Assembly: GCF_004138135.1 (NCBI RefSeq)
Contig: NZ_RYFD01000009.1
Coordinates: forward strand, 1 to 64,000
Source of the DNA: Candidatus Oscillochloris fontis
GTDB lineage: Bacteria > Chloroflexota > Chloroflexia > Chloroflexales > Chloroflexaceae
Direction: 5' to 3'
DNA length: 64,000 nucleotides
Part shown: in pieces, positions 1 through 64,000 of the stretch
Numbering within the stretch: position 1 is the stretch's first letter
Layout: each line of letters starts with the position of its first letter
Made by a program: the position numbers and the translations under genes
Notes under the pieces: model-generated
Told to the model about the DNA's origin: nothing
Databases searched by the model: none
What the model saw: the letters and a program-made list of their open reading frames with translations, nothing else

Positions 1-219
1 CTGCGTCCCTCTCCGTCCTCTGCGGTAGATCATTCGGTGGGTATTTTCACCGCTGAGGATGCCGAGGTGCGCAGAGGAGTTTTCTTTGCCGATCCTCTGC
101 GTCCCTCTCCGTCCTCTGCGGTAGATCATTCGGTGGGTATTTTCACCGCTGAGGACACAGAGGGACGCAGAGGGGTTCCTAGATTAGATCCTCTGCGTCC
201 CTCTCCGTCCTCTGCGGTA
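1..219. repeat. Tandem palindromic repeat, period 96 bp
   Basis: The motif CTCTGCGTCCCTCTCCGTCC begins near positions 95 and 191, and the window opens inside an earlier copy, giving a 96-bp period and a little over two units. Each full unit also carries the reverse complement (CCGCTGAGGA...GCAGAGG), so it can fold into a long hairpin. Relatives occur at 27.55-27.74 kb and inside the CRISPR array at 54.65-54.76 kb. It ends just before the ribosome binding site of cbiB. Confidence 0.85.
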
Positions 220-236
220 AGACACAGGAAGATTTC

Positions 237-1163
237 ATGAGTATAGAAAATCGCAGCAAGGCGCTCCTCCTAGCCCTAGGAACCGATCTCCTCCTCGGTG
301 ATCCGCCCAACCAGTGGCACCCGGTCGTGTTGCTGGGGAACTGGATGCGCCTGGGGGAACGGCTCGCTCCGCAGGGTATACGGGCACGCCTGGGGTGGGG
401 CGCGATCTGGGTGGGGGTGGGGGCGAGTGGTATGGCTGCGCTGGCCCGCCAGGTTCCGCCCCATCCGCTGCTCCAAGCGGGTCTCGCCAGCACCCTGCTG
501 GCCTATCGCGGGCTGGATCGGGCGGTCGGGGCGGTGCAGGCTGCGCTGGCTGCGGGTGATCTGGTGGAGGCGCGGCGCTTGTTGAGTTGGCATCTGGTGA
601 GCCGCGATACCAGTAACTTGACGGCGGAGGAGGTGGCGGGGGCGGCGATAGAGTCGCTGGCTGAGAACCTCTCGGATAGTCTGGTGGCTCCGGCGTTGGC
701 CTATTTGGCGGGTGGGTTGGGGGGCTTGGTGGCCTACCGCCTGAGTAACACTGCCGATGCGATGTGGGGCTACCGCAACGAGCAGTATGAGTATCTGGGG
801 AAGGCGGCGGCGCGCCTGGATGATCTCTTCAATGTGGCTCCGGCACGCCTGACGGCGCTGCTGATTGGGTTGGCGGCACAGGTACGCCACGGGCGCGGAC
901 GGGCGGCGATGCAGGTGGCGTGGCGCGATCATGGCTGCACCGCCTCGCCCAATGCGGGTTGGCCGATGGCGGCGATGGCCGGGGCGCTCAATACGACCCT
1001 CACCAAGCGCGATGTGTATGTGTTGGGTGATGGGGCGCGGGTGGCGGATGCGGCGCTGATCGCGGAGGCGCGCTGGATGGCGCGGGTGGCGGTGGGGATC
1101 TTTGGGTTGAGTGTAGCAGTATGTGGTGTTTCTCACGCGAAGACGCGAAGGCGCGAAGGGTAA
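237..1163 (+). CDS. cbiB: Adenosylcobinamide-phosphate synthase CbiB
   Basis: CbiB is the inner-membrane enzyme that joins the aminopropanol arm (as its phosphate) to adenosylcobyric acid. The 308-aa product has the family signatures: DLLLGDPPNQWHPV near the N-terminus, RDTSNLT around residue 123, ESLAENLSDSLVAP about 135-150, and YRLSNTADAMWGYRN near 167-181. Hydrophobic segments flank them. The C-terminal end SHAKTRRREG is translated from a chromosomal repeat (CGCGAAGACGCGAAGGCGCG), so the stop codon lies in repeat DNA and the natural tail may have been replaced. The start ATG has an AGGA box eight bases upstream. It is first of the + strand cobalamin genes in this window; any upstream riboswitch would lie outside it. 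Confidence 0.93.
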   Translation: MSIENRSKALLLALGTDLLLGDPPNQWHPVVLLGNWMRLGERLAPQGIRARLGWGAIWVGVGASGMAALARQVPPHPLLQAGLASTLLAYRGLDRAVGAVQAALAAGDLVEARRLLSWHLVSRDTSNLTAEEVAGAAIESLAENLSDSLVAPALAYLAGGLGGLVAYRLSNTADAMWGYRNEQYEYLGKAAARLDDLFNVAPARLTALLIGLAAQVRHGRGRAAMQVAWRDHGCTASPNAGWPMAAMAGALNTTLTKRDVYVLGDGARVADAALIAEARWMARVAVGIFGLSVAVCGVSHAKTRRREG

Positions 1164-1194
1164 CTGTTCACACTTGGGGTAGAAGAGACCTCAT

Positions 1195-1270
1195 ATTGAC
1201 GCAAAGGCGCAAAGGTTTTGATGGGGCTTCTATTGAAGACTTTGCGCCTTGGCGGCTTGGCGTTAAAACC
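1195..1270. repeat. GACGCAAAG-type palindrome
   Basis: TTGACGCAAAGGCGCAAAGG is followed 25 bases later by its approximate inverse CTTTGCGCCTTGGCGGC, forming an imperfect hairpin between cbiB and cbiX. Members of the same family lie at about 8.15, 11.69, 12.74 and 17.01 kb. Confidence 0.8.
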
Positions 1271-1289
1271 TGAATGCTAGGATATAGTT

Positions 1290-2153
1290 ATGCTTCTTCT
1301 CATCGGTCATGGTAGCCCCGATACGGCGGGGAATGCGGAGTTTTTGGCGTTTGCAGAGCAATTGCAGACGGCGTTAGGTGTGCCAACCCAGCCATGTTTT
1401 CTTGAGTTGGCCGAGCCTTCGATTGGGGCTGGGTTTGATCTGTGTGTGGCTGCGGGGGCGCAGGAGATTGTGGCGTTGCCGCTCTTTCTGGGGCCGGGTC
1501 GGCACCAGAAGCGCGATGTGCCGGGGTTGTTGGCGGCGGCTCAGCGCGAACATCCGCATGTGCAGGTGCGCTATGGTACCCCGGTGGGGCCGCATCAGCG
1601 GCTGGTGGACGCGCTGGCAGATCGGGCGGCTGCGGTGCTGGAACAATGTTCGCAGCCGGTTGGGCATGCCGAGACGGCCGTGTTGCTGGTAGGGCGAGGC
1701 AGTAAGGATACCCAGAGTAATGCCGAGTTGGCGCGGCTGGCGCGGATGCTCTATGAGCAGCAGGAGTATGGTATGGTCGAATATGCCTACCAACTCGTGG
1801 TGGCTCCGAATGTGGGCCAGGGAATAACGCGCTGTGTGCAACTCGGCGCACACCGGGTGATTGTGCTGCCGTATATCCTCTTCGCGGGGTTTGTGCGTGA
1901 TGATATTGCTGCCCAAGCCCACGCCGCGCAGCAGCAGTACCCGCAGATCGAGGTTGTGGTGGCGCAGCACCTCTTCCCCCACGCGGGGTTGCTGGAGGCG
2001 GTGGTGCAACGTTACCAGGAGTGTGTCGCCGGGGCGGCGGCGATGACCTGCGATCTCTGTTCGTATCGCCATCAGCACGAGGATGACGAGCATCACCACC
2101 ACCATCATCATCATCACCATGGAGAGAGCCACCTGTCAGATACCCACCGCTAA
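1290..2153 (+). CDS. cbiX: Sirohydrochlorin cobaltochelatase CbiX, two-domain form with His-rich tail
   Basis: CbiX inserts cobalt into sirohydrochlorin, the entry to the anaerobic (early-cobalt) B12 route. The 287-aa protein has two chelatase-fold halves: MLLLIGHGSPDTAGNAEF at the N-terminus, with the metal-binding His in the GHGS motif, and AVLLVGRGSKDTQSNAEL from about residue 130, where the equivalent His is Arg. So only the first half keeps the canonical His. A run of ten His at about residues 270-279 is probably a cobalt store or metallochaperone tail, as in other CbiX proteins. The last residues (SDTHR) and the TAA stop at 2151-2153 lie in the terminal hairpin of the adjacent IS element, so the element seems to supply the stop codon. 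The start is ATG after an AGGATATAGTT leader. Confidence 0.92.
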   Translation: MLLLIGHGSPDTAGNAEFLAFAEQLQTALGVPTQPCFLELAEPSIGAGFDLCVAAGAQEIVALPLFLGPGRHQKRDVPGLLAAAQREHPHVQVRYGTPVGPHQRLVDALADRAAAVLEQCSQPVGHAETAVLLVGRGSKDTQSNAELARLARMLYEQQEYGMVEYAYQLVVAPNVGQGITRCVQLGAHRVIVLPYILFAGFVRDDIAAQAHAAQQQYPQIEVVVAQHLFPHAGLLEAVVQRYQECVAGAAAMTCDLCSYRHQHEDDEHHHHHHHHHHGESHLSDTHR

Positions 2154-3296
2154 AACTGGTGGGCTTGTGCTCGCTCCTTCGCCCGAAGGCGACGCAGCAC
2201 AGTAGGCCGTCTGACTGGCGGCCCTGGAGGCGATATTCACGGCAGCGTTCGTGTCAGCGGCAGCCGTATGGCCGCACGAGAGGCAACGGAAATGGGACCG
2301 ATCGGGTCGGTTCGCTTTCTCACAGTAACCACATACCGCACAGGTACGGGAGGTATTGCGCGGGTCAACCGCGACCAACACCACCCCAGCCTGAGCCGCT
2401 TTGTACGCAAGAAAGCTCCGAAGTTGTCGAAAGGCCCACGAGTGACGCGCACGGCGCTGCGCCCGTCGAACCGTGACTCGCTCGCGGATCTTCGTCAGAT
2501 CCTCGACGGCGAGTGCCTTACGGGCCGTGCGTGCCTTCTGCACCAACGCCTTGCTGATGCAGTGGTTGACATCCCGCTGGAATCGCGACTCTTTTCGTGC
2601 GTTCTTGCGGAGCCGCCAGCGGGCGCGGCGCGTGTTGGCGGTTTGGAGCCGCTGGCGGTGCTGGAACCGGCGCTCGCGTACCCGCTGGACATCCGCCCCG
2701 CTGTACGTCTCGCCCTCGCTATCGGCAGCCAGGTTCACGATGCCCAAGTCAACGCCCAGGAAGCCGGTTGGCTCATCGGGCTTCGGACTGGCTTTGGTCT
2801 GCGTCATGTGCAGGTAAAACTGCCCGTCACGCTGCACCAGTTCCGCACCACCCACCTTCCAACTCGTGTCGTACAGGTAACGCCGCTGAAACGCACCGAG
2901 AACCATGTGACCAACCACACGCCCGGTCAGCGTATTGAGACTCACGCGATCAAGGCTCATCAGGCGGTAGGTGCGGGCATCGTAGCGGATCGCGCTGTCC
3001 GGCTTGAACGTCGGACAGGTAGCGTGGTCTTTTGCCCGCGCTGCTCGCACGGCTTCAGCCGCCTTATCCCTGGCGCAACAGGCCAGTTGTGCCCCCAGCC
3101 CGTAATTGACGCGGGTGGAGCCGTAGACCACATGGTGCAGCTTGTTCTTGTTGATAATGTGCTCCTCCCACGCGACCGAGGCACAGTAGGTTGCCGCCGC
3201 GTTGAATGCCTCAGCCGTGGCCCGAATGGCGGTTACAGCGTCAGCGTCAAGCGACAGCTTGCAGCATACGGTACGTGTGGAGAGCGTCTGCGTCAT
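2136..3296 (-). CDS. tnpB: TnpB, RNA-guided nuclease of IS605 family
   Basis: TnpB proteins are RuvC-type nucleases guided by an RNA made from the element's right end, and are ancestors of Cas12. The 386-aa product looks intact. The RuvC catalytic residues are Asp in FLGVDLGIVNLAADS (about 183), Glu in AVEDLTKIRERV (about 265) and Asp in AAADTNAAVNIA (about 348). A CxxC...CxxC zinc ribbon (CAVCGY / CLSCGH) lies just before the last motif. I choose ATG 3296 because TATACT (3303-3308 on the - strand) ends six bases upstream, which suggests a leaderless transcript; an alternative start six codons upstream has no better signal. The 3' end overlaps cbiX by 18 bp, and the guide RNA would be expected to cover this end. 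Confidence 0.9.
   Translation of the reverse strand: MTQTLSTRTVCCKLSLDADAVTAIRATAEAFNAAATYCASVAWEEHIINKNKLHHVVYGSTRVNYGLGAQLACCARDKAAEAVRAARAKDHATCPTFKPDSAIRYDARTYRLMSLDRVSLNTLTGRVVGHMVLGAFQRRYLYDTSWKVGGAELVQRDGQFYLHMTQTKASPKPDEPTGFLGVDLGIVNLAADSEGETYSGADVQRVRERRFQHRQRLQTANTRRARWRLRKNARKESRFQRDVNHCISKALVQKARTARKALAVEDLTKIRERVTVRRAQRRARHSWAFRQLRSFLAYKAAQAGVVLVAVDPRNTSRTCAVCGYCEKANRPDRSHFRCLSCGHTAAADTNAAVNIASRAASQTAYCAASPSGEGASTSPPVLAVGI
2143..2163. repeat. IS right-end hairpin
   Basis: CCCACC (2143-2148) pairs with GGTGGG (2158-2163) around the loop GCTAAAACT. It overlaps both the last codons of cbiX, including its TAA stop, and the last codons of tnpB. Confidence 0.75.
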
Positions 3297-3370
3297 AAAA
3301 CAAGTATAGCACAATCCGAACGCCCGTGCATGTATGTATGTACGAAAGCGGGCTAAAGCAGTGCGCTCCT

Positions 3371-3391
3371 CCCGGCACTAAAACTGCCGGG
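3371..3391. repeat. IS left-end hairpin
   Basis: CCCGGC (3371-3376) pairs with GCCGGG (3386-3391) around the loop ACTAAAACT, eight of nine bases identical to the loop of the right-end hairpin. It ends 26 bases before the start of cbiC. Confidence 0.75.
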
Positions 3392-3417
3392 TTTCCGCGC
3401 CTAAAGGCAAGTCACCT

Positions 3418-4065
3418 ATGAGCCTACACCCCCACGCCATCGCGTCCGAGTCGTTCCAGATCATCCGGCGTAGCCTCGCTGAGCGCGGGCTGGCCTTTGC
3501 ACCGCCGCTGGCAGCGGTGGTGGAGCGGATCATTCATACTACCGCCGACTTTGAGTTTGCTGAACTGGTGCAGATCAGCCCCGGTGCGATTGAGGCCGGG
3601 GTAGCCGCGCTGCAAGCGGGTTGCGCGGTGATCACCGATGTCCACATGGTACGGGTGGGGATTAGTGCGCAACGGCTGGCCAAACTTGGCGGCAGTCTGC
3701 ACTGCTTCATTGATGACCCGGCAGTTCGTGACGTGGCGGCGGCCCAAGGTGGGACGCGCAGTGCCCAGAGTATGCGCCTCGCGGCTGAGCGTGGGTTGCT
3801 CGATGGCAGTATCGTGGCGATAGGCAATGCGCCGACTGCGCTCGAAGCGATCATTGAACTCGTGGAGGCCGGTGCCCGCCCGGCATTGGTGATCGGGGTG
3901 CCGGTGGGCTTTGTCGGTGCAGCCGAGAGTAAAGCCGCCTTGGCTCAGGTGACTCAGGTGCCGTGGCTGGTGACGCTGGGCCGTAAGGGTGGCTCGACGA
4001 TTGCGGCAGCGGCGGTGAATGCGCTCTTGCGCTTGGCGGTTGGCGCAGGGAATGACGAGTTGTAA
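3418..4065 (+). CDS. cbiC: Precorrin-8X methylmutase
   Basis: This enzyme moves the C11 methyl group to C12, giving (hydrogeno)cobyrinate. The 215-aa length is usual. Family signatures are IASESFQIIRR near the N-terminus (about 8-18), CAVITDVHMVRVGI around 69-82 and ALVIGVPVGFVGAAESK near 156-172. The second contains the conserved TDxxM and the third the PVGFVGAAESK active-site loop. The gene starts 26 bp after the left-end hairpin of the IS, so its original leader has probably been displaced. It ends two bases before cbiD, implying cotranscription. Confidence 0.95.
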   Translation: MSLHPHAIASESFQIIRRSLAERGLAFAPPLAAVVERIIHTTADFEFAELVQISPGAIEAGVAALQAGCAVITDVHMVRVGISAQRLAKLGGSLHCFIDDPAVRDVAAAQGGTRSAQSMRLAAERGLLDGSIVAIGNAPTALEAIIELVEAGARPALVIGVPVGFVGAAESKAALAQVTQVPWLVTLGRKGGSTIAAAAVNALLRLAVGAGNDEL

Positions 4066-4067
4066 GT

Positions 4068-5195
4068 ATGGAGATTCCTATCCCCCCACGTGACCGGCGC
4101 GGTATGCGCACGGGCTACACCACTGGTACGACTGCGGCGGCGGCGGCCAAGTTGGCGACGCTGGCCTTACTCGGTGGGGCGTGGCCTACTGATGTGGTCG
4201 TGCGATTGCCCACCGGCGAAACGACCCGCATGCTGCCACTGGCGTGCTGGTTTGCGGGTGACACGGCGGTCTGTACGCTGATCAAGGATGGTGGCGATGA
4301 CCCCGATGTGACCCACGGGGCGCGGATTTCGGCCTATGTGCGCAGGTGTGCGACGCCCGGTGTGCATATCGAGGGCGGTAGCGGGGTGGGCCGGGTGACA
4401 CTGCCTGGCCTGGGGTTGGCGGTGGGGAGCGCGGCGATCAATCCGGTGCCGCGCCAGCAGATCCGCGCCAACGTGGCGGATGCGGTGTTGCAGGTTCTCC
4501 ATGATCCGCGCTACCTCGATCTGCATGGGCTAGAGGTGCTGATCAGTGTCGCCGACGGGGCGGCACTGGCAGAACGCACCCTCAATCCGCGCCTGGGCAT
4601 CATCGGTGGGATCAGCATCCTGGGCACGAGTGGCAAGGTGCATCCCTACAGCACCGCCGCGTGGCGGGCGAGTGTGGTGCAGGCGGTCGAGTTGGCGGCC
4701 TACCACAGCGTCGCGAAGGTGGTGCTGGCCACCGGCGGGCGCTCGGCGGAGGCGGCCAAGCGGCTCTTCCCGCACCTGCCCGATCTGGCATGTGTGGAAA
4801 TCAGTATCTTTACCGGGGCGGCGCTGCGCACCTGTGTGTCCCAGCGTGTCCCGGAGGTGGCGCTGGTGGCCATGATCAGCCGCATCGCCAAGACAGCCCA
4901 GGGGCGGATGGTGACGCACGTTGCGGGCAACCCGGTAGATCTCGCCTTTCTGTCCCAGGTCTGCCGCGAGGCGGGTGCGCCAGAGGGGTTGGTGGCGGCG
5001 GTGGCAGCCGCGAACACCAGCCGTCACATGCTCGAACTGTGCCAGGAGTATGGCACGCTGGCTCCGCTGGAACACCTGACCCGGCTGGCGTTGGCGCAAT
5101 CGCGGCGTTATGTCGAGCGGCTCGGTGGGCATCCGCGCCTGGAGGTGATCTTGGTGGATTTTGATGGTACCGCGCTGGTGCGGGTAGAGGGGTAG
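4068..5195 (+). CDS. cbiD: Cobalt-precorrin-5B C1-methyltransferase CbiD
   Basis: CbiD methylates C1 in the anaerobic corrin route, and its presence with CbiX points to early cobalt insertion. The 375-aa protein begins RRGMRTGYTTGTTAAAAAKLA, the family's N-terminal hallmark. It also has IKDGGDDPDVTHGARI (about 70-85), EGGSGVGRVTLPGLGLAVG (about 102-120) and GIIGGISILGTSGKVHPYS (about 180-198). No truncation is seen. The start is two bases after the cbiC stop. Confidence 0.96.
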   Translation: MEIPIPPRDRRGMRTGYTTGTTAAAAAKLATLALLGGAWPTDVVVRLPTGETTRMLPLACWFAGDTAVCTLIKDGGDDPDVTHGARISAYVRRCATPGVHIEGGSGVGRVTLPGLGLAVGSAAINPVPRQQIRANVADAVLQVLHDPRYLDLHGLEVLISVADGAALAERTLNPRLGIIGGISILGTSGKVHPYSTAAWRASVVQAVELAAYHSVAKVVLATGGRSAEAAKRLFPHLPDLACVEISIFTGAALRTCVSQRVPEVALVAMISRIAKTAQGRMVTHVAGNPVDLAFLSQVCREAGAPEGLVAAVAAANTSRHMLELCQEYGTLAPLEHLTRLALAQSRRYVERLGGHPRLEVILVDFDGTALVRVEG

Positions 5196-5200
5196 GATTT

Positions 5201-5336
5201 GGCCCTCACCCCCCTAGCCCCCCTCTCCCGTTCGCTACGCGAACAGGAGAGGGGGGAATATGCTCCGGGCTACACAGGAATGTGCCCCCCTCTCCTGTGG
5301 GCGCAGCCCACGGGAGAGGGGTTGGGGGTGAGGGCC
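5201..5336. repeat. GGCCCTCACCCCC-type palindrome
   Basis: GGCCCTCACCCCCCTAGCCC at the left is mirrored by GGGGTTGGGGGTGAGGGCC at the right. Two inner hairpins have loops CGTTCGCTACGCGAACAG and TGTGGGCGCAGCCCA. It separates cbiD from cbiET. Relatives lie at 11031-11090, inside a coding region, and at 13885-14021. Confidence 0.85.
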
Positions 5337-5375
5337 ATTCAATGTGTAAATGGTTACGGTGACAGGAAAAAGCGC

Positions 5376-6614
5376 ATGCACAAGATCGTAGTTCTCGGAA
5401 TTACCGGGGCGGGGCGGGCGAGTCTGCCTGAGGCGCAGATCCAGCGGGTGTTGGCGGCGGATCTGCTGGTGGGTGGTGAGCGCCATTTGGGCTACTTCCC
5501 CGATTTTAGTGGCGAGTGCTTGAGTATGCGCCAGGGGTTAGCCGTGCTTGAGCAACGGCTACGCCATGCCTACGAGACCGGGCTGCGAGCGGTCGTGCTG
5601 GCATCGGGCGATCCGCTCTGTTACGGCATCGGAGCCAGTCTGCGGCGGAGCTTCAGTGCCGAGGTGTTGGAGATCGTGCCCGCACCGAGCGCCTATCAAC
5701 TCGCCTTCGCCGCGCTGGGTGAACCATGGCACGACGCCGCCCTGCTCAGTGCCCACGGGCGACCCACCCGCGATGTGGTGCGGGCGGTCTGTTTGAGTAG
5801 TAAAGCGGGCATCCTCACCGATGACCAGCATACGCCGGGGGTGATCGCGCAAGCGTTACTGGATGCCGGGATGTCGCCGCAGCGCCCGTGTGCGGTGTGC
5901 GAGAACCTGGGTGAGCCGGAGCAGCGGATTGTGCGGGGCAGCCTGGGGGAGATCGCGGGCGCAAGCTTCGCGCCGCTGAATGTGCTGGTGATCTGGAACG
6001 AGGAGCCGGAGGGCCAGCGTTTGGCCGGGGCTGTCCCAATGCCATGCGAGGAGGTACCAACCCATCCCGGCATCCCCGATAAGGCCATCTCGACCAGTGG
6101 GGGGTTGCTGACCCAGCGCGAGATTCGGCTGCTCAGTTTGGCCGAACTGGCACCCCAAGCGGGCGAGATCTTCTGGGATCTGGGGGCGGGCAGCGGGGCG
6201 GTGAGTATCGAGGCGGCGCGTTGGCAAGCGGCAGTCACGGTCTATGCGGTGGAGCGGCGGGCGATGATGTGTGAGCACATCCGCGAGAATCTGCGCCGCT
6301 TCCCGTGTTCAAATGTGCATCTGATCGAGGGTACCGCACCCGGAGTGTGCGCCGATCTCCCCGATCCCGATATGGTCTTTATTGGTGGGAGTGGCGGTTG
6401 GCTGCCCGAACTGCTCGATCTGGTGCGCCAACGCCTGCGCCCCGGCGGGCGGCTGGTGCTGGCTCTCGTCACCCTGGAGAATCTGCATACCGCCCGCACG
6501 AGCCTGCCCGATGCGCGGCTGACGCAGGTGCAGGTGAGTGTGGCTGCGCCGATCTTGGGGATGGTGCGCCTAGAGGCGCAGAATCCTGTTTTCTTGTTGA
6601 CGTGGCGAATGTAG
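5376..6614 (+). CDS. cbiET: CbiE-CbiT fusion, precorrin-6Y C5,15-methyltransferase (decarboxylating)
   Basis: This bifunctional enzyme (CobL type) methylates C5 and C15 and removes the C12 acetate carboxyl. The N-terminal CbiE half is a tetrapyrrole methylase: MHKIVVLGITGAGRASLPEA at 1-20, VVLASGDPLCYGIGASL near 75-90. The C-terminal CbiT half (about 215-412) is a class I SAM methyltransferase with LTQREIRLLSLAELAPQAGE then IFWDLGAGSGAVSIEAARW, the SAM-binding loop. The reading frame is open upstream to 5199, but that stretch is only translated palindrome. ATG 5376 follows an AGGA box and opens the conserved domain, so I use it. The length of 412 aa is typical of CobL. Confidence 0.94.
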   Translation: MHKIVVLGITGAGRASLPEAQIQRVLAADLLVGGERHLGYFPDFSGECLSMRQGLAVLEQRLRHAYETGLRAVVLASGDPLCYGIGASLRRSFSAEVLEIVPAPSAYQLAFAALGEPWHDAALLSAHGRPTRDVVRAVCLSSKAGILTDDQHTPGVIAQALLDAGMSPQRPCAVCENLGEPEQRIVRGSLGEIAGASFAPLNVLVIWNEEPEGQRLAGAVPMPCEEVPTHPGIPDKAISTSGGLLTQREIRLLSLAELAPQAGEIFWDLGAGSGAVSIEAARWQAAVTVYAVERRAMMCEHIRENLRRFPCSNVHLIEGTAPGVCADLPDPDMVFIGGSGGWLPELLDLVRQRLRPGGRLVLALVTLENLHTARTSLPDARLTQVQVSVAAPILGMVRLEAQNPVFLLTWRM

Positions 6615-6617
6615 GGG

Positions 6618-6709
6618 GTAGAGACGCAAGATGTTGCGTCGTAGAGACGCAAGATGTTGCGTCGTAGAGACGCAAGATGTTGCGTCGTAGAGACGCAAGA
6701 TGTTGCGTC
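6618..6709. repeat. Four perfect 23-bp tandem repeats
   Basis: GTAGAGACGCAAGATGTTGC plus GTC is repeated four times without change. Each unit contains the palindrome GACGCAA-GATG-TTGCGTC. It lies exactly between the convergent 3' ends of cbiET and the antisense nucleotidyltransferase-like gene and may act as a bidirectional stop. Confidence 0.9.
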
Positions 6710-6710
6710 G

Positions 6711-7223
6711 TTACGACACCCCAAATTCCAGATCTGCCAGTGTGATCAGGGCATCAAAATCTTCGAGGAACTCAGGGCTGAATTGCTCCACCACCTGACG
6801 CACCTGTTGGCGCTCTGTGGGTGGGGTGAGCGCAAGGAGACGCTGAATATCGGCCAAATCCTGGGTTCGCCCAGCTTGCAACTTGAGCAGAATGAGATAT
6901 GGACGCGCTAAGACCGGCATATTAGCCGGATCACGAACTGGCTGCCGCAACACCATGTCCAGCCACGGATCGTTACGGGTAAGCACATCAATAGGAGGCT
7001 CATGCGCCAATTGCACCGTAAAGCCACCAATACTCAGATCACCTTGGAACGAATACCCGGCCTTGAGGAAGGCTTGACGCGCAGTATACGCATCATCGGC
7101 ATGCATGAGGATGGCAACATCGAGCGTGGCACGCTCCGGCATATAGGCACGCAGCGCCAACCCGCCCACAAGCACCCAGCGCAGCGATCCAAGCACGACG
7201 TGCAGATCTGGTACTGGCTGCAT
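6711..7223 (-). CDS. Nucleotidyltransferase-fold protein (AbiEii/DUF6036-like)
   Basis: The 170-aa protein has the N-terminal core of nucleotidyltransferase-like proteins: HVVLGSLRWVLVGGLALRAY followed by RATLDVAILM. The usual paired acidic residues of this motif (DxD) read DVA here, so the second metal ligand is missing and catalysis is doubtful. The C-terminal half (VRDPANMPVLARPYLILLKL...GRTQDLADIQRLL) matches the helical part that follows in such proteins. The frame is open to 7364, but ATG 7223 has a strong AGAGGAG box five bases upstream and avoids overlap with the divergent cobI promoter region. It lies antisense inside the cobalamin locus, like cargo. Its function is unknown; an orphan antitoxin-system toxin or remnant is possible. 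Confidence 0.6.
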   Translation of the reverse strand: MQPVPDLHVVLGSLRWVLVGGLALRAYMPERATLDVAILMHADDAYTARQAFLKAGYSFQGDLSIGGFTVQLAHEPPIDVLTRNDPWLDMVLRQPVRDPANMPVLARPYLILLKLQAGRTQDLADIQRLLALTPPTERQQVRQVVEQFSPEFLEDFDALITLADLEFGVS

Positions 7224-7366
7224 AGCACTCCTCTGTTCATAGAAGATGCGCTGCGACCCCGTGCCACGGGCGGCTCGACGCAGAGCCAGACGCAGAAATT
7301 GGGTGGCGAGACGGGGCGTTGAGGTTGTTGTTTGTGATTGCACCATACCAGAAAGTATAAGCATCT

Positions 7367-8110
7367 ATGCTTGAAGAATCAACCTACCACCTCACCGTAG
7401 TCGGGCTTGGCCCCGGCGACCCGGAGTTGGTGACGATGAAGGGTATCCGTGCCATTCAGGCGGCGGATCTGATCTTTACGCCGCGTACCCGCCCCGATGA
7501 GGCGAGCCGGGCGTTGCGGATTGCGCAGCCCTGGATTGACCCGACCCGCCAGCAGGTTGTCCCGCTGACGATCCCGATGGAGCGCGATCCGGCCTTGGCG
7601 AGCGCTGCCTATCAGGAGACAGCGCGTGAGATCCTGGAGTGTGTGCAGGCGCATCCGCACACGCCGGTGCGGGCAGTCTACCTCTTGTTGGGCGATCCGC
7701 TGCTCTATGGCACCTTCACCAATCTGCGCAACGCGCTGCTACACGCCGAACCCGGCCTCGCGGTGACGATCATTCCGGGGGTTACGTCGTTTGCGGCGAC
7801 GGCGGCACAGGTGGCGTTGCCGCTCAGTAGCGGGAATGAACGTGTGGCCATCCTGCCTGCCCCGGAAGATGCGGAGGAGTTGCGTGGCTTGTTCACCGCT
7901 TTCCATACGCTGATTCTGATGAAGGTGGGGCGTCATTTGCCCGCGATCATCGCCACGCTGAGCGCGATGAATCTGCTCGATCAGGCGGTCTATGCCGAGC
8001 GCATCGGTATGCCCGAAGAGCGCGTGGTGCGCGATCTGGCCAGCCTGCGCGACTATGAAGCCCCTTACTTATCCTTATTGATCGTGCGCCGCACGCGGGA
8101 CTCTTCATGA
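7367..8110 (+). CDS. cobI: Precorrin-2 C20-methyltransferase
   Basis: This tetrapyrrole methylase adds the C20 methyl group to (cobalt-)precorrin-2. The 247-aa product begins YHLTVVGLGPGDPELVTMKG, the SAM-binding GxGPGDPxLxT motif of the family. It also contains VYLLLGDPLLYGTFTNL (about 104-120), the second SAM loop, and VTIIPGVTSFAATAAQ (about 133-148). The start ATG lies 143 bp from the divergent nucleotidyltransferase-like gene, so a promoter for the second half of the cobalamin locus could lie in that gap. In cobalt-first organisms the same protein is named CbiL. Confidence 0.93.
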   Translation: MLEESTYHLTVVGLGPGDPELVTMKGIRAIQAADLIFTPRTRPDEASRALRIAQPWIDPTRQQVVPLTIPMERDPALASAAYQETAREILECVQAHPHTPVRAVYLLLGDPLLYGTFTNLRNALLHAEPGLAVTIIPGVTSFAATAAQVALPLSSGNERVAILPAPEDAEELRGLFTAFHTLILMKVGRHLPAIIATLSAMNLLDQAVYAERIGMPEERVVRDLASLRDYEAPYLSLLIVRRTRDSS

Positions 8111-8149
8111 TTGGGGTAAGCGAGTTGTCTACTCCTATGCGGAGCCTTT

Positions 8150-8251
8150 TTTGACGCAAAGACGCAAAGGCGCAAAGCCTGCAATAAAACCTTTGCATCC
8201 TTGCGTCAACACGAGGTTTCTTTTACCCCAAGCACAGCCTTTGCGTCAACA
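8150..8251. repeat. GACGCAAAG-type palindrome
   Basis: TTGACGCAAAGACGCAAAGG is mirrored by CCTTTGCATCCTTGCGTCAA, with a second partial copy, CAGCCTTTGCGTCAACATC, just after. It fills most of the gap between cobI and the large fusion gene. Confidence 0.75.
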
Positions 8252-8291
8252 TCTGAATTTTAGGAAACGTAGCTATGCGGGAGAGTGTTTC

Positions 8292-11200
8292 ATGAGTGCC
8301 GGAATGGTCTATTTTGTGGGTGCCGGGCCAGGTGCGCCCGATCTGATAACGGTGCGCGGGCGGACGATCATTGAGCAGGCCGATCTGGTGCTGTATGCGG
8401 ATAGTCTGGTGCAGGCGAGTGTGGCCGGTTTGGCGCAGAAACCGGGGGCGAGGATTGTTGGTTCTGCCGATCTTCACTTGGGCCAGATTGTTGATCTGAT
8501 GACTGAAGTGGCTCTATCGGGTGGTGTGGTGGCGCGGGTCCACACCGGCGACCCGGCGCTCTATGGGGCGATCCACGAGCAGATGCGGCTGTTGCGCGAA
8601 CGCAATGTGGCCTACGCGGTTGTGCCGGGGGTGAGTGCTGCCTTTGCAGCAGCGGCGCGCTTAGGTGTGGAACTGACCATCCCGGAGGTGACTCAGACGC
8701 TCATTCTGAGCCGCAGCGCGGGGCGCACACCCGTACCGCCCCGCGAGGGGCTAGGTGGCCTTGCGGCGCACGGTGCGTCGTTGGTGCTCTATCTGAGTGT
8801 GGATCAGATCGAGCAGGTGGTCGAAGGGCTGCTTGCTAGTGGTGGCTATACGCCCACCACCCCGGCAGCAGTGGTCTACCGGGTGAGTTGGCCCGATGAA
8901 CAGGTGGTGCGCGGCACCCTGGCCGACATTGCCGAGGCAGTGCGGCAGGCCGGGTTCACGCGCCACGCACTGATTATGGTCGGGGCGGCACTCGACCCGG
9001 CGCTGACGAGTCCGGCCAGCCGTCTCTACGACCCCAACTTTAGCCACGGCTATCGGCGGGGTGTGGCGGAGGTGTCAGGTACCTTCGCCGTGGGGCTGAA
9101 GCCCCCGGCTAGGTACTACAAAGCCCGCCTACGCGGGCTAACCCCAGCCCGCGTAGGCGGGCTTCGTGAGGTTAGCCCGCGACTTCAGTCGCTGGGCGCT
9201 ACCCCCCCCCTCATCATCGCGGTGAGTCGGCGTGGCAGCCAGTTGGCCCACGAGCTTGCCCAGGGGTTGGGCGGGGAGGCGTGGGTGCCACGTCGCTTCG
9301 CGCTGGGCGACACGCAGCATTATGAGGGGCCAGTGGCGGCGTTGATCGCGCAGCAGTGGCAGCCGGGGCGCACCTTAGTATTGGTGATGGCGGCGGGAAT
9401 TGCCGTGCGCGCCTGTGCGCCGCTGCTCGGCCATAAAAGCAGCGACCCGGCGGTGATCTGTCTGGATGAGGCGGGCAACTCGGTCATTCCGCTGCTGGGC
9501 GGGCATCGCGCCGGGGCCAACGCGCTGGCTCGGCAGATCGCGCATCTCACCGGCGGCCACGCGGCGATCACCACGGCCAGTGACACCCAGGGCTTGCCTG
9601 CGCTCGATCTGCTCGGTCAGGAGCAGGGCTGGCGGGTTGATCCGGCTTCGGCGCTCACCCACACCATGGGGTGCCTGGTGAATGGTGAAGCGCTGGGCTG
9701 TTATGTGCATCCCGCCCTGCACGCGCAGCGCCAACTGTTGGAGACCTGGCTGGCCGCGTGTCCCGATCTCACCTTTGTGGATGACCCGGCGCAGTTGTTG
9801 GATGCACGCTACCGGGCGGGGGTGCTGGTGAGCCACATGGCGCACGCCGATCTCTGGCCGCAACTGGCCAGCAAGGGCGTGCGCTACAACCTGCCCCTGC
9901 TGGTGGTGGGGATGGGCTGTCGGCGCGGGGTGCCGCGTGCCGAACTGGAGGCCGCGCTGCTGAGTGGGTTGGACGCGGCGGGGTTGAGCCGGGCCAACCT
10001 AGCGGCGCTGGCAACGGTGGAGCAGAAGGCGCAGGAAGCCGGGCTGATCGCGTTGGCCGAGGGGCTGGGGCTACGCTTGGAGATCGTGACGGCGGCGCAG
10101 ATGGCGCACCTCAACCCCAGCGACTTCAGTCCCAGTGCGGCCAGTGAACACCTCGATCTGATCGGCGTGGCCGAACCAGCCGCACTGCTGGTAGCGGGCG
10201 GTGAACTGCTCGTCCCCAAGCAGCGTTTCGAGCGCTGCACGCTGGCGGTGGCGTTGTGCCAACCGCGCCCTTCCGGCCACCTGACGCTGGTCAGTTTGGG
10301 GCCGGGCGACCCCCAGCAGATGACGCTGGCGGCCCACGCGGCGCTGCGTGAGGCCGAGGTGGTGGTGGGTTATCAGGGTTATATCGAGTCGATCCAGGGC
10401 TTGCTGACGCCCCAACAGACGGTGATCGCATCGGGCATGAAGACCGAGGTGGAACGGGCCATGCAGGCGATTGAGGCGGCTGAGGCCGGGCGGCGGGTAG
10501 CACTGGTGAGTAGTGGCGACATTGGCATCTACGCGATGGCCGGGCCGGTCTTTGAGGGGTTGCAGGCGCGTGGTTGGGATGGCCAGACGCCGCAGGTGCG
10601 CGTCCTCCCCGGTATCAGCGCCTTCCAGGCGGCAGCGGCGCGCATGGGGGCAGCCATCAGCCACGATTTCTGTGTGATCAGCCTGAGTGACCTACTCACG
10701 CCCTGGGATCTGATCGAGCGCCGGTTGGCGGCGGCGGCTAACGGCGATCTGGTGGTGGCGCTCTACAACCCACGTTCGCAGGATCGCCACTGGCAGCTAG
10801 GGGTGGCACTAGACATTCTGCGTACCCAGCGCAACGCGAATACCCCGGTCATCTTCGCCACCAACGTGGCGCGCCCCGATGAGCGTATGGTGGTGACGAC
10901 GCTGTCCGAGGCTGATCCGACACTGGCCGACATGTTCACCGTGGTGCTGATCGGCAACAGCCGTAGCTACATCGCCGGGGGCCATGTGGTGACGCCACGC
11001 GGCTATGCGGCGGGAGGGAGGATGGACGTTGGCCCTCACCCCCCTAGCCCCCCTCTCCCGTTCGCTGCGCGAACAGGCGAGGGAGGGATACCACATGATG
11101 TGCCCGTGGCCCAAGACCCATCCGTAGGGGCGCATCACAATGCGCCCGTGGCCCAAGACCCGCCCGTAGGGGCGCATCGTGATGCGCCCACCCGTGTGCC

Positions 11201-11657
11201 CGAATACCCCATCGTTCTGACCGGGATGCAGGGGGTGGCCGTTACCGTCGTGGGGGGCGGGGCGGTGGGGGAGCGCAAGGTGCGTGGGTTGTTGGCAGCA
11301 GGCGCAGCGGTGCGGCTGATCAGCCCGCTGGCGAGTGCGCAACTCCAAGCCTGGGCCGCAGCGGGCCAGATTGAGTGGGAGGCGCGGCCCTTCCAGGCGG
11401 GTGATCTGGAAGCGGCACGCTTGGCCTTCGCATGCACCAATCAGCGTGCGGTGAACGCCATGGTGGCGCACGAGGCGGCGGAGCGTGGGGTGCTGTGTAA
11501 TGTGGCCGATGCCCCCAGTGAGGGCAACTTCCACCTGCCCGCCCTGCACCGTAGCGCGGGCCTGACGGTTGCCGTCAGTACGAGTGGCAGCAGTCCGGCG
11601 CGTGCCGCTGCGCTGCGCGACGCGATTGCGCGCTGGCTGATGGCTGATAACCAGTAG
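8292..11657 (+). CDS. Four-domain cobalamin fusion: CobM-CbiG-CobJ-precorrin-2 dehydrogenase
   Basis: This 1121-aa protein joins four steps. Residues about 1-262 are precorrin-4 C11-methyltransferase (VYFVGAGPGAPDLITVRG; VHTGDPALYGAIHEQMRLL). About 306-655 is CbiG, cobalt-precorrin-5A hydrolase (PLIIAVSRRGSQLAHELAQG; LVVGMGCRRGVP). About 663-905 is precorrin-3B C17-methyltransferase CobJ (LTLVSLGPGDPQQMTLAAH; ALVSSGDIGIYAMAGPV). About 973-1121 is a CysG-N/Met8-like NAD-dependent dehydrogenase (VTVVGGGAVGERKVRGLLAA; GNFHLPALHRSAGLTVAVST) that makes sirohydrochlorin from precorrin-2. The two long linkers are translated palindromic repeats (9092-9205 and 11031-11196). ATG 8292 opens the first domain; the frame upstream is translated repeat. 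CobM-CbiG and CbiG-CobJ fusions are known, and the four-part order with the dehydrogenase last is less common. Confidence 0.93.
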   Translation: MSAGMVYFVGAGPGAPDLITVRGRTIIEQADLVLYADSLVQASVAGLAQKPGARIVGSADLHLGQIVDLMTEVALSGGVVARVHTGDPALYGAIHEQMRLLRERNVAYAVVPGVSAAFAAAARLGVELTIPEVTQTLILSRSAGRTPVPPREGLGGLAAHGASLVLYLSVDQIEQVVEGLLASGGYTPTTPAAVVYRVSWPDEQVVRGTLADIAEAVRQAGFTRHALIMVGAALDPALTSPASRLYDPNFSHGYRRGVAEVSGTFAVGLKPPARYYKARLRGLTPARVGGLREVSPRLQSLGATPPLIIAVSRRGSQLAHELAQGLGGEAWVPRRFALGDTQHYEGPVAALIAQQWQPGRTLVLVMAAGIAVRACAPLLGHKSSDPAVICLDEAGNSVIPLLGGHRAGANALARQIAHLTGGHAAITTASDTQGLPALDLLGQEQGWRVDPASALTHTMGCLVNGEALGCYVHPALHAQRQLLETWLAACPDLTFVDDPAQLLDARYRAGVLVSHMAHADLWPQLASKGVRYNLPLLVVGMGCRRGVPRAELEAALLSGLDAAGLSRANLAALATVEQKAQEAGLIALAEGLGLRLEIVTAAQMAHLNPSDFSPSAASEHLDLIGVAEPAALLVAGGELLVPKQRFERCTLAVALCQPRPSGHLTLVSLGPGDPQQMTLAAHAALREAEVVVGYQGYIESIQGLLTPQQTVIASGMKTEVERAMQAIEAAEAGRRVALVSSGDIGIYAMAGPVFEGLQARGWDGQTPQVRVLPGISAFQAAAARMGAAISHDFCVISLSDLLTPWDLIERRLAAAANGDLVVALYNPRSQDRHWQLGVALDILRTQRNANTPVIFATNVARPDERMVVTTLSEADPTLADMFTVVLIGNSRSYIAGGHVVTPRGYAAGGRMDVGPHPPSPPLPFAARTGEGGIPHDVPVAQDPSVGAHHNAPVAQDPPVGAHRDAPTRVPEYPIVLTGMQGVAVTVVGGGAVGERKVRGLLAAGAAVRLISPLASAQLQAWAAAGQIEWEARPFQAGDLEAARLAFACTNQRAVNAMVAHEAAERGVLCNVADAPSEGNFHLPALHRSAGLTVAVSTSGSSPARAAALRDAIARWLMADNQ
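9092..9205. repeat. Palindromic repeat translated as interdomain linker
   Basis: GGGGCTGAAGCCCC and the inverted pair AGCCCGCCTACGCGGGCT / AGCCCGCGTAGGCGGGCT form nested hairpins. The stretch is read in frame as about 40 residues rich in Arg, Leu and Gly between the CobM and CbiG domains. Confidence 0.85.
11031..11196. repeat. Two palindrome families translated as interdomain linker
   Basis: The first part (to about 11090) is a GGCCCTCACCCCC-type palindrome. The second holds two copies of a GTAGGGGCGCATC...GATGCGCCC hairpin about 38 bp apart. All of it is open in frame, giving a Pro/Ala/His-rich linker of about 65 residues between CobJ and the dehydrogenase domain. Confidence 0.85.
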
Positions 11658-11683
11658 CTGTGTGGGGGAAACAGAAGTATTTT

Positions 11684-11898
11684 GTTGACGCAAAGGCGCA
11701 AAGACGCAAAGTTTTCACTAGAGGTTCCAATCGAATCCTTTGTCAGCGAAAACATCTGGGATGCGCCGCATGGCTTCGACAAGCTTGGCTTCGACAAGCT
11801 TGGCTTCGACAAGCTCAGCCACCGCGCCGCATTGCAGTTTTCCCAGGGCTTTTTCGCACTAACAAAACTTTGCGCCTTGGCGTCTTTGCGTCAAAATC
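11684..11898. repeat. GACGCAAAG-type palindrome with a 15-bp triplication
   Basis: TTGACGCAAAGGCGCAAAGA at the left is mirrored by CTTTGCGCCTTGGCGTCTTT at the right. Inside, GGCTTCGACAAGCTT is repeated (two exact copies plus a third ending CTCAGCC, about 11773-11815). The stretch is an open frame continuous with cobA but is not counted as coding. Confidence 0.75.
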
Positions 11899-11933
11899 GG
11901 AATCTCGGAGTTACAGTAACAAGGAGACAAACC

Positions 11934-12731
11934 TTGAGCGGTAAAGCCTATCTCATCGGGGCTGGCCCAGGCCGCCCCGACCTGATCACGGTGCGCGGGC
12001 TGAACCTGCTGCGCCAAGCCGATGTGGTACTCTACGACTGGCTCGTGGCCCCGCAACTGGTGGCCCAAGCGCGGCCCAATGCCATCCAGGTCTTTGTCGG
12101 CAAAGCCCACGACCGGCATAAACTGGAGCAAGACACCATTACCGATCTGCTGGTCGAATATGTCCGTGCCGGACACCACGTAGCGCGGCTCAAAGGCGGC
12201 GATCCGAGCGTCTTCGGGCATGTGGCTGAAGAGGCCCAAGCCCTGGCCGCTGCCGGGTTGGAGTTCGAGATCGTACCGGGGGTCTCATCGGCGCTGGCCG
12301 CCCCTGCCTACGCGGGTATCCCCGTCACCAGCCGGGGCTACTCGACCGCCTTTGCGGTCGTAACCGGCCACGAGGCTCCTGGCAAAGCCGACAGCAACAC
12401 CGAATGGAACGCGCTGGCGCACATTCCCACCCTGATCGTATTGATGGGGCTACACCGGGTTGATCTGGTCTGTACGACACTGATCGCGGCGGGGCGGGCG
12501 GCCAGCACCCCGGCGGCGGTGATCAGCCGCGCTACGACCCGCGAACAGCGGGTGGTGCGGGCCACCCTGGCCGATCTGCCCGCTGCGCTGCACGCGGCCA
12601 ATCTACCCACTCCGGCCATCCTGATCATTGGCGAGGTGGTCGGGCTGGGTGCGGCGCTGGAGTGGTTTGTGCCGAGTCTGGTTGAGGAGGGGTTTGAGGC
12701 GTTTGAGCAGATTGAGCAGCGTGAGCTTTGA
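11934..12731 (+). CDS. cobA: Uroporphyrinogen-III C-methyltransferase (SUMT)
   Basis: SUMT methylates uroporphyrinogen III at C2 and C7 to make precorrin-2, the branch point to B12 and siroheme. The 265-aa product has GKAYLIGAGPGRPDLITVRG at the N-terminus, VLYDWLVAPQLVAQA (about 31-45), VARLKGGDPSVFGHVAEEA (about 82-100) and VPGVSSALAAPAYAGIPVT (about 115-133), all diagnostic. I choose the TTG at 11934: an AAGGAG box sits about nine bases upstream and the codon precedes the conserved domain. The longer open frame from 11682 is translated repeat DNA. Confidence 0.94.
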   Translation: MSGKAYLIGAGPGRPDLITVRGLNLLRQADVVLYDWLVAPQLVAQARPNAIQVFVGKAHDRHKLEQDTITDLLVEYVRAGHHVARLKGGDPSVFGHVAEEAQALAAAGLEFEIVPGVSSALAAPAYAGIPVTSRGYSTAFAVVTGHEAPGKADSNTEWNALAHIPTLIVLMGLHRVDLVCTTLIAAGRAASTPAAVISRATTREQRVVRATLADLPAALHAANLPTPAILIIGEVVGLGAALEWFVPSLVEEGFEAFEQIEQREL

Positions 12732-12739
12732 AGAAGTCT

Positions 12740-12872
12740 ATTTTGACGCAAAGGCGCAGAGAGGATACATGTTTTAACGCAAAGACGCAAAGACGCAAAG
12801 ACGCAAAGATGCAGAGGTTTTGATTGAATTCTAACTTGCAGGCTTTGCGCCTTGGCGTCTTTGCGTCAAACG
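12740..12872. repeat. GACGCAAAG-type palindrome
   Basis: The left side carries TTTTGACGCAAAGGCGCAG and then several tandem AGACGCAA units (about 12775-12810). The right side carries GGCTTTGCGCCTTGGCGTCT TTGCGTCAA. It lies between cobA and cobT. Confidence 0.8.
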
Positions 12873-12888
12873 GAGAGCAACCGATAGT

Positions 12889-13947
12889 ATGCAAATCCCT
12901 TTCATCCCCCAACTCACCGCCCCCGAAGCCCCATCGGGGGCACTCGGACGCTTAGCGGAGTTAGGTGCTCAGATCGCGGCCATACGCGGCACGCCCAGCC
13001 CGCGCATCGAACGCCCAGTTATGGTGATTATGGCGGCAGACCACGGGGTTGCCCGCCACGGAGTGAGCGCCTTTCCCCAGGCGGTCACGGCGCAGATGGT
13101 GCGCAACGTGCTGCGCGGCGGGGCAGCCAGTAGCGTCCTGGCGCGCCACGCCAACGCCGAGTTGGTGGTGGTGGATGTCGGGGTGGATGCTGACCTGCGC
13201 GATCTACGCGGACTGCGCCAGCACAAGATCGCCCCCGGCACCCGCGACATGACCCGCGAGCCAGCGATGAGCCGCGAGCAGGCATGGTGCGCCGTGGAGG
13301 TGGGAATGGACATCGCCAGCGAACTGATCGCGGCGGGGGCCGATCTGATCGCACCCGGCGAAAAGGGCATCGGCAACACCACCGCCGCCAGCGCGGTGAT
13401 TGCCGGGCTGTGTGGGCTGCCGGTGGCCAGTGTCACCGGGCGCGGCACGGGCATTGATGAGGCCGGGTGGGAACGCAAGGTGGCGCTGATCGAAGCCGCG
13501 CTGGCCCTGCACCGCCCCGATCCAGCCGATGGCCTGGGGGTTCTGGCCTCCGTGGGGGGCTTCGATATTGGTGGGATGGCGGGGTTGATGCTGGGGGCTG
13601 CGGCGCAGCGCGTCCCAGTGCTGGTTGATGGCGTGATCGCCGGGGCTGCCGCGTTGGTGGCGCTCAATCTGGCCCCGGCCATTCAACCCTACCTGATCGC
13701 CACGCATCGTTCGGTCGAACGCGGCCACGCCGCCGTCTTCGAGCGCATCGGCAGCCCCCCGCTCTTCGACATGCAGATGCGGCTGGGTGAGGCCAGCGGA
13801 GCCGCCTTGGCGATCCCGCTGTGTCAAGTAGCGTGTACACTGGTAGGACATGGTTCTAACGAATTTGACACTTCGCCACTGGATGGCCCTCACCCCCAGC
13901 CCCTCTCCCGTGGGCTTCGCCCACAGGCGAGGGGGGTACTATCTTGA
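12889..13947 (+). CDS. cobT: Nicotinate-nucleotide-dimethylbenzimidazole phosphoribosyltransferase
   Basis: CobT makes alpha-ribazole phosphate for the lower ligand. The 352-aa protein has APEAPSGALGRLAELGAQIA near the N-terminus, VMVIMAADHGVARHGVSAFP (about 45-64), GEKGIGNTTAASAVI (about 160-174), ASVGGFDIGGMAGLMLGAA (about 221-239) and the catalytic Glu in MQMRLGEASGAALAIPL (about 295-311). After that motif the usual ending is lost. The sequence passes into a translated palindrome (GPHPQPLSRGLRPQARGVLS), so the stop codon lies in repeat DNA. The core active site remains, so activity is likely. Confidence 0.92.
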   Translation: MQIPFIPQLTAPEAPSGALGRLAELGAQIAAIRGTPSPRIERPVMVIMAADHGVARHGVSAFPQAVTAQMVRNVLRGGAASSVLARHANAELVVVDVGVDADLRDLRGLRQHKIAPGTRDMTREPAMSREQAWCAVEVGMDIASELIAAGADLIAPGEKGIGNTTAASAVIAGLCGLPVASVTGRGTGIDEAGWERKVALIEAALALHRPDPADGLGVLASVGGFDIGGMAGLMLGAAAQRVPVLVDGVIAGAAALVALNLAPAIQPYLIATHRSVERGHAAVFERIGSPPLFDMQMRLGEASGAALAIPLCQVACTLVGHGSNEFDTSPLDGPHPQPLSRGLRPQARGVLS

Positions 13948-14021
13948 GGTATCTCCTGGCCTATTCCCCCCTCGCCTGTTCGCGCAGCGAACGGGAGAGG
14001 GGGGCTAGGGGGGTGAGGGGC
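13885..14021. repeat. GGCCCTCACCCCC-type palindrome
   Basis: The left arm GGCCCTCACCCCCAGCCCCT, within the 3' end of cobT, is mirrored by GGGGGGCTAGGGGGGTGAGG at the right. Inner hairpins include GTGGGCTTCGCCCAC. It is closely related to 5201-5336. Confidence 0.85.
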
Positions 14022-14080
14022 GACTGATGATTTTGGAACTTTGTACATACCACACTTTTAGAGCACCCAGGAGTTCTCCC

Positions 14081-15484
14081 ATGCCTAACCTCCCGCGCCT
14101 CATGCTCGCCGCCCCGATGAGCGGCAGTGGTAAGACCACCATCACCGCCGGGGTGATCGCCGCGCTGGCGGCACGCGGCCTTCAGGTGGCCCCGTTCAAG
14201 TGTGGCCCCGACTATATTGATCCTACCTACCACGCGCTGGCTGCCGGTCGCCCATGCGCCAACCTCGATGCCTGGATGGTGCCGCCCGCGCACATCCCGA
14301 CGATCCTGGCCCGCCGCGCCGCCGGGGCCGATGTGGCACTGATCGAGGGGGTGATGGGCCTCTTCGATGGCTATGCCGGGGATGATGATACCGGCAGTAG
14401 TGCCCATATTGCCCGTCTGACTAACACGCCCGTGGTGGTGGTGCTGAGTATCGCCTCGATGGCGCGCACGGCAGCGGCGCTGATCCACGGGCTGCGCAGC
14501 TTCGACCCGCAGGTCAAGGTGGTGGGGGTGATCCTCAATAATGCCGGGAGTGCCCGCCATATTCAGATGGTGCAGCAGGCGATTGAGCAAAGCGTCGGGT
14601 TGCCCGTGGTTGGCGCACTGACCCGCGAGGCGCTGCTCAATCTACCCGAACGCCATTTGGGTCTCGTGCCCACCGCCGAGCCGGGGCGTTGGGCGGAGTG
14701 GATCGCCCAGGTGCGCAGCCGTGTCGAAGCCGGGATCGATCTGGATCGCTTGCTCGAACTGGCACGCGCCGCCGAGGTCATGCCCGAACCTGCACCGCTC
14801 CCCACTGCGCCCGCGCCAATCGCTCGCACCAACCCCACCATCGCCATCGCCCGCGACGAAGCCTTCAGTTTTATCTACCCGGAGAATCTGGAGTTGCTCG
14901 AAGCGGCTGGGGCCAAGTTGGCCTTCTTCAGCCCCATGCATGACCAGGTTCTCCCAGAGGCGACCGGGGCGATCTATCTGTGTGGCGGCTTCCCCGAACT
15001 CTATGCCGAGACATTGAGTGGCAACCATGCCATGCTCAATGCGTTACGTCAAGCTGCACAGCAGAACATGCCGATCTATGCCGAATGTGGCGGGCTGATG
15101 TATCTGACTCAGGCGGTGCAGGATGAGGCGGGGCGCAGCTTCCCGATGGTAGGCGTGCTGCCCGGCCACTCGGCCATGAGCGGGCGGCTGACGCTGGGCT
15201 ACCGCACCGTCACGGCGCTGGCCGATAGTTGGCTCTGGCGGGCGGGCGAGACGATGCGCGGCCACGAGTTCCACTACTCGGTTTGGGCCGAGCGCCCGCC
15301 GGAGACGGCGTGGCTCTACACGCGCCAACCCGATGCTATGCGCCCAGAGGCGAGCAATGAGGGTACCCAAATCGGCAATGTTCTGGCCTCCTACATCCAT
15401 CTGCACTTCCTGGCCGCCCCGCAGATGGTGGAACGGTTTGTGCAGGCAGCATCAATCATCCCGATCATCCCGATCATCCCGTAG
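14081..15484 (+). CDS. cbiA: Cobyrinate a,c-diamide synthase CbiA
   Basis: CbiA amidates the a and c side chains using glutamine and ATP. The 467-aa product starts PRLMLAAPMSGSGKTTITAG, a Walker-type P-loop of the dethiobiotin-synthetase-like N-terminal domain. It continues with FKCGPDYIDPTYHALA (about 38-53) and LIEGVMGLFDGYAG (about 86-100). The C-terminal class I glutamine amidotransferase domain has the nucleophile Cys in PIYAECGGLMYLTQAV (about 330-345) and HEFHYSVW near 394. ATG 14081 follows an AGGAG box and begins the domain. The tail IIPIIPIIP is encoded by three ATCATCCCG units at the edge of a repeat. Confidence 0.95.
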   Translation: MPNLPRLMLAAPMSGSGKTTITAGVIAALAARGLQVAPFKCGPDYIDPTYHALAAGRPCANLDAWMVPPAHIPTILARRAAGADVALIEGVMGLFDGYAGDDDTGSSAHIARLTNTPVVVVLSIASMARTAAALIHGLRSFDPQVKVVGVILNNAGSARHIQMVQQAIEQSVGLPVVGALTREALLNLPERHLGLVPTAEPGRWAEWIAQVRSRVEAGIDLDRLLELARAAEVMPEPAPLPTAPAPIARTNPTIAIARDEAFSFIYPENLELLEAAGAKLAFFSPMHDQVLPEATGAIYLCGGFPELYAETLSGNHAMLNALRQAAQQNMPIYAECGGLMYLTQAVQDEAGRSFPMVGVLPGHSAMSGRLTLGYRTVTALADSWLWRAGETMRGHEFHYSVWAERPPETAWLYTRQPDAMRPEASNEGTQIGNVLASYIHLHFLAAPQMVERFVQAASIIPIIPIIP

Positions 15485-15664
15485 GGGCGAAGCATCGCCC
15501 GCCAATCCTGTTCGTGTTCCCCGGCATCCTTGCGGGGCGATGCTTCGCCCCTACAGGGGAACCCCGATCATCCCGATCATCCCGTAGGGGCGAAGCATCG
15601 CCCGCCAATCCTGTTCGTGTTCCCCGGCTCCTTGCGGGGCGATGCTTCGCCCCTACAGGGGAAC
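15482..15664. repeat. GTAGGGGCGAAGCATCGCCC palindrome, two copies
   Basis: GTAGGGGCGAAGCATCGCCC is followed about 40 bp later by its inverse GGGGCGATGCTTCGCCCCTA. The whole unit recurs about 106 bp on, joined by ATCCCGATCATCCCG repeats. It fills the cbiA-cobS gap. Confidence 0.88.
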
Positions 15665-15696
15665 CCCATCGTTCACCATCATAAAGGAACCCCACC

Positions 15697-16452
15697 GTGC
15701 GTATCTCTAACCCATTGCGTAGCCTCGGCGAAGCGCTGCGCTTCCTGACTATTCTGCCCCAACCATGGCTGCCGCCCTCGGCGGAGGGTAGCTTTGCCGC
15801 CGCATTGCCCTTCTTCCCCCTCGCAGGGCTGGTCATCGGCGGGTTGCTGGTGGCCACCGGCGCAGGTGCGAACCTGCTCTGGCTCAGCCCGGTACCCACC
15901 GCCCTGATCGTGGTGCTCTGGGTCATCCTCACCTCTGGCTTACACCTCGATGGCCTGAGCGACACCTTCGATGGCGTGATGAGTTGGCGTCCGCGTGAGC
16001 GCAAACTAGAGATCATGCGTGATAGCCGGATCGGGGCGATGGGCGCACTAGCCCTCGCAGCAGTGGTACTATTAAAGGTGAGTTTCCTGCTGGCTGCCGG
16101 GGCCATGTGGTGGCCCGCCGTCCTGATCGCCCCGGTGCTGGGTCGCTGGGCGATGATCTATGGTATCGTGCGTTTCCCCAGTGCGCGCGCCGATGGCCTC
16201 GGCCAGAGCGCCCGCGCCCAAGCCAGCCCGATCACCCTCGTGGTGGCGGCGGGCAGCGCCTTGCTGATTGCGGGCCTCGCCGCCGGGCTACCCGGCCTGC
16301 TCGCAGTCCTCGCCGTGACTGGCGTGGCGCATCTGTTGGCCACATGGTGGACACGGGCGCTGGGTGGCCTCACCGGCGACACCTATGGGGCATTGTGTGA
16401 ACTGAGCGAAGTGGTGGCGTTAGCGGTTATCAGTCTGCGAATATTCCTATGA
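15697..16452 (+). CDS. cobS: Adenosylcobinamide-GDP ribazoletransferase CobS
   Basis: CobS is the membrane cobalamin synthase that joins adenosylcobinamide-GDP to alpha-ribazole. The 251-aa protein is strongly hydrophobic with several membrane segments. It has the family motifs LRFLTILPQPW near the N-terminus, GLHLDGLSDTFDGVMSW (about 85-101, acidic metal site), MRDSRIGAMGALAL (about 108-121) and the late GGLTGDTYGALCELSEVVAL (about 225-244). Its GTG start follows AAAGGAACCCCACC. The last four bases overlap cobU, implying translational coupling. Confidence 0.93.
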   Translation: MRISNPLRSLGEALRFLTILPQPWLPPSAEGSFAAALPFFPLAGLVIGGLLVATGAGANLLWLSPVPTALIVVLWVILTSGLHLDGLSDTFDGVMSWRPRERKLEIMRDSRIGAMGALALAAVVLLKVSFLLAAGAMWWPAVLIAPVLGRWAMIYGIVRFPSARADGLGQSARAQASPITLVVAAGSALLIAGLAAGLPGLLAVLAVTGVAHLLATWWTRALGGLTGDTYGALCELSEVVALAVISLRIFL

Positions 16453-17000
16453 GTAGCATCACTCTCTTTACCGGCGGGGCGCGCAGTGGCAAGAGCGCCC
16501 ATGCGGAACAGTACGCCCGGCGTCTGGGCGAACCGATCATCTATGTGGCCACAGCCGAGGCGCGTGATGCCGAGATGCAAGAGCGCATCGCCCACCACCA
16601 GCAGCGCCGCCCGGCCACCTGGCCCACCATCGAAGCCCCATTGAACGTTGCGCAGGCGCTTGAAGCGGTACCGATGGGCGCGGTGGTGCTGCTCGACTGC
16701 CTCTCGCTCCTGGTCACCAACCTGCTGCTGGCCCACGAAGCCGACCCGGAGCCAGCGATTGTGGCCGAGGTGAACGCGATCCTGGCTGTGGCCCAGACCC
16801 GCGCCCTGCACCTGATCATCGTCACCAACGAGGTCGGCATGGGGATTGTCCCCGCCTACCCACTGGGCCGGATCTACCGCGACGTACTGGGGCGCGCCAA
16901 CCAGCAGGTGGCCGCCGCTGCTGATGCGGTCTATCTGGTGGTGAGTGGAATACCGATAGAGATCAAGGCTCTCGCGGCTGCGTGGGCCAAAGAAGCGTAA
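16449..17000 (+). CDS. cobU: Adenosylcobinamide kinase / adenosylcobinamide-phosphate guanylyltransferase
   Basis: This bifunctional enzyme activates adenosylcobinamide to its GDP derivative. The 183-aa product begins SSITLFTGGARSGKSAHAEQ, with the Walker A loop GGARSGKS. VVLLDCLSLLVTNLLL (about 76-91) and IIVTNEVGMGIVPAYPLGR (about 118-136) are family signatures, and GRIYRDVLGRANQQVAAAAD follows. It overlaps cobS by ATGA. Confidence 0.95.
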   Translation: MSSITLFTGGARSGKSAHAEQYARRLGEPIIYVATAEARDAEMQERIAHHQQRRPATWPTIEAPLNVAQALEAVPMGAVVLLDCLSLLVTNLLLAHEADPEPAIVAEVNAILAVAQTRALHLIIVTNEVGMGIVPAYPLGRIYRDVLGRANQQVAAAADAVYLVVSGIPIEIKALAAAWAKEA

Positions 17001-17009
17001 TCCCGGTTT

Positions 17010-17136
17010 TGACGCCAAGACGCCAAGGCGCAAAGCCTGCAACAACCCTTTGCGTCAAAACGAGGTTTCTTTTACCCCAAGTGTGAATAGTTACCCCCAA
17101 GCAAAAGCTTTGCGTCGTTGCGCCTTTGCGTCAATA
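17010..17136. repeat. GACGCAAAG-type palindrome
   Basis: TTTTGACGCCAAGACGCCAAGG and later GCAAAAGCTTTGCGTCGTTG CGCCTTTGCGTCAA are inverted relative to one another. The internal AACGAGGTTTCTTTTACCCC is shared with the element at about 8208-8228. Confidence 0.75.
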
Positions 17137-17169
17137 TGCGGCTGCTGTACAGGTACAGAGGAGCATTGA

Positions 17170-18221
17170 ATGATCGTCCACGGAGCGCTTGACCATGCCG
17201 AACTGGCCCACTGGGGCATCGCCGCCGAAACGCTGATTGACTTCAGCAGTAACCTCAACCCCTTTGGCCCACCCGCAGGGGTCCGCGCTGCCCTGGCCGC
17301 CCTCGATCCGGCTCCCTACCCAGATCGCAGTTGCTACCACCTGCGCACCAGCCTCGCCCTGCGCCATAGCTGTGCCCCGGCCCAGATCCTGGTAGGCAAT
17401 GGCGGCAACGAACTCATCCACCTGATCGCCCGTGCCCTACTCAGTTTCGGTGATACAGTATTGGTGATCGGGCCAACCTTTGGCGAGTATACCCACGCCA
17501 GCCAGTTGGCCGGAGCGATAGTGGAAGAATGGCGGGCCAGTGAAGAAGCCCACTTCAACCTGCATATAGAAGCCATCGAGCGCCAGATCCGCGCCCTGCG
17601 CCCACGGCTGACATGGCTGTGTGTACCGAACAATCCCACCGGGATAGATCTGACTCCCGCCCAGATCATCACACTCTGCGAATGCTGTGAAGCAAACGGC
17701 GGCATGCTGGTGGTAGATCGCGCCTATGCCGGGTTTGTGCAGGCCACCTACCCCCTGCGCGAGCCACTCGATCATGCCCCAGCGGGGCTATTACGCCTCT
17801 ACTCGCTCACCAAGAGCTACGCCATCGCCGGGTTGCGCCTGGGCTACCTGATCGGCACCGAGGGCGTCATCAGCCAGATTGCGCGCCTGCAACCGACATG
17901 GAGCGTGAATAGCGCCGCACTGGCAGCGGGCGCGGCGGCCCTAAGCGATAGCGATTTTCTGCCGATCACCATGAGCCAACTCTGGGCCAGTAGCGACCAA
18001 CTCTACCACGGTCTCGCCGCGTTGGGCTTTGCCGTCCACCGCACCGCACTGCCCTTTATGCTCGTGCGCAGTGGCGACGCCACCACCACCCGGATGGCGC
18101 TGCTGCGGCGTGGCTGCGTCGTCCGCGACGCGACATCCTTCGGCCTACCCGCCTGGGTGCGGATTGCCCCGCGCCACCCTGATGAGAACCAGACGCTTCT
18201 GCGCGTGTGGAAGGAGATCCT

Positions 18222-18240
<19 letters not shown>
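17170..18240 (+). CDS. cobD: Threonine-phosphate decarboxylase (CobD/CobC family aminotransferase)
   Basis: This PLP enzyme makes aminopropanol phosphate for the nucleotide-loop arm. The 356-aa protein is a fold-type I aminotransferase: [20 protein letters not shown] at about 25-44, [18 protein letters not shown] (about 54-71), [17 protein letters not shown] (about 78-94), [17 protein letters not shown] (about 156-172) and the PLP lysine in [20 protein letters not shown] (about 210-229). An AGAGGAG box precedes ATG 17170. Its end overlaps cbiP by 19 bp. Confidence 0.92.
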
Positions 18241-19697
<1,457 letters not shown>

Positions 19698-19723
19698 ATC
19701 TACCCATGAAGTCTGCCAAACCT

Positions 19724-19990
19724 TTATAACTGCTTAATCAACTTATCGTATTCAGCATGCGAGCCTATCCAAAACCATACGATCTCATCATTTTTCACCC
19801 GCACTCCTAGAGCACGGTAGTGAATCCCAATTCGTACTGAATAGACAGAAGGAGCTATTGATTTAAAATGTAGGCTAGGATGATTCGGATTAGCAATGAA
19901 TAACCGATATGCCGTGCGTGCTTGTTGACGCACGGCAGCAGGAAGACAAGCAAAAGCTGCACGAAAATCAGAGTCGATGCGAGATTTCAC
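19724..19990 (-). CDS. RelE/ParE-family toxin
   Basis: The 88-aa protein fits the compact RelE/ParE fold: a basic helical N-terminus (FRAAFACLPAAVRQQARTAYRLF) followed by strands ending in YRALGVRVKNDEIVWFWIGSHAEYDKLIKQ. The IGSHxEYDxLI ending is typical of this toxin family, many of which are mRNA interferases. It overlaps the upstream antitoxin-like gene by four bases, the usual arrangement of such pairs. Which target it attacks cannot be told from sequence. Confidence 0.75.
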   Translation of the reverse strand: MKSRIDSDFRAAFACLPAAVRQQARTAYRLFIANPNHPSLHFKSIAPSVYSVRIGIHYRALGVRVKNDEIVWFWIGSHAEYDKLIKQL

Positions 19991-20190
19991 AATTTATCAG
20001 GGTCTAACAATTCGGTTTTCCCTGCAAGATAATTCTGGCGTGCTCTCTCAGCAAGCTTCATTAAAGCATCCTGTGATCTAGCAAACGATTCAGACCAACG
20101 CTGCTCCGAATCTAATTCTTCTTTAGCTACTAATTGCATCGTTGGTTTGAAATTCACTGATCGAATATGTGCCTGTCCAGCATAAATCAC
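19987..20190 (-). CDS. Putative antitoxin of the RelE/ParE pair
   Basis: The 67-aa, mildly acidic protein (EELDSEQRWSESFARSQDALMKLAERARQNYLAGKTELLDPDKL) is small, helical and immediately upstream of the toxin with a four-base overlap. It has no clear DNA-binding motif. The antitoxin role is inferred from position and size only. Confidence 0.6.
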   Translation of the reverse strand: MIYAGQAHIRSVNFKPTMQLVAKEELDSEQRWSESFARSQDALMKLAERARQNYLAGKTELLDPDKL

Positions 20191-20465
20191 GACACACCTC
20201 CTGATTTATGAATATGATACTCTACTTGATAACCATCTGTTTCAATACTATAGGGTAGTTCAAACACAGTCACCTGATGTTCAAACCAACCCTCAGATTG
20301 AGGGTATTTCTCATATACATTCTTCCATCCCTCAGATTCTGCGGAGGCAGATGAGTTCTGAACCAATAGCATAGTACTTGCACCTGCTTCACCTGTAGGT
20401 GAGGTATCTTCTATGTTAGCGCGTACAGCTAGAAGAGTAAGCACAAAAAGTTTCGGTTCTTCCAT
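20187..20465 (-). CDS. Small conserved-looking protein of the toxin-antitoxin operon
   Basis: This 92-aa protein starts MEEPKLFVLTLLAVRANI and ends QVTVFELPYSIETDGYQVEYHIHKSGGVS. I do not recognise a family. ATG 20465 has an AAAGGG box; the frame extends further up to 20537 but those residues lack a ribosome binding site. It overlaps the antitoxin-like gene by four bases and so is the first gene of a three-gene operon. It has lower GC than the flanking cob and cmr genes, which suggests the operon was acquired. Confidence 0.55.
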   Translation of the reverse strand: MEEPKLFVLTLLAVRANIEDTSPTGEAGASTMLLVQNSSASAESEGWKNVYEKYPQSEGWFEHQVTVFELPYSIETDGYQVEYHIHKSGGVS

Positions 20466-20524
20466 AACAAACCCTTTCAGCGAAAAGCGGCGATTGAATA
20501 CATTGTAGCACAAAGGGCATGGCA

Positions 20525-20554
20525 AGGAGAGATCCACAATGTTGGATCTCTCCT
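20525..20554. promoter_or_regulatory. 12-bp perfect inverted repeat, probable operator
   Basis: AGGAGAGATCCA (20525-20536) and TGGATCTCTCCT (20543-20554) are perfect inverse copies with a six-base centre. It sits between the divergent toxin-antitoxin and cmr operons, just upstream of the extended -10 box of the cmr promoter, so a bound dimer would block it. There is no T-run to suggest a terminator. Confidence 0.65.
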
Positions 20555-20558
20555 CATA

Positions 20559-20567
20559 TGCTATACT
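20559..20567 (+). promoter_or_regulatory. Extended -10 promoter of the cmr operon
   Basis: TGCTATACT (TGn plus a near-consensus -10) lies about 170 bp upstream of cmr2. No good -35 is present at 17 bases, which an extended -10 can tolerate. The same nine bases form the -10 of the CRISPR leader promoter (43071-43079). Confidence 0.5.
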
Positions 20568-20733
20568 CTCTTCTGATCAGAGAAATCGTCATCTGGCACC
20601 ATAAACCCAAGCGAGAATTGGGTAGTCTGCGAGGCGATGACAACCGCAGCACGGAGCTGGGGTTGGTAACATGCGATCCAGGCCGCATGTGGGTGGAGGT
20701 ATCTGAAGATCTACGCCATACCTAAGGAGTTGT

Positions 20734-22548
20734 ATGCAGCATCTCTTTTTGTTGAGCATTGGCCCGGTGCAGGAGTTTATTGCCGCTGCCCGCCGGACAC
20801 GCGATCTTTGGGCCGGTTCGATGCTGTTGAGTAGCCTGGCGCGGCGTGCCGCCCTCGCGCTGCGCCAGGAACATCAGGCGACCCTGATCTTCCCCGCCCA
20901 GGATGACCTTAATACGCATGATGTGGTGAATCGCATTGTGGCGCGGTTGGCAGATGGGGCTGATCCCCATGAAGTTGGTACGCAGGTAGAAGAGCGGGTA
21001 CGGGCTGAACTAAAACAGTGGATGAGTACCGTCTTCGACAATCGGCAACGTATTACCTGGCCGGATGATCCCAGCTATCGGCAGCGGGCAGAAGCGCAGA
21101 TGGCCGATCTGATCGAGATCGTTTGGGTGGCGGTGCCGCTGCTTGATGATGTGCCGCAAACCCGTCGGCATCTCGATGCTGCCATGATGGCGCGCAAGTA
21201 TACGCGCACCTTCCACCAACCGAGTTGGGCCTTAGAGGTGCCGAAATCCTCGATTGATGGCCGCCGCGAGTCGGTGATTGATGATCGTGAGTTTGATGCT
21301 GACTATGATCCAGCCCCCTTCGCCAACAAAACCGAGCGACTCTTGGCGCTGTATGGCGCTGGCCCCGCCGAACGCCTCTCTGGGGTTGATCTCTTTAAGC
21401 GCCACTACCGCGCCCGTGATGAGCAGGCCGATTTCCCTAGTACCTCCCACTTTGCCGCGCTACCCATGCTCTGGCGTGCGCATACGGCGGGTTTGGATGT
21501 GCGCCAGGGTCTGGATGCCTACCTGCAAGCGTTGCGGGCGGCCTATGCGTTACAGGCCGGGAACCGCCGCCTGAACATGCTCAAACTTGATCCGCGCTTT
21601 AGCTCGCCAGTCACGCTGAACGACTACGATGCCAGTATCCTCTTCGCTAGCCGTTTAGCCGAAGAGTTGGATGGCCAAGCCCTGAGCAATGCGCAGGCAG
21701 CGTTGGCTACCTATCTGCACGCCAGCGTAGATGATCAACCCGAACCCTACTATGCCATCCTGATGGCCGATGGCGATAGTATGGGCGAGGTGATTGATCG
21801 GCAACCCGACCTGGAGCAGCAGCGCCAACTCGGTCTCGCGCTTGATGCGTTTGCGGCGGGTGTGCGCGGGATTGTGGAAGATCCTGATCTGTATCGCGGG
21901 GCTTTGGTCTATGCCGGTGGTGATGATCTGCTGGCCTTTGTCCCGCTCGATAGTGTGATTGATTGTGCGACGGCGTTGCATGCTTCGTATGCTGAAAAGA
22001 TGCAAGCCTTTGGCGCTACTCTTTCGGTTGGGATTGCGATCTGCCACCACCTTGAGCCGTTGACCGATGCGCTCAGACTGGTGCACGAAGCCGAAGATCT
22101 AGCCAAGGCGCGGATGGGTAAGAACGGCCTAGCGATCATATTGAGTAAGCGCGCTGGGGTTGATACGACCATCAGCGGCGGCTGGGATAGCCCATTTGTG
22201 ACCCGACTTCAGTTGCTGATTGATCGCTTTCAGCAGGATGCCATCCCCGATGGTGTGGCCTATGAACTGCGCTCGCTCGATGAGCGGGTCGGGGCGACGC
22301 TGCCACCTACGGCGTTGGTTGCCGAGGCCGGACGGATCTTGCAGCGCAAACGCGGCGCTCGTGGGACGCAGCGCATCGCATCGGATGATCTGGCTCTGCT
22401 CACCACGGCCTTGGCCGCAGAATCGGGCAACCTCAAAGATGGTCGCCCGGTGCGGGGGATTGATCAGCTTGCTGACGAATTGATTGTGGCCCGTGAGATA
22501 GCGCGGGCGCGAGGAACACTCCTGGCCGAGAAAGGAGCACCCGTTTGA
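20734..22548 (+). CDS. cmr2: Cmr2/Cas10, type III-B large subunit without HD domain
   Basis: Cmr2 is the large subunit of the Cmr effector complex and synthesises cyclic oligoadenylate when target RNA is bound. The 604-aa protein starts directly with LFLLSIGPVQEFIAAARRTRDLWAGS, the segment that normally follows the N-terminal HD nuclease domain. No HD motif exists anywhere, and the protein is some 250 residues shorter than full-length Cmr2. The Palm motifs are kept: MADGDSMG (D346, D348) and YAGGDDLLAF (GGDD at 395-398). So DNA cleavage is probably lost and signalling kept. ATG 20734 has a TAAGGAG box. It overlaps cmr3 by four bases. Confidence 0.94.
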   Translation: MQHLFLLSIGPVQEFIAAARRTRDLWAGSMLLSSLARRAALALRQEHQATLIFPAQDDLNTHDVVNRIVARLADGADPHEVGTQVEERVRAELKQWMSTVFDNRQRITWPDDPSYRQRAEAQMADLIEIVWVAVPLLDDVPQTRRHLDAAMMARKYTRTFHQPSWALEVPKSSIDGRRESVIDDREFDADYDPAPFANKTERLLALYGAGPAERLSGVDLFKRHYRARDEQADFPSTSHFAALPMLWRAHTAGLDVRQGLDAYLQALRAAYALQAGNRRLNMLKLDPRFSSPVTLNDYDASILFASRLAEELDGQALSNAQAALATYLHASVDDQPEPYYAILMADGDSMGEVIDRQPDLEQQRQLGLALDAFAAGVRGIVEDPDLYRGALVYAGGDDLLAFVPLDSVIDCATALHASYAEKMQAFGATLSVGIAICHHLEPLTDALRLVHEAEDLAKARMGKNGLAIILSKRAGVDTTISGGWDSPFVTRLQLLIDRFQQDAIPDGVAYELRSLDERVGATLPPTALVAEAGRILQRKRGARGTQRIASDDLALLTTALAAESGNLKDGRPVRGIDQLADELIVAREIARARGTLLAEKGAPV

Positions 22549-23750
22549 GTGAGCATGCAGAGCATCTCTGGCTGATCGAGCCGCGTGACCCACTGATTGT
22601 CCGTGATGGGCGTCCGTTTGGTCCTACCCCTGGGGCACGCGCCCGCACGCTGCCCTTCCCGTTCCCGGCCACGATTGCGGGCGCGTTGCGCCACAAGGCT
22701 GGTCTGTTGGCCGATGGCTCCTTTGATCGCACCCAGAGTAATGCGGTGCTGGACTATGCAGTGCGTGGCCCGCTGCTCGTGCAACTACATGAAACCGAGG
22801 ATGCGACGATCTGTGACTGGCTCTTCCCCGCACCTGCCGATGCGCTGCTGCTTCAGGATGGTTCCCACACCCTGCGCCGCTGGTTGGCCCCGCGTGATCT
22901 GCCGTCGGGTAGCACCATCGCCATGCCCGATGGGCTGCGCCCGGTGCTGCCTGCCCAGTATGAGCGACTTAAAGCGTGGAGCAAGGCACCTCCGTTCTGG
23001 TTCAAGCAGACCTACGATGACTGGCTCCAGGCTCCTCGTGACGATCAGCCAGATCCAGACCAACTGGGCATCAGGAAGTTGGCGGTCAATACCCGTATGC
23101 ATGTCGTCATCCAGCCCACAACCCAGACTGCCCAGGAAGGTGCGCTCTTCCAGACCAGTGGGCTAGAGTTGACCCCTACCCCGGCGGCACGGCCCCAGAT
23201 TCACCAGACGCGCCGCCTCGCCCTTGCTGCCACCTTCGCCGCCGCTACGCCACACTTTCCGGGTGGTGTCGCACCGCTAGGTGGCGAGCGACGGCTGATG
23301 CGCTGGAGTGCGTTACCCAACGCGGCGCTCCCGGCGTGGCCTGCTGGGCTACGCGAGCAGATCATCCGCCAGCGCTGCTGCCGGGTGTTGCTGCTCACCC
23401 CCGCCTGCTTTGACGCAGGCTACCGCCCGCCGCTGACGTGGGTACGTGGAGAAGTCGCCGCCACCCTGGTGGCCGCCGTCGTCCCGCCCGCCCAGGTCAT
23501 TTCTGGCTGGGACATGGCCTACCAGCACCCCAACGGGCGCTATGGGCGACCCAAAAAGACGCGCCACCTCGCAGCGGCGGGCAGTGTCTACTATGTTCAT
23601 TTTGCGCAACAGGCCGATGTGGCGGCATGGCTTGACGCCACCTGGATGCAGGCGGTAAGCGACAAACTTCAGGATCAGCGAGATGGTTTCGGATTGGCGG
23701 CGATTGGTGCCTGGCCCAGTGCTGGGTGTGCAGAGGAGGTGCGGCAGTGA
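22545..23750 (+). CDS. cmr3: Cmr3, type III-B crRNA 5'-handle binding subunit
   Basis: Cmr3 is a Cas5-like RAMP protein that holds the crRNA 5' end next to Cmr2. The 401-aa product begins HLWLIEPRDPLIVRDGRPFG, the Cmr3 signature, followed by ARTLPFPFPATIAGALRHKAG. The C-terminal PPAQVISGWDMAYQHPNGRYGRPKKTRHLAAAGSVYYV contains the conserved SGWD...R..AGSVY segment. Translation starts at TTG 22545 with AAAGGAG upstream, overlapping the cmr2 stop as TTGA. Confidence 0.92.
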   Translation: MSEHAEHLWLIEPRDPLIVRDGRPFGPTPGARARTLPFPFPATIAGALRHKAGLLADGSFDRTQSNAVLDYAVRGPLLVQLHETEDATICDWLFPAPADALLLQDGSHTLRRWLAPRDLPSGSTIAMPDGLRPVLPAQYERLKAWSKAPPFWFKQTYDDWLQAPRDDQPDPDQLGIRKLAVNTRMHVVIQPTTQTAQEGALFQTSGLELTPTPAARPQIHQTRRLALAATFAAATPHFPGGVAPLGGERRLMRWSALPNAALPAWPAGLREQIIRQRCCRVLLLTPACFDAGYRPPLTWVRGEVAATLVAAVVPPAQVISGWDMAYQHPNGRYGRPKKTRHLAAAGSVYYVHFAQQADVAAWLDATWMQAVSDKLQDQRDGFGLAAIGAWPSAGCAEEVRQ

Positions 23751-25120
23751 GTCGAGTTCCCCCTTATGATCCGCCCGATCTGGCCCCCAAGCCGGATCTG
23801 AACATGGTGCGCCAGGTGCGCGAATATCGCCTGATCACCCCGCTCTTTGGCGGTGGGGTTGAACCCCGCACAGCCGACCCGATCTCCACCGTGCGCGCTA
23901 CCGAGGTGCGCGGGCAGTTGCGTTTCTGGTGGCGCGCTACACGCGGTGGGCAATTTGGCGCTGATCTCAGTGCTCTCAAGCATGCCGAGGATCTGCTCTG
24001 GGGCGCGGCGAGTAGCAAGGAGCATGATCGCCCATCAAAGGTGCAGGTTGAGGTGCAGGTGTTGGATGCGGGGAAGCCATTTACGCCGCCTGATGGAAGA
24101 CCACTCACAGATATGCGTTCGGCATTTGGTTATGTCTCGTTTCCACTCCAAAAAACCGATGCAGTGGTGCGTGAAGGAGTACGCTTCCGCCTCATCCTGA
24201 GCTACCCGACAACGTATCAGCCAGATCTTGATGCAGCGCTCTGGGCATGGGAGACCTTCGGTGGGCTTGGGGCGCGTACTCGGCGCGGTTTTGGGGCTAT
24301 TGCGCGTGAAACGCCAGAACCTCTCATTCCTCCAGCGTCGGATCTGCACACAGCGCGTCAATGGATTGAGCATCGTATGGCTAATTTGCAGGTGACAGGT
24401 ACATGGTTCCCAAACATTCCCTACTTGTATGCCGATGTCGTTCTCTTCCCATTCCATCCTGATCCCATACAGGTGTGGCAGACATTGATCGCTCATCTGA
24501 AAAACTTTCGTCAACAACGGCCACAACATCCGCGTTGGTATCGTGATCGCAAGACTAACACACGTAAACAGCGCCCTATGCCCGGTCGTAACCACTGGCC
24601 AGAGCCAGACGAGATCCGACGGCGCACGCGCTCCCGTGCCAACTTTACAGATCCCGATGGAAATGTGCATGATCACACGCACGATGTGAGTACGGTAGAG
24701 GCTTTTCCTCGTGCAGCATTTGGTTTACCGATACAGTTCGAGTTTAAGGATCGAGCAAGTGGTGATCCAGCGGGGAAGAATCTGCTCAGAGGTGTCATCT
24801 ATCAACATGGAGAACCAGAACTGATCGAACGCCTAGCCAGTCCTATTATTCTGCGACCTATTCCTTGGTCAGACGGCTATCGAGGATTGGTGCTACGGTT
24901 AGCAGGGACACAACCACCTGATGATTTAGATATCAATGTGGCACGTGGTTCGCGTTCGGCACGCTGGAGACTCACCGTTGGCGAAGCTACCTCGATTCCA
25001 GAGTTTGATGATCGTGGCACATTACTTCCTGATCCGCTCATGCGTGATACTACTGGAAGTGTACCTACCGATGTCCTGGAGGGATTCTTCAACTTTCTAC
25101 GCCGCAACGGAGGAGTGTAG
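23747..25120 (+). CDS. cmr1: Cmr1, type III-B RAMP subunit
   Basis: Cmr1 is a two-RAMP protein at the 3' end of the crRNA in the Cmr complex. The 457-aa product has REYRLITPLFGGGVEPRTAD followed by VRATEVRGQLRFWWRATRGG, the Cmr1 hallmark (RGxLRFWWR). It also has WAWETFGGLGARTRRGFGAI near 172-191, a Gly-rich RAMP loop. GTG 23747 overlaps the cmr3 stop as GTGA and has a GAGGAGG box. From about 24.1 kb onward the codon use is clearly less GC-rich than the first 350 bp and the neighbouring cmr genes, suggesting a recombinant gene. Confidence 0.92.
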   Translation: MSRVPPYDPPDLAPKPDLNMVRQVREYRLITPLFGGGVEPRTADPISTVRATEVRGQLRFWWRATRGGQFGADLSALKHAEDLLWGAASSKEHDRPSKVQVEVQVLDAGKPFTPPDGRPLTDMRSAFGYVSFPLQKTDAVVREGVRFRLILSYPTTYQPDLDAALWAWETFGGLGARTRRGFGAIARETPEPLIPPASDLHTARQWIEHRMANLQVTGTWFPNIPYLYADVVLFPFHPDPIQVWQTLIAHLKNFRQQRPQHPRWYRDRKTNTRKQRPMPGRNHWPEPDEIRRRTRSRANFTDPDGNVHDHTHDVSTVEAFPRAAFGLPIQFEFKDRASGDPAGKNLLRGVIYQHGEPELIERLASPIILRPIPWSDGYRGLVLRLAGTQPPDDLDINVARGSRSARWRLTVGEATSIPEFDDRGTLLPDPLMRDTTGSVPTDVLEGFFNFLRRNGGV

Positions 25121-25123
25121 GTT

Positions 25124-26023
25124 ATGACCACGACCACGCGCCTGCTCTTTATTCACGCCCTCTCGCCACTCCACGCCGGGACGGGCCAGGGTTCGGGGGT
25201 GATCGATCTGCCGATTGCCCGCGAGAAGGCCACCGGACTGCCCTACCTGCCGGGTTCTTCCATCAAGGGGACGCTGCGCGATAGTGCGGGACTCTCGCCT
25301 GAAGAGACTGCGGCCATCTTTGGTCCCGATACTACCAATGCGGCCGAGTTTGCCGGTTCGGTGCAGTTTGCCGATGCGCGGCTGTTGCTGCTCCCCATTC
25401 GTAGCCTGGGCGGCACCTTCGCTTGGGTGAGTTCGCCCTATGTGTTACGCCGCTTTGCCCGTGATGCCCGCGATGCCGGGATTGACGATCTCCCCGCACC
25501 ACCCGACCCACCGGCTGAGACATGCGCACTTGCCAGTGAGGCGCGTCTGGTGATCCGCGAAGGGCAACGCCAGATGGTCGTTCTCGAAGATCTCGATCTG
25601 CAACCGAGTGTTGATACGGATTTGGCTCCTTGGGCCACCAAGCTCGGCATCTGGCTCTTCCCCGATCCTGAACCCGATGCCACCTATTGGCGCACCACAT
25701 TCACCGAGCGGCTCTGCGTTGTGCAGGACGAGGTCTTCAGTTTTTTGCTCAACACCGCCACCGAGGTCGTAGCACGCATCAAACTGAAGGACGATACCAA
25801 GACCGTTGCCAATGGGCAACTCTGGTACGAAGAGGCGCTGCCCGCCGAGAGTATCCTCTCCAGCATGCTGCTGATCAACCCGGTACAGGCTCCTAAGCGT
25901 AAGGCGCTGGATGGCGCTGCGATTGAAGAGCGGATCAAAACGATGATCCAACCGAGCTTGCAGTTTGGCGGTAAGGCCACGGTTGGGCGGGGCGTGTGCC
26001 GGGTACGGCTAGGGGGAGCGTGA
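25124..26023 (+). CDS. cmr4: Cmr4, backbone subunit with target-RNA cleavage activity
   Basis: Cmr4 (Cas7-like) polymerises along the crRNA and cleaves target RNA at 6-nt intervals. The 299-aa protein begins RLLFIHALSPLHAGTGQGSG, then IDLPIAREKATGLPYLPGSS and IKGTLRD, the RAMP Cmr4 signature. The Asp in IDLPI is in the usual position of the catalytic loop. The C-terminal FGGKATVGRGVCRVR is a Gly-rich RAMP loop. The gap to cmr1 is three bases. Confidence 0.94.
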   Translation: MTTTTRLLFIHALSPLHAGTGQGSGVIDLPIAREKATGLPYLPGSSIKGTLRDSAGLSPEETAAIFGPDTTNAAEFAGSVQFADARLLLLPIRSLGGTFAWVSSPYVLRRFARDARDAGIDDLPAPPDPPAETCALASEARLVIREGQRQMVVLEDLDLQPSVDTDLAPWATKLGIWLFPDPEPDATYWRTTFTERLCVVQDEVFSFLLNTATEVVARIKLKDDTKTVANGQLWYEEALPAESILSSMLLINPVQAPKRKALDGAAIEERIKTMIQPSLQFGGKATVGRGVCRVRLGGA

Positions 26024-26026
26024 GCC

Positions 26027-26416
26027 ATGCCAGACATCCAGACTCGTGAACAGCGTCAGGCGGATGGCGTCTTCCAGTTGGTGAGCCGGGTTGCGGCGCG
26101 TGATCAAGCCTACAAACAAGCCTATGGCAGCATGGCGCATGGCCTACCGATCCTCATTCGGAGCGCAGGCTTAGTTCAGGCCGTTGCGTTTGTACAGTCG
26201 CGCCCGAATAGCCAACAACCGCAGAAGGATCTGCTCACTGATCTCGCCATCGTCTTGGGCTACCCCAATGCCGATTCGTTGGGCACTGCGAGTCGCAAAC
26301 CTCCACTGGCGAGCTACATGCGGCTCACCCACGAGGCATTAGCGGCGCTACTCTGGTTCAAACGCTTTGCCCAATCGGTACTTCATGTTGAGGGTAGCGA
26401 GGGAGAAGAACCATGA
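26027..26416 (+). CDS. cmr5: Cmr5, small subunit
   Basis: Cmr5 is the small helical subunit that lines the target RNA channel. The 129-aa product is mostly alpha-helical, with VSRVAARDQAYKQAYGSMAHGLPILIRSAGLVQAVAFVQ and the C-terminal LTHEALAALLWFKRFAQSVLHVE; both fit the Cmr5 family. It overlaps cmr6 by four bases. Confidence 0.9.
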   Translation: MPDIQTREQRQADGVFQLVSRVAARDQAYKQAYGSMAHGLPILIRSAGLVQAVAFVQSRPNSQQPQKDLLTDLAIVLGYPNADSLGTASRKPPLASYMRLTHEALAALLWFKRFAQSVLHVEGSEGEEP

Positions 26417-27531
26417 GTAGCCGCCGTGATCACCTTCAAAGCCTGAACAAGAACGCATGCCAGCATCCTGGTCTCTGGCTCGACAAGTTCATCCCCACCC
26501 AACCTCAACCTCAACAGCGCACTGGCGAGGACGTAGAGACCAAACGTAATCTGGTGACCGACACCGCCACAATTGCCAGCACACCCGCAGTGCTGGATCT
26601 CTACCGGTGCAGCTTTCGGCGCTGGCGCGACACCCTCACCCACCTCGCCGACACCGAACTGCGCCTCGCGACCGCACGCGGGCGGGTCGTGGTCGGCATC
26701 GGCAACGCGAGCGTCCTAGAGACTGCGATCAGCCTACAACGCACCTACGGCATCCCGTATATTCCGGGCAGTGCGCTCAAAGGACTCGCCGCTGCCTATG
26801 CGCGCCAGCGCCTAGATGACACCTGGGGCAAACCGGCAACGATCTATGACCCCGATGATCCAGCGCAGCAGCCACCGAGCGCCTACGAACTCCTCTTTGG
26901 TGCCACCAGCACGGCGGGCTATGTCACCTTTCACGATGCCTTGTGGTACCCCGACGATCCGGCCCATCCGCAATCATTAGCTGCCGATGTGCTTACCGTT
27001 CACCACCAAGCCTACTACAACCAGGGCGGCAGCCAAGCCCCCACCGACTGGGACAGCCCGATGCCGATTCCCTTTCTCACCGCCACCGGCAGCTTCCTGC
27101 TCGCCCTAAGTGGGCCACCAGCGTGGCGTAGCCGCGCCTTTGAGATACTTGCAGCGGCGCTGGATCAGATGGGCGTGGGAGCCAAAACGTCAAGCGGCTA
27201 TGGGCGGATGGATCTACGTTCGCTACCCCCAACAAGCACTACTCCTTGTGGAAAGAAGGGAGAACAGACCGCAGCCACACCCTCACCGCGCACGATTCCC
27301 GTAGTGGGTCAGATCATCACGAGTAACGTGATCGAACGTAATACGCAAAAGATCGCCATCCAAGTACCCGGCCATGCCCCGGAACATGTGCTGGCAATAC
27401 TCGACATTCAAGCCGACACCCCGGCATGGCAACCAGGCGAGAAGGCGCGGGTCGAGGTGATCGCAATCGAGACCGGTGAGCAACGCACCATCCTGCGGGT
27501 ACAACGCGCCCCCAAAAACAGGAAGAGTTGA
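26413..27531 (+). CDS. cmr6: Cmr6, RAMP subunit
   Basis: Cmr6 caps the Cmr4 filament. Of 372 aa, the first 60 are a variable extension. The RAMP core has RVVVGIGNASVLETAISLQRTYGIPYIPGSALKGLAAAYA (about 90-130), the Cmr6 signature with a PGSALKG loop, and LDQMGVGAKTSSGYGRM (about 255-271), the Gly-rich loop. The last 80 residues (after about 290) look like a small OB-like beta extension (GQIITSNVIERNTQKIAIQV...GEKARVEVIAIETG) not needed for the RAMP fold. It is the final gene of the cmr operon; a repeat follows. Confidence 0.92.
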   Translation: MSSRRDHLQSLNKNACQHPGLWLDKFIPTQPQPQQRTGEDVETKRNLVTDTATIASTPAVLDLYRCSFRRWRDTLTHLADTELRLATARGRVVVGIGNASVLETAISLQRTYGIPYIPGSALKGLAAAYARQRLDDTWGKPATIYDPDDPAQQPPSAYELLFGATSTAGYVTFHDALWYPDDPAHPQSLAADVLTVHHQAYYNQGGSQAPTDWDSPMPIPFLTATGSFLLALSGPPAWRSRAFEILAAALDQMGVGAKTSSGYGRMDLRSLPPTSTTPCGKKGEQTAATPSPRTIPVVGQIITSNVIERNTQKIAIQVPGHAPEHVLAILDIQADTPAWQPGEKARVEVIAIETGEQRTILRVQRAPKNRKS

Positions 27532-27551
27532 GAGGCACTGCGATACTCTGG

Positions 27552-27738
27552 TTTTTAACCGCAGAGGAACGCAGAGGAACGCAGAGGAAGAACTGTAGGT
27601 ATATATATAGAACCCATCCCTCTGCGTACCTCTGCGATTGATGAGGTTTACCACCGCTCATCAGAGGAACGCAGAGGAAGAACTGTAGGTATATATATAG
27701 AATCCATCCCTCTGCGTACCTCTGTGTCCTCTGCGGTT
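27552..27738. repeat. CTCTGCG-type palindrome, two direct copies
   Basis: ACCGCAGAGGAACGCAGAGG opens the element. CAGAGGAAGAACTGTAGGTA followed by TATATATAGAA occurs twice, about 82 bp apart, each followed by CATCCCTCTGCGTACCTCTG. The second copy ends TGTCCTCTGCGGTTGAT, which is the same sequence as in the insert at the end of the CRISPR array. It separates the convergent cmr operon and the SAVED-protease gene. Confidence 0.88.
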
Positions 27739-27746
27739 GATGAGGT

Positions 27747-29279
27747 TTACCACCGCTCATCGAGCAAACACGAGATCTGGTAACTGGCACCCAGTTTCTC
27801 ATAGAACTGCACCGGCCCACAGGTATGTAGGTGCCAGCCGATGAGTACTGCCAACCCTTTGGGCATCGCTGCGAAGAAGTGAATCGTCTGCGGGGCGGGG
27901 TGCGTGCGACGCTGATCGTGCATGAGTTGGAAGATGGCGCGGGCAATAGCGATGGACATCGGGCCATCAAGCTGTTCGACATTCACCGCGAGACGCACCC
28001 GCCGAGCGATCTGCCCAGGATGCGCGTCGAGCCAGGTCTTCACATCGGGGTGAATATGCTGCCGCGCACTACTCATCTCGATGGTGATGTCGCTTCCGCC
28101 ACCCGCCAATGGCTCGATCTCTGGCCGAGTTAGGGGGGCCGCAACCCGCGCCTGCATCTCGGTCGTCCAGATGTCTCCATGCTGGTTGATCCGTAGCTGA
28201 AAGCCAGTGGGCTGCCGGAAGGCATAGCCAAAGGCGAGCGCGGCAGAGAGACGGGTATCCGAGTCGAGCAGCAGGGTGGTGGCGCGCCTCCGCTTGAGGC
28301 GCTGCTTGAGTGCGAGCAGGTCGGGGATCAGCCGCGCTTGCCAGAGATCTGGGGTGGGGGTTGTCTGATCATAGTAGCGTCGCCAGTCTAGGCTCTCAGC
28401 GGCGCTATCGCTCGGTGTTGCCGTTGGAAAGGCCAGCAACTCGACTTCGAGAGCCTGCTTGTCTGCCCGTTGCACCTCGTAGGCAGCGATCTTCTTGCGC
28501 AGATCCTCGATCTCAATGATGATATGCGGCTCAGTACTGATCCCCTTCTGGGCCTGCTGGATCTCTAGGATATGGAGCCGCCGTTTGTAGGTCGTGATCA
28601 GATCGCTGACATGATCGGGCACAAGAACATCCAGCACCACGGGCTGATTATTGCTCGGAGGTGGCTCTGGCACTGCTGGTGCAGCGGCATCTAGCAGCAG
28701 CCCCACGGGCATCTCCGGCCAGATCGCCCGCAGCGCCTCGATAGAGATCGCTCGCCCCTGCTGCTCGCCCTCGCTGGTGATCATGACGCCGATTACCGCC
28801 CCATCAGCGACACAGACAGGGGAGCCACTGTAGCCACCACGCAGATGTTGTTGAGCGTTGATGGTGATGTACCATCCAGAAACAAAGTGCTGTCTACGCG
28901 AGTCCGAGAGCGTGAATGATCGTACCAGCCGCCCTTCGATGGCTTCCAGAGGGTAGTACGAAATATGCTTATAGTACCCCTCGATCCGCACCGCATGTTC
29001 GGCATTGCCCGTGCTGCGTAGCCTGAGAGCCACTCGACCCGGTATCTGCGCGACCCGCAGAACGGCCAGATCGAGTCCATGATCTTCGCCGATAGCAACT
29101 ACCTCGGCTGGCACACCCTCGGCCTTTACCAGATCACGCCCGCCGACATCCCGCACAACATGTGCGCACGTTAGGATGTAGCTATCGGCATTACTCTGGT
29201 AGATCACAAAACCGGTACCAATTGCGGTATTTGTATCATCCTGACTCTGGATGAGGACAATCGAGGGTGGCGGAATCAT
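27747..29279 (-). CDS. Trypsin-like protease fused to SAVED sensor domain
   Basis: Residues 1-185 are a trypsin-like serine protease: His40 in ILTCAHVV, Asp70 in HGLDLAVLRV and Ser151 in RGGYSGSPVCV form a full triad. A linker and helical, charged segment (about 225-290, HILEIQQAQKGISTEPHIII...VQRADKQALEVELL) follows. The C-terminal about 200 residues resemble SAVED, the cyclic-oligonucleotide sensor of CBASS and some type III CRISPR effectors. Its late motif IHFFAAMPKGLAVLIGWHLH TCGPVQFYE matches the SAVED ending. There is no signal peptide, so it is cytosolic. It starts inside the stop of the Trypco1 gene (four-base overlap), so the two are coupled. Placement between cmr6 and cas6 suggests activation by Cmr2-made cyclic oligoadenylate. 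The triad is seen; SAVED is a motif-level call; activation is inferred. Confidence 0.85.
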   Translation of the reverse strand: MIPPPSIVLIQSQDDTNTAIGTGFVIYQSNADSYILTCAHVVRDVGGRDLVKAEGVPAEVVAIGEDHGLDLAVLRVAQIPGRVALRLRSTGNAEHAVRIEGYYKHISYYPLEAIEGRLVRSFTLSDSRRQHFVSGWYITINAQQHLRGGYSGSPVCVADGAVIGVMITSEGEQQGRAISIEALRAIWPEMPVGLLLDAAAPAVPEPPPSNNQPVVLDVLVPDHVSDLITTYKRRLHILEIQQAQKGISTEPHIIIEIEDLRKKIAAYEVQRADKQALEVELLAFPTATPSDSAAESLDWRRYYDQTTPTPDLWQARLIPDLLALKQRLKRRRATTLLLDSDTRLSAALAFGYAFRQPTGFQLRINQHGDIWTTEMQARVAAPLTRPEIEPLAGGGSDITIEMSSARQHIHPDVKTWLDAHPGQIARRVRLAVNVEQLDGPMSIAIARAIFQLMHDQRRTHPAPQTIHFFAAMPKGLAVLIGWHLHTCGPVQFYEKLGASYQISCLLDERW

Positions 29280-29605
29280 GCATGACCCTCACTTGGCTTA
29301 GGCTTAATCGTCAACGTAATCGTCAGGTTGGCATTAGCACTGCCCTTAGCCAAGTAGGGAATACCAGCCTCACCCTCAAAGCCCAAGCCCAGTTCGATCT
29401 CTGCTTGTTCAATCAGCATCTCCTGGCTCAGTTCATTCCAGGCAGCAACGGCTGGCCGACAGGCATTGATCAGCAGCGGCTTGATGCGTTCAATGGTCTC
29501 TTCTACTCTACGCGCCTGATCTGAGGAGATCTGCTGCGGCTCGTTCGGCTTGGCCTCAACTTCGATCATGGTTCCATCGGCGAGCCTGATGAGTTTAGTT
29601 GCCAC
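29276..29605 (-). CDS. Trypsin-co-occurring (Trypco1, CU044_2847 family) protein
   Basis: The 109-aa protein matches the Trypco1 family, which is found beside or fused to trypsin-like proteases: RLADGTMIEVEAKPNE at the start, AWNELSQEMLIEQAEIELGLGFEGEAG in the middle and ANLTITLTIKP at the end. It is predicted as a small beta-rich partner. GTG 29605 has a GAGGAG box seven bases upstream. The tight coupling to the protease-SAVED gene suggests it is inhibitor, cofactor or substrate; the family has no settled biochemical role that I know of. Confidence 0.85.
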   Translation of the reverse strand: MATKLIRLADGTMIEVEAKPNEPQQISSDQARRVEETIERIKPLLINACRPAVAAWNELSQEMLIEQAEIELGLGFEGEAGIPYLAKGSANANLTITLTIKPKPSEGHA

Positions 29606-29654
29606 TATAAACGCTCCTCATATTTGGTATTTTTTAGCGGCGTAGCCGCCCATT

Positions 29655-29815
29655 GACAGTAACTTTAGGGCTACCGCCCTAAAACCCATGTTGGGGCTGC
29701 ACCCCAGACCCGCTTTTTTCTCTGCTGTTGGCGGCTTCGCCGCCAACAGCAGAGAAAAAGAGTTCTTCGGGAGAGGCGAAGCCTCCCCCGAACCCCCACC
29801 GGAGGTGGCTTTGCA
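29655..29815. repeat. Composite hairpin element, copy 1
   Basis: In order: AGGGCTACCGCCCT, GGGGCTGCACCCC, then a perfect 21-bp inverted repeat (TTTTTCTCTGCTGTTGGCGG C around loop TTC), then GGAGAGGCGAAGCCTCC and CCACCGGAGGTGG. The same order and spacing recurs at 38690-38820. It lies between Trypco1 and cas6. Confidence 0.85.
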
Positions 29816-29884
29816 TATACCCTACTATATCTTAATATTGTATCATGCACTAAACGCTTCATTCCCCATGTCTATAGGAGCCTT

Positions 29885-30871
29885 ATGTCAGATCTCTTCA
29901 CCCTGCCCGATCTGCCACTGCTCCGTGCGCGTGTCACCTATCGCCTGCTGGAAGCAACCACCCTCCCGCCCTACAAGGGTGCCCTGTTGCGCGGCGGGTT
30001 TGGCTACGCCTTCCAACGCGCCGCATGCCCGGCGCGATGTTGGGGCCACTCGGATCAGTGCCATAGTACCCAGATCTGCCCCTATCGTTGGGTCTTTGAG
30101 ACCCCGCACCCGCCCGATGTGCCGCACTTCCATGATCTTCAGGATGTCCCGCGCCCATTTGTGATCGAGCCACCCTTGGATCACAAACGCGCTTATGCGG
30201 CGGGTGATAGTTTGGAGTTTGGGTTGATTCTGATCGGACGCGGGATTGATTACCTGCCCTACTTTTTGGTTGGGTTTGAAGAGTTGGGCAAGGCCGGGCT
30301 CGGCCGCGATCACGCCAAGGCCAAGTTGGAGCGCGTGGAAGCTCTCGAACCGCTGCGCCCAATTGGGCGTCCGATCTACCAGGATGGGCGCTTGCTCGAT
30401 ACAGGGGAACTCCCAACACTCAGAGTGGCGGATCTGACCCCACATGCCGAGGCACTCCCCGCCGATCTGCGCCTCACCCTGCGCACTCCGCTGCGGCTCA
30501 AGGCACGCGGAGCCTTCCTCGAACACCTCGATCTGCCCGCCCTCATCCAAGCCACCTGCTGGCGTCTCGCCGCCCTTGCCGCCTTCCACGCTACCCCCTG
30601 GCCAACCGACTACCGCCCGCTGGTGGCAGCGGCGCGTTCGGTGCGCCTCGACAACCCGCAGATCCAGTGGGTGGACTGGGAACGCACGAGTACCCGTGGG
30701 GCCCAGCCGCGCCCGATGACCCTGGGCGGGATGATCGGGACGGTGATATTGCGCGAGGTTCTACCTGAGATAGCGCTCATGCTGTTGATTGGTAACTCTA
30801 TTCATGTGGGGAAGGCGTGTGTGTTTGGGCATGGTTGGGTGGAGGTGGCGGCCCTTCCCTCAACGGGTTAG
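29885..30871 (+). CDS. cas6: Cas6-type crRNA-processing endoribonuclease
   Basis: Cas6 cuts the array transcript within repeats. The 328-aa protein has the two-RAMP Cas6 layout: LPPYKGALLRGGFGYAFQRA near 27-46, a Cys-rich stretch (CPARCWGHSDQC...QICPYRW, about 48-68) seen in this Cas6 subgroup, and the C-terminal Gly-rich loop GNSIHVGKACVFGHGWVEV (about 303-321). A possible catalytic His is in the N-terminal or Cys-rich part. ATG 29885 has an AGGAG box. It stands alone on the + strand, divergent from Trypco1 and convergent with cas2. Confidence 0.88.
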   Translation: MSDLFTLPDLPLLRARVTYRLLEATTLPPYKGALLRGGFGYAFQRAACPARCWGHSDQCHSTQICPYRWVFETPHPPDVPHFHDLQDVPRPFVIEPPLDHKRAYAAGDSLEFGLILIGRGIDYLPYFLVGFEELGKAGLGRDHAKAKLERVEALEPLRPIGRPIYQDGRLLDTGELPTLRVADLTPHAEALPADLRLTLRTPLRLKARGAFLEHLDLPALIQATCWRLAALAAFHATPWPTDYRPLVAAARSVRLDNPQIQWVDWERTSTRGAQPRPMTLGGMIGTVILREVLPEIALMLLIGNSIHVGKACVFGHGWVEVAALPSTG

Positions 30872-30905
30872 GAGGAAGGAATCAGACGTTGCCCATTTGC
30901 TGATC

Positions 30906-31187
30906 CTACCCGCCCACATAGTAGTACGCCGGCTCAACGCTTACCCGCCCGATGCCAAGGATCTGGGTGCGGCGGGCTGAGTCGGCTTCGAGTTGGTAGA
31001 TGCGGATGCTGTCGGTGTTGATGTCTATCAGTGCCGCGAGTTCCTGTTGAAGCTGGCTGAGTTGTTTTTTGTTCAGATCACACTCGAAGACGCTGTATTG
31101 AACCCGCACACCATAGCCATGGAGATGTTTGTGTATCTTGGTGCGGCGTTTGTCTTCGACAATGTCGTAGCTAATCACGGTGAACAT
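30906..31187 (-). CDS. cas2: Cas2
   Basis: Cas2 forms the core dimer of the spacer integrase. The 93-aa product begins MFTVISYDIVEDKRRTKIHK, with the conserved Asp of the ferredoxin fold at position 8. YGVRVQYSVFECDL follows at about 25-38, the usual beta-2 and beta-3 region. ATG 31187 is two bases after the cas1 stop; the longer open frame upstream is read inside cas1 and is not used. Confidence 0.95.
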   Translation of the reverse strand: MFTVISYDIVEDKRRTKIHKHLHGYGVRVQYSVFECDLNKKQLSQLQQELAALIDINTDSIRIYQLEADSARRTQILGIGRVSVEPAYYYVGG

Positions 31188-31189
31188 GG

Positions 31190-32185
31190 TTAGGCCACTC
31201 CTAGCCCTGCATAGTGGGCAATGTCGCCACGCATAACGCGGGCAATCGCTTGGGCTTGTAGCCGGATCGCCTGCCGCCATGCCGTGCGCCCGATCCCAGA
31301 AACTTCTACCGGGCTGTTGAGCAGGCTCTCGTAGCGTTCAATCAGCAACTCACGCCCAGCGTTGCTCAGGTAGACTGCCTCTGGTCGTTGGGCGGGATGT
31401 TCAAAGTGTTGGGGTTGCAGGGTCTGGTTCTCTACCAGATCAAGTACCAGTCGATCAACCAGGCTGGGGCGAAACTCTTCGAGCAGATCGAGGGCCAGTG
31501 AGGGTCGTCCGGCTTCGATCACATGGAAGGTGCCCAGATAGGGGTCAAGGCCGGTGATCTGGATGGCGACCACAACCTCATGCAGCACCAAGGTGTAGCC
31601 GAACGAGAGCATCGCGTTGATCGGATCGGGCGGCGGGTAGAAGGCACGGCCATGGAAGCCCCAGGCCGTTCCCAGGCTGGCACGCCACGCACCGAAATAG
31701 GCGGCGGCACCTACACCTTCATAGCCACGCAGGCTATCCTGGTTGCTCGCGCTCTGCACCCCTATACGGGCAGTCTCGATCTGGCTGATTGCGGAGCGAC
31801 TGGCGGGCCAGTTGCTGCGGCGCAGGAGTGCTTGTTGGGCGCTGAGCTTGATCGTGATTAGGCTGCGGGCCAGTTCTAACGCCCGCGCCGGATCTTGGAC
31901 GAGCGCCATTTGTTGGCTGCGCAACGCCGCAAAGTGCGAGACACCCGGCGCGAGGGTGGCGTAGTGGCGTGTGCCGCTCTGGTTGGTGAAGGTGACGGGT
32001 ACCCCGGCTTCGAGCAGGGTGATCAGAAGCGCGGTCGAGAGTTGCACCCCGCGCCCCATGACGATGAGTTGTTCGAGTTTGTGGATGGGTACGACCTGAA
32101 GGGTCGTGTTGCCGCGACTGACAATGATCTGGTTGTCGCGTTTGCGAATGTTTGCACCCTGATCATTCACGTAGAGGGCAGGCAT
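31190..32185 (-). CDS. cas1: Cas1 integrase
   Basis: Cas1 inserts new spacers at the leader end. The 331-aa protein has the N-terminal beta domain (MPALYVNDQGANIRKRDNQIIVSRG) and the helical catalytic domain. The metal ligands are Glu156 in LRGYEGVGAAAYF, His221 in LGTFHVIEAGRPS and Asp233/Glu236 in LALDLLEEFRP, all present. It is separate from the RT: the RT stop is three bases upstream of the cas1 ATG, so this is not an RT-Cas1 fusion, but coupling is tight. Confidence 0.96.
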   Translation of the reverse strand: MPALYVNDQGANIRKRDNQIIVSRGNTTLQVVPIHKLEQLIVMGRGVQLSTALLITLLEAGVPVTFTNQSGTRHYATLAPGVSHFAALRSQQMALVQDPARALELARSLITIKLSAQQALLRRSNWPASRSAISQIETARIGVQSASNQDSLRGYEGVGAAAYFGAWRASLGTAWGFHGRAFYPPPDPINAMLSFGYTLVLHEVVVAIQITGLDPYLGTFHVIEAGRPSLALDLLEEFRPSLVDRLVLDLVENQTLQPQHFEHPAQRPEAVYLSNAGRELLIERYESLLNSPVEVSGIGRTAWRQAIRLQAQAIARVMRGDIAHYAGLGVA

Positions 32186-32188
32186 GGC

Positions 32189-33589
32189 TTAGCGGCCTTT
32201 CGCTGGTTTGCGGTTGGTTCGGCGACGGTGTGAGGATTGCTTCTGGGTGCGTACACGCTTCATGGTTGTGCGGATGATCACCTCGGCTTCGCTGAATGTT
32301 TGTAGTCCGCGCTCGATAGTGGGGCCACGCCGACGTGGAATGAGACTCTGGCCGAGAAAATCGAGACCATCGTTATAGTTGCGGATGCTGCTCTTCTCAT
32401 GATTCAGGCGCAGGTTGAGGATCGTGAGTTGGCGTTCGATGAGGCGTAGCGTGCGTTCGGCCTCGCTCTGGCTGGCACACATCACCACAAAGTCGTCCAT
32501 GTAGCGCACCAAGCGTAGCCCTTGGCTGGTCAGCGCAATATCAAAGGGATGCAGGTAGATGTTGGCAAGCAGTGGCGAGAGTGGCCCACCCTGGGCGGTG
32601 CCACGCGGCTCTTCACGCGGCCAGTTGGTGGCGACTTCGTAGGCGGCGATAGCCCCGGCAGCGACCGCACCGGCCAGGGCGATGCGCCGCCCTCCGATGC
32701 GCTGGATACTCGGCCATGCGCGCCGTACTCCATTCAGGGCGGGTTGGGCCAACATCAATGCTGTCCACAGGTTGTTCAGGGGTGATTGCTGGCCCACACC
32801 ATACGGGGTTGGTGGGCTGTATGGGCTGCGCCACGCTGAAACCTCTGGCGCTTCCCAATCTTCAACCGGATCGGTGGGGCTAAATGTGGGTGGGATAGGT
32901 GGCCTGTGTTCTGTATGGTTATCCCACATCCGGCGGAAGGTTTGGAGTGTGCGGTTGAGCAGCGAAGGAACGCCTTGTTCTTCCCAGGCGAGTGGGGCTA
33001 CATCTACATAGGCCCCATTGCCACTTCTGAGCCAAGCGGCGATCAGGCGTAGGATCGCAACCTCAGGGACGCGCTGACGCACCAATGTGAGCAACAGCCG
33101 TTGATCAATACTGGAAAAATAGTCCTGAATATCGGCATCAACTACCCAGGTATAGCCCTGGGCGGCATAGCGCGCCACCCGTTCAATCGCATCGGTAACA
33201 CTCAGGCGCGGACGGCATCCGTAGGCGGCGTCGTGCAACAGTGGATCGAAGATCGGTTCCAAGACCTGAAGGGTAGCGCGTTGGGCGATGCGGTCGCGGA
33301 TGGCCATGATCGTAATGGCGCGCTCGCCGCCACTCTTTTTGGGGATGGCAACCATACGCGCCGGGATCGGCTGATAGGTTCCGTTGCGCAACTCTTCGGT
33401 GAGGTTGGCCATCTGTTGCGGCCAGTTGGCATCAAAATCGTGCAGCGAGAGTCCATCTGGGCCGGTGCTACGCGCCCGACGATAGGCCGCAATATTGCTG
33501 CGTACTTGGCGGTAGGCATAGGTCATGTTGTCAACGGCACAGATCTGGTCAATCAATCGGGTTTGTGTATAGGCAGGAAAGAGGCGCAT
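32189..33589 (-). CDS. CRISPR-associated reverse transcriptase with large internal insertion
   Basis: The 466-aa protein is a group II intron-like RT. MVAIPKKSGGERAITIMAIRDRI (about 79-101) is RT1-2, TWVVDADIQDYFSSID (about 147-162) is motif A with its Asp pair, GTAQGGPLSPLLANIYLHPF (330-349) is motif B', and RYMDDFVVM (362-370) is the catalytic YMDD. Between motif A and B' such RTs normally have some 30-40 residues beyond the AAWLRSG helix; here residues about 193-328 form a Pro-rich stretch and a hydrophobic helix (IALAGAVAAGAIAAYEVA). No maturase or endonuclease domain and no intron borders follow. The C-terminus is very basic. ATG 33589 has AAGGAGTTGAT upstream. Between RNase HI and cas1, it probably copies RNA for spacer acquisition. 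Confidence 0.93.
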   Translation of the reverse strand: MRLFPAYTQTRLIDQICAVDNMTYAYRQVRSNIAAYRRARSTGPDGLSLHDFDANWPQQMANLTEELRNGTYQPIPARMVAIPKKSGGERAITIMAIRDRIAQRATLQVLEPIFDPLLHDAAYGCRPRLSVTDAIERVARYAAQGYTWVVDADIQDYFSSIDQRLLLTLVRQRVPEVAILRLIAAWLRSGNGAYVDVAPLAWEEQGVPSLLNRTLQTFRRMWDNHTEHRPPIPPTFSPTDPVEDWEAPEVSAWRSPYSPPTPYGVGQQSPLNNLWTALMLAQPALNGVRRAWPSIQRIGGRRIALAGAVAAGAIAAYEVATNWPREEPRGTAQGGPLSPLLANIYLHPFDIALTSQGLRLVRYMDDFVVMCASQSEAERTLRLIERQLTILNLRLNHEKSSIRNYNDGLDFLGQSLIPRRRGPTIERGLQTFSEAEVIIRTTMKRVRTQKQSSHRRRTNRKPAKGR

Positions 33590-33601
33590 ATCAACTCCTT
33601 G

Positions 33602-33620
33602 TAAAGCTTCCCGGAAGCTA
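33602..33620. promoter_or_regulatory. Intercistronic palindrome, copy A
   Basis: Read on the - strand, TAGCTTCCGGGAAGCTTTA begins with the RNase HI stop codon, contains the near-perfect palindrome AGCTTCC-G-GGAAGCT, and is followed by CAAGGAGT, the RT ribosome binding site. The identical 19 bases occur at 41025-41043 just before another ribosome binding site. Confidence 0.7.
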
Positions 33621-34034
33621 CGTATAGCCGCGCAAGAGTCGCCTTCCGCTCAGTGCCTCCCATGCCAAGGCATCGGCTAGGCGGTTCAGGTCGCGTGGGA
33701 TGTGGATGAAGGTGACATGGGCAAGCTGGGTAGCGAGGGCTGCGGCTTGCGCATAGAGCGGTGCGAGGCCATCCGCACGCACGTTGGCGCGGCCACTGAG
33801 TTGTTCCACCGCAACCTGGCTGTCGGTGAGGCAGCGTACCCGCACACGCCCATAGCGTTCCAGAACCAACTGGAGTCCAACGATGAGTGCTTGGTACTCA
33901 GCCGCATTGCTGGTGTGGGCGGGCATCTGGCATGAGCGCCACGCAAGGATCTGCCCGCCGGGACTACGCACGATTGCCGCGACTCCGGCCATCCCACTAT
34001 GGTTCTGGCCGGGAGTACCATCAACTTGAAGCAC
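33618..34034 (-). CDS. rnhA: RNase HI
   Basis: RNase HI degrades RNA in RNA-DNA hybrids. The 138-aa form has the four catalytic acids: Asp5 in LQVDGTPGQ, Glu46 in SNAAEYQALIVGL, Asp71 in RCLTDSQVAVEQL and Asp121 in NRLADALAWEAL. I choose GTG 34034, which overlaps the stop of the small membrane protein as TAGTG and begins just before the first catalytic strand. The frame is open up to ATG 34241, but the extra 69 residues are a Pro/Thr/Ser-rich stretch that looks like the membrane protein read out of frame. Position before the RT suggests it removes the RNA strand after first-strand synthesis. Confidence 0.88.
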   Translation of the reverse strand: MLQVDGTPGQNHSGMAGVAAIVRSPGGQILAWRSCQMPAHTSNAAEYQALIVGLQLVLERYGRVRVRCLTDSQVAVEQLSGRANVRADGLAPLYAQAAALATQLAHVTFIHIPRDLNRLADALAWEALSGRRLLRGYT

Positions 34035-34246
34035 TAGATACCCGTGATCATGGGTGGTTGCATCAGGGCCAGACTGAGCAGGCTGAGGAGTAGCCCCAAC
34101 ACCAGGAAGATGCTGGCCAGACACCCGCGTAGGATCTGACGCGGGCGTAGGTTGCGTGGCTTGGGCAGACGTGGCCGGGGTGCGACCAGAAAGAGTAGGG
34201 CGATCAGGAATGCCGCTATTGCGCTGGGGATCATGCACCATAACAT
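34034..34246 (-). CDS. Small two-TM membrane protein
   Basis: The 70-aa product has two hydrophobic helices (IPSAIAAFLIALLFLVAP, about 6-23, and ASIFLVLGLLLSLLSLALM, about 44-62) joined by a basic loop (RPRLPKPRNLRPRQILR). ATG 34246 is preceded by a GGAGGT box, and the gene follows the 34261-35172 gene by 14 bases. It ends as TAG overlapping the RNase HI GTG. No family is recognised. It and the next gene upstream are the membrane parts of the operon. Confidence 0.65.
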   Translation of the reverse strand: MLWCMIPSAIAAFLIALLFLVAPRPRLPKPRNLRPRQILRGCLASIFLVLGLLLSLLSLALMQPPMITGI

Positions 34247-34260
34247 GGGTACCTCCGGGT

Positions 34261-35172
34261 CTAACGCATCCGTATTTCGAGGTGGCTCATCATGACTACT
34301 TCGCCAGGGATGAGAGGGGTAGGCTGGGTCTCGCCACTCAGAACTGCTCCGTTAGGCCCAGGCAGAATACATGTGCTCGCAGCGGGTGGCGATCTTGGGC
34401 TGCGCAATGGCGTACAATCGAGTGGTTGGCGTGTAATCGCCACGCCAGCAGGGTAGTTGTGCAGCAGAATAGTTCGATGTTCACCCGTCTCACGATCCCG
34501 AAGATCAATAATCCCCTGGAAGCGTGGGGGCGTGATCCGTTGCGGACGGAGGCGCAGGATGAGTATCAGGAACACGAGGGTCGCCACTGGTACCCACCAC
34601 CAGAGAGATCGTGTCAGATCTGATCCTCCCGATTCTGTATTCTGGTTCGGTGTTGATCGTGGCAGAAGGATGGTAGCGGTAGGTGTTGGACTATGCTGGC
34701 TACTGGCTACCGACCGAGTTGGGCTTGGTGTGGGTGGCGGGTATAGCGGTATCAGGTAATAACTGCTGCTGCTGAAGGTATCGGCAAACTGATCAGTGAG
34801 GGTGATTGTCACCGTGTACCTTCCGGCACCCGCAGCGAGGTCAATCTCTTGTGGTGGCAGGCAGCGAATCGTATGGCCCTCTGGGTCAGCAAAGAGATGC
34901 TGCCACATCTGTAGCGCACCCTGGGCAGGCTGAAAATGCAGACGAACCTCATCATCAGTACAGAGCATCCCCGTGCCATCTGGGCTACTCGCAATGCGTA
35001 CCCGGCTGGGAAGATCGAGCGCGTGACTCTGTTGGTAGAAGATACCCCGCGCTTGCAGCGCTGGTTCGGCTTCACTGATGGCGGGCGCTAAAAGGATTGC
35101 GTTGGACTGGGTGTGTATGAATAGGGTGCCAGTTACGAGTAGCAACCCGACAAGGTGGGGGCTTGGGTACAT
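34261..35172 (-). CDS. Signal-anchored membrane protein of the adaptation operon
   Basis: The 303-aa protein has an N-terminal signal or anchor (LVGLLLVTGTLFIHTQSNAI), a predicted external region of about 130 residues, a Pro/Ser/Thr-rich linker (about 145-185), a transmembrane helix (LWWWVPVATLVFLILILRLR, about 189-208) and a cytosolic tail of about 95 residues. The tail (FQGIIDLRDRETGEHRTILL...GEVVMMSHLEIRMR) has the beta-rich look of an FHA or related fold, but no phosphothreonine motif is certain. ATG 35172 has a GGAGGT box. I know no family. Position four bases from the coiled-coil gene links it to the tubulin-like protein. Confidence 0.6.
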   Translation of the reverse strand: MYPSPHLVGLLLVTGTLFIHTQSNAILLAPAISEAEPALQARGIFYQQSHALDLPSRVRIASSPDGTGMLCTDDEVRLHFQPAQGALQMWQHLFADPEGHTIRCLPPQEIDLAAGAGRYTVTITLTDQFADTFSSSSYYLIPLYPPPTPSPTRSVASSQHSPTPTATILLPRSTPNQNTESGGSDLTRSLWWWVPVATLVFLILILRLRPQRITPPRFQGIIDLRDRETGEHRTILLHNYPAGVAITRQPLDCTPLRSPRSPPAASTCILPGPNGAVLSGETQPTPLIPGEVVMMSHLEIRMR

Positions 35173-35175
35173 AGA

Positions 35176-36465
35176 CTACCTCCACGTAGCTTGGGCCAGA
35201 TCCTCTAGGACATACAGGTTGCGTTGGTTGAGAATCTGCTCAAACTGCTCGTTCCCCTCCTGAAGAATCCGCAGATCAGCACTAGAGATCGCCGATTCGA
35301 GTTGCACAAACCCCATCCGTTGGATGGCATCACCATAAGCGGCGCTGCCTAAACCATCGAGATGAAAGAGGGGTTGCCCATCATTCGTCACCTGGACGAT
35401 TTCAACCCGTGGGTGCGCCGTGCGCAGTAAGCGCCAAGCGCTCTGTTCTTGGAGTTGACTGAGGAGCGCCTGTCCAACCAGCACCAATGGATCAAGGGCA
35501 GGATCAGCGAGATCACCAGCTTCAGCCATTATGGCCTCGGCTATCGAAAGATTGTCTATAATGCGAGCAGCTTCACGCTCAGCAAGTGTATGTGCCACCT
35601 CGGCAAGATGATCAAGATGAGTATTATTGCTTATGTACGCAATCAGATCGGCAACCAAACGATCAGTCGCAACCCGCTTCATGAGTTGTGTAGACAGGGA
35701 ATCAGGGTTAATCTGCCATGTCCAGGGGGCATAGAGCGACATGGCCTCTGCTGCTGCCCGGTGTTCACGCTGCTGCTGCTGCGCTTGCACTAGATTGCGC
35801 TCAATGGTTTGCAGCAGACTCGCTTGACGTTCGCGTAATATCTCAACCTCATCGTTCAATCGCCCAACCACCGCCCGTGCTGCGGCCACAGCGTGATAGC
35901 TGAGATGCAGACTTTCACGCCGATTCCACAGGGCTATCGCTTGGGGCAGCGAGATCCGCTTGGTACTGCCAACAATCCAGCCCATCATATTCTGGAATAG
36001 CCCTGGTTCCTGTTCGGTCGTCTCTTGCCATGTCTGGAGTGATTGTTGGCAATTGCGTAGCTCATAGCCAACCTCTTCGTACTGCGCACTGAAGAGATGA
36101 TCGAGGTGGAGTAGTTCGCTATGCAGGCTCTCCAAAAAGATGCTAAATGGGGTGATGTCGCTGCTATGCGCTAACCTTCGATGCAACCGATTGATAGCCG
36201 CATCGCCAATCCGTTCGCCATTCTGTTTAAGCAGCGCTTCGGCCCCTCCCACTGCCTCCTTGCGGATCAAGAGGTCAAATTGGGCGGGCATCTGGCTGAG
36301 ATCATCCATCACTGCCAACACCACCGGGGAAAATGGGCGTCCGGTTGCATCGAGCAGCAGATGAGCGGGCAGATCGCGGGTGAGCATGGCGGCGCTACAG
36401 AAGGTGATACCTGCGTTCTCAGGGGGTGGCGCTGCTTCTGTCGCCGGGAGCATACGTGCAAGCAT
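35176..36465 (-). CDS. Coiled-coil protein adjacent to the tubulin-like gene
   Basis: The 429-aa protein has no signal peptide. The middle (about 185-245 in LWNRRESLHLSYHAVAAARAVVGRLNDEVEILRERQASLLQTIERNLVQAQQQQREHR) is strongly predicted as coiled coil. The N-terminal part (VLAVMDDLSQMPAQFDLLIR) and C-terminal part (LVLVGQALLSQLQEQSAWRLL) are helical-globular. I do not recognise a family. ATG 36465 has AAGGAG seven bases upstream; the longer frame to 36498 would overlap the tubulin-like gene. It is a likely partner of the tubulin-like protein. Confidence 0.65.
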   Translation of the reverse strand: MLARMLPATEAAPPPENAGITFCSAAMLTRDLPAHLLLDATGRPFSPVVLAVMDDLSQMPAQFDLLIRKEAVGGAEALLKQNGERIGDAAINRLHRRLAHSSDITPFSIFLESLHSELLHLDHLFSAQYEEVGYELRNCQQSLQTWQETTEQEPGLFQNMMGWIVGSTKRISLPQAIALWNRRESLHLSYHAVAAARAVVGRLNDEVEILRERQASLLQTIERNLVQAQQQQREHRAAAEAMSLYAPWTWQINPDSLSTQLMKRVATDRLVADLIAYISNNTHLDHLAEVAHTLAEREAARIIDNLSIAEAIMAEAGDLADPALDPLVLVGQALLSQLQEQSAWRLLRTAHPRVEIVQVTNDGQPLFHLDGLGSAAYGDAIQRMGFVQLESAISSADLRILQEGNEQFEQILNQRNLYVLEDLAQATWR

Positions 36466-36484
36466 TGGGTTACTCCTTCTGATC

Positions 36485-37651
36485 TCAAGCGGTTTCAAAA
36501 CAGGCAGCTAGGGCTTGCAGGCTTGCAATCTGGATCTGATCGGCTAGTGCTGATTGCAGGTGGGACACATCCAGACTCGCTACGGCTGCGCGGAGTGTAT
36601 GCAGGTAGCGCAGGCGGCCATCGCTACTGATCTCCTCATTTGCCAGATGACTGGCAATTGTCGGCCAGATAGTGCCGCGTGTGAGGAGCAGATAGAGGCT
36701 CAACGCGGTCTGATCAAAGAAGCGTTCGAGATCGGTGTCGCTACTTCGCCCATGTTCAGTGCTAACCGTCGGCGCATCCATCAAGAAGACCCGATCATAC
36801 GGCGGGGCTTGGAGGGCAATATGTAGATCATGGAGGTAGGTGCGGCGTTGCCCATTGCGGGCCAGATGATCAAGGGCGTGGAGCAGGGCACGGTAGTTAT
36901 GGCGGGTGAAGGGTGTCAGGCCACTGAAGATATGTGGCCCCAACACAACCCCCCAGAGTTCGTAGTCCTTGATGCCAGCTTCGTTGAGCAGATGGCGCAC
37001 CAGTGCGGGCAGCAGTTGGTGTCCGGCATTGCCCATTGAACCAGAGCCGCCGCCAACCACCACCACACGCGGGCGGTGTTGCCGGTTCGCATGGTGTTGG
37101 TGATGCTGGCGCAGGAGCCGTTCCCAATCGCTGCGCCCATCTGAAGCGGCATGATTGCCACGCAAGCGACGAATTTGATGGTTTAAGAAGGCAATCACCG
37201 CGCTACTATTCAGATCAATATCGAGGGCAGAAATCACGGGATGGCCGTGTCCACCATACCCGGCACGCGGGAAGGTCTCGAAGACGGGGATGCCACGCAG
37301 GAGGGTTGCGTAGCGATCTTTGAGTAGCGGATAATCATCAATTCGATCACGCGGATTCTCGCTACTAAATACGAGGCGTTCAGTGAGTGCCACCTGCTCG
37401 GTTGCCCCATCGGGTGTACGTACCTGGAGTGAGCGTGGCGCCAGATTATCATTGTTAATGCCACATGCGGCCAGATGTAGCCCATCACCGCGCCCCAAGG
37501 CAGCGATGCGCTGAATCACGCTCTCTCCAGAATTGCCGATGGCGATCAGCCAGAGATCGCGCAAGAGGGGTTCCGATGGAGCCGTTGCCGTTGCTGTTGG
37601 TAGCGCGGCATCAAAACGGCGTAGGGTTGCAACATCAATGGCGGGGTGCAT
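36485..37651 (-). CDS. Tubulin/FtsZ-like GTPase
   Basis: The 388-aa protein carries the tubulin signature loop as VVVVGGGSGSMGNAGHQLLP (GGGSGSMG at about 200-207; GGGTGSG in tubulin/FtsZ), with an N-terminal nucleotide strand LWLIAIGNSGESVIQRIAAL (about 33-52). ELWGVVLGPHIFSGLTPFTRHNYRALLHAL (about 230-260) resembles the helix-strand that follows in tubulin-like proteins, and YDRVFLMDA the later beta strand. It is shorter than most bacterial tubulin-like proteins. ATG 37651 has a TAAGGAG box. It is the first gene of the - strand operon that ends in cas1-cas2. GTP binding is likely; polymer formation is unproven. Confidence 0.75.
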   Translation of the reverse strand: MHPAIDVATLRRFDAALPTATATAPSEPLLRDLWLIAIGNSGESVIQRIAALGRGDGLHLAACGINNDNLAPRSLQVRTPDGATEQVALTERLVFSSENPRDRIDDYPLLKDRYATLLRGIPVFETFPRAGYGGHGHPVISALDIDLNSSAVIAFLNHQIRRLRGNHAASDGRSDWERLLRQHHQHHANRQHRPRVVVVGGGSGSMGNAGHQLLPALVRHLLNEAGIKDYELWGVVLGPHIFSGLTPFTRHNYRALLHALDHLARNGQRRTYLHDLHIALQAPPYDRVFLMDAPTVSTEHGRSSDTDLERFFDQTALSLYLLLTRGTIWPTIASHLANEEISSDGRLRYLHTLRAAVASLDVSHLQSALADQIQIASLQALAACFETA

Positions 37652-37778
37652 ACACACGCTCCTTACGATCTACTATTCCTACGACTAGCATACCCTTGTG
37701 GATCATGCTGCGTGCATGGTTGGCGCATGCCGTGTGCAGGGCTTCTTCTGGTGCGGGGCATGGTTTTTTGCGCAACAT

Positions 37779-37811
37779 AAAAAAACTCCGGGCAGTGCGC
37801 GTGCCCGGAGT
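37779..37811 (-). terminator. Rho-independent terminator
   Basis: On the - strand ACTCCGGGCA and TGCCCGGAGT form a perfect 10-bp stem with a 7-base loop, followed by a run of seven T. It stops transcripts from the SARP-like gene, so the tubulin-like/cas1 operon needs its own promoter between 37651 and 37778. Confidence 0.92.
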
Positions 37812-37841
37812 TAGCATAGTTGCGGTTGATACTGGAAGGCT

Positions 37842-38615
37842 TTAAGCGGCCGTATCGTGTTCAGGAAAATCATCATCCTCATCCTCATCTGACGCCTTTC
37901 TACGATGGTAGTTCGCCCGATGCTGGCTACCAAGTGCGGCAAAAATATCGGCGAATATGCTATGATCGCTCGCTTCCTCACTCCCCAAGTGGGTGAGCTT
38001 GCGGGCTACCTTGAGGGCTTCGCTATAGGCGCTATGCTCCATCAGCAGACCACTCAGCCGGTGAATGATGTCGCGCTGGAACGATTCCCAGTAGGTTTGC
38101 AGGTGCGTCAGGGGATAATCCGGCTTGTCATAATCGGGCAGGTAGCGACCGCCACAGAATGCGGCGGCCTGCTGGAGTGCGTGGATGGCCGCACTCGTAT
38201 TGTGGTTGGAGAGATGTTCATTGGCCTGCTCGGCGAGGGCTTCGATCTGATCGGTGTCGCTGCTCCAACACCTATGCCGGATCAGCATCATGCTGTTCTC
38301 GCGTTCGATCAGTGCGGGAAGCATCCCCCACTTCCTCAACCACTGCTTTAAGCCACTGGTGAGGTTACTGGGTCGGGCGATGTGGGGCCAATTGGGGCTG
38401 ACGATAGCGGCAAGATCGTTGCGGGCAATGGGGTGTTCGGCTTTGGCTACGAGGTAACTCACCATCCGTTTGATCTGGTGAGCGCCGAGTCGGGCGATCT
38501 TCCAATCCGCTTTGCCATGCGGGGTGATAACCCGTAGATCTCCGATCAGGTAGATCATCGTACTACAGTGATCCTCTTCGCCAGATTCCTCCGAGTGCTG
38601 GTTCGCGGTACCCAT
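37842..38615 (-). CDS. SARP/BTAD-like transcriptional regulator
   Basis: The 257-aa protein has an OmpR/SARP-like N-terminal winged helix (MIYLIGDLRVITPHGKADWK...QIKRMVSYLVAKAEHPIARNDLAAIVSPN) and the BTAD-type helical repeat part (AAIHALQQAAAFCGGRYLPDYD, then LLMEHSAYSEALKVARKLTHL). It ends in an acidic tail (SDEDEDDDFPEHDTAA). ATG 38615 has an AGAGGA box; the open frame upstream is translated repeat. Position between two other regulators and the adaptation operon suggests a role in cas control. Confidence 0.75.
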   Translation of the reverse strand: MGTANQHSEESGEEDHCSTMIYLIGDLRVITPHGKADWKIARLGAHQIKRMVSYLVAKAEHPIARNDLAAIVSPNWPHIARPSNLTSGLKQWLRKWGMLPALIERENSMMLIRHRCWSSDTDQIEALAEQANEHLSNHNTSAAIHALQQAAAFCGGRYLPDYDKPDYPLTHLQTYWESFQRDIIHRLSGLLMEHSAYSEALKVARKLTHLGSEEASDHSIFADIFAALGSQHRANYHRRKASDEDEDDDFPEHDTAA

Positions 38616-38689
38616 GTGCGTCCTCTTTCTTCCGAGCATTACATAGGGGCGTATCATGATGCGCCCTATACACCTCAAACTCACGAGAT

Positions 38690-38820
38690 TTCTGCTTGGG
38701 GCTACGTCCCAAGCCCATGGTTTTGCTGGTGCGGTTGGCCGCTTTGCGGCCAACCGCACCAGCAATGCTCTCTTTTTCGCGGGGGCCGCAGGCCCCCGCA
38801 CCTCCGCTACGGGCTTAAGT
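38690..38820. repeat. Composite hairpin element, copy 2
   Basis: GGGGCTACGTCCCAAGCCC, a perfect 20-bp inverted repeat (38723-38742 with 38746-38765, loop TTT), a CTCTTTTTCG stretch, GGGGGCCGCAGGCCCCC and CCTCCGCTACGGG follow the same order as in 29655-29815. A GGGGCGTATCATGATGCGCCC hairpin lies just before it at about 38646. The gap between the SARP-like and MerR-type genes holds nothing else. Confidence 0.85.
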
Positions 38821-38903
38821 ATAGCACCTGTACCCTCCGAGGGGAAGATACTTTTTGAGATCATTTTTGGTTCACGCTGATATTTTCCGTATATGACTGA
38901 GAT

Positions 38904-41012
38904 TTAAGGAATTAAAGCTACACGTTGGGCGGTATTTGCCTGATTTTTCGAGAATATATCGAAATTAAGCAACCTTCCCGCACGGTTACGCAGCAAATCA
39001 ATAATCGTACTCATGTGGCGGTTGAGCGTCAGAGCATCATCGCAGGCAATATCGCACAGGCTCTGGTAGCGTAGCACCTTCACGGCGGCACAAATCGAGA
39101 TGAAGTCGCTGTTGGCTGCGCGACCAGGGATGCTCAGTGGTGCATCGGCAACCTGTTCAACAATCCGTTCGAGGAGTGCTTTAGCCCGCTCTCCGGTGCA
39201 GTGATCAATCAGCACGACAGCATGATCATTGCCAAACCAGTAGCAATCCTGGTAGTCGGCACCGAGAACCCGGCGCACTGCCGCCGTTACATGGTGTTGG
39301 ACATAGATCGGAAAGGGCTGATTGCTGCGTACCTGGATCAGTTCACGATAGTGGTTGATGTCAATCACGGCGAGTGCAAGGCTCTCGTGCAGGGCAACCG
39401 GGTCATCAACAACTCGCATCTGCTCCCAGCGCCGACGGATGGCAGCCAGCGCCCGTTGAAAGCCAGGGCCATGGGCATCGAGGCTATCGAGCCATGCCAG
39501 CATGGCTGGGAGTTGCTGATGCAGCCGCGTATCCTGGGCGCGGCGTAACCGGGTGAGCCACCAACGCCCTAAGAGTTCACTCAGAATATCGCCGATGACC
39601 AGGGCACAGGTCATCGCCGCACTATCCAGGCGCTGATCGGGATTGCGCGAGGCGAGGTAGAGTACCCCAAAGGGCGAAAGCCCCCAACTCGTAGCCAGTG
39701 GAATCGCTAGGGCAACATGGCTCTGCTCTTCTAACCCATAGCGTACCTTATGGGGGTCTGCATCCACATTGAGCGACACAAAAGGCTCGCGTGAACGATA
39801 GGCGCGCCCACTCAACCCCTGACCGCTGCCTTCTAGGCTGAGTTTGGCATGCGCAACCAGCGCGTCTACATAGCCATGATAGGCCAGAATCGCCAGCGTG
39901 GTTGGCTGATCCAGACCATCAGGAACCAGCAGGACTGCCATACGTGAGTCGTCATGGGGGAAGATGGTTTCGCCAATCAGCCTGAGAATATTGCTATAGC
40001 TCTGGCGCGTCAGATCAAGCGGGAAGCCATCGGAGCGGTAGCGATACCCATGCCCATGGGTGACACGCCGAAAATCTTGATAGATGGTATGTGCTAATTG
40101 AAGCAGCCGATCCAGGATGAGTCGGCGGCCAGGGGCGAGTTCGGCTGGCTCAAGGATGGCAGGCTCAAGCGGGGCATCAAGCGCAATCACGAGCATCTGT
40201 GCGGGCGTAACGGATGGAACATAGACCGCAAATACTGCAGCATCAAACTCGGTAATAGGGTGCGATTCGTGGCTATAGAAGAGCAAGGTTTGGGTATCGG
40301 AGCCGCTACTCTGGAGCAGTTCGTAGGCCCATTCCTGTGAATTGTAGGTAGTATCGCTCGGTGGTGTGGGGCGATAGAGCGCAATCAAGCTGCCAGCCGG
40401 ATTCTGGCAGAGTTGCTGCCCCAAGTGCTGTACCGTGGCAGCATCAGGCGGCCAGTCTTCCAGCATCGCTTGGCCTGGGTAGATGAGCCCGCGCACACGC
40501 GGCAGCGTTGATCCTGGGTGTGCGCTTTGACGCTCGCCCAATTCGGCCTCAAACGCTGAAATAATCTCGCTAATAATCCGGGCCAAAAAGAAGCCATCGG
40601 CAATCGCTTGCCCTTCCTGTTTCAGGGCTGTATCGAGGGCAAAGGGCACCTCATGATCAATTAGACTCGCATTGCGGCGCACAATATCAGCCGCCTCAGC
40701 ACTCTTATAGTCGCTGCTGAGCAACGCAAGCACGCGCAATCGGCGCAGATCGCTCAGGTTGTAGAGCCGACTCGCGCCACTCTGGCCGGTTGTTGTTGCC
40801 GGTTGGAGTGCCCCCAACGATTCGTAATAGCGAATCTGTGATTGTTTAAGACCACAAATAGCACTCGCACGCCCAATCGTGACGCGCAGATCAGCACTCC
40901 AGCGGGGAGCCTCTTCGGCCACTTGGCGCAGGACGCGGTGTAACCGATTCGCTTCTTCTTCCTGGACGCTAGGCTCGGATAGTGCGGGAAATTCGGGCAG
41001 GTCTGAAACCAT
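38904..41012 (-). CDS. MerR-type HTH regulator with GAF and degenerate GGDEF-like domains
   Basis: The 702-aa protein opens with a MerR helix-turn-helix (VTIGRASAICGLKQSQIRYYESLGALQPA...GASRLYNLSDLRRLRVLALL, about 43-100). The region about 215-300 resembles a DICT-like sensor. About 330-485 is GAF-like (LRLIGETIFPHDDSRMAVLLV... FGVLYLASRNPDQRLDSAAMT). The C-terminal 170 residues resemble a GGDEF fold (LAVIDINHYRELIQ...YWFGNDHAVVLI), but the GGDEF loop reads GNDHA, so cyclase activity is unlikely. ATG 41012 has AAGGAG seven bases upstream. It lies 11 bases from the WYL gene, so the two form an operon. Confidence 0.78.
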   Translation of the reverse strand: MVSDLPEFPALSEPSVQEEEANRLHRVLRQVAEEAPRWSADLRVTIGRASAICGLKQSQIRYYESLGALQPATTTGQSGASRLYNLSDLRRLRVLALLSSDYKSAEAADIVRRNASLIDHEVPFALDTALKQEGQAIADGFFLARIISEIISAFEAELGERQSAHPGSTLPRVRGLIYPGQAMLEDWPPDAATVQHLGQQLCQNPAGSLIALYRPTPPSDTTYNSQEWAYELLQSSGSDTQTLLFYSHESHPITEFDAAVFAVYVPSVTPAQMLVIALDAPLEPAILEPAELAPGRRLILDRLLQLAHTIYQDFRRVTHGHGYRYRSDGFPLDLTRQSYSNILRLIGETIFPHDDSRMAVLLVPDGLDQPTTLAILAYHGYVDALVAHAKLSLEGSGQGLSGRAYRSREPFVSLNVDADPHKVRYGLEEQSHVALAIPLATSWGLSPFGVLYLASRNPDQRLDSAAMTCALVIGDILSELLGRWWLTRLRRAQDTRLHQQLPAMLAWLDSLDAHGPGFQRALAAIRRRWEQMRVVDDPVALHESLALAVIDINHYRELIQVRSNQPFPIYVQHHVTAAVRRVLGADYQDCYWFGNDHAVVLIDHCTGERAKALLERIVEQVADAPLSIPGRAANSDFISICAAVKVLRYQSLCDIACDDALTLNRHMSTIIDLLRNRAGRLLNFDIFSKNQANTAQRVALIP

Positions 41013-41023
41013 CGCAACACTCC

Positions 41024-43057
41024 TTAAAGCTTCCCGGAAGCTAGAATAATCCGATCCACCCGAAAGGTACGCAGATCATCCACCAGAGCACAATGCGCCT
41101 GAAGGTACCAATGCTCGCCCTGGAAGTAGAGATCGAGCGGACGGATCTGGCGCGTGGTCACGTTCTGTTCCGCATCATGATAGCGGATCGTGAGCATCCG
41201 TTTGGCGGCTATCGCTGCGCGCAATTGTGCCCGCAGGCTTGTTGCATCATCGCCCGCATCCGGCTGGGGATTCCAGGGCTGCGAATCGTCTTCTCCTAGC
41301 GGCTGGCGCACCAGATCGCGTAGGGTCGCATCGGTGGCTTGCCGCAGAGCTGGCGGGAGGCTCTGGCGCAACACGCGTTCAAGCTGTTCGGGTGGTGGCA
41401 TGGCCAGATCGGGTGGCCCATAACGCCGCAGGAAGGCGGCTGCAACCAGGAGGGTTGCGCGCACACCTGGGGCAAAATCGGTTCCATGGGCAGTCTGTGG
41501 CGCTTCCGTTGCCACATCAGACTCTACCGCCAAACCCTGACGCTGCAAGGCCCGCACGAGGGGCGCTACGTCGGTTGGCGCGACAAGGGCCAACCCAGGG
41601 GCCAGACGCCGCGCCAGGAGGCGGCGCACCGTGCGCTGGCGAGCGGCCTGCTCCAACACCGTAGGATCGGGACTTTCAACCACAATCTGGGGCGCAACCC
41701 GAATCGGGGCGGGATTCCAGCAATCCGATGGCATCCAACCAGCAGGCTCCGGGCCGGCGTGGCGCTGCACGATCATGCGGAGGGGCAACTCAGCATGGCG
41801 CTGGGCCACTGCCCGCGCCACGCCTTGCGGGGCAATCCGATAGAGCGCGGCATCGGCTTGCTGTTCAACCAAAACCAACGCCGGAGCCAGCGCCAACAGA
41901 TCGCGCTCAGTCGTTCCATAGGGCACCCACAGATGCATGGGCGAACCATAGCGCCACGCCGATTCTTCCGCTGGCAGCGCCAGTGGGCGAAGACAATGCT
42001 GCGTATCGGGCCATGCAACATACCCCAACCAATGCAACATCCCCTGGAGATTCGCCTGCCAGACCGCCGCAGCGCGCTGCTCGCTCCATGGCGAACGGCG
42101 CACCCGTCGCAACCCATGGGTTTGCGCATCGGCCAACGGCCCTAACGCAGCCCGCAACGCAGGGTAGATCGCCTCCGGGGCGATGAGCGATCCCACCGGC
42201 AACGCCTCAACCCAGGCAATCAGGCGGCGGCGTAGGATCGGCCACACAATCCCATTCGTAGCCATATCGAGGCGTGCCAGCCAATGATCGGGCGTATCGA
42301 GGGCAACCCACGCACTGCGCAAGCGCTCAAGACGCTGATCAAGCGGAAGAGCCAAAAACCCACCCACGCCAGGAGTCGGGCTAGCCACACCAGCATAGCG
42401 GGTGAGCAACCCCAGGCCACACAGCAATTCAAGCGTCGTATGCAAAAGACCAGCCAGATCGGCACTCAGATCGGACAAGCAGGCAAACTCACGCAGGGCA
42501 GATTGACGCAAGTGGCCATCGGCACGGAGCGGCAACGGCTGGCGTGCCGAAGCTAACAAGAGCGCACTTGCAGTAATGATCAGCGGGGGCAAGCAGGGCG
42601 TATGCGGTGCAGGCGCAACACGCGGAATAACCAACGGCTGAGGCAACCAACGCCGCAACTCAGGCGGCAGCAACAAACGCTCCGGATGGTGCGGCGTTGC
42701 CGGACGCGGCAGCAACCATCCTAGCAACACCAAGCGTTCACTGATCGAACGCGCCACCGGGTCTTTGGCCAACTGCGACCATGAGCGCAGCGGCCCAAAG
42801 CGCAGCGCCAATGCCGCAGGCCGCATCCCCGCATGCAGATCGCGCAAGACATGCAGCGCCGCCTGCTCATCCGCTGCAAGTGATTGATAGACTGCCCGTA
42901 CCGTAGCCTGACGGCATAACGCCTGCCGCAAACGCAGCACACGCTCTTCGGCGCTACACTGATGGGGCAGCGAAATACGCTGATAGCGCGCAATTGTCTG
43001 CTGCGCAATACCCGGCAGATCGGCAAGCATCCGTGCCCAATGATTCATGGTTGCCAC
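41024..43057 (-). CDS. WYL-domain regulator
   Basis: The 677-aa protein ends in a WYL domain (about 605-677: AIAAKRMLTIRYHDAEQNVTTRQIRPLDLYFQGEHWYLQAHCALVDDLRTFRVDRIILA), a ligand-sensing module common in regulators of phage defence loci. The first 600 residues look like the helicase-associated long-form proteins with a winged-helix-rich N-terminus (LADDEQ...VLRDLHAG, LVLLGWLLPRP), but no helicase motifs. The start is either GTG 43057 or ATG 43048. It lies back to back with the CRISPR leader: its first codons overlap the -35 box of the array promoter, so a protein bound there could control both. Confidence 0.78.
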   Translation of the reverse strand: MATMNHWARMLADLPGIAQQTIARYQRISLPHQCSAEERVLRLRQALCRQATVRAVYQSLAADEQAALHVLRDLHAGMRPAALALRFGPLRSWSQLAKDPVARSISERLVLLGWLLPRPATPHHPERLLLPPELRRWLPQPLVIPRVAPAPHTPCLPPLIITASALLLASARQPLPLRADGHLRQSALREFACLSDLSADLAGLLHTTLELLCGLGLLTRYAGVASPTPGVGGFLALPLDQRLERLRSAWVALDTPDHWLARLDMATNGIVWPILRRRLIAWVEALPVGSLIAPEAIYPALRAALGPLADAQTHGLRRVRRSPWSEQRAAAVWQANLQGMLHWLGYVAWPDTQHCLRPLALPAEESAWRYGSPMHLWVPYGTTERDLLALAPALVLVEQQADAALYRIAPQGVARAVAQRHAELPLRMIVQRHAGPEPAGWMPSDCWNPAPIRVAPQIVVESPDPTVLEQAARQRTVRRLLARRLAPGLALVAPTDVAPLVRALQRQGLAVESDVATEAPQTAHGTDFAPGVRATLLVAAAFLRRYGPPDLAMPPPEQLERVLRQSLPPALRQATDATLRDLVRQPLGEDDSQPWNPQPDAGDDATSLRAQLRAAIAAKRMLTIRYHDAEQNVTTRQIRPLDLYFQGEHWYLQAHCALVDDLRTFRVDRIILASGKL
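41025..41043. promoter_or_regulatory. Intercistronic palindrome, copy B
   Basis: The same 19 bases as at 33602-33620 (TAGCTTCCGGGAAGCTTTA on the - strand). Here they form the last codons of the WYL gene and its TAA, and run straight into AAGGAGT, the ribosome binding site of the MerR-type gene. Confidence 0.7.
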
Positions 43058-43206
43058 CCAACAAAAGACCTGCTATACTGAGCTTGACATACGGAGTATG
43101 CACATATTTGGCCAAAAACGCAACCCTACGGAGTATCGCTGGTCAATGGCAGACAACATTTCAGCCATCAAGAAGCGCCAAACCAGCATAGCCCTCGGAC
43201 AATGCG
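43051..43206 (+). promoter_or_regulatory. CRISPR leader with array promoter
   Basis: TTGCCA (43051-43056), a 17-base spacer and TATACT (43074-43079) preceded by TGC form a good extended -10 promoter reading into the array. The remaining 127 bases are AT-richer and include TTGACA at 43084 and a 10-bp direct repeat TACGGAGTAT at 43090-43099 and 43127-43136. This end is the leader because repeats here are perfect, while those at the other end have decayed. Confidence 0.78.
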
Positions 43207-46200
43207 GTGCTTAGATCCGCCCCGAAATGAAGGGGTTTGAAACCTTATTGATTTTTGTAAACAGGGCGAGGGGGATTTACGTGCTTAGATCCGCCCCGAA
43301 ATGAAGGGGTTTGAAACTCCGAGCTCGGGTCAGGGGGTGAAACCCTCACAAGTGCTTAGATCCGCCCCGAAATGAAGGGGTTTGAAACGCCTGCGAAACG
43401 GGGAGGCCTTAGCTTTTTTTGCCAGGTGCTTAGATCCGCCCCGAAATGAAGGGGTTTGAAACAAAAAGAAATGCCACCACCAACAAGTATACCAATTTGT
43501 GCTTAGATCCGCCCCGAAATGAAGGGGTTTGAAACCAGGTTATGGCGCCTGATACCTCGGCACCTGAGGCCGTGCTTAGATCCGCCCCGAAATGAAGGGG
43601 TTTGAAACGAGCACCTGTATGAATTGTCCGCGCGGCTCCTCAAATGGTGCTTAGATCCGCCCCGAAATGAAGGGGTTTGAAACGTTTTCCAATAAATTTG
43701 GAAACGATGCTTAAAACCTCGTGCTTAGATCCGCCCCGAAATGAAGGGGTTTGAAACAAACAATGGACCACGCTCGGCAATTTTCGCAGTACTTGTGCTT
43801 AGATCCGCCCCGAAATGAAGGGGTTTGAAACAAGAAGAGGCACCCAGGCTGGGCGCTCTCGCGGGGCAGGTGCTTAGATCCGCCCCGAAATGAAGGGGTT
43901 TGAAACAATCCTGTCCGCATGTCATACACCACACCCCTGAATTGTGTGCTTAGATCCGCCCCGAAATGAAGGGGTTTGAAACATGGAAAGGATAAAAGCC
44001 TTTACGTAACGCATGATAACGTGCTTAGATCCGCCCCGAAATGAAGGGGTTTGAAACTTGACAGGGCGAAGACAGCGATCAGGGCAATGAGCGTGCTTAG
44101 ATCCGCCCCGAAATGAAGGGGTTTGAAACAAAAATTACAACCGGAACCTGCCATTATCGGCAGGTAGTGCTTAGATCCGCCCCGAAATGAAGGGGTTTGA
44201 AACCCACAAAGCGTATGCTCGGTGCTGAAGAACTGGCATCGTGCTTAGATCCGCCCCGAAATGAAGGGGTTTGAAACATAGATGTAATCATGGTATTCAC
44301 TGGACCAGGAACAAGTGCTTAGATCCGCCCCGAAATGAAGGGGTTTGAAACTGGGTGGTTCTAACCCACACGCCGACAAAACGAGCAGTGCTTAGATCCG
44401 CCCCGAAATGAAGGGGTTTGAAACGCATTCAGTCTTTACTACCCCTGCAGAGTCACATGTCGTGCTTAGATCCGCCCCGAAATGAAGGGGTTTGAAACAT
44501 CGCCGTCGGACCTTCGCGGTCAAGGTGATCTGTAGTGCTTAGATCCGCCCCGAAATGAAGGGGTTTGAAACTTCCGCCCGACGGAGCCGCCGACGGGCAT
44601 GACAAATTGTGCTTAGATCCGCCCCGAAATGAAGGGGTTTGAAACAATTCATCGCCGGCCGCGGGCCATTGGCAGTAGCCGGTGCTTAGATCCGCCCCGA
44701 AATGAAGGGGTTTGAAACCATCGCCGGCAGGCGGGACAGGAATCGAACCTGCAACCGTGCTTAGATCCGCCCCGAAATGAAGGGGTTTGAAACTTTTGTG
44801 GTGACGGTTGCCCGCCATTCGAGAGGTGTTGTGCTTAGATCCGCCCCGAAATGAAGGGGTTTGAAACTCGGACTCTCTCTCCCCTTGTGCGAGGTTTGGG
44901 GGGAGTGCTTAGATCCGCCCCGAAATGAAGGGGTTTGAAACCCGGGGCCACCGGCGGACCTGGCTCCACCCACCAATGTGCTTAGATCCGCCCCGAAATG
45001 AAGGGGTTTGAAACTCGTACCCTATGCCCCCGCACTGGAGGCATATAGGATAGTGCTTAGATCCGCCCCGAAATGAAGGGGTTTGAAACTGTCGCAACTC
45101 ATACACACGATCATTACCTTTGCCTCGTGCTTAGATCCGCCCCGAAATGAAGGGGTTTGAAACGGACTCTCTCTCCCCTTGTGCGAGGTTTGGGGGGAGA
45201 GTGCTTAGATCCGCCCCGAAATGAAGGGGTTTGAAACACCCGCAGAACCCTACCTATCGCCGATCTTTATTTTTTGTGCTTAGATCCGCCCCGAAATGAA
45301 GGGGTTTGAAACTCAAGATCCGCCTGAACGGCGGCATCATCGCAAGCCACGTGCTTAGATCCGCCCCGAAATGAAGGGGTTTGAAACAAGTAGCTTCAAG
45401 AAACAGGGCGGTCAGGCAGGAAAAAAGTGCTTAGATCCGCCCCGAAATGAAGGGGTTTGAAACTTCAACTTATCGGCCAATCCAGTTAAGGAAACTGGGG
45501 TGCTTAGATCCGCCCCGAAATGAAGGGGTTTGAAACCTGAGGGGGCAGGCCTTGGGCGAACTGGTCGTTGAAAGCCGTGCTTAGATCCGCCCCGAAATGA
45601 AGGGGTTTGAAACTTGCCGCGGCGGCGGCAACACAGAGGCCAAGGAACAGGTGCTTAGATCCGCCCCGAAATGAAGGGGTTTGAAACTTGAACACAGCGA
45701 ACAGCATCTGGGGGTTATTGCCGGGTGCTTAGATCCGCCCCGAAATGAAGGGGTTTGAAACACCGCTCGAGACCTCCACGGGTTTCCCAGTAGCGGCGGG
45801 TGCTTAGATCCGCCCCGAAATGAAGGGGTTTGAAACGAGATCCGCGAGCTGCCAACCACCACCGCCCACCTCGTGCTTAGATCCGCCCCGAAATGAAGGG
45901 GTTTGAAACTAGAAACCGGTTGCCAGCCCCCTCTTAGCCTCCCGGTGCTTAGATCCGCCCCGAAATGAAGGGGTTTGAAACAGGTGTACCTACGACCCCC
46001 GACCACCACCACGATGTGCTTAGATCCGCCCCGAAATGAAGGGGTTTGAAACGCTTGGGGAAGTCCTGCCAGTTGCGGCCTTGGCGCGTGCTTAGATCCG
46101 CCCCGAAATGAAGGGGTTTGAAACTCACCCCCCTAATTAAGGGGGACTAAAGGTTTCGGCGGTGCTTAGATCCGCCCCGAAATGAAGGGGTTTGAAACTC

Positions 46201-49200
46201 GACTGAGGGTTTGGGTTGTTAATGGGCGTGACGTGCTTAGATCCGCCCCGAAATGAAGGGGTTTGAAACCTGGTACGGTGGGCAGGGAACTTCGGGTGGA
46301 CAAGCAGTGCTTAGATCCGCCCCGAAATGAAGGGGTTTGAAACTCGGTGGGGGTATTGAACACCCCGCCAGCACCATCAGTGCTTAGATCCGCCCCGAAA
46401 TGAAGGGGTTTGAAACTGACCCGATCAATACTTCCTAGGTTCATCCCTTTCTCGTGCTTAGATCCGCCCCGAAATGAAGGGGTTTGAAACCCGTTGGGCC
46501 CAGCTGAACAGATGCGGACGCGGTGGTGCTTAGATCCGCCCCGAAATGAAGGGGTTTGAAACGCGAACTATCTCTCCCCTTATGCGAGGTTTGGGGGGGG
46601 TGCTTAGATCCGCCCCGAAATGAAGGGGTTTGAAACTTAAAGGTACCGGGGTAACGAGCGCCGGCTCCACCCAGTGCTTAGATCCGCCCCGAAATGAAGG
46701 GGTTTGAAACTGTTACCCCGTCCACCCCCTTCGCGGGGGCCCCGCACGCCGTGCTTAGATCCGCCCCGAAATGAAGGGGTTTGAAACGCTTTTTTTATTT
46801 TGTCGTTGCCCATCTTTCTACAAAACGTGCTTAGATCCGCCCCGAAATGAAGGGGTTTGAAACATTATGAGGGAGATACACTCCCCAAAATTGGGGAGCC
46901 CGTGCTTAGATCCGCCCCGAAATGAAGGGGTTTGAAACAATTTTGTCCAAATCTGAACGGGTAAAATTGTTGACGTGCTTAGATCCGCCCCGAAATGAAG
47001 GGGTTTGAAACTTTGTTTGGTTCTTGCACTAAAAGTTGAGTCAAAGCGTGCTTAGATCCGCCCCGAAATGAAGGGGTTTGAAACCATTTGGAAAGAATCA
47101 AACCAAACAGCAATTTTGGATGTGCTTAGATCCGCCCCGAAATGAAGGGGTTTGAAACTAAAAGAGATTATTTTGGACAAACCAAAAAGCCACTCGTGCT
47201 TAGATCCGCCCCGAAATGAAGGGGTTTGAAACAAAAATCTCCGACCCTCGTACGAAAAATCGCCCAATGGTGCTTAGATCCGCCCCGAAATGAAGGGGTT
47301 TGAAACTTGATGGCGGAGGTGAGTTCGGCTTCAGGTGCGGGTTTGTGCTTAGATCCGCCCCGAAATGAAGGGGTTTGAAACTCTCTACGAGAGACCCACT
47401 CCGCACGAACCGAGTCAAGTGCTTAGATCCGCCCCGAAATGAAGGGGTTTGAAACGAGGCAGGTATCACCCACTGGACTTTCCAGTGAGCAAGTGCTTAG
47501 ATCCGCCCCGAAATGAAGGGGTTTGAAACGAAACAAACTACCCGCAAATGGTACATATCCATGTAGTGCTTAGATCCGCCCCGAAATGAAGGGGTTTGAA
47601 ACAAGTTGAAAGTCAAGTAAGCAAAAGCGGAACCAAACCGTGCTTAGATCCGCCCCGAAATGAAGGGGTTTGAAACTCCCCTAGCTACTCGTTAGGGATG
47701 AACCTCCATTTCGTGCTTAGATCCGCCCCGAAATGAAGGGGTTTGAAACGAACTTGGTTTGGACAGGGTGTTGCACCCCATCCCTGTGCTTAGATCCGCC
47801 CCGAAATGAAGGGGTTTGAAACGAATTACAGCGAACAGTCTCCCCTCTGTGCGAGGTTTGTGCTTAGATCCGCCCCGAAATGAAGGGGTTTGAAACTTGG
47901 TGACCTGGAATCGGGTCACTGTATTGGGGTCCGTGCTTAGATCCGCCCCGAAATGAAGGGGTTTGAAACCATAAAGACACTGGCCTCGGTGTCGTCGTTT
48001 GACCAGTGCTTAGATCCGCCCCGAAATGAAGGGGTTTGAAACAGCGACGCATCTGGAAAACTCCTTACATTAAAGTATGTGCTTAGATCCGCCCCGAAAT
48101 GAAGGGGTTTGAAACTCGTCGAGATGCCACAACCGGTTAGAACGACCAGCATGTGCTTAGATCCGCCCCGAAATGAAGGGGTTTGAAACAGCGGTCCCGG
48201 CTCGGCCCACCAATTGGCGGGTGCCGGGTGCTTAGATCCGCCCCGAAATGAAGGGGTTTGAAACCCGATTGCGGAAACGGATTATTTAGTGGGGTGACAG
48301 TGTGCTTAGATCCGCCCCGAAATGAAGGGGTTTGAAACGGCGAAAATTTGAGGATATTCCAGAAAATCTTCGTTCGTGCTTAGATCCGCCCCGAAATGAA
48401 GGGGTTTGAAACATCTTTATACATGTAGGCGTACACGACCACGCCCACGTGTGCTTAGATCCGCCCCGAAATGAAGGGGTTTGAAACACGCGGATGCGGA
48501 TGCGGATGTGGTCACGGGGGCAACTAAGGTGCTTAGATCCGCCCCGAAATGAAGGGGTTTGAAACGGTAAGCCGCAGCCGGCGCTGATGAGCTCAGCGCA
48601 AGCGTGCTTAGATCCGCCCCGAAATGAAGGGGTTTGAAACGAGACTGGCGGAGGGTTTTTAAGGCCCTCCGCTATCAAGTGCTTAGATCCGCCCCGAAAT
48701 GAAGGGGTTTGAAACACCGAGCCGCAGCCACCCGTGAGGGGGTTGCCGCAGCGTGCTTAGATCCGCCCCGAAATGAAGGGGTTTGAAACAACATCGCGTC
48801 GGTCAGCGTCACCACGAGGTTCAACTGGTGCTTAGATCCGCCCCGAAATGAAGGGGTTTGAAACCTCAACGCGTGGGCGTACGCCCGCGCCGAAGGGCGC
48901 GTGCTTAGATCCGCCCCGAAATGAAGGGGTTTGAAACCTTCAACTGGCCGTCCCAGCGATAGAGGCTCTGGCTCGTGCTTAGATCCGCCCCGAAATGAAG
49001 GGGTTTGAAACTTGAATTTGCCACCCATCATAGGGTGGTTGTACCTCTGTGCTTAGATCCGCCCCGAAATGAAGGGGTTTGAAACACGGTTGCCCGCCAT
49101 TGTGGCGGGGTCGGTCCGTCGAGTGCTTAGATCCGCCCCGAAATGAAGGGGTTTGAAACAGGTCTAAGTAAGCAAAAAAACGGAACCAAACCTTGTGCTT

Positions 49201-52200
49201 AGATCCGCCCCGAAATGAAGGGGTTTGAAACGAAAACATCATAACCACGACCACAAAAACCAGGACAAAGTGCTTAGATCCGCCCCGAAATGAAGGGGTT
49301 TGAAACATTTCCTCCGGGCAAACTAGGCTTAACACGGTCTGGTCGTGCTTAGATCCGCCCCGAAATGAAGGGGTTTGAAACCGCCGGAGGGTGCCCATGC
49401 CTCACCGCGGCAACTTAGTGCTTAGATCCGCCCCGAAATGAAGGGGTTTGAAACACGTTTTATTTTCAAGCTGAACCGGAGTCTCGACCGGGGGGTGCTT
49501 AGATCCGCCCCGAAATGAAGGGGTTTGAAACGACGATAACTATAGCCAGCGTCAGCCACGCCCTGACCGTGCTTAGATCCGCCCCGAAATGAAGGGGTTT
49601 GAAACATGGTTAACTCCTTCCCGGCACACTGCCGGGGTGTAGTGCTTAGATCCGCCCCGAAATGAAGGGGTTTGAAACTAGTGCGGCTACCAGCACGACT
49701 GATCTTCCTGCGGGTGTGCTTAGATCCGCCCCGAAATGAAGGGGTTTGAAACGCTCAGGCTCTGGATGGCCATGTTGCGGGGGTCGTTGACGTGCTTAGA
49801 TCCGCCCCGAAATGAAGGGGTTTGAAACACACCCACCAATTTGGCGTCGACGGCGTCGACTGGGGGTGCTTAGATCCGCCCCGAAATGAAGGGGTTTGAA
49901 ACCTCTCTCTCTCCCCTTGTGCGAGGTTTGGGGGGAGAGTGTGCTTAGATCCGCCCCGAAATGAAGGGGTTTGAAACACTTACCCCCGCATGAACAAGGC
50001 TTCTCGCCCATGGTGTGCTTAGATCCGCCCCGAAATGAAGGGGTTTGAAACAAGGGCGGGTAGAGCTCGATAAGCACGGTTGTGGTAAGTGCTTAGATCC
50101 GCCCCGAAATGAAGGGGTTTGAAACACGGTGTTTTCACCATTGGGGCCGACGGCTCCGTGTGCTTAGATCCGCCCCGAAATGAAGGGGTTTGAAACAGCG
50201 ACTACACCAGCCGGCCCCGGCCCGAGCAGTGTGCTTAGATCCGCCCCGAAATGAAGGGGTTTGAAACCGACTGGTGGGGGCGGAGCCTCCGGGTTGTGTG
50301 ATCAGTGCTTAGATCCGCCCCGAAATGAAGGGGTTTGAAACTTGCGGCGGCGGCCCCAAAGCCAGGGCCGGCGCCACTTGTGCTTAGATCCGCCCCGAAA
50401 TGAAGGGGTTTGAAACCTCCTCGCCGTCAAATATGATGTTGGTAAATCCCAGATGTGCTTAGATCCGCCCCGAAATGAAGGGGTTTGAAACTCCACATCC
50501 CGTTGTGTTGGACAACGCCGCTCACGGTGCTTAGATCCGCCCCGAAATGAAGGGGTTTGAAACTCGGCCTTGTGGCCGGTGGGAGTGAAGTTGTGAAACT
50601 CGTGCTTAGATCCGCCCCGAAATGAAGGGGTTTGAAACCGTGTCGCTGGTGGGGTTCAACACCCCACGATCGAAGGTGCTTAGATCCGCCCCGAAATGAA
50701 GGGGTTTGAAACGCGGGTCATAGTCTTGCTCCTTTCGAGAGCTTTTTTGTGCTTAGATCCGCCCCGAAATGAAGGGGTTTGAAACTACAGCGACGGTCGT
50801 ACGAGGCGCCATCCGCCACGAGTGCTTAGATCCGCCCCGAAATGAAGGGGTTTGAAACAACCGGAACCTCCCTCATTATGAGGGAGATACACTGTGCTTA
50901 GATCCGCCCCGAAATGAAGGGGTTTGAAACCTCCTTTTGCCGTTTGGCTCTCTCCAACATTTGGAAGTGCTTAGATCCGCCCCGAAATGAAGGGGTTTGA
51001 AACTTCGTCCCTATAGCGGATCTCGCTTCCGCTCCCAAGTGCTTAGATCCGCCCCGAAATGAAGGGGTTTGAAACTATATAGCGGATCTCGCTTCCGCTC
51101 CCACGATTAGTGTGCTTAGATCCGCCCCGAAATGAAGGGGTTTGAAACAGGCCCGTGGTCTGGAACCGGGTGACGCGGTTCGGGTGCTTAGATCCGCCCC
51201 GAAATGAAGGGGTTTGAAACCTTTTCATAGCAAGCTCCTTCAAGCTAAAGCATAGGTCGTGCTTAGATCCGCCCCGAAATGAAGGGGTTTGAAACACCGT
51301 CAGACACCCGTTACCCGACGAGCAGTTAGGGTGCTTAGATCCGCCCCGAAATGAAGGGGTTTGAAACTTCTTGCCCGTCTCGGGGAAGAACTGACAGCCG
51401 GGCTGGTGCTTAGATCCGCCCCGAAATGAAGGGGTTTGAAACTGTTGGCTCCGTCCACCAGTTCGGTGGGGCGGGAGTGGGTGCTTAGATCCGCTGCTCA
51501 GTGAGCGGGTAGCCAAAGACCGGGAGGCGTGCTTAGATCCGCCCCGAAATGAAGGGGTTTGAAACCCTCGTGCTGAGGCCCGATCGGATAGCCAAACACA
51601 GTGCTTAGATCCGCCCCGAAATGAAGGGGTTTGAAACCTCAAGCCATCCGCCGTTTCAGGCGGGATTGGGCCATGTGCTTAGATCCGCCCCGAAATGAAG
51701 GGGTTTGAAACTCAACGGTGTCGATCGCCAATGTGGGGGCAGATACGCGTGCTTAGATCCGCCCCGAAATGAAGGGGTTTGAAACAGATACGCGCTGACC
51801 GTCACAGATGAGTGACCCCCACGTGCTTAGATCCGCCCCGAAATGAAGGGGTTTGAAACCGCTCAAACCACACGGGGTCAGCCTGGGCATAGCGAAGTGC
51901 TTAGATCCGCCCCGAAATGAAGGGGTTTGAAACCGACAGGTTGGGACAGGGTTGTGCACCCCATCCCTGTCACAGTGCTTAGATCCGCCCCGAAATGAAG
52001 GGGTTTGAAACTAGAGTTCTGGGACGCCGGCACACCAGAGTTTGAGGTGTGCTTAGATCCGCCCCGAAATGAAGGGGTTTGAAACGTACTGGGAGCGCAA
52101 CGGCGGAATGGAGCGCTTCGGTTGTGCTTAGATCCGCCCCGAAATGAAGGGGTTTGAAACGCGATTTATGGAATAATCGCCGTGCTATCGGTAATGTGTG

Positions 52201-54592
52201 CTTAGATCCGCCCCGAAATGAAGGGGTTTGAAACCTCTTCCAGCTCGCGCTGGAAGGTCCGCCTCATGGCGTGCTTAGATCCGCCCCGAAATGAAGGGGT
52301 TTGAAACTCGGAGGCCGCTCTGCTATCTCCGTAATGAGGGAGAGTGCTTAGATCCGCCCCGAAATGAAGGGGTTTGAAACGCGAACCCTACCGTGAGCCC
52401 CTGCAGTAGCCGTCGAAGTGCTTAGATCCGCCCCGAAATGAAGGGGTTTGAAACGATGCTGTGGCCCGTCTCGGGGAAGTAGCGCTGATCGTGCTTAGAT
52501 CCGCCCCGAAATGAAGGGGTTTGAAACAGCAAGCCCTCCTCCTCAGCGATCTGCTGGGCACGGAGTGCTTAGATCCGCCCCGAAATGAAGGGGTTTGAGA
52601 CTTTTATAAGGTCTTCGGGTAGTTTCGTAATAAACCCCGTGCTTAGATCCGCCCCGAAATGAAGGGGTTTGAAACAAAACTTTAGTCAGTGGCCCTCCTG
52701 CCAACGGCAAGGTGCTTAGATCCGCCCCGAAATGAAGGGGTTTGAAACTAAAAGATGTTGCTGAACAGGTTCTTCAAGACAAGCCGTGCTTAGATCCGCC
52801 CCGAAATGAAGGGGTTTGAAACAAACAACAGACCATGTCCGACATTTCTCGCAATATTTGTGCTTAGATCCGCCCCGAAATGAAGGGGTTTGAAACCCCG
52901 GTCTCCGCGAAGCAGAGCTTCGAGGATGCCTGCGTGCTTAGATCCGCCCCGAAATGAAGGGGTTTGAAACGGGCCGGATCGCGGGTCTCGGCCGCGGCGG
53001 CCCTGAGTGCTTAGATCCGCCCCGAAATGAAGGGGTTTGAAACCATAGCGCCGCCTATGACCAAGTCACTCTCGAACGCCAGTGCTTAGATCCGCCCCGA
53101 AATGAAGGGGTTTGAAACGGGCGACGAGTGTGTAGGCCGCGCGCTGGGCGGCCAGTGCTTAGATCCGCCCCGAAATGAAGGGGTTTGAAACGCGAATTGC
53201 CACTCACCAAGGTGGTGAGTGGGCCCCCCGGTGCTTAGATCCGCCCCGAAATGAAGGGGTTTGAAACTTTCACCTACGCCGGATGCTCATTACCACCACG
53301 GGTTGTGCTTAGATCCGCCCCGAAATGAAGGGGTTTGAAACTCCTTTAGTGTAGCTATGGACGACGACGTCCAGCAGTGCTTAGATCCGCCCCGAAATGA
53401 AGGGGTTTGAAACTTGCGGGCCAGCTTGTCAAAGCTCACGGTCGTTCTCCGTGCTTAGATCCGCCCCGAAATGAAGGGGTTTGAAACCGACAGGTTGGGA
53501 CAGGGTTGTGCACCCCATCCCTGTCACAGTGCTTAGATCCGCCCCGAAATGAAGGGGTTTGAAACAAGCCCTGATCACTGCGAGCGACGAGGTCGCGCGC
53601 AAGTGCTTAGATCCGCCCCGAAATGAAGGGGTTTGAAACGCCTGCCCCGTCGTGCAGGACCTGACACTTATGGGCGAGTGCTTAGATCCGCCCCGAAATG
53701 AAGGGGTTTGAAACCAGAGCCCGCAAGGCGAACAGGAGCGCGAAACCGGTGCTTAGATCCGCCCCGAAATGAAGGGGTTTGAAACGATCGGGGTGACGGT
53801 TGCCCGCCACTCTTGCGGGGTGTGCTTAGATCCGCCCCGAAATGAAGGGGTTTGAAACGTGACGGTTGCCCGCCACTCTTGCGGGGTTGCCCGGTGTGCT
53901 TAGATCCGCCCCGAAATGAAGGGGTTTGAAACATTGGGTCCCCGGCCGCGGCGACGGCAGACTTAGTCTGTGCTTAGATCCGCCCCGAAATGAAGGGGTT
54001 TGAAACTCGGGTGGAGATGTGGGTGACATTGGGTCACCCACAGTGCTTAGATCCGCCCCGAAATGAAGGGGTTTGAAAGCAGGTTGAGCTCGAGCCCGTC
54101 GCCGACCGCCTCACTCGTGCTTAGATCCGCCCCGAAATGAAGGGGTTTGAAAGCTGCACAGCCAGCGTCTGCCCTGGCACGTACTTTTTGTGCTTAGATC
54201 CGCCCCGAAATGAAGGGGTTTGAAACGGGTTCTCAGGGTGGAGCTCGAAGCGGTTCCGCTCGAGTGCTTAGATCCGCCCCGAAATGAAGGGGTTTGAAAC
54301 CCTACCAACTGAGCTACAACCGCCGGAGGGACTTGAGTGCTTAGATCCGCCCCGAAATGAAGGGGTTTGAAACATCCATCACAGAACTTGCATTCTGTGT
54401 TGGAGCAGCGTGCTTAGATCCGCCCCGAAATGAAGGGGTTTGAAACCGGAGCCATGCCGCGTGCAGGATGAATGTTTCTTGGTGTGCTTAGATCCGCCCC
54501 GAAATGAAGGGGTTTGAAACCTGAGAAACAAAGCCGGCACTCAAAAAATAGAGAGGTGCTTAGATCCGCCCCGAAATGAAGGGGTTTGAAAC
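43207..54592 (+). CRISPR. CRISPR array, about 155 repeats of 37 nt
   Basis: The repeat starts GTGCTTAGATCC and ends AAGGGGTTTGAAAC (37 nt). An internal CCCC...GGGG pair (CCGCCCCGAAATGAAGGGG) gives a short hairpin. The 3' end TTTGAAAC would be the 8-nt crRNA tag. My count is about 155 repeats with spacers mostly 34-41 nt (unit about 72-76). Repeats are nearly invariant. The exceptions are a 14-nt truncated one at 51481-51494, a GAAAC to GAGAC change near 52600, and two ending GAAAG near 54078 and 54152. The decay lies towards the far end, so newest spacers are at 43.2 kb. The array matches the adjacent Cas6 and type III-B genes. Confidence 0.98.
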
Positions 54593-54854
54593 ACTGATCG
54601 AGGGCGTATACCCCCATAGGCAGTCGGTTAAGCATCCTCTTGCGCCTCGGTTGTTGACCGCTGAGGACGCCGAGGAGCGCAGAGGAAAAACCAGAGGTCG
54701 TACCCACAGGGAGCGCGAAACCCATCCCTCTGCGTACCTCTGTGTCCTCTGCGGTTGATAGGTTTTACTCCCAAGGAGGCGGTGGGGATTCATCACAACG
54801 AAGCCCCTCTTTAACCGAACGCCTATGAGTATACCTCCCCGTTAAAGGACACGG
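54593..54854. repeat. 262-bp insertion before the last CRISPR repeat
   Basis: Instead of a spacer of about 36 nt there are 262 bases. The first and last parts may be the old spacer. The middle (about 54655-54768) is a CTCTGCG-type palindrome: TTGACCGCTGAGGACGCCGA at one side and CCTCTGCGTACCTCTGTGTC plus CTCTGCGGTTGAT at the other, the latter identical to the element at about 27708-27740. Confidence 0.85.
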
Positions 54855-54891
54855 GTGCTTAGATCCGCCCCGAAATGAAGGGGTTTGAAAC
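54855..54891 (+). CRISPR. Isolated terminal CRISPR repeat
   Basis: A full 37-nt copy of the array repeat, without detectable change, lies beyond the insertion. It shows the array once continued unbroken to here. No further repeat follows. Confidence 0.95.
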
Positions 54892-55271
54892 GCCGGAAGG
54901 GGCGTCCCCATAGGCGGAGCACAGGCTTCCATCTGGTCACGATGCACCAACGACCGACTGAGATCTGGGACTCCCCTGTGCGGATGTAGGGGCGCGTCGT
55001 GACGCGCCCACGGGATGCGCCGATACGGTGGGCAACCACGGGATAGGTTGGGGCACACGGGCTGGGCGCGTCGCGACGCGCCCCTACCCGTATCCCTTTC
55101 CCCAGGCAACAATAACGAGCGCGAAATCTGCGTCATCTGCGGACACGCCACAACACCGCCCCGTTACGCATGGGATGATGACGCCCCGCACCATGAAAAA
55201 CATCTACGAGCATGCTACAATAGTGGGCGAGGGAAGAGTGTGGAAGTGTCATCTATATGATGGAGTAAACA
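54892..55271. other. Non-coding region with GTAGGGGCGCGTC palindrome
   Basis: GTAGGGGCGCGTCGTGACGC at about 54986 is mirrored by GGCGCGTCGCGACGCGCCCC at about 55065, the same family as 11.1 and 15.5 kb. I see no convincing gene. The last 60 bases supply the leader of the DUF433 gene. Confidence 0.7.
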
Positions 55272-55502
55272 ATGCATAAAAATTATCATGACCTAATCAC
55301 AATCAACCCCAATGTGCGCAGCGGGAAGCCAACAATCCGTGGTCTGCGCTATACGGTCTATGATATCTTGTCCTATCTCGCGGCAGGAATGACAATCCCA
55401 GAGATCCTTGACGATTTTCCTGATCTCACCACAGATGATATTCGTGCGTGCTTGAGTTTTGCTGCTAACCGTGAAGCACAGGTTTTGGTGGTTCGTGTAT
55501 GA
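55272..55502 (+). CDS. DUF433 antitoxin-like protein
   Basis: The 76-aa protein fits DUF433: DLITINPNVRSGKPTIRGLR (1-28 region, with the SGKPxIRG motif), YTVYDILSYLAAGMTIPEIL and DDFPDLTTDDIRACLSFA. These proteins are usually antitoxins paired with a DUF5615 PIN-like toxin directly downstream. Here the toxin gene overlaps by three bases but is broken. GC is lower than in the cob genes. Confidence 0.85.
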   Translation: MHKNYHDLITINPNVRSGKPTIRGLRYTVYDILSYLAAGMTIPEILDDFPDLTTDDIRACLSFAANREAQVLVVRV

Positions 55503-55629
55503 AGTTATTATTTGACCATCATCTGTCACGGTTGAGCAGGTAATCCGTACCTATGCTATGGAGATTGAGCAATTCGTTACGCTCTCCTCAGATAGCCTGC
55601 TCGAAATCATCCCGCAACCAGAGAAGTAG
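55499..55629 (+). pseudogene. DUF5615 PIN-like toxin remnant with internal deletion
   Basis: ATG 55499 begins MKLLFDHHLSRLSR, the DUF5615 start with its first catalytic Asp, then hits TAA at 55541. From 55546, in another frame, comes RTYAMEIEQFVTLSSDSLLEIIPQPEK and a stop at 55629, which matches the C-terminal end of the family (IExF...SLLEI). The middle, roughly 60-70 residues with the rest of the active site, is gone. The toxin is dead and its DUF433 antitoxin is left. Confidence 0.8.
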
Positions 55630-55730
55630 CCCGCCCCACCGCCACCCCGTGACACAGGGGATGATCCGTGGGCTGAGCCTGTCGAAGCCCGCCCCACCAC
55701 CGCCCCGTGACGCAGGGGATGAGAGAACCA

Positions 55731-56798
55731 CTACACCACCTCGCGCACCACATCCAACACATGCGCCACATCCTCAGCACTGACCCCATAGTGGGTCACG
55801 GCGCGCACCGTGCGCCCCCCCATGCCCCCCATCAATACCCCGCGCTGGCGTAGCCGCCCCAAGAACTCCTCGACCCGCAGATCGGTAACGTCCAACTCAA
55901 AGCGCACGAGGTTGGTCTGTACCCGCTCCAGATCAATACGCAGACCCGGCACCTTCGCAAGGCCCAGCGCCAACATCCGCGCATTGGCATGATCCTCCGC
56001 CAACCGATCCACCATCTGATCAAGGGCCACGATCCCCGCCGCCGCGATCACCCCGGCTTGGCGCATCCCACCACCTAACATCTTGCGCATCCGCCGCACC
56101 CGTGCGATAAAGCGTTCTGTCCCCAACACTAACGAGCCAACCGGAGCCGCTAACCCCTTCGAGAGACAGATCTGCACGCTATCCACATGGCGCGTGATCT
56201 CACGCACATGCACCCCCAATGCAATCGCCGCGTTGAAGATGCGCGCCCCATCCAGATGCACCGGCAGCATGGCATCCTGGGCCAGCGCATGCACCTCGGC
56301 CAGATAGCTCAACGGCAACACCACACCCCCGCAGCGGTTGTGCGTATTCTCCAAGCAGATCAGACTCGCGGGTGCTTCATGCTGATCATCGCCCAAGCAG
56401 ACCACGTCACGCAACTGATCAAGATCAAGCGTGCCATCCGTAGCAGTAGCGAGAGGATGGTAGGCCATGCCCCCCAAGGCTGAAGCACCACCCGCCTCGT
56501 ACCAGTAGATGTGGCACTGATCCCCCATAATCACCCGGTCGCCACGCCCACAGTGGGCCAGCAGTGTGCTCAGGTTGCCCATCGTGCCGCTCGGTACCAG
56601 CACCGCCGCCTCTTTGTCCAACAGCGCCGCCGCCATCTCCTCCAAGCGGTTGATGGTCGGGTCTTCACCATAGACATCGTCGCCCACTTCGGCACGCGCC
56701 ATCGCCTCGCGCATGGCCGGGCTTGGCAGCGTCACCGTATCGCTCCGCAGGTCAATCGCGCCGTGGTGGCGGTGGACAATATGTAAACCCTCGTACAT
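55731..56798 (-). CDS. ltaE: Low-specificity L-threonine aldolase
   Basis: This PLP enzyme splits L-threonine or allo-threonine to glycine and acetaldehyde. The 355-aa protein has IDLRSDTVTLPSPAMREAMA (about 15-34), GDDVYGEDPTINRLEEMAA (about 39-57), VLVPSGTMGNLSTLLAHC (about 66-83), ENTHNRCGGVVLPL (about 149-162), LPVHLDGARIFNAAIALG (about 178-195) and the PLP lysine in VQICLSKGLAAPVGSLVLG (about 209-227). ATG 56798 is used since the longer frame would overlap the upstream gene; a GGGAG box lies about 12 bases upstream. It follows the SH3 gene by five bases. Confidence 0.94.
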   Translation of the reverse strand: MYEGLHIVHRHHGAIDLRSDTVTLPSPAMREAMARAEVGDDVYGEDPTINRLEEMAAALLDKEAAVLVPSGTMGNLSTLLAHCGRGDRVIMGDQCHIYWYEAGGASALGGMAYHPLATATDGTLDLDQLRDVVCLGDDQHEAPASLICLENTHNRCGGVVLPLSYLAEVHALAQDAMLPVHLDGARIFNAAIALGVHVREITRHVDSVQICLSKGLAAPVGSLVLGTERFIARVRRMRKMLGGGMRQAGVIAAAGIVALDQMVDRLAEDHANARMLALGLAKVPGLRIDLERVQTNLVRFELDVTDLRVEEFLGRLRQRGVLMGGMGGRTVRAVTHYGVSAEDVAHVLDVVREVV

Positions 56799-56803
56799 GC
56801 TCG

Positions 56804-57955
56804 CTACTCTCCCTGAAGATAATCCCCGGCACACCAGCCCTCAATATTCGCCACCCGCACCTTCCACCAATTCAGGCCATCAGCAACAGTGGGGCCTTCA
56901 ACCAACAGCACCTGCGTGCCAGGATCTATCGCCAACAAGACCGCGCTCTGATTGAGGCCGGGTTGAGCACGAATATTGAGCGGCTCTTGGATCGCCACCC
57001 GCGCATTCCGACCAAGTACCAACGTCCCCGGTTCAACCGGAGCCTCTGGGGTGGGCGAAACGATCACCACCGGCGAAACCGGGGGTGGAATAAGCGCCGG
57101 ATCTGCGGTGGCCCCGGTCTCGATCCGCGAGGCCACCGTGGGCGTACTGAAGGCCGGAGCCATACTGGTCGGGATGGGCGTCGGCAGGCTGCGCACAGCG
57201 CGGATCTGCTGGAAACTGATTGCCACTGCCGCCACGATCAACGCCAGACTAACCACAATCAGCACCGGTAAGACCCATGGCTGTTGTTGGAAGCTGCGCT
57301 GCCACCTATTCCCGCCCACCTGCCCCAGCCGGTCGTAGTCGGTCTGAGCACGCCGGGGTGGGCGGGCGACATAGCGCGCCAGTTCATCATCGGGGTAGGC
57401 GGTGCGCTCACGCGGCGGCGGGCGTACCATGCGGGTAGTTGTGCGCCCCGAGTCGGCATCGTGGCGCGGTGGGATGGCCGGGACATCATCGTAGCGCCGC
57501 CGGGGTTGGGTCGGCGCTTCAGCCGGACGCGCCAGCGGGATGGTCGCCCCGGCATCTTCGGGGCCAACCACCAATACATCGAACAACGGCAACAAGCGGG
57601 CGATCAGGCGATGGTAAGCGTCGAGCGTCTCCGCCGCCAAGGTGATCTGTTCGCCATGCGCCACCCGCGCCCGTAGGCGGTGCATCCGGCGAATAATGTT
57701 CGCCTCGGTCGGATCAAGCCGCGCCTGCGGGTCGGCGGCGAGAACCTCAACCAATTGCGGGAACGGCTCGGCAATAGCGGGCAAGCGGTGGCGCATCGCA
57801 TACGAGCGCAAGGCATCCTCGATGCTGCCATGCAGGCTGAGCAACGCCAATTCGGGCGGGCCACGCCGCAAGCGCCCCAACGCCAGCGAATATTTGGCGC
57901 GCGCCGATTCGAGCAAATCAATCGGACTGGGTTGGGTCTCGTCGCTGCGTGTCAT
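56804..57955 (-). CDS. Single-TM protein with C-terminal bacterial SH3 domain
   Basis: The 383-aa protein has a helical N-terminal domain (about 1-125, IDLLESARAKYSLALGRLRRG PPELALLSLHGSIEDALRSYAM; a HEPN-like or DUF4145-like look), a basic disordered linker (about 140-215), one transmembrane helix (WVLPVLIVVSLALIVAAVAISF, about 224-246), a Pro/Thr-rich stretch, and an SH3-like domain (about 318-383, ARVAIQEPLNIRAQPGLNQSAVLLAIDPGTQVLLVEGP...WWKVRVANIEGWCAGDYL). The SH3 part is predicted outside the membrane. It overlaps gatB by four bases. Its role is unknown. Confidence 0.75.
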   Translation of the reverse strand: MTRSDETQPSPIDLLESARAKYSLALGRLRRGPPELALLSLHGSIEDALRSYAMRHRLPAIAEPFPQLVEVLAADPQARLDPTEANIIRRMHRLRARVAHGEQITLAAETLDAYHRLIARLLPLFDVLVVGPEDAGATIPLARPAEAPTQPRRRYDDVPAIPPRHDADSGRTTTRMVRPPPRERTAYPDDELARYVARPPRRAQTDYDRLGQVGGNRWQRSFQQQPWVLPVLIVVSLALIVAAVAISFQQIRAVRSLPTPIPTSMAPAFSTPTVASRIETGATADPALIPPPVSPVVIVSPTPEAPVEPGTLVLGRNARVAIQEPLNIRAQPGLNQSAVLLAIDPGTQVLLVEGPTVADGLNWWKVRVANIEGWCAGDYLQGE

Positions 57956-59415
57956 TGGGCTGCCAATTCCTCCTCAAGCAGGCTGCGCACCACCTGGGCG
58001 TTGGCCTGACCCTTGGAGGCGCGCATCACCATCCCCAGCAAGAACTGAATGGCCGTGGCCTTCCCACCGCGATACTCGCCAATCGCCTTGGCCGCCTTAG
58101 GATCAGCCAGTGCCTCGCGCACCGCCACCCGCAACGCATCACTATCGCTGATCTGCGTCAGGCCGCGCTCGGTCACCAGTTGCACCGGATCAGCGCCACG
58201 GTCGAAACACTCCTCAAAGAGCTGCTTGGCCACGCCACGGGTAATTGCGCCCTTCACCACCAACCCAATCAGGCCAGAGAGACTCGCCACTGGCATGCGG
58301 GTAGCCAGCGCTGTCGCCGGTTCACCGCGCTCCTTGAGCAAGCGGAAGCCCTCATTCAATACCCAATTCGCAACCTCTTTGGCACTACTCCCAGCCACCG
58401 CCGCCGCATCCACCGCCTGCTCGAAGTAGTCGGCCACCGGACGCTCCAGCGTCAACAGATCGGCATCCTGGAGGCTCAGCCCGTACTCGCTCTCGAAGCG
58501 CGCCCGCCGCGCATCGGGCAGTTCGGGCAGTTCCGCCTTACGCTCGGCGATCCAAGCAGCGCTCAGTTCAAGCGGCGGAATGTCGGGTTCGGGGAAGTAG
58601 CGATAATCGTGGGCAAACTCCTTCGAGCGTTGCCCCTCGGTGCGCCCTAGATCCTCGCGCCAGCCACGGGTCTCCTGCACCACGCTGCCCCCGGCATTCA
58701 GTGTCTCGATCTGGCGCTGGATCTCATAGGTAAGCGCCCGCTCCACAAAGCGGAACGAGTTGATATTCTTAATCTCGACCTTGGCCCCATACTCAACCTG
58801 ACCTTCAGGACGCACACTCACATTCGCATCACAGCGCACCGCCCCCTCATCCAGATTGCCACTACTCGCCCCGATCCAGACCAGAATCTGGCGGATCTTC
58901 TCAAAGACCAAGCGCGCCTCTTCGGGCGTACTCACATCGGGACGGCTGACAATCTCCATCAGTGGCGTACCACTACGGTTATAGTCAATCAGCGACGAAT
59001 CATCATCGGCATGCACGAGCCGCCCGGTATCTTCCTCGATATGCAGGCGTTCAATCCCGATCCGGCGTGTCTCACCCGCCGCAGTCCGAATCTCAACCCA
59101 ACCATCACTACAGATCGGCTCATCATACTGCGTAATCTGGAACCCCTTGGGCAGATCGGGGTAGAGGTACAACTTGCGGCTAAAGACCGAACGCTGGTTG
59201 ACCCGGCAGTTGAGCGCCATCCCTGCGCACGCCGCCAACTCGACGGCGCGCTGGTTCAGGACCGGCAATGTTCCGGGCAACCCCAGGCTCACCGCCGAGA
59301 CATAACTATTCGGCGGGGCACCGGCATAATCGGCGGGGCAGCCGTCAAACATCTTCGAGGCGGTCTTAATATGGGCGTGGATCTCCAAGCCGATAGTCAC
59401 CAGATACGCAGTCAT
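57952..59415 (-). CDS. gatB: Aspartyl/glutamyl-tRNA amidotransferase subunit B
   Basis: GatB binds mischarged tRNA and phosphorylates the amino acid in indirect Gln/Asn-tRNA synthesis. The 487-aa protein begins YLVTIGLEIHAHIKTASKMF with the GLExHxxL-type motif, then RKLYLYPDLPKGFQITQYDEP (about 85-105), DYNRSGTPLMEIVSRPDVST (about 146-165) and GAVRCDANVSVRP (about 190-203). The C-terminal GatB/YqeY domain ends KATAIQFLLGMVMRASKGQANAQVVRSLLEEEL, as expected. It starts at ATG 59415 after a GGGAGCC leader. It heads the operon gatB, SH3 protein, ltaE. Confidence 0.97.
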   Translation of the reverse strand: MTAYLVTIGLEIHAHIKTASKMFDGCPADYAGAPPNSYVSAVSLGLPGTLPVLNQRAVELAACAGMALNCRVNQRSVFSRKLYLYPDLPKGFQITQYDEPICSDGWVEIRTAAGETRRIGIERLHIEEDTGRLVHADDDSSLIDYNRSGTPLMEIVSRPDVSTPEEARLVFEKIRQILVWIGASSGNLDEGAVRCDANVSVRPEGQVEYGAKVEIKNINSFRFVERALTYEIQRQIETLNAGGSVVQETRGWREDLGRTEGQRSKEFAHDYRYFPEPDIPPLELSAAWIAERKAELPELPDARRARFESEYGLSLQDADLLTLERPVADYFEQAVDAAAVAGSSAKEVANWVLNEGFRLLKERGEPATALATRMPVASLSGLIGLVVKGAITRGVAKQLFEECFDRGADPVQLVTERGLTQISDSDALRVAVREALADPKAAKAIGEYRGGKATAIQFLLGMVMRASKGQANAQVVRSLLEEELAAQ

Positions 59416-59721
59416 GCAGGCTCCCTATGGATACTGAAGGTTCAGATCAGTGCAATCGTGTCCATATTGTAGCATAGGGTTAGGGCGGGCAAACGTGGGG
59501 TGGGGGCGGCTGGGCCGCCGCGATACGCCTAGCCCACGAATAACTTATTTTTTTATAAGGTTAGGAATCTACTATTCTCAACATGATTACCGTATAATAG
59601 GTGAGAAATGAAAAATAATATCACTGAAATCCAGTTAAAAAATGTCTATTTAAAATGTGATTTATTACACACATAATTAGCGTGTCGCATACTTATTCGC
59701 AAACGGAGAACGGATAACAGG
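59416..59721. other. AT-rich divergent intergenic region
   Basis: Between the divergent gatB and the metalloprotease gene. The segment 59540-59700 is unusually AT-rich for this window. TATAAT at 59593-59598 (+ strand) is a perfect -10 box with no clear -35, about 124 bases before the protease start. No gene or repeat family is seen. Confidence 0.6.
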
Positions 59722-62700
59722 ATGAAGAGCATCAAACCCCTCCTCACGCTCCTAATCGTCATGTCGTTCCTATTCGGTTATCCAGATCGTAGAGTGCCCT
59801 CGATCCAAGCCCAAGAGGCTGCCCCGCCAGAAGTACCGCAGCGTATTTTTCAGGATGAGCTTATTGCCCCCCATCCGAGCTTAGGTCAATCCGTTGCTGC
59901 CCAGTTAGATGCCCAACAAGGGCCGGTCAATCCCAAGGATGTTGCGTTGACTTTTGTCAATACAACCACCATGGGCGAGTTAGCGAGTATTGAAGATCTC
60001 GGTTGGAAGGTCGTTTCGAGTGAACCACTCGATGCGTCACTCCATGTGGTGCGGCTTGGGCAAGTGAAAGGCGAGATACCAGTATTTAGTGCTGGATTGA
60101 CTCTACAAGTCGAGGGAGATGAGGTACGTAGCATCAGTGGTACCTATCTCACATCCATTGCGGCAGATAGTAAGCCAAGCCTCAGTGTCGAGGAGGCATA
60201 CAAAATTGCGCAGGAGGCAGTACGCCTTGCCGCACAACGTGAAGTTCAGGCAGCAACACCAGAAGAGGATGCCGAATCCATCACAGCGGCAATTGAGGCC
60301 CAGTGGAACAAACCAACCCTCACCCAGAGCGAGTTGGTCTTTTTCAACCCGGATCTATTTGCTTTAACCCCTGGCCCTACCGCACTAGCCTACCATCTGG
60401 TTCTCACCACCGCCGATGAGAGTAACAGCGCAATAGTGATCATTGATGCCGAAACGGGCAAGCCATGGATTACCTACTCGAACCACCAAGAAGGGCTTAA
60501 TCGGGCCATCTATGATGGAAATAACACCACGAGTGGCTCCAGCCCCTGTTACCGTGAGTCTGGTGCAGTAGGCACACCAAGTAGTGATTGTGTCGCTGCC
60601 TTCGTCAATACAGGTGACACCTACAACTATTTCTTCAACACCCATGGACGGGATAGTTTTGATAATCGTGGCGCACAAATGGTCGCGATTGTGCGCTACG
60701 GCACCATGGCCAATGCATTTTGGAATGGATCATATACCGCATACGGCCCCGGATGGGCCAAGCGCGATATCATAGCCCATGAATGGACGCACGGAGTCAC
60801 CCAATATACGGCCAACTTAGCCTATCTCAATCAGTCAGGTGCCATCAATGAAGCCATGTCGGATATTTTTGCCGCCATGGTTGATCGTGACGATTGGCTG
60901 ATCGGTGAAGATGCCAACGGCGGGCCGATCCGCAGTATGGCCAACCCGACACTATACAACCAGCCGGATCGCGTCAGTAACTATGTCTGTACCACCCAAG
61001 ACAACGGTGGGGTACATATCAATAGTGGTATTCCGAATAAACTCGCCTATTTAATGTCGGATGGTGGTACCTTCAATGGGCGCACCATCACTGCGATTGG
61101 GCGTAATGCAACTGAGCGCATCTTCTATCGAACGCTAGTCGGTGGTTTGAATCAGCAAGCCAGTTTCAATGATCTGTATAATGCGCTGCTCAGTGCGGCG
61201 GCGGCGCTGTATGGTACGGGATCAAGCCAGTACAACACAACCATGCTTGCCGCGCAGGCGGTTGAACTCAATCAAGCAATACCGTGTGGGGGAACAGTAA
61301 CTGCCGATACGTTTGAGGTTGACAATAGTAGCAGTCAAGCTAAGACCATCCTGACCGATGGTACGTCTCATGGGCCACATAACTTCCACCAGAATGGGGA
61401 TCAGGATTGGCTACGCTTCAGCGCCATAGCCGGAACAACCTACCAGATTGAGACCTTCAATCTCGGTACAGCCGCTGATACCATGCTGACCCTGTATAGC
61501 AGTAATGCGACTACGGTGATTGCGATGAACGATGATATAGCATCGGGCAATCTTGCCTCGCGCATCACCTGGCAGTCAACAAGTAGTGGCACCTTCTATA
61601 TACGTGTCAACAATTTTGGAAATCAAGGCGGCGCAAACCGCACCTATTCGGTACGCATCATTGCAAATACGCCTCAGACACCTGCTGACGCCTACGAGAC
61701 CGATAATACCCGCAGTACCGCAAAGCCGATCACTGTTGGTGGAGCCAGTCAAACACACAACTTCCACATACGTGGTGATGAGGACTGGGTCTCCTTCAGT
61801 GCCTCAGCAGGCAATACCTATGTCATTGAGACGTTCAATCTTGGCTCAACCAGTGATACCGTTCTCGAACTCTACAACAATGCCGGTACACGCTTAGCCT
61901 ACAATGATGACTCTTCCGGCAGCTTCGCATCACGGATCTCGTGGGTAACACCGAGCAGCGGAACCTATTATGCGCGGGTCTTTCACTATCGTAATGAAGC
62001 AGGGGTTAATACCACCTATTCGCTACGTGTGATCAATACTGGGGTTGTGGGTGATGCCTATGAAGCCGATAATAGCCAAGGCTCCGCTCGCCCCATTAGT
62101 GTAGGCGCTACGCCCCAGAGTCACACCTTCCATATACCCGGCGATCAAGATTGGGTCTATTTTGATGCGAGTGCCAATATGGCCTATGATATCAGAACAC
62201 TCAATCTTGCGGCTTCCAACGATACAGTACTCGAACTGTATAGTAACCTCGGCACACTCATCAGTACGAATGATGATTACAGTGAATTTGCCTCGCGAAT
62301 AAGTATCAATATCTATAGTGCGCAACGCTTCTACATCAAGGTACGCCACTATAGTCCTACGGCTGGCAATCCAAGCCTCATTTATGATCTCCAAATCAGT
62401 GTGGTGCCAATCGTTGCCCCTGATTCCTACGAATCAGACAATACGACCAGCCAGGCACTTGTCGTGGTACCAGGCACTTCTGAGGCACCCGTTGTCCAGA
62501 GTCGTAACTTCCATGCATCTGATGATACCGATTGGGTACGCTTCACTGCAATCGCCGGGAATCGCTATACCTTCGAGACTGCACTGCTAGATACTCGTGC
62601 TGATACCGTGCTCGATCTCTTTGTCGCGAATGCCACGGTTCCCTTGGTGAGCAATGACGATGGGGCCGGTTCGCTCGCCTCACGGATTGTCTGGACTGCA

Positions 62701-64000
62701 CCTGATAACGGGCAGTATTTCCTGCGGGTACGCCCCTTCTCGGCCTCTAATACCGGCAGCAATTCCGGCTATACCCTGCGCCTCTTTGCGTATGGCACTC
62801 CCGCCAATCCCGATAGTTATGAGTCTGATAACAGCGCCGGAACTGCACGAACCATCGGCAATGGCGCGGCTGGACAGCGCCATAACTTCCATAGCCAGGG
62901 CGATCAGGATTGGGTGGTCTTTACGGCAACACGCGGGGTATCGTATATTCTTGCGACATCCCAACTTGCCACCCGTGCCGATACGGTGCTGGAGTTGTTC
63001 GATAACAGCGGAACAACCCTCCTCGCCTTCAATGATGACACTGATGGCTACGCCTCACGCATTGTCTGGGTCGCACCGAGTGATGGAACATATCGTGCGC
63101 GTGTGCGCCAATTCAACGCTAGTATCTTTGGGGCGAATACCGACTATACCTTGACTCTGATGGGCAGTAGTGATGCGTATGAGCCGGATAATGCGATCAC
63201 ACAGGCACGCTCAATCAGCGTGAATAGCGCCACCAACCAGATACATAACTTCCATGTCGCTGGTGATTATGACTGGGTCGGCTTCACAACTCAACCAGAT
63301 ACAACCTATACCATCGAGACCCTCAATCTGGGTGCATGTAGCGATACCGTGCTCGATCTCTACAATTCCAGTGGAACCTTCCTGGCCAACAACGATGACT
63401 ATAATGGCCTAGCCTCACGTGTTGTCTGGAATTCGAGTAGTAGTACAACCCTGTATGCACGGGTACGTCACTATTCCTCAACAAGTTCTGGCTCATGTTC
63501 ATCCTATGAACTACGGGTAACGAGTATCAGCAGTACGACCATTGACACCTTCGAGCCTGATAATGCTATCACGACTGCTCGCTCGATACAGATCAATACG
63601 AGTGCGCAGAATCATAATTTCCACATCCCTGGCGATCAGGATTGGGGCTACTTCTACCCAACAAGTGGTTGGATCTATATGATCGCAACCACGAATCTTG
63701 GGACATGTGGCGATACAACCCTCCAACTCATGGATCGCTATGGCAATTCGTTGGTCTACAACGATGACTATGGCAGCTTGGCCTCACGGATTGTCTGGAC
63801 GGCAACATCAAGCGATCCGCTCTTTGTGCGGGTCGCTCATTACTCAAGTTCCACATCCGGGAACTGTACGAGTTATGACCTCTCGGTGACGGGTACCGCA
63901 GGAATTCCGATTGATGCCTATGAACCCGATGATATGTCATCTCAAGCCCGCACTATCATGATTGGATCGGGTGCTCAAACGCACAACTTCCATACTACTA
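59722..64000 (+). CDS. Secreted M4 (thermolysin-like) metalloprotease with PPC repeats, 3' end outside window
   Basis: The open frame runs from ATG 59722 to the window edge (1426 codons, no stop). It starts with a signal peptide (KPLLTLLIVMSFLFG... cleavage near IQAQEA), then a propeptide of about 230 residues. The M4 domain has the zinc motif HEWTHG (His353, His357), the third ligand in GAINEAMSDIF (Glu377) and the active-site His in GGVHINSGIPNKLAYL. From 61.3 kb come repeats of about 120 residues, seven complete and an eighth cut by the edge. Each is built as DxYExDN...QxHNFHxxGDxDWVxF...ETxNLG...DTVLxLY...NDD...ASRIxW...YxRV, the prepeptidase C-terminal (PPC) domain. It is probably exported and cell-surface or extracellular. 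Confidence 0.92.
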   Translation, partial: MKSIKPLLTLLIVMSFLFGYPDRRVPSIQAQEAAPPEVPQRIFQDELIAPHPSLGQSVAAQLDAQQGPVNPKDVALTFVNTTTMGELASIEDLGWKVVSSEPLDASLHVVRLGQVKGEIPVFSAGLTLQVEGDEVRSISGTYLTSIAADSKPSLSVEEAYKIAQEAVRLAAQREVQAATPEEDAESITAAIEAQWNKPTLTQSELVFFNPDLFALTPGPTALAYHLVLTTADESNSAIVIIDAETGKPWITYSNHQEGLNRAIYDGNNTTSGSSPCYRESGAVGTPSSDCVAAFVNTGDTYNYFFNTHGRDSFDNRGAQMVAIVRYGTMANAFWNGSYTAYGPGWAKRDIIAHEWTHGVTQYTANLAYLNQSGAINEAMSDIFAAMVDRDDWLIGEDANGGPIRSMANPTLYNQPDRVSNYVCTTQDNGGVHINSGIPNKLAYLMSDGGTFNGRTITAIGRNATERIFYRTLVGGLNQQASFNDLYNALLSAAAALYGTGSSQYNTTMLAAQAVELNQAIPCGGTVTADTFEVDNSSSQAKTILTDGTSHGPHNFHQNGDQDWLRFSAIAGTTYQIETFNLGTAADTMLTLYSSNATTVIAMNDDIASGNLASRITWQSTSSGTFYIRVNNFGNQGGANRTYSVRIIANTPQTPADAYETDNTRSTAKPITVGGASQTHNFHIRGDEDWVSFSASAGNTYVIETFNLGSTSDTVLELYNNAGTRLAYNDDSSGSFASRISWVTPSSGTYYARVFHYRNEAGVNTTYSLRVINTGVVGDAYEADNSQGSARPISVGATPQSHTFHIPGDQDWVYFDASANMAYDIRTLNLAASNDTVLELYSNLGTLISTNDDYSEFASRISINIYSAQRFYIKVRHYSPTAGNPSLIYDLQISVVPIVAPDSYESDNTTSQALVVVPGTSEAPVVQSRNFHASDDTDWVRFTAIAGNRYTFETALLDTRADTVLDLFVANATVPLVSNDDGAGSLASRIVWTAPDNGQYFLRVRPFSASNTGSNSGYTLRLFAYGTPANPDSYESDNSAGTARTIGNGAAGQRHNFHSQGDQDWVVFTATRGVSYILATSQLATRADTVLELFDNSGTTLLAFNDDTDGYASRIVWVAPSDGTYRARVRQFNASIFGANTDYTLTLMGSSDAYEPDNAITQARSISVNSATNQIHNFHVAGDYDWVGFTTQPDTTYTIETLNLGACSDTVLDLYNSSGTFLANNDDYNGLASRVVWNSSSSTTLYARVRHYSSTSSGSCSSYELRVTSISSTTIDTFEPDNAITTARSIQINTSAQNHNFHIPGDQDWGYFYPTSGWIYMIATTNLGTCGDTTLQLMDRYGNSLVYNDDYGSLASRIVWTATSSDPLFVRVAHYSSSTSGNCTSYDLSVTGTAGIPIDAYEPDDMSSQARTIMIGSGAQTHNFHTT

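What the first reader, a model, noticed from the sequence alone, without database searches (positions are those of the whole stretch)
34034..37651. Tubulin-like GTPase, coiled-coil and two membrane proteins lead the RT-Cas1-Cas2 operon
On the - strand, genes run tubulin-like, coiled-coil, signal-anchored, two-TM, RNase HI, RT, cas1, cas2 with gaps of 19 bases or less up to RNase HI, a 28-bp gap before the RT, and several overlaps. The GGGSGSMG loop is a clear tubulin/FtsZ nucleotide motif. I know of no described role for a tubulin-like GTPase in spacer acquisition. The two membrane proteins suggest that part of the process is membrane-placed, or that a separate cytoskeletal defence module has merged with the adaptation genes.
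Basis: partly seen in the sequence, partly recalled or inferred. Interest (0 to 1): 0.9.

Follow-up and report, generated by a model that had tools for sequence, protein, structure and literature searches.

The report
Tubulin-membrane cassette leads RT-CRISPR adaptation operon
In a few Chloroflexota bacteria the genes that write new CRISPR memories, probably from RNA, are led in one conserved operon by a tubulin-like protein and membrane proteins, standing where related bacteria keep a flotillin-like membrane-scaffold gene, which suggests that this kind of immune memory-making is organised on the cell membrane.

Summary
Genes TUB (tubulin-like), CC (coiled-coil), SIG (membrane-anchored), TM2 (two-TM), RNase HI, RT, cas1 and cas2 run in one direction at 30906-37651 (-), with no internal terminator and one before TUB. 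TUB has a tubulin/FtsZ fold and is closest to the FtsZl1/Tubulin_2 family, although no Pfam model matches it.

The order TUB-CC-SIG-TM2-(RNase HI)-RT-cas1-cas2 recurs in five Chloroflexaceae genomes (three genera; two loci split over contigs), beside both III-B and III-D-like interference genes, so the cassette follows the adaptation genes. Only one of six genomes with TUB has it without CRISPR (beside M48 and TPR-CHAT genes).

New finding: most related RT-cas1 loci instead carry an SPFH/Band-7 (flotillin-like) gene next to RNase HI/RT. No TUB genome has that gene anywhere, and no SPFH-bearing genome sampled has TUB. TM2 and an RT insert with a conserved hydrophobic helix occur in both kinds.

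Best explanation: TUB/CC/SIG is a captured module acting as a membrane scaffold for RT-Cas1-Cas2 spacer acquisition, interchangeable with SPFH. The genetic link is well supported; the mechanism is inferred, since GTPase activity and filaments are untested and two homologues have an altered T4 loop.

The parts
36485..37651 (-). TUB: tubulin/FtsZ-like protein (388 aa), divergent offshoot of FtsZl1/Tubulin_2 without its C-terminal region
   Evidence: hhalign P 2.3e-10 to PF13809 members (second alignment 6e-7, unrelated controls 0.36-0.62); all 50 listed structural matches are tubulin/FtsZ/CetZ/TubZ, best Z 12.9 (model pLDDT only 43)
35176..36465 (-). CC: helical/coiled-coil protein (429 aa), no family match
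   Evidence: homologues in same place in four other genomes
34261..35172 (-). SIG: signal/anchor, extracytoplasmic beta domain, P/S/T linker, TM helix at residues ~190-208, C-terminal beta domain
   Evidence: relative in G137 E 3e-19
34034..34246 (-). TM2: 70-aa two-TM protein, stop overlaps RNase HI start by one base
   Evidence: hydropathy; conserved beside RNase HI in TUB and SPFH loci
33618..34034 (-). RNase HI (type 1; catalytic D, E, D, D positions present by eye)
   Evidence: PF13456 E 2.9e-20
32189..33589 (-). Group II-intron-like RT (YMDD) with an insert before the Q-G-G motif containing a conserved hydrophobic helix
   Evidence: PF00078 E 7.7e-31 in two pieces; insert in all 17 RTs that cover it; profile found in 20 of 400 phylum genomes
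31190..32185 (-). cas1
   Evidence: PF01867 E 3.1e-81
30906..31187 (-). cas2
   Evidence: ORF; homologues follow cas1 in relatives
37784..37812 (-). intrinsic-terminator-like hairpin separating the upstream BTAD-like regulator from TUB
37842..38864 (-). BTAD-like regulator upstream (also upstream of TUB in G238 and G409, not in G402/G403); outside the operon proper
38904..41012 (-). MerR-GAF regulator, same distribution as the BTAD-like gene
43207..49678 (.). CRISPR array, at least 78 repeats of 37 nt (outer limits as seen in the scanned stretch 20000-50000; may extend further)

Best explanation
The cassette is a membrane-anchored scaffold for (probably RNA-derived) spacer acquisition. TUB, a divergent FtsZl1-like protein that probably binds GTP, assembles with CC on the cytoplasmic side and is held to the membrane by SIG. 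TM2 and the hydrophobic insert of the RT bring RNase HI, RT, Cas1 and Cas2 to the same patch, where captured RNA is copied, its RNA strand removed and the product integrated into the array. In most relatives an SPFH/Band-7 protein, itself from a membrane-scaffold superfamily, takes the cassette's place. Shown: the genes, their conserved order, the tubulin-type fold, the tie to adaptation genes across different interference types, and the mutual exclusion with SPFH. Inferred: GTP binding, assembly, direct contact with RT or Cas1, RNA as spacer source, and any effect on spacer acquisition. The module was probably captured from a conflict-type system such as the one in G137.
For: Conserved order in five genomes of three genera; TUB comes first in the operon, after a terminator (window), while upstream regulators and interference type differ; the only dispersed component besides RT-cas1-cas2-RNase HI shared by TUB and SPFH loci is a small membrane protein, TM2; SPFH in 16 of 20 non-TUB loci and in none of 5 TUB loci (Fisher P 0.0013; remnant left out, relatedness ignored) and in none of the five TUB genomes anywhere; RT insert with conserved hydrophobic helix; purifying selection on TUB, CC, SIG; FtsZl1 relatives were predicted to act in membrane remodelling (PMC2875224).
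Against: No experiment. Three RT-cas1 loci (G110, G158, G330) have neither scaffold, so it is not indispensable. T4 loop altered in G402/G403 and no T7 motif seen, so GTP hydrolysis and filament formation are doubtful. The RT helix is borderline as a membrane span, and Cas1/Cas6 contain stretches of similar hydropathy. Exclusion with SPFH rests on related genomes. The SPFH match is weak (best E 9e-6).
Confidence: 0.42

Rival explanations
1. Independent defence module: SIG senses infection or envelope damage outside, TUB/CC respond with a membrane or cell-arrest effect, and the module merely shares a transcript with the adaptation genes.
For: The G137 relative is free of CRISPR genes on its contig and lies beside TPR-CHAT and M48 protease genes; tubulins occur in GTPase-centred conflict systems (PMC7159879); SIG evolves faster than TUB and CC and has an extracytoplasmic beta domain.
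Against: In Chloroflexaceae it is found only with RT-cas1, in fixed order across different interference types; exclusion with the SPFH gene of the same operon is not expected; no recognisable effector domain or PADLOC match.
Confidence: 0.3
2. Regulator or gate: SIG and TUB form a switch that turns adaptation on during infection, without serving as a physical scaffold.
For: SIG has both an outer and an inner domain; TUB without clear T7 or C-terminal domain could be a GTP switch rather than a filament; several regulators flank the locus.
Against: Replacement by a coiled-coil SPFH protein, a scaffold-type family, fits assembly better than switching.
Confidence: 0.2
3. Passenger genes: a chance insertion between the regulators and cas1, inherited with the operon but unrelated to it in function.
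For: G406 has the same regulator pair directly followed by cas1-cas2, without cassette or RT; few independent occurrences.
Against: Conserved order and tight spacing over divergent genera and in different interference contexts, purifying selection, exclusion with SPFH.
Confidence: 0.08

Closest known systems
FtsZl1 / Tubulin_2 family (PF13809; Makarova and Koonin 2010, PMC2875224)
   Same: Significant profile-profile similarity over 266 columns (P 2.3e-10); association with membrane proteins and coiled coils; coexists with canonical FtsZ
   Different: Below Pfam detection; lacks the ~500-aa C-terminal region; CC is a separate gene with no detectable similarity to that region; no vWA, P-loop GTPase or OmpA gene in the operon; the window's genome has no PF13809 match at all
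RT-CRISPR clade 9, Chloroflexi (Toro 2017, PMC5541045)
   Same: Chloroflexota RT next to, not fused with, Cas1
   Different: That paper had no complete operon for clade 9 and reports no tubulin, SPFH, RNase HI or membrane gene in the searched text; placement in that clade was not tested with their sequences
GTPase-centred conflict systems with tubulins (Kaur 2020, PMC7159879)
   Same: Tubulin-domain proteins with coiled coils and membrane proteins in predicted conflict loci; Band-7 scaffolding domains in related systems
   Different: Those have TRAFAC GTPases, vWA, FNIII or HSP70 partners; none described there with Cas1 as far as searched
CetZ / TubZ / FtsZ filament-forming GTPases
   Same: Fold of the GTPase domain (best CetZ1, Z 12.9, 3.3 A over 164 residues)
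   Different: No sequence-level match in the PDB, no T7 motif seen, no evidence of filaments; the genome has two canonical FtsZ genes elsewhere
Type III RT-Cas1 systems such as Marinomonas mediterranea III-B
   Same: RT, Cas1, Cas2 with type III interference genes; RNA spacers known there (PMC11014452)
   Different: RT separate, with insert; extra RNase HI, TM2 and TUB/CC/SIG or SPFH genes

Membership tests
Tubulin/FtsZ superfamily | GTPase-domain fold | tested here: met
   All 50 listed matches are superfamily members, best Z 12.9; caution: model pLDDT 43, Foldseek E only 0.04
Tubulin/FtsZ superfamily | T4 signature GGGTG[ST]G | tested here: inconclusive
   GGGSGSMG in three of five Chloroflexaceae homologues; GGVGGAMG and GGASGAMG in two
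Tubulin/FtsZ superfamily | T7 catalytic loop | tested here: inconclusive
   No recognisable motif seen by eye after H7 in the alignment; FtsZl1 also lacks a confident T6-H7 region (PMC2875224)
Tubulin/FtsZ superfamily | GTP-dependent polymerisation | not testable with these tools
   needs biochemistry
FtsZl1 / Tubulin_2 (PF13809) | Sequence similarity over the GTPase domain | tested here: met
   hhalign 96.8%, P 2.3e-10; but no hmmscan match of the single sequence and none in the genome
FtsZl1 / Tubulin_2 (PF13809) | C-terminal coiled coil plus helical domain in the same protein | tested here: not met
   TUB ends after the GTPase domain; separate CC gene shows no similarity to that region (P 0.28)
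FtsZl1 / Tubulin_2 (PF13809) | vWA or P-loop GTPase partner genes | tested here: not met
   No such Pfam match among the operon genes scanned
Type III CRISPR adaptation module with RT | RT, Cas1 and Cas2 together with type III interference genes | tested here: met
Type III CRISPR adaptation module with RT | Acquisition of spacers from RNA | not tested
   inferred from the RT with YMDD and RNase HI
RT-CRISPR clade 9 | Chloroflexota RT, separate from Cas1, placed in that clade by phylogeny | not tested
   Chloroflexota origin and separate RT seen; no tree with the published clade was built
SPFH / Band 7 (the alternative gene in relatives) | Band_7 domain | tested here: inconclusive
   4 of 7 members match PF01145, best E 9e-6; one scored 23.3 bits against a cut-off of 23.6

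The most novel reading that the evidence does not exclude
A tubulin-superfamily protein is a working part of CRISPR memory formation: GTP-controlled TUB/CC assemblies, anchored by SIG, gather RT-Cas1-Cas2 on the membrane, and flotillin-like SPFH proteins do the same job in relatives, so that type III spacer acquisition in this bacterial order is a membrane-organised process.
Probability: 0.3. Interest if true: 0.92.

Novelty: new variant of a known kind. Interest (0 to 1): 0.74.

Why it matters
Spacer acquisition is generally treated as a soluble reaction of Cas1-Cas2 and host factors. A conserved choice between two unrelated membrane or cytoskeletal partners in one RT-cas1 lineage would point to a spatial step in memory formation and make the question of where type III systems capture RNA directly testable. 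It would also add a tubulin-family role unrelated to division or plasmid segregation.

Tried and rejected
Cell-division FtsZ: rejected, the genome has two canonical FtsZ genes elsewhere. Phage or plasmid TubZ: no relative in the phage, plasmid or viral-contig collections. CC as a split-off FtsZl1 C-terminus: attractive, but no similarity. Known defence system: no PADLOC match for TUB, CC, SIG, TM2 or RNase HI. PHROGs: nothing for TUB. Sequence search of solved structures with the TUB and SPFH profiles: nothing meaningful. First hhalign against a single Tubulin_2 member and against FtsZ gave only weak values (0.014, 0.053); the proper eight-member alignment settled it. SIG fold: generic beta sandwich, best Z 8.0 among mixed unrelated rows, uninformative. 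One acquisition of TUB in the RT or Cas1 tree: not monophyletic in the best trees (2 and 3 changes), but long branches make placement unsure. Prior description: nine literature searches and targeted reading found no tubulin or SPFH gene reported in an RT-cas1 operon; the library excludes most subscription papers.
Full report
WHAT IS THERE. The - strand of the window carries, from 37651 down to 30906, TUB (36485-37651), CC (35176-36465), SIG (34261-35172), TM2 (34034-34246), RNase HI (33618-34034), RT (32189-33589), cas1 (31190-32185) and cas2 (30906-31187). Spacings are 28 bp or less throughout (with the CC start moved to ATG 36465, which has a Shine-Dalgarno AAGGAG). The only terminator-like hairpin on that strand lies at 37812-37784, between the BTAD-like regulator and TUB. 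A CRISPR array of at least 78 repeats begins at about 43.2 kb, and type III-B cmr genes lie on the other side (for Cas10/Cmr2 and Cmr4).

THE TUBULIN-LIKE PROTEIN. Pfam, NCBIfam, PADLOC and PHROGs give no match. A profile of six homologues matches eight Tubulin_2 (PF13809, FtsZl1) members from related genomes with P 2.3e-10 over 266 columns. A separately built alignment gives 6e-7, against 0.36-0.62 for three unrelated controls matched to the same family. Canonical FtsZ gives only 0.053. The AlphaFold model is poor (pLDDT 43; two sequences were allowed), and plain Foldseek finds nothing below E 0.04, yet every one of the 50 structural matches listed by the second aligner is a tubulin, FtsZ, CetZ or TubZ chain (best CetZ1, Z 12.9, 3.3 A over 164 residues). 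Together I take the superfamily as established. GTP hydrolysis is not established: the T4 loop is altered in two of five Chloroflexaceae homologues and I saw no T7 motif. It is not the division protein, since the genome has two canonical FtsZ genes elsewhere.

CONSERVATION OF THE CASSETTE. TUB was found in only 3 of 400 sampled Chloroflexota genomes, and CC in 5 of 41 genomes of the family. In the five Chloroflexaceae genomes that have it (the window's genome, G238, G409, G402, G403) the order is TUB-CC-SIG-TM2-(RNase HI)-RT-cas1-cas2. Caveats: the G238 and G402 loci are each split over two contigs (in G238 SIG and TM2 were not seen because the contig ends inside CC), the G409 contig ends inside the RT so its cas1 is not seen, and G409 lacks RNase HI between TM2 and RT. 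Interference genes differ (III-B in the window; Csx7-type RAMPs, III-D-like, in G403 and G409), and so do the upstream regulators (MerR-GAF plus BTAD, or a two-component pair). The cassette therefore travels with the adaptation genes. dN/dS between G402 and G403 is about 0.18 (TUB), 0.16 (CC) and 0.41 (SIG), and TUB and RT show similar constraint between the window and G238 (synonymous changes are near saturation there). The one occurrence away from CRISPR is G137, a distant Chloroflexota genome: SIG, TUB and a weakly similar coiled-coil gene beside M48 peptidase, DUF4126 and TPR-CHAT genes on a 14.4-kb contig.

WHAT RELATIVES HAVE INSTEAD. A search with cas1 over the family and with the RT insert over the phylum led to further RT-cas1 loci. 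In most of them a protein of about 430-480 aa with a weak Band_7/SPFH match and a long coiled-coil tail lies between RNase HI and RT, or next to them. Of 20 assessable non-TUB loci, 16 have it intact, one (L086) has a C-terminal remnant, and three (G110, G158, G330) have none. None of the five TUB loci has it (Fisher P 0.0013 leaving out the remnant and ignoring relatedness), and none of the five TUB genomes has it anywhere. Conversely, the SPFH-bearing genomes that were in the sample have no TUB. SPFH occurs in Chloroflexaceae and in two other families of the order (L136-L138, L141, L142), so it looks older than the TUB arrangement; this is an inference from distribution. In the RT tree TUB loci need two changes and in the Cas1 tree three, which fits repeated gain, exchange or loss; long branches make this unsure.

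SHARED MEMBRANE FEATURES. TM2 lies beside RNase HI in both kinds of locus. The RT carries an insert just before the G-[TA]-x-Q-G motif with a conserved helix of the type LLLGGALAAGAVAAGELAL in all 17 RTs that cover it. The helix is hydrophobic but borderline for a membrane span, and Cas1 and Cas6 contain stretches with similar values, so this alone proves nothing. SIG has a signal or anchor, an all-beta domain with two conserved cysteines in the Chloroflexaceae versions, a TM helix and a C-terminal beta domain; its fold search was uninformative.

INTERPRETATION. I conclude with good confidence (about 0.85) that TUB/CC/SIG is functionally tied to RT-Cas1-Cas2. The best mechanism is a membrane-anchored scaffold for spacer acquisition, interchangeable with an SPFH scaffold (0.42). 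Rivals are an independent defence module that shares the transcript (0.30), a regulator that gates adaptation (0.20) and passenger genes (0.08). The three loci with neither scaffold show that such a partner is not indispensable. RNA as the spacer source is inferred from the intact RT and RNase HI motifs and from RT-Cas1 systems elsewhere.

RELATION TO THE KNOWN. The RT fits the description of RT-CRISPR clade 9 (Chloroflexi, RT separate from Cas1), for which Toro and colleagues had no complete operon (PMC5541045); I did not place it in a tree with theirs. FtsZl1 systems were predicted to act in membrane remodelling (PMC2875224), and tubulin-containing GTPase-centred conflict systems, and Band-7 scaffolding domains in related systems, are described in PMC7159879. 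No searched paper reports a tubulin or SPFH gene in an RT-cas1 operon, but the library lacks most subscription journals.

Noticed in passing
window 27747-29279 (-) and 29276-29605 (-): Trypsin-like protease fused to a SAVED sensor domain next to a Trypco1 gene, beside the cmr genes: probably a cyclic-oligonucleotide-activated protease effector of the type III-B system.
   Followed up: partly
window 41024-43057 (-): WYL / Helicase_C_3 protein next to the array; a homologue sits on the cas2 side of the locus in most relatives, so it seems a regular companion of this adaptation module.
   Followed up: partly
L079, L080, L082-L085, L087-L090, L136-L138, L141, L142: SPFH/Band-7-like gene next to RNase HI and RT in Chloroflexaceae and two other families of the order; deserves study in its own right.
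   Followed up: yes
L086:11974-12600: Decayed SPFH gene: only a C-terminal fragment remains between RNase HI and RT.
   Followed up: partly
L077 (G406): MerR-GAF and BTAD-like genes directly followed by cas1-cas2, without RT or cassette; the window's Cas1 groups with this one in the tree, whereas its RT groups with G238, hinting at mosaic origin.
   Followed up: partly
L032:12305-13606 and L004:4622-6076: Related CRISPR-adjacent proteins with hydrophobic segments, no NCBIfam match, next to a TIGR02619 (CARF-type) gene in the III-D-like loci.
   Followed up: no
L005:3210-12192 (G137): CRISPR-free SIG-TUB-CC set beside M48 peptidase, DUF4126 and TPR-CHAT genes: a possible ancestral conflict system.
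   Followed up: partly
L004:13640-13870: SIG in the G409 MAG ends early and its expected C-terminal part continues in another frame, perhaps an assembly error.
   Followed up: no
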